In this document: positions 1 through 36,303 of the stretch, one piece after another
Numbering within the stretch: the first letter of the stretch is position 1
How the letters are laid out: each line of letters opens with the position of its first letter
Source of the DNA: Actinomycetota bacterium
GTDB taxonomy: Bacteria; Actinomycetota; AC-67
Reading direction: 5' to 3'
Length of the DNA: 36,303 nucleotides
Assembly: GCA_005884515.1 (NCBI GenBank)
Contig: VAWS01000007.1
Span: 1-36,303, forward strand
Made by a program: the position numbers and the translations under genes
The notes under the pieces: model-generated
What the model was told of the DNA's origin: nothing
The model's database searches: none
What the model saw: the letters and a program-made list of their open reading frames with translations, nothing else

Positions 1-333
1 TTCAATTACGTGACCGACCTCGTCGACGGTTTCGTTCGAGCAGCCGTCACCCCCGGCATCGAAGGGGAGGTCATCAACATCGGGTGCGGCGAAGACATCT
101 CGATGCGCGAGCTGGCGACGATGCTCCTGGATCTGATGGGGAACCCGATCACCCCCAAGTTCGGGGCTCTGCCGGAGCGCCCGGCCGAGATCATGGAGAT
201 GCGGTGCGACAACACCAAGGCCAAGACGCTGCTCGGCTGGAAGCCCGCGCACACGATGTCGGAGGGTCTCGCAGAGACGATCGAGTGGTACCGCTCCGAG
301 CTGGCGAGCCCGCGCTCCCCGTTCAATCTCTGA
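1..333 (+). CDS. NAD-dependent epimerase/dehydratase (C-terminal part; 5' end outside window)
   Basis: Open frame from base 1 (FNYVTDLVDGFVRAAVTPGIEGEVINIGCGEDISMRELA...KTLLGWKPAHTMSEGLAETIEWYRSEL) matches the C-terminal half of extended SDR sugar epimerases (V.D.v.a...ga...G.vyNiG; LGW.p...l.eGl..ti.wy). Confidence 0.9.
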   Translation, partial: FNYVTDLVDGFVRAAVTPGIEGEVINIGCGEDISMRELATMLLDLMGNPITPKFGALPERPAEIMEMRCDNTKAKTLLGWKPAHTMSEGLAETIEWYRSELASPRSPFNL

Positions 334-443
334 GCGGGGTTCCGGCCTTGCGAGCGCTCATCTATTTCTGGCTGCCCACGAACCCTGCGCGCAGAGCCCT
401 CGCACAACAGACTTCATGCTTGAACCGTGTGAAACGGGAAAGG

Positions 444-1340
444 CTAGGCGTCGACGCGCGTCGCCAGGACGGCCATGCGATCGTGGAAGTCCGGCGATAC
501 GAGCCGATCCAGCTTGCCGAACGTTCGCAGTCCGCGCAACGCGACCCGTTCGATCGAGGAAGAGTAGCCGCCGAGTCGTTCCGCGTAATAGCGCGCGCTG
601 AACGACTTAGCGTGCGTCTTGATCCACCTGATCCGAAAACCGTGACGCTGCAGAAGCAGCGAGAGCGACCCGCGCGTGAAGTACTGTAGGTGCATCGGTA
701 GGACCGACCACCATCTCCGCCCGAGCAAGCGTGCCACCGCGCTACCCGCATCCGGCGTGGCCATGAATACGGCGCCTCCCGGCTCGAGCAAGCCGGCGAT
801 GATCTGAACAGATGCCGCGGGATCCGTGACGTGCTCGATCACGTCGTTGAGAACGATCAAGCTGAAGCTGCTCCGCTCGAGCCCGTGCGCATCGAGCGTC
901 GTCGTCCGCACATCGAGGCCGTCACTGCGCGCTTGCTCCGTCGCCCACTTCGACGGTTCGATGCCGACCGGCTCCCACCCTCGCTCGCGAGCAGCGAGAA
1001 GGAACGAGCCGGTCCAGCATCCGACGTCGAGGATGCGGCCCGGCCCGACGATCCGTTCGATCTCGGCGAGGTCGCGCCGCGCCGTGGCAACACGCCCACG
1101 TTCCTCGCGGATGGTGACGGGGTCTTCGGTGTTTTCGTACTCCTCGACTGCAGGAGGCTGCTCGACGAAGCTGTGCCCGCACGTACGACACCGGAGGATG
1201 GGGCCGGCGGTCTGTCCGTATAGCTCTGAGCTTGGACGGAGCGCATCGGCCGTCACGTCGCTGACCGCTCGGCGACGGCGCGCGAAGCGTTCGTCGTGCG
1301 ACATCCCCCCGCAGACGGGGCATTTACGATTCGAGATCAC
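444..1340 (-). CDS. Class I SAM-dependent methyltransferase with N-terminal Cys motif
   Basis: Reads VISNRKCPVCGG...LRCRTCGH...ILDVGCWTGSFLLAARERGWEPVGIEPS...LIVLNDVIEHVTDP. GTG start at 1340 overlaps the stop of the upstream gene (GTGA). The track ORF extends upstream into another gene. Confidence 0.85.
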   Translation of the reverse strand: MISNRKCPVCGGMSHDERFARRRRAVSDVTADALRPSSELYGQTAGPILRCRTCGHSFVEQPPAVEEYENTEDPVTIREERGRVATARRDLAEIERIVGPGRILDVGCWTGSFLLAARERGWEPVGIEPSKWATEQARSDGLDVRTTTLDAHGLERSSFSLIVLNDVIEHVTDPAASVQIIAGLLEPGGAVFMATPDAGSAVARLLGRRWWSVLPMHLQYFTRGSLSLLLQRHGFRIRWIKTHAKSFSARYYAERLGGYSSSIERVALRGLRTFGKLDRLVSPDFHDRMAVLATRVDA

Positions 1341-2650
1341 GATGCGTCGGTGACGGACTCGCGGCGTTTGAGCACGATGCGCGCGGCCCGGTTTCCCATC
1401 CGCACGCCCTCGCTCATCCCGCGATCTTCCGGATAGATCTGTGCCGTCGTGGCCACGTACAGCCCCGCGACGTGACTCTCGATCGGAGGGATCTGTGCTT
1501 GGTAGTTGAGTGTAACGAGTGGCGCGGCATACGACGCGCGGAACCCATGCACGCCGAGCAGCATGTCTCGCGTAAAGCCCGGCACCTTCGCTTCGAGGAT
1601 GCCGACCCAACGGTGCGCCTCCTCGGTCGGATCGACCTTCGCGATCGGCTCTTCCGGCAAGAAGTAGCGGCTGAGATAGACGATGTGCCGGCCCTGGTAG
1701 TCGGACGCAGGAACGAGATCTGTGAGCTCGATGATGCCGCCGAATGGGATCTCGGAGTCGCACACGTTGGTCCAAAACGCATGGGTGAGTGCCCTGTTCA
1801 GCTCGAGCACCGCGCAGATCACGCCGAGTCCTCGTGCGCGCGTCCACCGCTCGTCGTGCAGCTCTTCGGGGAGCAGACGCGGCAGCGCGGGGAGCTGCCC
1901 CGCGAACAGAACGGCGTCCGCGGCAACGAACTGTCCTCCGATCGTAACGCCGGTCACTCGCTCGGATTCGGTCACGATCTGGTCGACGCCGGATCCGGTG
2001 CGCACTTCGGCGCCGCGCGCCACGAGCTCCTTCTCGATCGCTTGGAACATCTGCTTGAACCCGCCGCGAAGGTAGCCGAGCACCTCCTTCCCCCGCTTGC
2101 GGCCGAGCGCGCGCTGCTTCATGCGTGCCCACATCCATGCAGCCGGCACTTGCCCGGCCGCAGGTCCGAACTTCGCCTGTAGCAGCGGCGTCCAGATCTC
2201 GCGGGAGGCGCGCTTGCTGGTGATATCGGCAAGCCACTTCACGGCAGGGACCTGGTCGAGTGGCCGCCAGTCTCGTTTCGGGCCGAAGCGCAAGGCCCCG
2301 AGGCCGGTGCGGATCCGGTCGATGAGAGGGAGAGGCTTGAACCGAAGCAGATCCAATGGCCCGGTGAATCCCCACATCCGGCCTTGCGTGAAGACCGCAA
2401 CGCGGCTGTCGAACCATGAGACCTTGCCGTCCAGTCCGAGCTCGCGCAAAAGCTCGAGGATGTCGAGCTCATTCGGGATCAAGTGATGGTAGAAGATCTC
2501 CACCGGCGTTCCGCCGACCGAAAAGCTCGTTACCAAGCCGCCGAGGCTGTCGGAGCGCTCGACGATCATGACGTCCTGCCCCGAGCGAGCGAGTGTAAGT
2601 GCGGCGGCGGCTCCGCAGATCCCGCCGCCGATGACGACGACGCGGCTCAT
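1337..2650 (-). CDS. NAD(P)/FAD-dependent oxidoreductase (amine-oxidase / protoporphyrinogen-oxidase-like)
   Basis: N-terminal dinucleotide-binding motif MSRVVVIGGGICGAAAALTLARSGQDVMIVERSDSLGGLV; C-terminal GLYVATTAQIYPEDRGMSEGVRMGNRAARIVL. ATGA overlap with the upstream GT2. Confidence 0.85.
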   Translation of the reverse strand: MSRVVVIGGGICGAAAALTLARSGQDVMIVERSDSLGGLVTSFSVGGTPVEIFYHHLIPNELDILELLRELGLDGKVSWFDSRVAVFTQGRMWGFTGPLDLLRFKPLPLIDRIRTGLGALRFGPKRDWRPLDQVPAVKWLADITSKRASREIWTPLLQAKFGPAAGQVPAAWMWARMKQRALGRKRGKEVLGYLRGGFKQMFQAIEKELVARGAEVRTGSGVDQIVTESERVTGVTIGGQFVAADAVLFAGQLPALPRLLPEELHDERWTRARGLGVICAVLELNRALTHAFWTNVCDSEIPFGGIIELTDLVPASDYQGRHIVYLSRYFLPEEPIAKVDPTEEAHRWVGILEAKVPGFTRDMLLGVHGFRASYAAPLVTLNYQAQIPPIESHVAGLYVATTAQIYPEDRGMSEGVRMGNRAARIVLKRRESVTDAS

Positions 2651-3399
2651 GAAGCTTGTTGTGTGGGTGTTTCGGCAGTTCCTTTTTGCGTGTGGACGTC
2701 CATCTCACGCAGCCGGTGACGCATCCTTCTGAGCTCACGGATCGCCATAAAAACGACTTTCGGTGTCGCGCCGCGTGCTTTGCCGCTCGTTCGAGGGAAG
2801 TGCGTCACGCCGACTTCGGCGACGCCGTGCCCCGAGCGCCCCAGCTTCACCATCAATTCGGTGTTGACCATCGCTCCGACACTTTCGATATCGATCTCTT
2901 CGAGCACGGAGCGCCGGAATATCTTGAATGCACAGTCGATGTCTCTCACCGGAACATAGAAGAGCGCGCGCACGACGACATTCCAAACCCGCGCCGTGAA
3001 CCGACGGCGCCACGGGTCTTGACGCACCTTGCGATATCCCGCGACGACGCCCACACGATCGCTCAGGGGAAGGACCTTTTCGAGTTCTTCGAAGTCGAAT
3101 TGGTTGTCCGCATCGGTGAAGAAGACAAGATCCATCGTCGCCGCTCGGAATCCCGTGTGCAGCGCTTCGCCGTAGCCACGATTCTTGTCGTGAGAAACGA
3201 GACGGACATGCGGGTTTTCAGCGGCTTCGGCCCGCACAACGTCGGCCGTTGCGTCGGTCGAGCCGTCGTCCACGATCACGATTTCATAGTCGCTACACAA
3301 ACGAGAGGCCGCCTCGGCGGCCCGCTCGATCGCCGTGGCTACGTTCGACTCCTCGTTATGAGCCGGAAGAACGATCGAAAGGCGATAGTTGTCGCTCAC
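2647..3399 (-). CDS. Glycosyltransferase family 2 (dolichyl-phosphate-mannose-synthase-like)
   Basis: VSDNYRLSIVLPAHNEESNVATAIE...YEIVIVDDGSTDATADVV...DLVFFTDADNQFDFEEL. AAGGAGG-type RBS upstream of the GTG at 3399. Confidence 0.88.
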   Translation of the reverse strand: MSDNYRLSIVLPAHNEESNVATAIERAAEAASRLCSDYEIVIVDDGSTDATADVVRAEAAENPHVRLVSHDKNRGYGEALHTGFRAATMDLVFFTDADNQFDFEELEKVLPLSDRVGVVAGYRKVRQDPWRRRFTARVWNVVVRALFYVPVRDIDCAFKIFRRSVLEEIDIESVGAMVNTELMVKLGRSGHGVAEVGVTHFPRTSGKARGATPKVVFMAIRELRRMRHRLREMDVHTQKGTAETPTQQAS

Positions 3400-3664
3400 T
3401 CGCTCATCCTCCTTGATTGGTGCCTTTGTGTAAAACGTGGATCCCGAGTCCCGCCAACGACCCGCCATCCGGTCGGATGTCCGCGCTTTCCGCCCCTCCA
3501 GGGTTCCCATCCTGGGGTTGAGACGAGGCCCGAGGAGACTCCGGACGTCGGTAACCCGATAACGACGATCGGATCCCCCAGGTTTCGAGCGCGCGACGAG
3601 GGCCGTTCCCACGGGGCCCGGTCGCCTTCAATCCCTAGCTGCTCCGGGCCGCCGCGCGGGCACT

Positions 3665-4537
3665 TTGTCTGGCATGTCTGGGATTGCAGCCCAGGCGATT
3701 CGTCCCACTGCGGATTGGTCCATCGGCGGCTACAGGAACGGGCTGGGGAGCGTCGAAAATATCGGCGTGACGCTCGCCCTCAGCAGGCCCCGCCACCGGA
3801 TGGATCTCGTCCGGGAACTGGTGGCGCGCGACATCAAGCTGCGTTACCGACGAAGCGTCCTCGGCATCGTATGGTCGCAGATCGCCCCCTTGAGTTTGAT
3901 CGCCGTGCTCAGCTTCGTCTTCGGGCACATCTTGCCGCTGCAGATCGCCCACTATCCGGCGTTCCTCTTCGTCGGGTTGCTCCCGTGGGTCTGGTTCCAA
4001 GGCTCGATGGTCGCTGCAACTCAGAGCGTGGTCGGCGGCCGCGACCTCGTCCGCCAGCCTGGGTTCCCGGTTGCCATGCTCCCCGTCGTTTCGATCTCGA
4101 CAACGCTTATCAACTATGTACTTGCACTCCCGGTGATGTTCTTGTGGGTCGGCGTGAGTCTCGGTCAGATTCCGGTCACGAGCCTCGCGCTGCCGCTGAT
4201 CGTCGCCACCCAGTTCCTCCTCATGATCGGCCCGTGCTTGATGCTTTCTGCGATCAACGTCACGTTCCGAGACGTGGCTCACATCGTTGAGATCGCGATG
4301 CTGCCACTGTTTTACGCCACTCCCGTCTTCTACAAAGAGCCCGCAACGCGATTCCATCTGCTGTATCAGCTCAACCCTCTCGCTTATCTGATGACTGCAT
4401 ATCGCGCTGCCCTGTTCGACGGTCACTGGCCGCAGATGCTGCCGCTCGCCGTCATCGCGATCGTCGCCGTTGCACTCATCGTTCTCGGATATCGGCTCTT
4501 CGATCGTTTGTCCTATCGCTTCCCCGAGGAGCTGTAA
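3665..4537 (+). CDS. ABC-2 type transporter permease, polysaccharide exporter (first copy, Wzm-like)
   Basis: LVRELVARDIKLRYRRSVLGIVWSQIAPLSLIAVLSFVFG...PWVWFQGSM...TYRAALF, typical Wzm/TagG permease; directly followed by the Wzt-like ATPase. Confidence 0.88.
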   Translation: MSGMSGIAAQAIRPTADWSIGGYRNGLGSVENIGVTLALSRPRHRMDLVRELVARDIKLRYRRSVLGIVWSQIAPLSLIAVLSFVFGHILPLQIAHYPAFLFVGLLPWVWFQGSMVAATQSVVGGRDLVRQPGFPVAMLPVVSISTTLINYVLALPVMFLWVGVSLGQIPVTSLALPLIVATQFLLMIGPCLMLSAINVTFRDVAHIVEIAMLPLFYATPVFYKEPATRFHLLYQLNPLAYLMTAYRAALFDGHWPQMLPLAVIAIVAVALIVLGYRLFDRLSYRFPEEL

Positions 4538-5652
4538 TGACGACCGCGATCACCCTTCGGTCGGTGGGGAAGCACTACGGGCGCGCGGGCGCCGATCGAC
4601 CGCAAACGCTGAAAGAGACCACGCTCCGAGGATTCAAGACCGGGCGCAAGGAGCGATTCTGGGCCGTCCAGGACGTGTCCTTGGATGTAACGGCCGGGCG
4701 CACGGTCGGGATCATCGGTCCCAACGGAGCCGGAAAGTCGACGCTCTTGCGACTTATCGCTGGAGTCGAACGCCCCGACAGTGGGACCGTCGAAGTGCAG
4801 GGCCGGATCGGCGCGTTGCTGGAACTCGGCGCCTCGTTCCACCTCGAATTGACCGGTGTCGAGAACATCATGCTTTCGTCGGTCGTGGCCGGCCTCACCC
4901 GTCGCGAGGCGCGCGCGCGACTACCCGACATTGTGGAGTTCGCTCAGCTCGAGGACTTCATAGGCAGTCCGCTGCGCACGTACAGCACAGGGGTGGTGAT
5001 GGCCGGTGTCACCATCATGTTCGTCTCCCACGATCCCGCCCGGATCCGAGAATTGTGCGACGAAGTCGTGTGGCTTCGGGGCGGTCGAGTCGCCGCGGCG
5101 GGACCTCCGATGGAAGTCACCGCGCGCTACGTACAGTCGCAAGCGGAGGCTGCTCGACGGCTTACCCCGCGCGATGTACCGGACGCGTACACACCTGCCG
5201 GCGTGAAGCTGGAAGCGCATCGCAACCGGTTCGGTTCCTTGGAAGCGCAGATCGGCGCTGTGCGGATCCTCAACGCGTGGAACGAACCCTGTTCAACGAT
5301 GGAAAGCGGCTCGCCGGTGCGGCTCGAGATGGACGTCGCGATCCCCGACAACGCAGCCCCAGCGATCGCGAGTGCGACCGTTCGACGGGCGGACGAACTG
5401 ATCTGCCTCGATACGTACAGCGAGGTACGCGCACAGCCTCAAGGGGGACGCGTGACCCTGCATATCGAGCGGCTGGACCTTGCCGCGGGGGAGTACGTGT
5501 TCGACGTCGGGCTCTACAGCGGCGATTGGACACGGACCTACGACTACCACTTCGGCGCGTACCCGTTCTCGGTGACCGGACGCGCGGCCGGCGCCGGGAT
5601 GATGGCGCCGCCGCTGTCGTGGAGCGTTGGTGCGGGGGTGTCGACCCGATGA
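4537..5652 (+). CDS. ABC transporter ATP-binding protein, Wzt-like (first copy), apparently lacking Walker B and D-loop
   Basis: Walker A GPNGAGKST, LRTYSTG (Wzt signature region) and VSHD (H-loop) are present, but the LLVDEVLAVGD block expected between the last two is absent. C-terminal Wzt-type carbohydrate-binding-like region (VRLEMDVAIPDNAAPAIASATVRR...). Confidence 0.85.
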   Translation: MTTAITLRSVGKHYGRAGADRPQTLKETTLRGFKTGRKERFWAVQDVSLDVTAGRTVGIIGPNGAGKSTLLRLIAGVERPDSGTVEVQGRIGALLELGASFHLELTGVENIMLSSVVAGLTRREARARLPDIVEFAQLEDFIGSPLRTYSTGVVMAGVTIMFVSHDPARIRELCDEVVWLRGGRVAAAGPPMEVTARYVQSQAEAARRLTPRDVPDAYTPAGVKLEAHRNRFGSLEAQIGAVRILNAWNEPCSTMESGSPVRLEMDVAIPDNAAPAIASATVRRADELICLDTYSEVRAQPQGGRVTLHIERLDLAAGEYVFDVGLYSGDWTRTYDYHFGAYPFSVTGRAAGAGMMAPPLSWSVGAGVSTR

Positions 5653-6857
5653 CGACGCGTGTTCTGCAGATGGACCTTGCCCTCGCGCCGTCGGACATCG
5701 GCGGCTTGAGCGGGTACGACAGCGCACGCGTCCTGCTCCGATACGGCAGGCGAGTGGTCTCCGAGGTGTCGGTACCCATCGAAGACGGCGTGGTTACGCG
5801 GGCGGCCGTCACAGCGGCCCTCAACGAGGACCGGGCGGCGCGCGCCCGCCTGTCCGAGCGGATCGTCGAGGAGCACTTGATCCGGCCCGTGCCGGCTTCT
5901 TCGCCGTCGTGGTCGGTCGTCGTTTGCACGCGCGACCGTCCCGAGTTGCTTCGTCGTTGCGTCGAGTCGTTGATCGGTGAGAACGATGGCTCGGGAGAGA
6001 TCATCGTCGTAGACAACGCTCCGACAACCGACGCGACCGCGCGAATCGCCGAGCGCTACCCCGTTCGATACGTGCGCGAGGATCGGCCCGGACTCAACCG
6101 TGCGCGCGCCCTCGGTGCCCAACTGGCCTTGGGCGAGATAGTTATCTACACGGACGACGACACTGTCGCCGATCCGGGGTGGGTGAAGGCGCTTCTGTCT
6201 GAGTTCGCCGGCGCGCGCGTGGGCGCCTGCACCGGTCTCACGATGCCGTTCGAGCTAGAGACCGAGGCTCAAGAATTGTTCGAGCGGTACGGCGGATTCG
6301 CGAAGGGCTTCTCGCGGCAGGTATTCGACCTCACGGCGATCTCCCCCGCCGCCGCCGGCGCGGTCGGTTCGGGGGCAAGCATGGCCTTCCGCCGGGACCT
6401 CATCCTGTCGCTTGGGTTGTTCGACGCAGAGCTCGACCTCGGAACACCGTCGCGAACCGGAGGAGATACGTACGCCCTGTACCGGGTTCTCGCAGAGGGT
6501 TATCGGATCGCCTACGTACCCGACGCCCTGAACTGGCATCAGCACCGGCGCGAGCACGACGAGCTCCATCGCACGATGTCGGGTTACGGCACGGGTTTAT
6601 ACGCGTTCCTGACGAAGGCGCTCGTCGAAGACCGTGAGATGTCTGCTCTTCGCGTTGGCATCCGTTGGTTCCGAAAACATCATCTTCGACAGCTCGCGCG
6701 CGCGATAACCCGGCGTCCGAACCACCTGTCCGTCGGCATGGTGATGGCCGAGATCAAGGGGACGCTCGTGGCGCCGCTGGCCTATGTGGCTAGCCGCCGC
6801 GCCGAGCGCGCGCGCGAGCACGAGAACGTGCGCGGGGTGGGGAAGGGCGCGGCATGA
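5649..6857 (+). CDS. Glycosyltransferase family 2 with an N-terminal accessory domain
   Basis: MTTRVLQMDLALAPSDIGGLSGYDSARVLLRYGRRVVSEVSVPI...WSVVVCTRDRPELLRRCVESL...IIVVDNAPT...YTDDDTVADPGW. ATGA overlap with Wzt at 5649-5652. The track ORF starting at 4470 is an overextension. Confidence 0.87.
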   Translation: MTTRVLQMDLALAPSDIGGLSGYDSARVLLRYGRRVVSEVSVPIEDGVVTRAAVTAALNEDRAARARLSERIVEEHLIRPVPASSPSWSVVVCTRDRPELLRRCVESLIGENDGSGEIIVVDNAPTTDATARIAERYPVRYVREDRPGLNRARALGAQLALGEIVIYTDDDTVADPGWVKALLSEFAGARVGACTGLTMPFELETEAQELFERYGGFAKGFSRQVFDLTAISPAAAGAVGSGASMAFRRDLILSLGLFDAELDLGTPSRTGGDTYALYRVLAEGYRIAYVPDALNWHQHRREHDELHRTMSGYGTGLYAFLTKALVEDREMSALRVGIRWFRKHHLRQLARAITRRPNHLSVGMVMAEIKGTLVAPLAYVASRRAERAREHENVRGVGKGAA

Positions 6858-7885
6858 ACGAGTTCGCGTGCAGCGTCGTCATCCCAAGCTGCAACCGAGC
6901 AGCGAAGCTCGAGCTTCTCCTAGCCGCGCTGGCCACGCAGGACACGGCGGCTCCATTCGAGGTGATCGTGGTCCTGGACGGGTCGACGGACGACTCTAAG
7001 GCTGTGCTCTCCACCTGGGAGCAGCTGGGCGCGTTCGCGTCGTTGCGGTGGTGCGAGCAAACACGCCAGGGCCAAGCCATCGCGCGCAACACCGGTTCCT
7101 TCCTCGCGCGCGCGCCCATCCTTCTGTTCCTCGACGACGACGTCATCCCGGATCCCGATCTGATCACCGTCCATCTCGCACATCACGCCACCGGAGACCG
7201 CATCGTCGTCCTCGGGGACTGCGAAGTCGTTCGGACCAGCTCAAAGTCACTGGCAGAGCTCGCGATGTGGATGTGGTGGGAAGACACCAATCACCGCCGC
7301 TCCGCCGCGTGGCAGCCACCGTCATATCGCGACTTCTGCACCGGGAACCTGTCTCTCCGTCGTGAGGACTTCGCGCTCGTCGGCGGTTTCGACCAGGACT
7401 TCACAGGATACGGCCGGGAGGACTACGAGCTCGGATACAGGCTTCTGCGCTCCGGCGTCCGCTTCGTCGCCGACCGCGGCGCACGCGCGCGCCACTACAA
7501 CACGGCGACCTTGCGGGGCATGTGCGCTGCAGCTCGACAGGAGGCGCACGGCGACGTCCTGATCGCGATGAAGCACCCGGAGCTGGTATCAGGACTGCGA
7601 CTCAGCGCGACCGAAGGCCTGCGGACTCGGATCGCGGCCGGGCTCGCCATGTTCGCGCCGTGGCTCGGCGTGACGGTGTGCTTCTTCATGCGGGGAAAGA
7701 CCCACATCGCAGAGAAGCTCCGCCTCCGTCGCCGCTGGCGCGCCGGCGTCGATTTCCTGTGGGCGTACTCGTACTATCGCGGTCTCCACGACCGGCTTGG
7801 TAATCCTGTTCGACGGCAGGCCGGTCGGGCGACTCGATCTAAAGCCGAACCTCATGGAGCCGATGCTCGCGTGGCTCTTGCGTGA
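6854..7885 (+). CDS. Glycosyltransferase family 2 (C-terminus probably frame-disrupted near 7795)
   Basis: MNEFACSVVIPSCNRAAKLELLLAALATQ...FEVIVVLDGSTDDS...LFLDDDVIPDPDLI...GYGREDYELGYRLL. ATGA overlap with the upstream gene. The last ~30 residues (NPVRRQAGRATRSKAEPHG...) look out of frame. Confidence 0.82.
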   Translation: MNEFACSVVIPSCNRAAKLELLLAALATQDTAAPFEVIVVLDGSTDDSKAVLSTWEQLGAFASLRWCEQTRQGQAIARNTGSFLARAPILLFLDDDVIPDPDLITVHLAHHATGDRIVVLGDCEVVRTSSKSLAELAMWMWWEDTNHRRSAAWQPPSYRDFCTGNLSLRREDFALVGGFDQDFTGYGREDYELGYRLLRSGVRFVADRGARARHYNTATLRGMCAAARQEAHGDVLIAMKHPELVSGLRLSATEGLRTRIAAGLAMFAPWLGVTVCFFMRGKTHIAEKLRLRRRWRAGVDFLWAYSYYRGLHDRLGNPVRRQAGRATRSKAEPHGADARVALA

Positions 7886-8055
7886 GATCTGCGCGCACCT
7901 TTCGCCTGAGATCCTCGCCGAGGTCGCGCGCGCGGCCCTTTCGGAGGTTCCAGACGTCCTTCAACTGCCGACGTTCCTCGATCCCCGCTGAGCGGGAAGA
8001 ACGCATCCCCTGGAGAGCGCTCGGGCTAGGTGAAGCGCCGAGGATAGTGTGCTGA

Positions 8056-9537
8056 TTACCACGGCCCGCGACGATGGATGAGCGCCGCGGGAGTTCTGAG
8101 CAGTAGCCATACGTCCAAGAGCAGCGACCGGTTCTGGATGTATGCGAGATCGAGCTTGATCATCTCGTCGTAGGTCAAGTCGTTGCAGCCCGCGATCTGC
8201 CAGTAGCCGGTGATGCCCGGCGGGACGCTGTGTCGTTTGTTTTCGATCGCGCCGAAGTCTTCCGGCTCGAGAGCGAGCGGCCGGGGTCCGACGAGGCTCA
8301 TCTCTCCCCGCACGACATTCCACAGCTGCGGTAGCTCGTCTATCGACCAACGGCGGATCAAGCGGCCGAGCCGCGTGGTACGAGGGTCGTCGTACACCTT
8401 GAAGAGAAGCCCGGTGCTGGCGTTCCGGTCGCGCAGATCGATGAGCAATCGCTCTGCCCCGACAACCATCGAGCGGAATTTGATGAGCTCGAATATCTTC
8501 CCGTCCCGCCCAACCCTGCGCTGGCGATAAAGGATCGGGCCCTTATCGAAGATCTTGATCGACAACGCGGTCAATGCAAGGAGAGGCGATGCGAGAAGAA
8601 GCAGGAAGGATGCCAAACAGAGATCGAATACGCGCTTTCCCGGAAGCGTCGCGCGATGCTGAGCGATGCGACCGAGCGAGATCAGGGGCAGACCACCGAC
8701 CTGGGTAACCAACCCGGGGTGTAGGAATACCTCCGAGAGTGGCAACAAGATGGAGAAGTTTGTGTCGAGCCCATCTGCGCTCTTGACGCAGCGAAGGATT
8801 TCCTCTCCGTCGCTTCCTTCAGGAGCGAGCACCACCTCGCGGATCCCTTGCGTGCGCACGATCCGTGCGAGCCGCATCCCTGTATTGGGCAGGCTCACGC
8901 CCCCCTCGGCGCGATCCTCAGTGAAGCCGAACGATGCGACGGGAGCAAGACCCGCTTCGGGATAGGACTTGAGCTTTTTGATCACGAGCGCCGCGGACGG
9001 GCCGTCGCCGACGACGAGGGTCCGTCGAAGACCGAGCCCTCGACGGCGAGAAAGGACGATCACGAGCCAGGTGACGCAACGCGCCCCGAAGAGCCCGGCC
9101 GTCACGGCCACAGACGTCTGAAGGAAATGCGTGACCGGATGATGCATCCACGCTTCGACCGCTACGCCGATCAGCGTTGCGATCGCGAGGGGCATTGCCA
9201 CCTGTCCGACGTACCAGGCGACGCCTTGAGTCTCCAACGATCCTCTGTCTGCGTACCGCCCGGCGATGTAGAGCGCGAAGATCAGACCCGCCGCAAACGG
9301 ACCCGCGAGCCGCAATCTAGCCCCGACGGCCACTCCGCATGCGATCGCCAGCACCAGGTCTGCTCCCACGACGAACGGTGAGCGAGACGCTCGGTGGAGG
9401 GCATCGAAGGCGCGGAGCCAGGAGGGAAACGGCCGGGTCGTTCGAGCGGGGGAGAGGATCGATGGGCCGGCGGCCGCGGGTGCTTGATCTGCGACCCAAG
9501 GTCCCGGTTGTGTAGCCTCGCTCAGGTCGAGTTCCAC
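8056..9537 (-). CDS. Exopolysaccharide biosynthesis polyprenyl glycosylphosphotransferase (initiating sugar-phosphate transferase)
   Basis: C-terminal bacterial sugar transferase signature: GKRVFDLCLASFLLLLASPLLALTALSIKIFDKGPILYRQRRVGRDGKIFELIKFRSM...RWSIDELPQLWNVVRGEMSLVGPRPL...PGITGYWQI; N-terminal membrane segments. Confidence 0.93.
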   Translation of the reverse strand: MELDLSEATQPGPWVADQAPAAAGPSILSPARTTRPFPSWLRAFDALHRASRSPFVVGADLVLAIACGVAVGARLRLAGPFAAGLIFALYIAGRYADRGSLETQGVAWYVGQVAMPLAIATLIGVAVEAWMHHPVTHFLQTSVAVTAGLFGARCVTWLVIVLSRRRGLGLRRTLVVGDGPSAALVIKKLKSYPEAGLAPVASFGFTEDRAEGGVSLPNTGMRLARIVRTQGIREVVLAPEGSDGEEILRCVKSADGLDTNFSILLPLSEVFLHPGLVTQVGGLPLISLGRIAQHRATLPGKRVFDLCLASFLLLLASPLLALTALSIKIFDKGPILYRQRRVGRDGKIFELIKFRSMVVGAERLLIDLRDRNASTGLLFKVYDDPRTTRLGRLIRRWSIDELPQLWNVVRGEMSLVGPRPLALEPEDFGAIENKRHSVPPGITGYWQIAGCNDLTYDEMIKLDLAYIQNRSLLLDVWLLLRTPAALIHRRGPW

Positions 9538-9996
9538 AGTGACGTCCTCTATGCCGGCTGCCGGGCGAGCGTCCGGGAAAACAGGAACGATCCCGCTCCA
9601 CGGGATGCTCTGGCTGGCCTCTTCTGCATCAATTGGGCTAATCCTCCCGAGAATACCTTTTTTGGGGAAAATCCAGGTCGTGGGCTTGCCCGATCCGATG
9701 GATCACGTACCGAGTTCCCGCCCCCCGCGATCTCTAGTGCTTTCTAACCATCAACGGGCGAGCGGCCGCTGAGGACGCGCCTGGCACAAGAAGTCCTCAG
9801 GCGAAGGAAGGCGCACCCGCTCTTGGCCCGCATGCCGGATCTGATCCGGGTCCATGCCCGTAGACCCTTCGAATTGCCACCAAGGGATCCCTTTGACCAG
9901 CCCAACCGGACTGCTACCCTTCCGACGTGTCCCGCTGGGGCGCGGGACCGTCATCGTCCTCCTCCGCTCCAGACCTGACCTATCGAAGGAGGGAGC

Positions 9997-11094
9997 TTGG
10001 CGATCGCCGGTGGCGCATCGACCTGGGTTGTCATTGCCGCAGCAAGCCTCGCCGCTGTCGTGGTCGGTGCTGAGCTGATGGTCAGGGCAGCGGCGCCGAG
10101 GGTCAGCGATCTGCTCGAATGGCGCGACTGGGAATGTCAGCACAAAGTTGCGGCGATCGATGCCTTGGCGGAGCGAGGGGGAGCGTCTGTGGTCATGATC
10201 GGCCCCTCAATTACGAACGCGGCCTTCGACGCGCATCAGTTCACCGAGACGAACAGACTGGCGCGGCCGGCGTTCAATGCTTCTCTGAACGCGACCACTG
10301 TGCGCACCCTTGAGCTTTGGACGCGAGACGTGGTCCTTCCGAGGCTTCGACCTGATCTCTTGATCTTGGGAATCAACTCGAGCGAGCTGAGCGATCACAG
10401 CCTTCTCGCGGAGCGTGTTTACCGGCAGTTCGTAGAGTCGAGAGCGTGGCGAGCCTTGCACCCGCGAGCGTCGCGCGGCCGTCGAATGCTTCTGTGGGCC
10501 GAGGAGCGTTCGTTCCTCGTTCGCTACCGGCACTTCCTCCGCGAACCCGGTGACTGGGGGATGCGAGCGCCGATGCACGTCCGCATCGGACGATCGATGC
10601 GGCACCCAAAGCGTCTTTTCGGGAAGAGTCGCGGGCGTCGGGCCGCGGTCACTCCACTGGGTATGCTGCACGCCCTTTGGGTCTTCCGAGACGTGCCGTA
10701 CCAACTCAGGGAACGAGTGCTGGCCATCTGGAAGACGGCCATTGTTCCCTACGAGGTTGGGGGCCAGGAGCTCGCCGCGCTCGGGCGCCTCGCGGACGCG
10801 ACCCGCGATGCCGGCGTCTCGTTCGCCATAGTAGTGATGCCGGTTACCGATGACTACATCAACATCCACCCACATGGTCGACAAGACTACGATCGCTTCA
10901 GGCATGTGCTGGACACGTTCGTGCGGGAACGCGCCATCCCGCTCATCGATCTGATGGCCGAGATCCCCTCTCACGAGGGGTACGCGGACCCCGTTCACCG
11001 TAACGACGAGGGGCGACGTTCTTTCACCGAGATCCTTTCGGGTTGCGCCGCGGGCCTTATCCAACCGGACGCCCGTTCGAGGAGCGACGCATGA
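9997..11094 (+). CDS. SGNH/GDSL-hydrolase-like membrane-anchored protein
   Basis: TTG start after a GGAGG RBS; N-terminal hydrophobic segment; putative SGNH blocks VVMIGPSIT (Ser), LLILGINSSEL (Asn) and YADPVHRND (DxxH). Confidence 0.6.
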   Translation: MAIAGGASTWVVIAAASLAAVVVGAELMVRAAAPRVSDLLEWRDWECQHKVAAIDALAERGGASVVMIGPSITNAAFDAHQFTETNRLARPAFNASLNATTVRTLELWTRDVVLPRLRPDLLILGINSSELSDHSLLAERVYRQFVESRAWRALHPRASRGRRMLLWAEERSFLVRYRHFLREPGDWGMRAPMHVRIGRSMRHPKRLFGKSRGRRAAVTPLGMLHALWVFRDVPYQLRERVLAIWKTAIVPYEVGGQELAALGRLADATRDAGVSFAIVVMPVTDDYINIHPHGRQDYDRFRHVLDTFVRERAIPLIDLMAEIPSHEGYADPVHRNDEGRRSFTEILSGCAAGLIQPDARSRSDA

Positions 11095-11813
11095 AGGATC
11101 GTCCGCAAGAATCGATGCGGACCTACTGGGACGACGCGGCGCGCAAGAACGCCGCATGGTACGTCGACACGACGCTCGACTTCGATACTCCAGACATGGG
11201 TCGTTTCTTCGAAACCGGTCGCTCCATCGTGGCCGAGGCGCTTTCGGATCCTTCAGTCGTTGCGTCGGGTCGCGAGCTTGCCATCGAGATCGGCTCAGGA
11301 CTGGGTCGTGTCTGCCTCGCTCTTGCCGATCGCTTCGACCGAGTGATCGGTATCGATATCTCGCCCGAGATGGTACGGCGCGCGCGCGAGCTCGTGACGG
11401 ACGAACGCGTCTCGTTCGAGATCGGGAACGGGTCTAGTCTTGCGCCGGTCCCTGATAGGGGAGCGGACCTCGTCCTGTCGTTCACCGTGTTCCAACACAT
11501 CCCCGATCCCCGGGTGATCGACGGATATCTCAGAGAAGCCGCGCGGGTTCTGAAGAAGGGAGGCCTGTTCGTCTTCCAATGGAACAATACGCCAGGCGCG
11601 CGCGGGTGGGCGGCGCGCAGACGTTTGCTCGGTTTCCTTCAGCGCACGGGCCTGCGCCCGGAGCGTTTCGGGCGGAACGCACCGGAATTCCTAGGAAGCC
11701 GTGTTCCGCTGGGACGGATCCGGGCCGGTCTTGAGGCAGGGAACCTTGAACTGGTGAGAACGCAGGGCCTCGGGACGCTTTTCGCGTGGGCATGGGCGGT
11801 CAAGCGAGCATGA
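11091..11813 (+). CDS. Class I SAM-dependent methyltransferase
   Basis: AIEIGSGLGRVCLALADRFDRVIGIDISPEMVRRARE...LVLSFTVFQHIPDP...AARVLKKGGLFVFQW. ATGA overlap with the upstream gene. Confidence 0.87.
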   Translation: MKDRPQESMRTYWDDAARKNAAWYVDTTLDFDTPDMGRFFETGRSIVAEALSDPSVVASGRELAIEIGSGLGRVCLALADRFDRVIGIDISPEMVRRARELVTDERVSFEIGNGSSLAPVPDRGADLVLSFTVFQHIPDPRVIDGYLREAARVLKKGGLFVFQWNNTPGARGWAARRRLLGFLQRTGLRPERFGRNAPEFLGSRVPLGRIRAGLEAGNLELVRTQGLGTLFAWAWAVKRA

Positions 11814-12916
11814 ATCTCCGGGAGCAGGTGAAGTGGTTAAAGCCCGCCGTTCGCGCGGGGATCCCGGCGGCTTTCATCGCATGGTTGGCTTGGCCGCGCG
11901 TTCCGCGGGGACAACGTGAGGCAGCGGCCGCTCTGCTGGTCAGCTACTGGACGTTCATATACGCGCGCTATCGCATCGGCGGTCAGATGAGAACGAGGGA
12001 GGAGCGAGAGCTACTCCGCAACGTTTCGTGGGACGCGTTCTGGCGTCACTACAACGAATGCGATCCGACCGTGGAAGAAGAATTCGATCTGTGGGGTCCG
12101 TATCACCAGCAGCGTCACGAAATGAGATACGACCTCGTGGCAGCGGAAGTGCGTCGTCATCTTCCAAGCACGGGGCGGGTGTTGGACCTCGGCTGCGGCG
12201 GCGCGCTCGTCGCCGACCGTATCCGCGACGCAGACGCCACCTACATCGGTTTCGATTTCGGCGGCCCGCACATCGAGTACGCGTCGAAGAAATACAAAGA
12301 CATAACCGATCGGCGGCTCGAGACGATCTTCCTCCGAGGCGATGGACAAAAGCTCCCACTCGCCGATTCGTCCGTCGACGTCGTCGCGTTCTCGGAAGTT
12401 ATCGAGCATCTGCTCCAGCCGGAGCTGGCGGTATGGGAGATCGCGAGAGTCCTCAAGCCGAACGGCGTCCTCATAATGACCACCAACAACGCGTCCGAGG
12501 TCCCAACGCGATCGCCGTTGTCGCACCTGTTCGCTTGGATCGAGAAAGGGTTGGGGGCAGACCATCCCCGTTTGATCTCGTGGCGCCCCTGGGTGTGGCC
12601 GCAACCGGTCGATCCCGCGCTCGTGCCGGAAGGATCGCCTGAGGTCCACCTTCCGCATACGCACCACATCCAAGCGGAGACTCGGCGGATGTTCGCGGGG
12701 GCCGGCCTCGAGACGTTCCAGTGGTCCACGTTCGAATTTCCTCCGCCGCAGTCCGTCACCGCGCAGCTGCTCGACAAGCGAGGCCCTACCGGCAGACGCG
12801 TGGTCGACCTGATCGAATGGGTCGCCCAACGAACCCCGGGTATCCGCCGCCTTGGCGCGCACTTGTTCATGGTCGCTCGGAAGACCCGGGAGCCCGTGAG
12901 CCCGACAACACCTTGA
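11810..12916 (+). CDS. Class I SAM-dependent methyltransferase with N-terminal membrane-like segment
   Basis: VLDLGCGGALVADRIRDADATYIGFDFGGPHIEYASKKY...VVAFSEVIEHLLQPELAVWEIARVLKPNGVLIMTTNN. ATG at 11810 overlaps the preceding stop. Confidence 0.87.
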   Translation: MNLREQVKWLKPAVRAGIPAAFIAWLAWPRVPRGQREAAAALLVSYWTFIYARYRIGGQMRTREERELLRNVSWDAFWRHYNECDPTVEEEFDLWGPYHQQRHEMRYDLVAAEVRRHLPSTGRVLDLGCGGALVADRIRDADATYIGFDFGGPHIEYASKKYKDITDRRLETIFLRGDGQKLPLADSSVDVVAFSEVIEHLLQPELAVWEIARVLKPNGVLIMTTNNASEVPTRSPLSHLFAWIEKGLGADHPRLISWRPWVWPQPVDPALVPEGSPEVHLPHTHHIQAETRRMFAGAGLETFQWSTFEFPPPQSVTAQLLDKRGPTGRRVVDLIEWVAQRTPGIRRLGAHLFMVARKTREPVSPTTP

Positions 12917-12932
12917 GCCGCGCTCTCCCCGT

Positions 12933-13895
12933 GTGTCGGTCGTCGTCCCCGTGCGAGACAGGCGCGATCTGCTTCGCGAACTCCTCGATGCGCTCGTGCA
13001 ACAGACGTACAGCGACTTCGAAGTGGTCATCGTCGACGACGGGTCGACCGATGGATCCGGCGACGAAGCGAGAGCGGCCGAAGCGCGCGGACTACGGGTA
13101 CGCGTCGAGCGAACTCGCGGAGTTGGGGCAGTCGAGGCTCGCAGGATAGGCGTGGCCTCGAGTAGCGGTTCCGTCCTTGCGTTCACGGACAGCGACTGCG
13201 CCCCCGACCCCGTGTGGCTGGCGGAAGGGGTCGCTGCCCTCGACGCAGGTGCCGACCTGGTCGTGGGGCCGACGATGCCTGCCGGTCCCGTTCGGGCTCT
13301 CGAGCGCTCGGTCGAAGCGAGATCGGACGATGGACTTTGCGCGACGTGCAACGTCTTCTACCGCCGAGCGGCCTACGAGCAGGCAGGTGGGTTCTCCGAA
13401 GCCGGCCGAACGCTTGGATTCCGATGGAGCAGCCGCGCGAAACAGCTTGGCTTCGGCGAAGACACGATCCTGGCTTGGCGCATCCGGCGATCGGGACGTT
13501 TCTCCTTCGTGCCGTCTGCCGTCGTCCGGCACGCCGTGCTTCGCCCGAAGATCCGCGAGATCTTATGGCGAACGTGGGTTGCCGGGGCGTTCCCGGCGCT
13601 GATCAAGAGCGTTCCCGAGCTGCGGCGTACTCTCGTCATCGGGGGGATCTGGTTGGGCTCGCCGCGACGCGCTCCCGTTTATGCGTTGATCGTCGGAGCC
13701 GCACTGCCCTGGCGCCTGTGGCTGGCGCCGCTGGCCGCCGTGTGGTGGGTTTTCGAGCGCGCGCGGGCGGTTCGGCGGACTCCGGGATCTCGGCTCCGAC
13801 GGCTCATCGCCGTCCCCGTCGAGATGACGACCGATGTGCTGACGGCTGCCGCTCTGATTGGGGGAAGCATCCGATCCCGAACGATCCTGTTATAG
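12933..13895 (+). CDS. Glycosyltransferase family 2 with C-terminal membrane segments
   Basis: MSVVVPVRDRRDLLRELLDALVQQTYSDFEVVIVDDGSTDGSGDEA...AFTDSDCAPDPVWL; C-terminus GGSIRSRTILL. Confidence 0.88.
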   Translation: MSVVVPVRDRRDLLRELLDALVQQTYSDFEVVIVDDGSTDGSGDEARAAEARGLRVRVERTRGVGAVEARRIGVASSSGSVLAFTDSDCAPDPVWLAEGVAALDAGADLVVGPTMPAGPVRALERSVEARSDDGLCATCNVFYRRAAYEQAGGFSEAGRTLGFRWSSRAKQLGFGEDTILAWRIRRSGRFSFVPSAVVRHAVLRPKIREILWRTWVAGAFPALIKSVPELRRTLVIGGIWLGSPRRAPVYALIVGAALPWRLWLAPLAAVWWVFERARAVRRTPGSRLRRLIAVPVEMTTDVLTAAALIGGSIRSRTILL

Positions 13896-13910
13896 GCGGT
13901 CGAGCGGCCC

Positions 13911-14900
13911 CTAGAGCATCGGGGTGCGCTGGCGAACGGCCCCAACGGCGATCGATCCCATGACCAACACGTCGAATACGACTTCCGCGGCTCGACCCAA
14001 GAACTCGTCCTTCTTGAGTCTCCACGGCAGATAGTGGGCCAGGAACGGAACCGTCAGGACGAACCCCGGCGGCCACACAACACCGACCGCCGTACCGGCT
14101 CCGGCCAAAAGGATGGCCGCGTGACGGGGCCACAGGAAGAATCGGAACCAGAGCGACTCTCGCATCTCGGGGAACCGGCGTACGAGCAACGGCCAGTTCC
14201 TGTGGAGAAGCGCCCAGCGCAGGTACCACCGGATCCCGCGCGTCCTTATTTCGTGGTGCATGAGCGCGTCGGCAGCAAACCGATCGCCTGCACCGAGTCG
14301 CCGCGCGGCCCACGCCGCGCCCGAATCGTCGCCGAAGAAATAGCTTCTGCCTCCCGATATCAACGATACGGCGAGCGTTTCGTCGAAGCCGCCGACTTCC
14401 TCGAGGACTGCGCGCCGATAGAAGATGTTGCACCCCTCGTATCGGTTGGTCAGCCCTCGGATGCTTTGGGTCACCGTCTTGTACCCGAGGGTGCTGTAGG
14501 GATCGAGCGGGCTCGACGGGTCCGGTATCGTTCGCCCCTGGACTATCCCCACGTCCAGTTCGTTGAAGAAGGCGATCCCCGCCTCGAGCCAACGCGGCGT
14601 CGGCAAGCAGTCGTCATCGAAGAACGCCAGTAATGAGGCTTGCGTCGAACGCCATCCGATGTTCCGTGCGACCGCCGGACCGCTGTTTCGGTCGGTGCGC
14701 ACCACGCGAAGATTCAAGGGGGAGCGCGATGCGAGCTCTGCGAGCACGTCGGCCGTTCGATCGGCGGAACAATCGTCGCTGATGATCACCTCGAACTCGC
14801 TGTATGGCAGCGTTTGCGTTTCGAGGGCCGCGATCAGATGCGGAAGGCGGTCGGCACGTTGATACGTGGGAACGATGACGGCGACGCGAGGAGCAGCCAC
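13911..14900 (-). CDS. Glycosyltransferase family 2 with C-terminal membrane segments
   Basis: VAVIVPTYQRADRLPHLIAALETQTLPYSEFEVIISDDCSADRT...FFDDDCLPTPRWLEAGIAF...CNIFYRRAVLEEVGGFDE; C-terminus VGAVRQRTPML. Confidence 0.9.
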   Translation of the reverse strand: MAAPRVAVIVPTYQRADRLPHLIAALETQTLPYSEFEVIISDDCSADRTADVLAELASRSPLNLRVVRTDRNSGPAVARNIGWRSTQASLLAFFDDDCLPTPRWLEAGIAFFNELDVGIVQGRTIPDPSSPLDPYSTLGYKTVTQSIRGLTNRYEGCNIFYRRAVLEEVGGFDETLAVSLISGGRSYFFGDDSGAAWAARRLGAGDRFAADALMHHEIRTRGIRWYLRWALLHRNWPLLVRRFPEMRESLWFRFFLWPRHAAILLAGAGTAVGVVWPPGFVLTVPFLAHYLPWRLKKDEFLGRAAEVVFDVLVMGSIAVGAVRQRTPML

Positions 14901-14906
14901 GATAGA

Positions 14907-16049
14907 TCAGGATTGTATAGGGCCCGTCCTGCCCCGATAGATCTCTTCGATGCGCGGGACCACTGAGGTGCGCCAGTCGTGAGGACTGGCGGTCGCGCGG
15001 CAGGCTTCAACGATGTCGGGACGCATCGACATCTCGATCGCACGGTCGCAGGCGTCAGCGAGAGCTTCGGGTGTCGGTTCGCACGCAACACCTACGTCGG
15101 GTCCGAACAACTCGGCGGGTGCGGTGTGTGACAGTGTGACGACCGGAGTCCCGCAGGCGAGTGACTCAAGCACGACGAGGCCAAAGGCTTCCAACTGCGA
15201 CGGCAGAACGGTCACCCACGCCCGGCCGTACAGGTCTGTCAAGCTTTGCAACGAGCCCGCGCCGAGCTGAACGACCGCGTCTCTCGTGGCGCGCGGTGCG
15301 GACGACAGCACGTCGGCCGGATCTCCGGGGCCGGCCAGCCAAAGTTCCAACTGCGGCCGGCGTTCGCGAAGCAGCGCGACGGCCTTGAAAAGCAGGGCAG
15401 CATTCTTGCGCGCTTCGGACACATCCGAGGCGAATAAGAGGGCAGGTGTTGGGTGTCTCCGTTCGGCGGGGTGAAAGGTTCGGATATCTACGCCTCCACC
15501 GAGGACGACAGGTTCGCGGCCGAATCCGCGTCGAAGCTCATCGCCTGCCGTGTGTGACAGACAGATGTAGTCGTCGATCCGTCGCACGACGAACTCGTGA
15601 AGCCTCCAGTCGCTACGGCTTCCCCGATAGGGACGATCGGGGATCCCGAGATCCGTGTACACGGAACGGACCCGTCGGACCGACGAGAGGAGTGCAGCAG
15701 CCGCTGCATCGGCCGTCCCGAGCGCGTGCCATATGTCGAACCGATGCGATCCAAGCCGGAGCAGGGCTTGCGCAGCGAAGGCGATCTCGTGCCCCTGACC
15801 CGGAAACCACCGGTGCAGTGCTGATCGGCGTGGGAGATAACGGACCTCGGCTCCGGCGATCCGCGCCCGCCCGGGCTGGGAGCCGGTAGCCAGGATCGAA
15901 ACGTGGTGGCCTGCCTCTACAAGTGCGCCGGCAAGCTCGTGGAGATACCGCTCACCGCCCCTGCGGACCTCGGGCCACGCGAAGACGTGCGTGAGCGCTA
16001 CGCGGAGCCCGGTTGAGCGCTCGTCGATGGATCTCAGGTTGGTGCCCAC
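14907..16049 (-). CDS. Glycosyltransferase family 4 (GT-B)
   Basis: LRVALTHVFAWPEVRRGGERYLHELAGALVEAGHHVSILATG...LLFASDVSEARKNAALLFKAVALL...PSQLEAFGLVVLESLACGTPVV. Confidence 0.9.
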   Translation of the reverse strand: MGTNLRSIDERSTGLRVALTHVFAWPEVRRGGERYLHELAGALVEAGHHVSILATGSQPGRARIAGAEVRYLPRRSALHRWFPGQGHEIAFAAQALLRLGSHRFDIWHALGTADAAAAALLSSVRRVRSVYTDLGIPDRPYRGSRSDWRLHEFVVRRIDDYICLSHTAGDELRRGFGREPVVLGGGVDIRTFHPAERRHPTPALLFASDVSEARKNAALLFKAVALLRERRPQLELWLAGPGDPADVLSSAPRATRDAVVQLGAGSLQSLTDLYGRAWVTVLPSQLEAFGLVVLESLACGTPVVTLSHTAPAELFGPDVGVACEPTPEALADACDRAIEMSMRPDIVEACRATASPHDWRTSVVPRIEEIYRGRTGPIQS

Positions 16050-16348
16050 GTCGACCCGGCCTTGGCGGTGGACGCCATCCAGTCCGTGATGGCTCGCTCC
16101 AGCAGGAGAGACAGCGTTTTCGCAACCACAAGGCCCTGCGAGTTCCCCAGCACGACGATCCGGAGAGGAGGTGCGAGCGGGGAGGATCCGTGTTCAGTGA
16201 AAGTCGTATCCAACGCAGCGTGAGTCTAACATGTCGTTCGAAACGTCCTGGGCGAATGTCGAGCCTCGCCACGTACATGACCCTCAACCGTGTTGATTGC
16301 GACTCGCCCATGCGTACGGCATGCTGACAGGCCCCACCGCGGGCAACG

Positions 16349-17336
16349 GAGAGGTCCGCTTGGCTCGAGTATCTGTGGTGATTCCGACGTACGAAAGGGC
16401 CGCTCGATTGCCCGGACTTGTCGCCGCTCTCGAAGCGCAGTCGTTACCTCGAGGGGACTTCGAGGTGATCGTTGCCGACGACGGTTCACGCGATGAAACC
16501 CAGGCCGTGCTCGCCGATCTGGTGGCACGCACACGGTTGGATCTGCGGGTTGTGCGCAACCCCAGCAATCGCGGGCCCGGGAGAGCTCGGAACCTGGCCT
16601 GGCGGTCGAGCGCCGCTCCGGTCATCGCGTTCACGGACGATGACTGCTTGCCCGACCCCGGATGGTTGGAGGCAGGTCTTGCTCGACTCGAGAACACATC
16701 GGTCGGCATCGTCCAGGGACGTACCCTTCCCGATCCGTCCGCGGCTCTCGGACACTGGGCGGTCACGCAACGCTTGGAGAAATTCAGCGATCGTTACGAG
16801 ACGTGCAACATCTTCTACCAGCGCGCGGTGCTCGAGGAAGTGGGCGGGTTCGATGAGGAGATCATCTTCTTCGGAGAAGATGCCGTGCCCGGGTGGAAAG
16901 CCCGCCGGCTTGGGATCACCGCTGAGTTCGCTCCCGACGCGCTCGTCTTTCACGCAGTGACGCACCCGGGCGCACGCTATTTCTTGCGCTGGGCGATGCA
17001 ACACGGCAACTGGGCAACATTGGTTCGCCGCTTCCCCGAGATGCGTCGCGAGGTTCTGTGGGGCGGTGTATTCGTAAAGCGAAGCCACGTCGGCCTTATA
17101 AGCGCGTTGGTTGGCTTGGGAGTTGGTATCGTGTGGCGCCCGGCGCTGCTGCTTTGCATCCCGTACGTGTGGCATCGGCGCCCCCGCGCCTTCTCGCGCG
17201 ACGCAGTCCTCGACCAGCTTCTCGCTGGTTGGTTCGATGTTGCAGTACTGGTCGGGTTGGCGGCCGGAAGCGTTCGTGAGCGCACGCTCGTTCTCTGAGA
17301 GGTCCGCTTGGCTCGAGTATCTGTGGTGATTCCGAC
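16349..17336 (+). repeat. 40-nt direct repeat marking the start of a tandem GT2 gene duplication (copies at 16349..16388 and 17297..17336, spacing 948 nt)
   Basis: gagaggtccgcttggctcgagtatctgtggtgattccgac is identical at both positions. Confidence 0.88.
16360..17298 (+). CDS. Glycosyltransferase family 2 (tandem paralogue A)
   Basis: LARVSVVIPTYERAARLPGLVAALEAQSLPRGDFEVIVADDGSRDETQ...FTDDDCLPDPGWLEAG...CNIFYQRAVLEEVGGFDEEIIFFGED. TTG start chosen because the same TTG plus leader recurs in copy B after an in-frame stop region. Confidence 0.88.
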   Translation: MARVSVVIPTYERAARLPGLVAALEAQSLPRGDFEVIVADDGSRDETQAVLADLVARTRLDLRVVRNPSNRGPGRARNLAWRSSAAPVIAFTDDDCLPDPGWLEAGLARLENTSVGIVQGRTLPDPSAALGHWAVTQRLEKFSDRYETCNIFYQRAVLEEVGGFDEEIIFFGEDAVPGWKARRLGITAEFAPDALVFHAVTHPGARYFLRWAMQHGNWATLVRRFPEMRREVLWGGVFVKRSHVGLISALVGLGVGIVWRPALLLCIPYVWHRRPRAFSRDAVLDQLLAGWFDVAVLVGLAAGSVRERTLVL

Positions 17337-18249
17337 CTTCGAAAGGGCTGCTCGATTGCCCGCACTCGTTGCTGCTCTCGAAGCGCAGTCGATACCGCTT
17401 GGGGATTTCGAGGTGATCGTCGCCGACGACGGTTCACGCGACGAGACCCAGGCCGTGCTCGCCGATCTGGCGGCACGCACGCGGTTGGCTCTGCGCGTCG
17501 TGCGCAACGCCACGAACAGCGGGCCGGGTAGAGCTCGAAACCTCGCGTGGCGGTCGAGCGATGCACCGATCATCGCGTTCACCGACGATGACTGCTTGCC
17601 CAACCCCGGATGGCTGGAGGCGGGTCTCGGTTTTCTCGAAGACACATCGGTTGGCATCGTTCAGGGGCGGACACTTCCCGACCCGTCGGTCCCGGACAAG
17701 GGCTGGGCGAAGACGGTTCGTATCGTTGGATTCTCGAAGAAGTACGAGACATGCAACATCTTCTATCGGCGCGCGGTCCTCGAAGAAGTGGGCGGGTTCG
17801 ACGAGGAGATCATCTTTTTCGGAGAAGATGTTGTACCCGGCTGGAAGGCGCGCCGGCTTGGGATCACCGCCGAGTTCGCGACCGAAGCGCTCGTCTATCA
17901 CGCAGTGACTTACCCCGGACTTCGTTACTGGTGGCGCTTCGCCTCGATCCACGCCAACTGGGCAACCTTGGTTCGCCGCTTTCCCGAGATGCGCCGCGAC
18001 TTGTTGTGGGCCAACGCATTCCTCGCGCGCAGGCACGCAGCTCTTCTCCTGGGTGTCGTCGGTGCTGTAGTCGGAGGAACCGTGTGGCTCCCGGCGTTAC
18101 TGCTGGCCGTCCCGTACCTGATCCTGGTGGCTCCACGGCGCTTCCGGCGTCGCGATTTCATCTCTTTCTTCGCATCGATCGCTTTCGATGCCGCAGTAAT
18201 CGGAGGTATGCTCAGAGGCAGCCTTCGCGAGCGCGCCCTCGTCCTGTAG
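17308..18249 (+). CDS. Glycosyltransferase family 2 (tandem paralogue B)
   Basis: Near-identical N-terminal catalytic half to 16360..17298; TTG start preceded by gagaggtccgc; C-terminus RGSLRERALVL. Confidence 0.9.
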   Translation: MARVSVVIPTFERAARLPALVAALEAQSIPLGDFEVIVADDGSRDETQAVLADLAARTRLALRVVRNATNSGPGRARNLAWRSSDAPIIAFTDDDCLPNPGWLEAGLGFLEDTSVGIVQGRTLPDPSVPDKGWAKTVRIVGFSKKYETCNIFYRRAVLEEVGGFDEEIIFFGEDVVPGWKARRLGITAEFATEALVYHAVTYPGLRYWWRFASIHANWATLVRRFPEMRRDLLWANAFLARRHAALLLGVVGAVVGGTVWLPALLLAVPYLILVAPRRFRRRDFISFFASIAFDAAVIGGMLRGSLRERALVL

Positions 18250-18311
18250 CGTGCACGCTGCCGCCGAGCAGGTCCGGATCCGATGCATAATCTAAGCCAG
18301 CCACAGGTCTT

Positions 18312-19172
18312 GTGACGACCGAAACCATCGGAGGGTTTGCTGACGTGAGTGCGAGAACCGAGGTTGGATTCGAGCTTAAGGGGGAACGGTCGAAGCTCGG
18401 TCCGCTCTTAGCGGATCTGTGGCGATCCCGAGACCTGACCCGCTTGCTGGCGAAGCGAGAATTCCTCGTCAACTACCGTCGCGCATCCTTCGGCGTTCTT
18501 TGGGCGATCGGGCTTCCCCTTGCTCAGGCACTGATTGTTGGGCTTACGCTGTCTCGGGTCGTTCGCTTTGAAACGAAGGGCCCGTACGCACTCTTCGTCT
18601 TCGCCGGGACTCTGCCGTGGACGTTTTTCAACGGAGCGCTAACCGTCGCAACAAACTCGATCGTTATCGGATCCGAACTGGCGACCCGTGTCTATTTTCC
18701 GAGAGCGGTATTGCCGATCGTTACGGTCCTCTCTGCGTTACGCGGGTTCATTCCCTCCGTCGCCGTGTTGATCGGTCTCGCTGCGATCTTCCGAGTACCC
18801 TTGGGTTTGGATCTGTTCCTGCTGATACCGGCCACGGTTCTGATGGTCACGCTTACGGCCGGATTCTCGCTCGTACTCGCGGCACTCCAAGTCTATTTCC
18901 GTGACATGAAGTTCATCGTTGCGGCGTCGACACTTCCGTGGTTTTGGGCGTCGGGAGCGATCTTTCCCCTAGACAAGCTGGGATCCATGCGGCATTGGCT
19001 GGAGCTGAATCCGGTCGTTGGAATGATCGAGTTCTACAGAGCATCGCTTGGAACGGCGTCCGCCGGCTGGGGACGATCGGTGTGGATCTGCGCAGCATGG
19101 GCGGTCGGCCTCATCGCGCTATCGCTGCCTCTGTACCGACGGTACGACCGCGTTTTTGTCGATCTTCTATGA
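18312..19172 (+). CDS. ABC-2 type transporter permease, polysaccharide exporter (second copy, Wzm-like)
   Basis: LTRLLAKREFLVNYRRASFGVLWAIGLPLAQALIVGLTLSRVV...TLPWTFFNGALTVATNSIV...LGSMRHWLELNPVVGMIEFYRASL; next to a Wzt-like ATPase. Confidence 0.88.
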   Translation: MTTETIGGFADVSARTEVGFELKGERSKLGPLLADLWRSRDLTRLLAKREFLVNYRRASFGVLWAIGLPLAQALIVGLTLSRVVRFETKGPYALFVFAGTLPWTFFNGALTVATNSIVIGSELATRVYFPRAVLPIVTVLSALRGFIPSVAVLIGLAAIFRVPLGLDLFLLIPATVLMVTLTAGFSLVLAALQVYFRDMKFIVAASTLPWFWASGAIFPLDKLGSMRHWLELNPVVGMIEFYRASLGTASAGWGRSVWICAAWAVGLIALSLPLYRRYDRVFVDLL

Positions 19173-19187
19173 GAGCGTGAGGGTCAT

Positions 19188-20507
19188 ATGCCATCAGCGG
19201 TCAGTCTGACGGACGCTGGGAAACGCTACGTGAAATACGATGACGTTCCGCTGCTCATCACTCGGGCGTGGCGATTCTCCACTGGCCAGCGCCGCAGTCA
19301 ACTGTGGGCTCTTCGGCACGTTGACATGGAGATCCAACCAGGGGAATCGGTTGGGGTTATCGGTCGCAACGGCGCCGGGAAGTCGACCATGTTGCGGCTG
19401 CTGGCGGGCGTGACCGGACCGACGGAAGGGATCGTTCGTGTACGGGGCCGAGTCGCCCCGCTGATCTCGGTCGGCGTCGGCTTCCATCGCGAGCTGACCG
19501 GTCGCGAGAACGTGTACGTGAACGGAGTCATCTTGGGCCTTACGACGCGGGAGATCGACGGCCTGTTCGATTCCATCGTCGCCTTCTCTGAGATCGAAGA
19601 CTTCATCGATACCCCGGTCAAGTTCTATTCCTCGGGGATGTTCGTACGGCTTGGGTTCGCGGTTGCAGTTGCCTCCGATCCGGAGGTGCTGCTCGTCGAT
19701 GAGGTGCTTGCGGTTGGAGACTTCGCTTTCCAGAAGAAGTGTTTCGACCGCATGGAGCAGATTCGCAGCGGCGGCGCGACCATTGTCGTCGTGAGCCACA
19801 ATATGGCTGCCGTCCGCAGTCTCTGCTCGCGGACGATCGTCTTGGATGGCGGTGTTCCCGTCTTCGAAGGCGCGACGGATGAGGCGATCTCGATCTTCCA
19901 CGAGATGCTTGCAAAGCGTGGGATCTCCGCCGAAGAGTTACCGGCAATCAAGATCACAGACTTCACTCTGCAAGATGAACAGGGCAATCCGACCGCGCAC
20001 TTCGAGGTCGGCGATGAGATGACTTTCTGTGTCGAAGCGCAGTTCGCCGAGCCATCGGAGAATCCCGCCGTGCTGCTTCGGATCTACACCGAGGATGGTC
20101 AACTCGTGTATGGAGAAGTTCCGGTTCTGAGCGAGCCGACTCCGGTCGATGCAGGCGGCATGGTGCGGTGGATCGTTCGTCTTCCCGCGTTGTTGCCAAC
20201 GCGGTCGTATTCAGCTGAAGCCCTGGTCGGGACCAGGCTTGCTGTGGACGCGCCGATGTCGGGTTCGCGGCCGATCTTGTTTTACGTCTCCGGGCGTCCC
20301 TTCGTTCTTGGAGCAGCCGATCTGCGCGCTACGTTCGAGGCGCGCGCATACCCGTCGACCGACATCGATCAGGGAGCGAAGCCCAGCGGGGAGACGTCCC
20401 CGCGCCCTGTCGAGACGCCGGCGCCCGGTGTCGCCGACGGGAGCGAAAACTTCGGAGAGGCACCCTCGACGCTGGTTCCGCCGGATGAGCAGTTCGACCA
20501 CAGTTGA
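19188..20507 (+). CDS. ABC transporter ATP-binding protein, Wzt-like (second copy, all motifs present)
   Basis: Walker A GRNGAGKST, signature FYSSGM, Walker B/D-loop VLLVDEVLAVGD, H-loop VSHN; C-terminal Wzt-type beta-rich region. Confidence 0.93.
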   Translation: MPSAVSLTDAGKRYVKYDDVPLLITRAWRFSTGQRRSQLWALRHVDMEIQPGESVGVIGRNGAGKSTMLRLLAGVTGPTEGIVRVRGRVAPLISVGVGFHRELTGRENVYVNGVILGLTTREIDGLFDSIVAFSEIEDFIDTPVKFYSSGMFVRLGFAVAVASDPEVLLVDEVLAVGDFAFQKKCFDRMEQIRSGGATIVVVSHNMAAVRSLCSRTIVLDGGVPVFEGATDEAISIFHEMLAKRGISAEELPAIKITDFTLQDEQGNPTAHFEVGDEMTFCVEAQFAEPSENPAVLLRIYTEDGQLVYGEVPVLSEPTPVDAGGMVRWIVRLPALLPTRSYSAEALVGTRLAVDAPMSGSRPILFYVSGRPFVLGAADLRATFEARAYPSTDIDQGAKPSGETSPRPVETPAPGVADGSENFGEAPSTLVPPDEQFDHS

Positions 20508-22648
20508 GAGTCCTCTGGGTCACGCGCGAATTTCCGGACGCCCACGGCTCAGGCGCTCAGGTCCATCAATTCGAGCTCTTACGAGCCGTTGCCGCGTCGC
20601 ACCAGATAAGCATCATCAGCAGTTTTTGGGATATCAGCCGCGAGGCGCTCCTGCGTGTCCAAGAGATGGGTGTGCGCGTGGAGGTCGTTCCGTGGCCTTG
20701 GAACCGGATGTCGCGTGGCCGCATCAGGAGAGTTGCGCGGTTACTAAGGGGAGCGGCGCCAAACTTTGTGGCCTCAGCCATGGTCGGCCAAGTGAGACCC
20801 TTATCCCAAGCAGTCGCAGCTCATGAGCGATATCGACCCGTCGACCTCGTCTGCATCCTCCAAGGAGACCTAGCCCCAGTCGCCGACGTCGCGAACGCAC
20901 CGACCGCGCTATTCCTTTTCGATGTCGTGTCGCGCCAGGCCGATCTTGTGCTGTCGCAAGACGGCTTATCGCTCCGATCGGTTCGCCGTCGGTTGGAGCG
21001 CCGCACCGCGCTCCGTTGGGAACCCCTCTGGTATCGGAAGGCTGATTCGGTCGCGTGCGTTTCGTCGGTCGACGCCGCGATCGTTGCCAAGATGTTGGAT
21101 AGAAACGTGACCGTTATCCCCAATCCGATTCCGGACGAGTTCTTCGCACGCGGGTCGAGTCCTCCTTCAACGTCAACGGTGGCCTTCATCGGCTCGCTTT
21201 CTTGGGAACCGAATGCGGATAGCGTTCGATGGATCTGCTCCGACATCTGGCCGAGGGTCCGTGCTCGGCGTCCGGACGCTCGTCTCCGGATCGTCGGCCG
21301 CTTCCCGACCGATGAGCTCCGCCGCCTCGTTGAGGCCGTGGGAGGGGAATTCCTCGCCGACGTGGGGGATGTTCGGCCCTTCTATTGGGGAGCTGCCGTC
21401 GTGATCGCCCCCGTCCGCATGGGCTCGGGCATGCGGAACAAGGTTCTGCACGCTATGGCATGCCGGGCCCCGCTTGTCGCAACACCGAGTGCCCTCGAAG
21501 GCATCCCGGCGGTTGCAGGGAAACACCTCCTCGTTGCTGAGGGCGCCGGGGATCTCGCCGACGCCGTCGTGGCCACATTGGATGATCCTGCGTCGGCCGC
21601 CGCCCGCGCGGGAACCGCGTTCGAGCTGGCTCGGCACTACACGAGCGCAGCCGCCGGGGCAGCGCTCGAATCGTGGTGGCGAGATACGGCCGCATTGAGA
21701 CCGGCCGGTTCTGTCGCTGCACCGCAGAAGCGCGCAGCACTTAGGGCCACCGTCGTCGTCTGTACACGCGACCGTCGGGACCTTCTTCGAAGATGCCTTG
21801 CAAGTGTTCAAAGGGCGGTCGCGATCGTCCCAGATGCAGACGTTGTCGTCGTGGAACAGGGGGAGCCTTTCGCAGCGCAGATCTGCTCGGACATCGGGCT
21901 GGCCGCAACTGTTGTGCCCGTTGACGGTTCGGGGGTTTCTCGAGCACGAAATATCGGACTCCGCAACGCTCGAGGCGACGTCGTGTTGTTCACGGATGAC
22001 GACTGCGAAGTGCCCACCACCTGGGTTCGCGATCACCTCGAGGCACTTCGGGAGCCGGATGTCGACGCATCGTTCGGTCAGGTGACCGGGTTAAGCAGGT
22101 GGGGGGCTGATTCGGCCGACGCTGCTGCGATGCCTAGCCGCCATCGGCACGGCGCTCCGCCGTGGCTCATCGGACATTCGTCGAACCTCGCCGGTCTGAA
22201 GAGCCGGCTTCTTTCCGTAGGAGGGTTCGACGAGCGCTTGGGTCCCGGCTCGCCATCGGGAGCTGCCGGTGAGGATGCCGACCTCATCGTCCGACTCCTC
22301 AGGAGCGGAGCCGCCCTTGTCTCCGGGACGGGCGAAGCAGTTCGCCACATACCCTGGCGCACCGAGGAAGAGGATCGACGCACGATCGTTTCGTACGAAC
22401 ACGGTGCGGGGGTATGGATCGGAAAGGCTCTCCGAGAGGAACCCCTGATTGCTTTGTCGTTTCTCCGCAGCCGCCTCGGCCAGTTGAAGGGCTATCTCCG
22501 GCACTCGCGAGCATCGGAAGGCAAGCCGGTGAGTGGCCTGATCCTGGGACGGGCGTTCCTTAGTGGACTCCTCGCGGGTCTTCGTGTGAAACCGTGGAAC
22601 GGGCCGGTTGGATCACCTGTGGGTTCCGAGCAGATTCCCTTTCGTTGA
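20504..22648 (+). CDS. Bifunctional GT4-GT2 fusion glycosyltransferase
   Basis: N-terminal GT-B fold (MRVLWVTREFPDAHGSGAQVHQFELLRAV...VAFIGSLSWEPNADSVRWICSDIWP...APVRMGSGMRNKVLHAMACRAPLVAT). C-terminal GT-A (RATVVVCTRDRRDLLRRCLASV...VSRARNIGLRNARGDVVLFTDDDCEVP). ATGA-type overlap with Wzt. Confidence 0.9.
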   Translation: MRVLWVTREFPDAHGSGAQVHQFELLRAVAASHQISIISSFWDISREALLRVQEMGVRVEVVPWPWNRMSRGRIRRVARLLRGAAPNFVASAMVGQVRPLSQAVAAHERYRPVDLVCILQGDLAPVADVANAPTALFLFDVVSRQADLVLSQDGLSLRSVRRRLERRTALRWEPLWYRKADSVACVSSVDAAIVAKMLDRNVTVIPNPIPDEFFARGSSPPSTSTVAFIGSLSWEPNADSVRWICSDIWPRVRARRPDARLRIVGRFPTDELRRLVEAVGGEFLADVGDVRPFYWGAAVVIAPVRMGSGMRNKVLHAMACRAPLVATPSALEGIPAVAGKHLLVAEGAGDLADAVVATLDDPASAAARAGTAFELARHYTSAAAGAALESWWRDTAALRPAGSVAAPQKRAALRATVVVCTRDRRDLLRRCLASVQRAVAIVPDADVVVVEQGEPFAAQICSDIGLAATVVPVDGSGVSRARNIGLRNARGDVVLFTDDDCEVPTTWVRDHLEALREPDVDASFGQVTGLSRWGADSADAAAMPSRHRHGAPPWLIGHSSNLAGLKSRLLSVGGFDERLGPGSPSGAAGEDADLIVRLLRSGAALVSGTGEAVRHIPWRTEEEDRRTIVSYEHGAGVWIGKALREEPLIALSFLRSRLGQLKGYLRHSRASEGKPVSGLILGRAFLSGLLAGLRVKPWNGPVGSPVGSEQIPFR

Positions 22649-23426
22649 TATGCTCATCAAGAGATCCGGACCCACGGGAATCACTTCCGCGCATGGCGAG
22701 TATCTCGCCGATCAGGATGTAAAGGAAGCAAACCAAAACGCCGGCCACGCCCGCGATAACCAGTTTCTTCGACAGATCCCCGATCTTCTGTTTGTTGACC
22801 GTTCCCGCAGGCGAGAGCAACGACACTTCGTCGGGCGGATAGCTTGTGATGTTGGCCAACAATTGCGAGTTGTAGAGGATCTGGGCTGTGCGTGTCTGTA
22901 GTGTGACTTTTTGACCAGGCGTCAGCTTGGCCGCTGGGATCGCAGCAAGCTTGGCCACTTCACTCTCGATCGAATCGATGCGGTCCTGCACCGCTTTCAC
23001 CTTAGCTGCGAGCTGATCTGCGCGATTCTTCTTTATCGAGCTCACGTATTCGTTACACACTGCATTTGCGAGACGGGTCGCCCTCGCAGGGCTGGGATCC
23101 ATGACCGTCACAAAGAAGGTGCCGAGGCCAGGGGAAGGCGCAGTCGTCGTCTCGCTGGCGATAACGCCCGCCGGCGTCTTTTCGTGCGCGCTCACCCTGC
23201 GGTAGAGGCCGGAAGACGCGACGGTGCCCACCTCTTGCAAGGCGAGGCCGCCTATGAACTGCGCGTGCTCGGGCGTGGAGGGATCCTCACGCGAAAGATG
23301 GATGAACGCTTGAAACACACAGTTGGTTGAGTAAACGGTTTTCGCTTGCCTCTTGTAGGCCAGGCCTCCGGCACCGATCGAGACAAACAATATGAGCGCG
23401 CACGGCAAAACGTAGCGACGTAGCAT
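22560..23426 (-). CDS. Wzz-like chain-length determinant / capsular polysaccharide biosynthesis protein
   Basis: N-terminal TM (YVLPCALILFVSIGAGGLAY), periplasmic coiled-coil region (ADQLAAKVKAVQDRIDSIESEVAKLAA), C-terminal TM (LVIAGVAGVLVCFLYILIGEILAM). Confidence 0.75.
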   Translation of the reverse strand: MLRRYVLPCALILFVSIGAGGLAYKRQAKTVYSTNCVFQAFIHLSREDPSTPEHAQFIGGLALQEVGTVASSGLYRRVSAHEKTPAGVIASETTTAPSPGLGTFFVTVMDPSPARATRLANAVCNEYVSSIKKNRADQLAAKVKAVQDRIDSIESEVAKLAAIPAAKLTPGQKVTLQTRTAQILYNSQLLANITSYPPDEVSLLSPAGTVNKQKIGDLSKKLVIAGVAGVLVCFLYILIGEILAMRGSDSRGSGSLDEHINERESARNPQVIQPARSTVSHEDPRGVH

Positions 23427-23493
23427 GACGCCGAGTTTATCAGTCGAATGACGCTATCTCAGCGCTTCGCGCGAGAATCGGGTATCGGCAACC

Positions 23494-24984
23494 TTAAGCC
23501 ACGACTGCGTCCGCGCTCGCCTGCGAACGCACCGGTCCCATGGCCGGCACTGCGTTGGGCCATGCAAGTGCGATGCCAGGAATCCCCCATAAAGGTATTT
23601 CGACCACCAACTCCTGGACGCCCAGGAAGAGGCCTGCCACTGCGAGCGCAATGATCGCGCCGATCGCGCCGGCAGCGATTGCGACGTGCTCCCCGTCGCC
23701 GCGGGCGCGAGCCCGCAGCCGTGTGGATCGTAGTCTCATCATGAGCGCATATAACGCCACAAGGTAAAGGAAGAGACCTTGCACTCCGGTTTCGAGCGCG
23801 CGCGCCAAGAAGGTGTTCTCGGTTGCCCCCAATTGTCCTGCTCCAGCTTTCGGCCGGAATCGATATCGATCCGTGGTACCCAAGCCGTACCCGAACGGCC
23901 GAGCCGCGAGGAGGTCGATGTCTTGAAACAGGTGCTCGCGATGAGAAGAGTTGCTTTCCGACCGCACGAGATCCTGATTATTCGAGGCGAGGTAGGAGAT
24001 CGAGATGCTTCCTGCGATCACGACCACAAGGCCAACGATGGAAAGCCGGATGCCCGGGTTGCGAACCGTCAGGGCGAGGACGGCGAGGACTCCTATACCG
24101 CCGCCGATGTATCCGCTTCGAGTGATCGTAACGATGAGTCCGCCGGCGCACAGCCCCACAGTGAGCGCCGCGATCCACCGCAATCTCGAGCGGACCGTCA
24201 CTACCCCTGTGGCGAAGGGAAGCAGTGCGGCAAGATAGAAACCGAGGATGAGTGGATCGGTTATGAATGAACCCGCTCGGTAGCCTCCCGACGGAAGAAC
24301 GAACGGCTCCCCACTCGGCGGCGGGACGGCTCCATACCAGCGATGGAAGGCTAAGCGCGGCCCGAACCACTCGATCAGCGCGGCCCCTCCCATCACAAGC
24401 GCAGCGGTCAGCGCCGCGGCGATCAAGAAACTCAATTGGTCCTTGTTAGGCCGCAGCCATCTGATGGTCAGGAACAAGAGGGGGCCTTCGATGTAGAGGC
24501 CGAGTGCAGGCAAGACGGTCGTACGAGCCGGAGACGCCACGGCGAACAAAATGAAGGCGAGAACGTAGAAGAGAACGAAATTGTCGCCGGTGTTTCCGAG
24601 CGGAACACGACGGTCCCTCACGATGCGCTCGAGCAATGCGCGCGCGAAAAGCGCCACGATGACGGCATCTTTCCAATACACGAGAGGCCCGGCATTGAGC
24701 CCGGCGTGGCTCTTGAGAGCTGTGAAGATCGCGACGTTGAAAGGCTGGATGAAGAAGAGGAAGCCGAGAGCCAGGATCGGATACCGGAAGATCGCAACCA
24801 CCGCGGCGGCGGCGAGCAGGACTCCGAGCAGTGCGAGAGGATGGCCGACTGCCAGAACGATGACACCACTCAAGAACACGAGGCCGGCGGCGGTCGCCAG
24901 AGACTTGATCGCCCACGGCCGTTCCGTGATCGTGCTGCTCAACCGGAAGTCTCCCGTCTCGTTCTCGCAGATCTGATGTTGCAC
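23494..24984 (-). CDS. O-antigen polymerase/ligase-like multi-spanning membrane protein (Wzy/WaaL-like)
   Basis: About 12 hydrophobic segments; family-like FITDPLILGFYLAALLPFATG, ITRSGYIGGGIGVLAVLAL and GATENTFLARALETGVQGLFLYLVALYALM. Confidence 0.82.
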   Translation of the reverse strand: MQHQICENETGDFRLSSTITERPWAIKSLATAAGLVFLSGVIVLAVGHPLALLGVLLAAAAVVAIFRYPILALGFLFFIQPFNVAIFTALKSHAGLNAGPLVYWKDAVIVALFARALLERIVRDRRVPLGNTGDNFVLFYVLAFILFAVASPARTTVLPALGLYIEGPLLFLTIRWLRPNKDQLSFLIAAALTAALVMGGAALIEWFGPRLAFHRWYGAVPPPSGEPFVLPSGGYRAGSFITDPLILGFYLAALLPFATGVVTVRSRLRWIAALTVGLCAGGLIVTITRSGYIGGGIGVLAVLALTVRNPGIRLSIVGLVVVIAGSISISYLASNNQDLVRSESNSSHREHLFQDIDLLAARPFGYGLGTTDRYRFRPKAGAGQLGATENTFLARALETGVQGLFLYLVALYALMMRLRSTRLRARARGDGEHVAIAAGAIGAIIALAVAGLFLGVQELVVEIPLWGIPGIALAWPNAVPAMGPVRSQASADAVVA

Positions 24985-24994
24985 CCGGTCATCG

Positions 24995-26005
24995 TCACGA
25001 CTTCGTCTTACTGTCCGCGGTCATGGTAAGCCCCCGCTCGACCTGTTTCGCCGATGCCCTCGGCCACCAGCATCGCGGTCGCTTTCGGGGAGCATCTTTT
25101 CGACCACCACTCCAGAGCTGCTTGCAGCGACGCTGCGGCAGCGGCTCGGTTATCGGCACGCAGCCCGATGCGGCCGCCTCGAACAGTCGGTATGTTTCGC
25201 GGAATCCTCCTCGAGGGCACGGAGCAAGCCTCGTCTGCATCATCAGCTCTTCATAGCCTTCCACGAGCTTTGCATCGTGAAAGGAGTCGAAAAGTCGGAT
25301 CTCAACCCGGACGTCCGGTCGTTCACGCGCTATCTCTTCGAGAGCGGCGATGAGCTTCCGCCGCGAGCGGGTTTTCTGGGGCAAGACCCACCTGCGGCGC
25401 CCTTCATTGATCATGCTTCCGGCGAAAGACAGGTCGTAACGGCGCGCATCCAAAGGGGCAGCCCGTCCGGTCGGGAACGACCAAGGGGCCAGCGGGATCT
25501 CGATGAAGTGGGGTCGCCTCCGATGACGGATCGTGCGAACCATCGAAGCGACGGCGCTGGGGAGACGAAGCAGCTGCGCGCGCAGCTCCTGCAGCACGGC
25601 GGCCGGCACGTGGCCCCAGCTCCGGATCGGGCCCAACGCAACGAACGGTCGCCGTGTCCATCCGCCGGTCTTCGCGACGAGGTTTACGTCGTGCGAGTAG
25701 TTCGGTTTCCTTCCCAGTTCGTCGCCGAGGCAGAAGACGATCACATCGTCCCCCGTGTACGGCAGCTTGGGCTCCACTCCCCAGAACCAAGCAACGAGCA
25801 CCCGGAGGTTCGCCGCTCTGCTAGGCCCCAGGATGTCGGCGAGTGCGAGCAAGGTCCTCCCGATGTACTCGGCGTCTCTCGGGATCCATGGATGCTCGCC
25901 GACGGGATCAGAGAGGTCCGCCCAAGGGAGCCACGCGTGAGGGTCGGCTCGGTTGAAGTCATAGATATGGACGCTCCGAAAACCTCCCGATGTAGTGTCG
26001 ACCAT
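24995..26005 (-). CDS. Exostosin-like glycosyltransferase (C-terminus probably frame-disrupted near 25.1 kb)
   Basis: RRYDLSFAGSMINEGRRRWVLPQKTRSRRKLIAALEEIARERPDVRVEIR...EELMMQTRLAPCPRGGFRETYRLFEAAASGCVPITEPLPQR. ATG at 26005 is just after the upstream stop. Confidence 0.65.
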   Translation of the reverse strand: MVDTTSGGFRSVHIYDFNRADPHAWLPWADLSDPVGEHPWIPRDAEYIGRTLLALADILGPSRAANLRVLVAWFWGVEPKLPYTGDDVIVFCLGDELGRKPNYSHDVNLVAKTGGWTRRPFVALGPIRSWGHVPAAVLQELRAQLLRLPSAVASMVRTIRHRRRPHFIEIPLAPWSFPTGRAAPLDARRYDLSFAGSMINEGRRRWVLPQKTRSRRKLIAALEEIARERPDVRVEIRLFDSFHDAKLVEGYEELMMQTRLAPCPRGGFRETYRLFEAAASGCVPITEPLPQRRCKQLWSGGRKDAPRKRPRCWWPRASAKQVERGLTMTADSKTKS

Positions 26006-26009
26006 CCCT

Positions 26010-27125
26010 CTAGCCCCCGATCGCCCGGCGGTAGGCGTCGACCGTGCGTGCAGCGTGTTCGCGCCACGTCGGAAGTGAAGGCTGAGGCAGCCGGGGGACC
26101 GAACGACCGGCCGCCGAAACGATCGCTTCGACCCACGCGGTCGGATCGTCAGCGGGTATGTGGACCGCGCCACCACGGGCCACCTCGACGAGCGCTTCGT
26201 CGTTGCTCGCTATGACAGGTGCTCCGAGCGCAAGTGCCTCTGCAACTGGAAGACCGAACCCTTCCTCGATGGCCGGAGCGAGAACGACCGTCGCGTGCTC
26301 GTAGTACCAACGCAACTGCTGGTCCCCAACTCGGTGTGCCCACATCGCGTGCCCCCGCTCTGCGAGCTTTTCGAGCCGGTCGCGCGTCTGGGCGCTTCGC
26401 CACCCGTCGGGGCCTACCGCGACAAGTTGCAGCCCATCTGTGGCGGAGGCTACCCGGTCCCAGATGTCGATGAGAAGGGACACGTTCTTCCGAGGCGAAA
26501 GGTCGCCGACCACCAATGCGAATCGACCGGCCGGCTTATCGATGGGAAGAAGGGGAGACGCCGACGTGAGCTCTACGGATACCCCGTTCTGTGCGACCAT
26601 CGTCTTGGATCGAAAAGATCCGTCGACCTGCGCAAGCCGCTTCGCGGTCGCCTCGCTGACCGCCAACAAAACGCTGGCTGCACGAAGCGAAGCGCGGAAA
26701 TAACGGGGTAGGAGGGCCCTCTTAACGAAGGCGTATTGCTGGGGCCACGTGATCGCCAGCACATCATGCACCGTCAGCACGGTTGGAAGTTTGGTTCGGG
26801 GCAGCAGATGCTTCGTTCCGTGGATGACGTCGACACTGCGCTTCTCCAGGATCGGGCCGAGGCGATAACGCTCCCACAGCGCCCGGTCGATCTGGCTGCG
26901 TCCACCGACGGTGATGATGTCGTTTACGTTCGGCACATCGATGCTTTCGAGGGCGCCACGAGCTTCCGGCGGGATGATGACCGTCATCTCGACGGCCTGT
27001 TCTTGACCAAGAGCCAGGATGAGCTCGCGGATGTATCGCCCCATGCCGCCGCCGCCGGCGAGAGCGGAGGCAAGAAGCCCGATCCGCATTCGAGCCGTCA
27101 CGTTCGCTTCTGCGCGATCCCGCAC
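26010..27125 (-). CDS. Glycosyltransferase family 4
   Basis: MRIGLLASALAGGGGMGRYIRELILALG...VDVIHGTKHLLP...VVGDLSPRKNVSLLIDIW...LAPAIEEGFGLPVAEALALGAPVIAS. Confidence 0.9.
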   Translation of the reverse strand: MRDRAEANVTARMRIGLLASALAGGGGMGRYIRELILALGQEQAVEMTVIIPPEARGALESIDVPNVNDIITVGGRSQIDRALWERYRLGPILEKRSVDVIHGTKHLLPRTKLPTVLTVHDVLAITWPQQYAFVKRALLPRYFRASLRAASVLLAVSEATAKRLAQVDGSFRSKTMVAQNGVSVELTSASPLLPIDKPAGRFALVVGDLSPRKNVSLLIDIWDRVASATDGLQLVAVGPDGWRSAQTRDRLEKLAERGHAMWAHRVGDQQLRWYYEHATVVLAPAIEEGFGLPVAEALALGAPVIASNDEALVEVARGGAVHIPADDPTAWVEAIVSAAGRSVPRLPQPSLPTWREHAARTVDAYRRAIGG

Positions 27126-28267
27126 GCCGTTTCGTACGCGTCCATGACAAGCTTCAGATGTTCGTCCCAGTCCAACAGCCCGTCGTCTGCGTCGGCTGAT
27201 GTGCCCACCGGCGCGTTCGCGAAACTCAGCAATCTCTCGGATAGTTCCTTCCGGTCACCGGGGCGGAACAGGAACGGCCGGGATGACGGCGCTATGAGCT
27301 CCGGTATTCCGCCGATGGAGGCCCCGATGACCGGTATGTTCCGGGCGCGCGCCTCGTTCACGACGAGCGGAGCGGGATCTTTCCACTCCGACGGCACCAC
27401 GAGCGCGTCGATCCGTTCGAAGAAGTGGTCCCGCGCGGTGTTATCCAGCCAGCCCAGCAGCTCGATCCGGTTCGATGCGCGCGCGGCGAGCGTTTCGGAC
27501 AAGGGCCCGCCCCCTCCTATGAGGAGACGAGCCGATTGCGGGAGGTCCGCAGCCTCGAACGCTGCAACCAAGGTCGCGACGCCCTTATCCCTAGTCAGCC
27601 GGCCGAGGTAGCCGAAGACCACACCGTTACCGGTGCGGATGTTACGCGACGTTCGTACGACCGGATTGTGTACCACCCGCAGCCGGTCTCGTATCCACGC
27701 GATACTTCTGTGCTCCACGGCAACCGCCTCCGAAACAGCGAGGACGACGTCCGGCGGGTGCCGATCGATGATCTTGTTCCTTATCGTGCTGATCGCACGG
27801 CAACTAAGGCAGCGTGTGTCGCATGCACCTCCGTTCCGCTTCAAGAGGGATGAGCGTTGGCAGAGCAGCCAGTAGTCGTGGATCGTGTGAACGTGTCCTA
27901 TGCCCGTGCGGTCGCGTATCGCAAGAGCAGCGCTCGAGAGGCCGGACACGGCGTGTGTGTGCACCACGTCTGGCCGGAATGCGTCGATCGCCTCATGGAT
28001 GGCCCGAGGTGCCGCCGGCCGGTAAACGTCGAGCAGGTGGAAAGCTGATCGAGAAGCAGCTCCTTTGGATGCGTACGCGTCGAGCCTGTACGGCCATGGA
28101 GATAGCGTAGAGACGACGTCGTCTCCGCCGACGCCGAACGTGAGAACGCCTACCTCGCCGCCGCGCGCGCGCAACTGATCGGCCAAAGCCGAAGCATAGG
28201 ACTCCGCACCTCCGAGGACGACCGGAGGCCAAAGGCTCGAGATCATCAGGATGCGTCGGACGGTCAT
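27098..28267 (-). CDS. Glycosyltransferase family 4
   Basis: MTVRRILMISSLWPPVVLGGAESYASALADQLRARGGEVGVLT...VVHTHAVSGLSSAAL...FGYLGRLTRDKGVATLVAAF...VPSEWKDPAPLVVNEARARNIPVIGASIGGIPELI. Confidence 0.9.
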   Translation of the reverse strand: MTVRRILMISSLWPPVVLGGAESYASALADQLRARGGEVGVLTFGVGGDDVVSTLSPWPYRLDAYASKGAASRSAFHLLDVYRPAAPRAIHEAIDAFRPDVVHTHAVSGLSSAALAIRDRTGIGHVHTIHDYWLLCQRSSLLKRNGGACDTRCLSCRAISTIRNKIIDRHPPDVVLAVSEAVAVEHRSIAWIRDRLRVVHNPVVRTSRNIRTGNGVVFGYLGRLTRDKGVATLVAAFEAADLPQSARLLIGGGGPLSETLAARASNRIELLGWLDNTARDHFFERIDALVVPSEWKDPAPLVVNEARARNIPVIGASIGGIPELIAPSSRPFLFRPGDRKELSERLLSFANAPVGTSADADDGLLDWDEHLKLVMDAYETACGIAQKRT

Positions 28268-28381
28268 CGGATCGTTGGACGAGGTGTGACACACACAGGG
28301 TGAACGTAGCACGATGGCGTGGCGTCATCCGGTGCATCGTTCGAGCAGCCTCGGATGCTGCCCTCAATTATCATCCTCGGC

Positions 28382-29542
28382 ATGCGCCTCGCCGTGTACT
28401 GCCCATGGGTTCACTTGATCGGAGGCATCGAGCGAACGCTGCTCGAACTGATGCAGCGTTCACGACACGAGGTAACCATCTATACCCATCGCTTCCGGGC
28501 GGAGCTGACGTACCCGGGGCTGAGCGGCCGTGTCATCGAATTCAAGCCCCCCGTGTCCGTCGAACGGTCTATGACTCCGCTGGTCGGTGCCGCCTGGAGG
28601 ATCGCTCGCACCGAGCTAAGCGAGCGAGATGCTGACGCCCTATTGGTTTCGTCGAATGATCTCGGCGATCTGATCATGGCGCGGACCCGCCTACCCGCGG
28701 CGTGTTACTGCTGGACCCCTCTGAAGATCCTTCACGACCCGGCCTTGCGAGAGGGGCTGCGGCGCCGTGACAAGCGCAAGTCGCAGGCTCTGAGCGTGTT
28801 GGGCCCTGCGCTCGATGCCGTGGATCGCCGGATGTGGCGGCGCTATGACCACGCGTTCGTTTGCAGCGGGGAGGTTCTTCGCCGCGTCCAGAACGCGCGC
28901 CTTGTACCAAGTGGTCCGGCAGAGGTGCTTCATCCGGGCGTCGATCTGGAGTGGTTCTTCGATGATGGACGATCCAGGGAAGACTTCCTCCTCGTCGCAG
29001 GGAGGATCAAGTGGTGGAAGAACGTCGACCTTGCGATCGCAGGATTCGCCGAGGCAGTCCGGCGGGGAGGCCGCCTATCTCTGGTGATAGCGGGCGTGGT
29101 CGATCCATATGACGAGAACTACCTTGAGTCGCTCCGTGCGCAGGCGGCGGGTTTGCCGGTGCGATTCGAAACGGGACCTTCTCAGGAGCGTTTGCGCGAG
29201 CTCTTGCGCGGGTGCCGCGCATTGGTCTTTCCCACCCTCAACGAGGATTTCGGCATGGTTCCGCTCGAAGCGATGGCCTGCGGCGCGCCCGTCATCGCGG
29301 TGGACGCGGGGGGCCCCCGTGAGTCGGTCGTGGACGGTGAGACGGGTTGGCTTGTTCCACCGACTGCACACGCGTTTGCGGACGCGATGCTCGAGGCAAC
29401 TTCCACGTCGCGCGCCGAAGAGATGCGCACGGCGGCTCGGGCGAGAGCCGCTCAGTTCTCGTGGGATCGCTTCGTTAGACGGGTCGATGACGTGATGGAT
29501 GAGATCCTGGACCGGCGAAGGGTCGCACAAGCGAATCCTTAA
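28382..29542 (+). CDS. Glycosyltransferase family 4
   Basis: MRLAVYCPWVHLIGGIERTLLELMQRSRHEVTIYTHRF...FLLVAGRIKWWKNVDLAIAGF...FPTLNEDFGMVPLEAMACGAPVIAVDAGGPRESVVDGETGWLV. Confidence 0.9.
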   Translation: MRLAVYCPWVHLIGGIERTLLELMQRSRHEVTIYTHRFRAELTYPGLSGRVIEFKPPVSVERSMTPLVGAAWRIARTELSERDADALLVSSNDLGDLIMARTRLPAACYCWTPLKILHDPALREGLRRRDKRKSQALSVLGPALDAVDRRMWRRYDHAFVCSGEVLRRVQNARLVPSGPAEVLHPGVDLEWFFDDGRSREDFLLVAGRIKWWKNVDLAIAGFAEAVRRGGRLSLVIAGVVDPYDENYLESLRAQAAGLPVRFETGPSQERLRELLRGCRALVFPTLNEDFGMVPLEAMACGAPVIAVDAGGPRESVVDGETGWLVPPTAHAFADAMLEATSTSRAEEMRTAARARAAQFSWDRFVRRVDDVMDEILDRRRVAQANP

Positions 29543-30513
29543 TCCATCGTCACCAGCTCATGCACAGCCGCGGTTTCTCGAGCGGCCCGTTCCCACGTGA
29601 ACATCGCCGCGTGCCGGCGTCCACGTTCGGCGAGGGAATCGGCGAACGCGTGGTCTTGTTGGAGTCGGATCATCGCGGTCGACCATGCCTCGGCATCGAT
29701 CCCATCCAGCAGCAGCGCCCCGTTCCCCAGCACTTCGGGCAAGGATCCGGCTCGCGACGCGATGGCCGGGGTTCCCAGGGCCATCGCTTCGAGGGGTGTG
29801 AAGCCGAACCCTTCGAATCCAGACGGATGAACAAGTGCGCGCGCGCCGGCGATCAATGCGATGAGATCGTTATCCGAGACGTGGCCGGTCAGGGTCACGT
29901 CGGCGCCGACACCCCGCTGTTCGATCTCCGCGCCGACCTCCTCTGCGCCGAAGCCTCGAGGGCCCACGACGAGGAGGCGGATGGTGTGCGGCTTGAGCGC
30001 AGCCGCTCGTACGAGGGTCGTGACGTTCTTGCGAAGCTCGACCTTGCCGACGCAGACGAAGTATCCGCCTCTTTCCACTCCGAAGCGCGAGCAGACCTCG
30101 GCCAGCGTGCTTTCCGGGAGCGTGACTCGGAATCGGTCCGAGATGCCGTGGTGTACGACGGTGATGCGCGCGCGCTCGATCCCGAGCCGGTCTTCCGCCG
30201 CGTCGGCGACGGCGCCCGACACGGCGACGATCATCGCTGCACGTTTCGCGGCATCCTTGAGTGCCGCGATCCCGAGCCTGCTCTCGCGACGCCGAAACGC
30301 TCCGGCGTCGTCGAGATGCTGCAGGTCGTGAAGCGTGTACACGATCGGCTTACGCGAGGGAACGGGGAACGTGGGGGAGAGCACGTGTACCAGATCGGCG
30401 TCGGGGGAGAAGCGTTCGATCTTCGGGTACCGCGCGAGGTACCAGGCCAGGTGCAGGGCACGTCTGGGTCCGGGGAGGCGACGGATGGGTATCGGTGGGT
30501 CCGCCGGGGGCAA
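29539..30513 (-). CDS. Glycosyltransferase family 4, N-terminally disrupted (original start probably 30544 in another frame)
   Basis: DLVHVLSPTFPVPSRKPIVYTLHDLQHLDD...YFVCVGKVELRKNVTTLVRAA...VHPSGFEGFGFTPLEAMALGTPAIASRAGSLPEVLG. The 30544 start reads MTRIALYASQLAPGGPTD in a different frame. Confidence 0.82.
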   Translation of the reverse strand: MPPADPPIPIRRLPGPRRALHLAWYLARYPKIERFSPDADLVHVLSPTFPVPSRKPIVYTLHDLQHLDDAGAFRRRESRLGIAALKDAAKRAAMIVAVSGAVADAAEDRLGIERARITVVHHGISDRFRVTLPESTLAEVCSRFGVERGGYFVCVGKVELRKNVTTLVRAAALKPHTIRLLVVGPRGFGAEEVGAEIEQRGVGADVTLTGHVSDNDLIALIAGARALVHPSGFEGFGFTPLEAMALGTPAIASRAGSLPEVLGNGALLLDGIDAEAWSTAMIRLQQDHAFADSLAERGRRHAAMFTWERAARETAAVHELVTMD

Positions 30514-30540
30514 GCTGTGATGCGTAGAGGGCGATTCTCG

Positions 30541-31827
30541 TCATCGCTGCTGGTGACGATCCAGATCGTCGAGCCGATCCGTCGGCGACCGGCGCTCTTC
30601 GGGACGGCCGTGCTGAAACCGCTCTGCAGCGGCGCGGTGCCATGCCTCGAGGGTCCCGGCCAAAGCATCGATGTCCAACTCTTCCGCGGTCATCAGACCT
30701 CCTTCGACAACGCGGTTGCGAAGTTCAACATCGGAAGCGAGCCGACGGACGGCTTTCGCCAGAGCCGTCGCGTCGCCGGGGGGAGAGAGGAGACAGTTAG
30801 CTCCGTCGCGGAGGTATTCCCCGGATCCACCCGTTCCCGTTGCGACGACGGGTATACCGCAGGCCATCGCTTCTAGGGGAACAAGTCCGAACGGCTCGGA
30901 CCAAAGGACGGGGAATACGACGACATCGGCCTCCATATAGGCCTTGTGGAGGTCGGTTCTGCCGGAGTGGTCGCTGAAACGGACACGTCCTTCGACTCCC
31001 AAACGCGCGGCCTGTTCCCTCAAGGTCGAGAGGTAGTCGGAATCGCCGCGTCCGCGTATCTCCAAGGTTGCCTCATCCGGAAGAAAGGAGAGGGCATCCA
31101 GCGCGACGTGGATGCCTTTTCGCTGATCGAGACGCCCCGCGTAAAGGAGACGCCATCGCCACGCGCGGCGTGGACGACCTCCAGCGAGAGGGGGGAAGAA
31201 CCTCCGATCGATACCTGAGTACACGACCGAGCCGTTGCGCGCTGCTTCCGGTGTGGTCTTCGTGGCGGCTTGTCGCACGACATCGCTCACGAAGAGGAAT
31301 GTGCCGCTCATTCCCAGCTCCGGAACGGACGTTGGTACTCCGGTGAGACGGCGTACCGCGCGCGCGATCGCCCGGCGACCGGTGAAGAGCCGAGACCAAG
31401 CGTCGAGCTTGGGACCATAGAGGAGCCAGTCGTCGCAAACCATATAAACGAGGGGTATCTGCTTTTCGATGATCGTCGTGAGAAGGCCGAACGACATCGC
31501 TCCCATGTTCCAAACGGAAACGACCTCGGGCCGTTCGGCCGAGATCGCATTCTCAAGGGCCAGCTGGTTGGCCCTTTCGATCTTCAGTCTCTCCGGAAGC
31601 GACGGACTGAGCAGCCGATGGTCGTCCCAGTAGAAAGCAAGATCCCGTCGGACGCCGCCAGTGCGCTCGTCGCGGCGATCGGCCACGCCGGGCAGGCGCA
31701 ACGTGGTCGTGAGGACAGTGACTCTATGGCCGTGGGCCCTAAGCCGTTCGACAGTGTCGTAGCAAGAGAGCTCATAACCGCCGTAGTGATGTGGCGGGTA
31801 CATGTTGGTCAGCACCAGAATCCGCAT
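30541..31827 (-). CDS. Glycosyltransferase family 4
   Basis: MRILVLTNMYPPHHYGGYELSCYDTVERLRAHGHRVTVLT...LLYAGRLDQRKGIHVALDALSFLP...FPVLWSEPFGLVPLEAMACGIPVVATGTGGSGEYL. Confidence 0.92.
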   Translation of the reverse strand: MRILVLTNMYPPHHYGGYELSCYDTVERLRAHGHRVTVLTTTLRLPGVADRRDERTGGVRRDLAFYWDDHRLLSPSLPERLKIERANQLALENAISAERPEVVSVWNMGAMSFGLLTTIIEKQIPLVYMVCDDWLLYGPKLDAWSRLFTGRRAIARAVRRLTGVPTSVPELGMSGTFLFVSDVVRQAATKTTPEAARNGSVVYSGIDRRFFPPLAGGRPRRAWRWRLLYAGRLDQRKGIHVALDALSFLPDEATLEIRGRGDSDYLSTLREQAARLGVEGRVRFSDHSGRTDLHKAYMEADVVVFPVLWSEPFGLVPLEAMACGIPVVATGTGGSGEYLRDGANCLLSPPGDATALAKAVRRLASDVELRNRVVEGGLMTAEELDIDALAGTLEAWHRAAAERFQHGRPEERRSPTDRLDDLDRHQQR

Positions 31828-32150
31828 CAGGATTGGTTGGTCGTGATTAACATGAGCGGGACCTGGTAGATAGACGCGAAGGTTTTCTCAGAATCTTTCC
31901 AGGGCCGGGCGGGATTCACCCGGCGGTCTCGCGGCGCAGTATAGCGAGCAGTCCTTTGGACAAGCAGCCGATACGGGGCAACTTGCCCGCTAGTGGGTGT
32001 GTCGGGGGACGGGCGCGCGTGAGCGGTGTGGGCACGCTGGCATGTGTGCTCCTCCAGACGTTACCCTTCGTTGGAGTCGTTTTGAACCCTCTGGACAGAT
32101 CGGGGCGATGATCTTTCGAGGCCTGCGTCCGAGCTTGGGCGGCTGATCCA

Positions 32151-32867
32151 TTGACGCCCTCCGGCCTCTTCCACGGCTTCGTGGAGGTCGGCTCCAACGA
32201 CGGTGAGAAGTACGACCACCTCAGCTCGATGATCCATGCAGGTGGCTGGGGTGGCATCATGGTTGAACCTGTTCCCTATGTGTTCGAGCGTTTGCGTCAG
32301 AACTATGGAGACACACCGGGCGTCATACTCGAGAATGTCGCCATCGCCGACCGCGACTCCCGGTTGCCCTTCTATCATCTCGCTCAACTAGATGAGCAGG
32401 AGAAGGGGGCGGTTCCGGATTGGTACGACGGGATCGGGTCGTTCGTCCTCGAAACGATCATGGATCACCGGGATAAGATCCCCGACCTCGAGCGAAGGGT
32501 TGTCCGCACAGAAGTCCCCTGTGTGACGTTTCAGACTCTGTGCGCGAAGAACGGAGTCAAGCGGGTCGACCTCATCCTTATCGACACTGAGGGGTTCGAC
32601 TGGGAAGTCATAAAGAACATCGACTTTGCTCTTCACCGCCCCCGGCTTCTTGTCTATGAGCATTTTCACCTCTCGTCCGAGGTTCGGGGGGAGTGCCGTC
32701 GCTACGTTGAGAGTCTCGGGTACGAGACGATGGAAGAAGGGTTCGACACTTTTTGCCTAGACGTGCGGATCGTCGATGATCTGACGAGGTTTTGGCGGCG
32801 CCTCCGCCCGGCGGTGGCCGGGCAGTCGGCCGAGACGGAGAACACGGCGGCCCAAGAAAGCGCCTGA
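32151..32867 (+). CDS. FkbM-family methyltransferase
   Basis: GFVEVGSNDGEKYDHLSSMIHAGGWGGIMVEPVPYVFERLRQNY...ILENVAIAD...VDLILIDTEGFDWEVIKNIDF. TTG start; RBS not obvious. Confidence 0.82.
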   Translation: MTPSGLFHGFVEVGSNDGEKYDHLSSMIHAGGWGGIMVEPVPYVFERLRQNYGDTPGVILENVAIADRDSRLPFYHLAQLDEQEKGAVPDWYDGIGSFVLETIMDHRDKIPDLERRVVRTEVPCVTFQTLCAKNGVKRVDLILIDTEGFDWEVIKNIDFALHRPRLLVYEHFHLSSEVRGECRRYVESLGYETMEEGFDTFCLDVRIVDDLTRFWRRLRPAVAGQSAETENTAAQESA

Positions 32868-32907
32868 CGCCACCCAAGTGCCGCGTCTTGCGCATCTTTG
32901 GGACGCA

Positions 32908-33747
32908 CTACTTATTCCAAATACTCAGATCCCTATCAAGCCACGCGCCGAGCTTCGCATTGTCCTCGGCGAAATACTCCATGAGATCGTGCCGGAGATC
33001 GGGCTCAATGGGGGGAGGTGAGAGACCCTCACGAGTAAAGAGGCGCAGCATCGGGAGCCAGATTTTCAACGGGATCTTTCCACCAAGAGCAGGTCGTATC
33101 AGGAGACGAAGCAGAGGAGTTGCACGTGACTCGCGATACGTATTCGTAATCTGCCCGACGTTCGAGGGGATGATCGTTGGGTCGACGCCGATGTGAAGGC
33201 AAAGCGTTCGAAATGTTTCGAGAGGATTCGCAGCGAGATCATCGAACAAGAGAACCTTGAGCTGCTCCCGACGAAAATGCTGTGTCAGATTGACGAGTTG
33301 GGAAAGGTAGCGGCTGAACGCGAGATAGAACGGCCAGCGTCTACCGTCCGTCGCCTGGCGTTCATCCTCGAAGGCTTGCCGAAAGCTGCGTCGCTCCATG
33401 GCGTAATACCGAGCGTGAAGGAAGTGCGAATATGCTCGGTCGACGGGGTTTCTAAGGATGGCTACCAAACGAGCCTTCGGGACAACAGATGCCATGCGAG
33501 GCGCGGCCTCGACCGGGAAGAGATATGAGGGTGATGCCTCTCCGATAGCCTTCTTTCCTGCCCCGGACTTGAAGTGGGATGTGTACCAATCCAGCCCACG
33601 AGAGAAATTTGCTTCATCGCTGAAGAAGTTGATTTCCTTCCCAGCTGGCACATAGACGTCGGGATGTTCCCGTAGGTAATGCCAGAGCGAGCTGGTTCCA
33701 GACTTGGCCGCACCGACGATCAGGAACGTGGGAAGGATCGGGTCCAT
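32908..33747 (-). CDS. PAPS-dependent sulfotransferase family protein
   Basis: 5'-PSB-like motif TFLIVGAAKSGTSSLWHYLREHPDVYVP and 3'-PB-like motif RLVAILRNPVDRAYSHF; also KEINFFS and EASPSYLF blocks. Confidence 0.9.
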   Translation of the reverse strand: MDPILPTFLIVGAAKSGTSSLWHYLREHPDVYVPAGKEINFFSDEANFSRGLDWYTSHFKSGAGKKAIGEASPSYLFPVEAAPRMASVVPKARLVAILRNPVDRAYSHFLHARYYAMERRSFRQAFEDERQATDGRRWPFYLAFSRYLSQLVNLTQHFRREQLKVLLFDDLAANPLETFRTLCLHIGVDPTIIPSNVGQITNTYRESRATPLLRLLIRPALGGKIPLKIWLPMLRLFTREGLSPPPIEPDLRHDLMEYFAEDNAKLGAWLDRDLSIWNK

Positions 33748-34405
33748 ACCGCTAGCTCGAAGACCGCTGATTGGCCGGCGGGTCTCCCAGCCGGAGATCC
33801 TCCGGAACTGAACGATGACAATGGCGGCGTAACGAGAAAGCGGTCGCGGCCCGGAATGATTCTGCGACACAGCGTTGCTCGATGCGATTGCCCCAGACCC
33901 CGGATCCGCGGGATAGCCGTAATGGCTCCTGAGCCGAACAAAAGCCTTCGAGACGCATCAGGGACGCATGATCCTTCGCGCTGTTGCGCGCGATCCTAGC
34001 CCCCACTCCCGCTTCCTCTGCGATGAAGTTCGTTGACGGACCCGGCGATCGGCACTTCCAGTGACGAGATACCTGATGGCATCCATAAACGTGGTGTAGA
34101 AGTACCGAACAGTAGGATCCATGGCCTGATTCTAGCCCGGATTTGCCCCCGTTCACGGCTGCGATCTCAGGTCCGCCATTTCTCGGCTGGTGGCCTTCAT
34201 CGGAACAGGCAAACAACGGCCAGACATGACGCACTACTGCGAACGAAGGTCAGAATGAGATTCCGGGTCGTACGCGTGAGATGAGACGCGGAGGCTACGA
34301 TGATGCGAAACTGTTTCGACCAAGTTGGTAAGGCTAATTGGACTCTAGGGATTTACGGATGTGCGGACCTTTCTACCCGTGCTCATGCCCGGGGCATATG
34401 TACCC

Positions 34406-34534
34406 ATGAAACCTTCTACCTCGCTGCGCGCCAAGCTTGAGGCGCTCAACGGGGCGCTGGCAGCGCGGCTCCACAGACGCCTCGTTGCGTGGAGCTCGCG
34501 AAAGGCCGGCTCGCTGCCGGAGGGCTACCCGTGA
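34406..34534 (+). CDS. Small hypothetical protein (42 aa), coupled to the GT8 gene
   Basis: ATG at 34406 reads MKPSTSLRAKLEALNGALAARLHRRLVAWSSRKAGSLPEGYP*, with the stop overlapping the GT8 start as TGATG. Too short for the supplied ORF track. Confidence 0.4.
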   Translation: MKPSTSLRAKLEALNGALAARLHRRLVAWSSRKAGSLPEGYP

Positions 34535-35460
34535 TGAGCACTTCCATCCAGCTCGCCTGCGCGTCGGACCGCAATTACATGCCGCACTGTGCGGCGATGC
34601 TGCATTCTGCGCTGAGTCACGGTGCCGGTCATGGCTTCCGGATCCACTACCTCCACGGGCCCGACGTCCCCGCCAGATCAAGGGAGCTCGTGGCCGGGAT
34701 GATCGAGCGCCAGGGCGGCACCATCTCGTTCGTTGAGATTCCCGACGAGCGGATCGACGGGCTACCGATCACGCAGCACTTCAGCCGAGCGATGTGGTAC
34801 AGGATCCATCTGCCCGAACTCCTGCCGAACGTGGAGCGGGTCCTGTACCTGGACGCCGACCTCATCGCTCTTGACTCGCTCGAGCCTCTATGGGAAACCG
34901 ATCTGAAGGGCAACTACGTTGCGGCCGTTACGAACGTATTTGGACCTTGGGACGTGGACTATCCTGCCAAGCTCGGTTTGCCTTCCCCTGAGAGCTATTT
35001 CAACACGGGCGTCCTCCTCATGGACCTTGATGAGATGAGAGCGGACAACTGCACCACCGCTTTGCGAGAGTGCGCGCTGGAACACGGCGAGGCTTTTTGG
35101 TTCCCCGATCAGGACGCGATGAACGTAGTGCTTGCAGGCAGGCGCTTGCCTCTGCACCCCCGATGGAACTCCATGAGCGCTCTCTTCACCTTTTCCGCAA
35201 GCGTGGGAATCTTCGGATCGGATGCCACCGATGAAGCCCGACGGCGGCCGGCCATCCGCCATTTCGAGGGTGGCGGGGCCAACAAGCCGTGGCATTATTT
35301 GTGTGACCAGGAGATGCGTGAGGTGTATTTCGAACATCGTCGCGAAACGCCTTGGCCGAACGTCAGGCTCGAGGGCCTCACACCTGCAAACGTCCTGAGG
35401 CGTTTGACTCGCCGCACCCGGCATCGCTTGCCCAGATCGGTCGGTGATCGCTCATCTTGA
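34534..35460 (+). CDS. Glycosyltransferase family 8 (LgtC/glycogenin-like)
   Basis: MSTSIQLACASDRNYMPHCAAMLHSAL...RAMWYRIHLPELLPNVERVLYLDADLIALDSLEPLW...YFNTGVLLMDLDEMR...FPDQDAMNVVLAGRRLPLHPRWN (DxD and DQDxxN blocks). Confidence 0.92.
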   Translation: MSTSIQLACASDRNYMPHCAAMLHSALSHGAGHGFRIHYLHGPDVPARSRELVAGMIERQGGTISFVEIPDERIDGLPITQHFSRAMWYRIHLPELLPNVERVLYLDADLIALDSLEPLWETDLKGNYVAAVTNVFGPWDVDYPAKLGLPSPESYFNTGVLLMDLDEMRADNCTTALRECALEHGEAFWFPDQDAMNVVLAGRRLPLHPRWNSMSALFTFSASVGIFGSDATDEARRRPAIRHFEGGGANKPWHYLCDQEMREVYFEHRRETPWPNVRLEGLTPANVLRRLTRRTRHRLPRSVGDRSS

Positions 35461-35506
35461 TCGTTGCCTGGGGGCATAGTCCCCATCCGCTATTCAAGGC
35501 AAGAAC

Positions 35507-36271
35507 ATGATCCGAAGCGTGGTCCGTCGGTTCCGACGACGGCGAGAAACATTGGAGCCTTCTGCGAGCCCGCCCGAGATGGCTACGCTTAGCGCGCTCG
35601 AAAGAGAGATCGTCGACAAGGCGCTGCCGTTCTCAATGACGAGCGTTGAGCGGGTTGTTGCATTGATCGACTCAGTTCGTTATTGCGTCAAGCGCGACGT
35701 GCCCGGTGCTTTTGCCGAATGCGGCGTCTGGCGAGGCGGCTCGATCATGGCCATGATCTACACGCTGCTGGATCTAGGACGCGACGATCGTGACATCTAC
35801 CTCTACGACACGTTCGAAGGGATGACCCGGCCGACGGAAGTCGACACATCACGAGTCGACCGGACCGCGCTGGACTGGTGGAAAGACGTTGAGGGTACTG
35901 AACACCGGGCCTTCCCGCATTTCTTTGATCCGGACGTCTTCAACGAAGACATCGTGCGGCGCGACGTCATGGCGACCGGATATCCGGCGGAACGTCTGCA
36001 TTTCGTCCGTGGGCGCGTGGAGGACACCCTGCCGGAGCAGGCGCCCAGTCGTATCGCCCTCCTACGACTCGACACTGATTGGTACGAGTCCACGCGTCAC
36101 GAGCTAATCCACCTTTACCCGCGTCTATCGCAGGGCGGCGTCCTGATCGTGGATGACTACGGCCACTGGGACGGCTGCAGACTTGCCGTCGACGAATACT
36201 TCGCGACGGAAGCCGACCCGGTTCTACTCACCCGGATCGACTACACGGGACGAATCTGCGTCAAGAGTTGA
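35507..36271 (+). CDS. TylF/MycF-family (macrocin O-methyltransferase-like) methyltransferase
   Basis: GAFAECGVWRGGSIMAMIYTLLDLG...IYLYDTFEGMTRPTEVD...LLRLDTDWYESTRHELIHLYPRLSQGGVLIVDDYGHWDGCRLAVDEYF. Confidence 0.92.
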   Translation: MIRSVVRRFRRRRETLEPSASPPEMATLSALEREIVDKALPFSMTSVERVVALIDSVRYCVKRDVPGAFAECGVWRGGSIMAMIYTLLDLGRDDRDIYLYDTFEGMTRPTEVDTSRVDRTALDWWKDVEGTEHRAFPHFFDPDVFNEDIVRRDVMATGYPAERLHFVRGRVEDTLPEQAPSRIALLRLDTDWYESTRHELIHLYPRLSQGGVLIVDDYGHWDGCRLAVDEYFATEADPVLLTRIDYTGRICVKS

Positions 36272-36303
36272 AAGGCCCGCCGCCGAGCCGTCGGATCTGA
36301 CCC

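Follow-up and report, generated by a model that had tools for sequence, protein, structure and literature searches.

A GT4 glycosyltransferase gene split between two reading frames in a draft genome: probable local assembly error rather than a dead gene

The 36,303-nucleotide stretch of an Actinomycetota draft genome analysed here (the window) carries a GT4-type glycosyltransferase gene that is split between two reading frames, which raises the question of whether the gene has decayed in the organism or was broken during assembly. On the minus strand its ATG, with the A at 30544, overlaps the TGA of the upstream gene as ATGA, and translation from this ATG gives MTRIALYASQLAPGGPTDTHPSPPRTQTCPAPG. 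The frame reads MTRIALYASQLAPGGPT first, a GT4-like beginning, and then the non-family-like DTHPSPPRTQTCPAPG, just as a first-pass annotation of the sequence had described. The same annotation had the enzyme resuming in another frame at about 30495; the actual break is at 30493/30492, 2-3 bases away. The mechanically called ORF (30513-29539, minus strand) starts at a TTG and encodes 324 aa. It matches PF00534 with an E value of 1.1e-28 (residues 151-300, profile positions 17-171 of 172), while its match to PF13439 begins only at profile position 43 of 170. Positions 1-42 are absent, and the window copy as assembled therefore lacks the complete PF13439 domain with its glycine-rich first loop; its N-terminal domain is short by about 38 residues.

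For comparison we used contig G001:C59 (L012) of a same-genus MAG that is 62% complete, the only other genome of the genus compared (the sister); the public record VAYV01000004.1, isolate AC_67 14_0929_05_20cm, seems to be the same contig. Its 17,978 bp align with window positions 18099-36166 at 98.7% identity. At the position corresponding to 30493/30492 the sister has exactly 113 bp extra and one unbroken frame, encoding a GT4 protein of 372 aa that shares 98% protein identity with the window product and has the longer open frame. This protein covers PF13439 over positions 3-167 and contains the glycine-rich N-terminal segment GGPTGIHRYVTEITRALFAVHPDRYRLL. The junction flanks, 121 bp, are otherwise identical to the sister with zero mismatches, and the breakpoint is unambiguous. 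The earlier proposal that a glycine-rich segment is missing together with a frameshift is thus borne out, and the alignment to a full-length homologue that had been suggested for sizing the gap gives 113 bp against the sister.

The missing region is also present, as AGGHSGVPRYAAKLLEALDAVSPGY, in a homologue of 32% identity that belongs to a different genus in the family, and since both relatives carry the segment it is part of the ordinary gene. The E-x7-E motif of the C-terminal domain reads EGFGFTPLE in the window, the sister and a homologue from genome G004. A natural start at the TTG at 30513, the case that the first-pass annotation had named as telling against its account, is rejected, as the homologues found begin at a position matching the ATG at 30544. 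A search for the 113-bp segment elsewhere in the window's genome (G000, 83% complete) did not find it, which argues against its rearrangement into another contig of that genome. After the junction the window and sister copies differ at 12 positions over 954 bp; 9 of the 12 fall at third codon positions, and 8 are synonymous while 4 change an amino acid. From these sequences the remainder of the gene looks constrained, although 12 differences are a small sample and too few to serve as proof. A PDB search returned distant matches alone, none with a best stretch starting before query residue 100, so these matches have no bearing on the missing N-terminal segment.

Table 1. Features of the split GT4 gene and one-sided blocks between the window and the sister contig
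Feature	Window positions	Strand	Remarks
5' part of GT4 gene	30493..30544	-	reads MTRIALYASQLAPGGPT; start identical in sister (L012:5695)
Junction, 113 bp of sister (L012:5747-5859) missing	30492..30493	-	blunt, 0 bp microhomology
Remainder of GT4 gene, shifted frame	29539..30492	-	partial PF13439 + PF00534
Upstream GT4 gene, intact, 428 aa	30541..31827	-	equal length in sister
100 bp missing from window, blunt	25125..25128	-	frameshifts C-terminus of glycosyltransferase 26176-24995
144 bp missing from window, 6 bp microhomology	32177..32182	+	in frame, N-terminus of FkbM methyltransferase (32151-32867)
84 bp in window versus 14 N in sister	31931..32014	.	scaffold gap under-sized by 70 bp
69-bp block in window, silently missing from sister, blunt	22956..23024	.	
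120 bp (133-134 bp with ambiguous edge) missing from sister	25819..25938	.	sister gene broken there
98 bp (net 96 bp) missing from sister	27481..27578	.	~32 residues of GT-B C-terminal core gone there
78-bp block missing from sister GT4 gene, blunt	28451..28528	.	

The break in the GT4 gene has company along the same alignment. Over 18 kb the window and sister are interrupted at eight places by one-sided blocks of 69-144 bp, in both directions (Table 1); the window lacks three of them (100, 113 and 144 bp), and at the other five the sister is short. Seven of the eight are unmarked by any N, the four silent losses in the sister measuring 69, 78, 96 and about 134 bp. For the last of these the automatic breakpoint fit left 36 mismatches, and alignment by eye gave ~133 bp with no microhomology. 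Six junctions resolved cleanly; five of them are blunt, with 0 bp microhomology, and the other has 6 bp. The glycosyltransferase at 26176-24995 (minus strand), which is hit by one of the window losses, has weak exostosin/RXYLT1-like Pfam matches. Both this loss and the one in the FkbM methyltransferase gene are likely to be the same artefact as the GT4 split.

Similar blocks recur through the sampled parts of both draft genomes (0.92 Mb from the window's genome, 0.28 Mb from the sister's). Ten contig pairs provided 62,271 aligned bases common to both, and over these 62 kb we found 21 blocks in the 50-200 bp class, all of 69-155 bp; the window's genome lacks 10 of them and the sister's 11. Their sizes show no frame bias (8, 6 and 7 cases with remainders of 0, 1 and 2 modulo 3). 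The same ten pairs contain 53 small indels, all of 1-10 bp, and four larger differences of >380 bp, with no differences at all of 11-68 bp. Most of the other contig pairs are ~92-95% identical, i.e. from different species, and the block sizes are nonetheless alike. Gaps marked by N in the window's genome are irregular (4-270 bp), as a paired-read scaffolder leaves them.

An open frame covers every one of the 21 block regions. Functions read from the translations include a transcription-repair coupling factor, a transaldolase/glucose-6-phosphate isomerase and a glutamine-synthetase adenylyltransferase, so that putative mfd-, pgi- and glnE-like genes are among those hit; the names are provisional because choosing the longest frame mechanically does not always pick out the coding one. 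Disruption is therefore not confined to genes that would be free to decay.

Three further observations were made in passing. The polysaccharide locus at 18099-36166 is 98.7% identical to the sister contig, against ~92-95% for most other sampled shared contigs, an excess that could reflect recent exchange between species or a mis-binned contig. The glnE-like gene on contig G000:C69 (L121) contains a repeated, partly diverged stretch with two near-copies of GQAFRVDTTLRPEGK, and stretches of the sister align to it at two places; this is possibly a chimeric contig, or else the two are related halves of the enzyme. Lastly, a Wzt-like ABC-transporter ATPase in the window (4537-5652, plus strand) is missing ~41 residues near residue 153 (about position 4995) relative to its paralogue at 19188-20507. 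The gap removes Walker B together with the last part of the signature motif, leaving PF00005 matched only over 2-47 of 137; in size and place the loss fits the assembly-loss class, and the locus lies outside the sister contig.

As a control we took one 25-kb stretch of E. coli K-12 (the leu-ilv-mra-fts-mur region), which was matched over at least 80% of its length in 5,392 complete genomes. Thirty-nine full-length matches sampled down the ranking, at 98.0-100% identity, each aligned as one piece of 24,996-25,012 bp. No block of the 69-155-bp class was found in these 39, at a divergence equal to that between window and sister.

These comparisons indicate that the split GT4 gene is very probably a local assembly error and not a dead gene. 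Losses occur in both assemblies, are indifferent to frame and fall in housekeeping-type genes, and one gap is visibly mis-sized, all of which favours assembly error over mutation. The GT4 case has the features expected of such an error, in that a block is absent relative to close relatives from within a conserved gene, and losses of the same kind are found genome-wide in any gene or frame. The assembler or scaffolder would have made a blunt join of two contig ends, losing the ~113 bp in between and shifting the frame; a blunt join made where the gap was under-estimated or negative would give losses of this type. We infer an origin of the join at 30493/30492 in the assembler, and the presence of the segment in the actual chromosome. 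The organism most likely carries an ordinary full-length GT4 gene of ~372 aa in a polysaccharide-biosynthesis cluster. Two observations count against an artefact: the window has no N at all, and one of its blocks has 6 bp of microhomology, as a natural deletion might. In the literature, scaffolding errors are described as short regions in which two contigs are erroneously scaffolded (PMC5079060), a general description; a measurement of this exact kind of loss was not found. In one study of 60 soil samples the assemblies were made mostly with IDBA-UD (PMC6784897). The sample code of the sister, 14_0929_05_20cm, follows the pattern of that study, which suggests that the record belongs to it. IDBA-UD is suspected of such local errors, and the connection to it concerns the sister's probable source study.

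The first-pass annotation had concluded that the segment is deleted and the gene truncated. The absence of the segment stands, but its deletion in the organism is not supported, given genome-wide losses in both assemblies. A genuine recent deletion of 113 bp, leaving a GT4 pseudogene in the sampled population at a fast-evolving surface-polysaccharide locus, would account for a gene that is disrupted as assembled beside an intact relative, the usual mark of a pseudogene, and polysaccharide clusters do lose genes. We nevertheless consider it unlikely: the sampled portions of the two genomes show losses about equally often, the mfd-, pgi- and glnE-like genes are among those hit, frame bias is lacking, the 11-68 bp sizes are empty, and the complete E. 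coli genomes sampled at equal divergence show no such losses. A real deletion would leave no more than a commonplace pseudogene within a polysaccharide cluster. That the soil lineage truly undergoes frequent blunt deletions of 70-155 bp in coding genes, the GT4 gene included, is very unlikely.

The broken gene might also be taken at face value, with a short functional protein made from the TTG at 30513 or through recoding between the two frames. The 324-aa ORF is indeed long and open, with an intact nucleotide-sugar domain at its C-terminus, yet the relatives found run full length from ATG, the product would have to work without the first part of its acceptor-side domain (PF13439 1-42), and a change of frame at the join could not restore the ~38 missing residues; we regard this as extremely improbable. 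No more credible is a mixture of strains, in which the contig would represent the consensus of several strains living together, some of which had truly lost blocks. Populations in soil metagenomes are mixed, but this reading would require losses that are frequent, mostly blunt and indifferent to frame, in several conserved functions and in two separate genomes. Assembly error remains the preferred reading, and its consequence reaches beyond this gene. Block losses occur at about 1 per 3 kb compared in these draft genomes, nearly always without an N to mark them. Because they are so frequent and unmarked, a seeming pseudogene, a shortened enzyme, an absent motif or the in-frame loss of a domain should be taken as biological here only with read mapping or a relative for comparison.

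The closest likeness is to the local assembly and scaffolding errors, of IDBA-UD type, described for metagenomes (PMC7111523, PMC5079060), which show the same wrong joins of contigs in short regions and likewise give incomplete or frameshifted genes and wrong N gaps. Those studies diagnose an error by its lack of perfect read support, whereas the window case is assigned by comparing sequences. The locus also resembles a bacterial pseudogene formed by internal deletion in its disrupted frame and intact relative, but differs in that the loss is not specific to the locus and the rest of the gene keeps a third-position bias. In its domain order (GT-B; PF13439 followed by PF00534), its EGFGFTPLE motif and its ATGA coupling to an upstream GT4 gene, the gene shares the features of GT4-type glycosyltransferases of polysaccharide clusters. 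The sister copy is predicted to be an ordinary full-length transferase of this family, from which the window copy, as assembled, differs by being ~38 N-terminal residues short.
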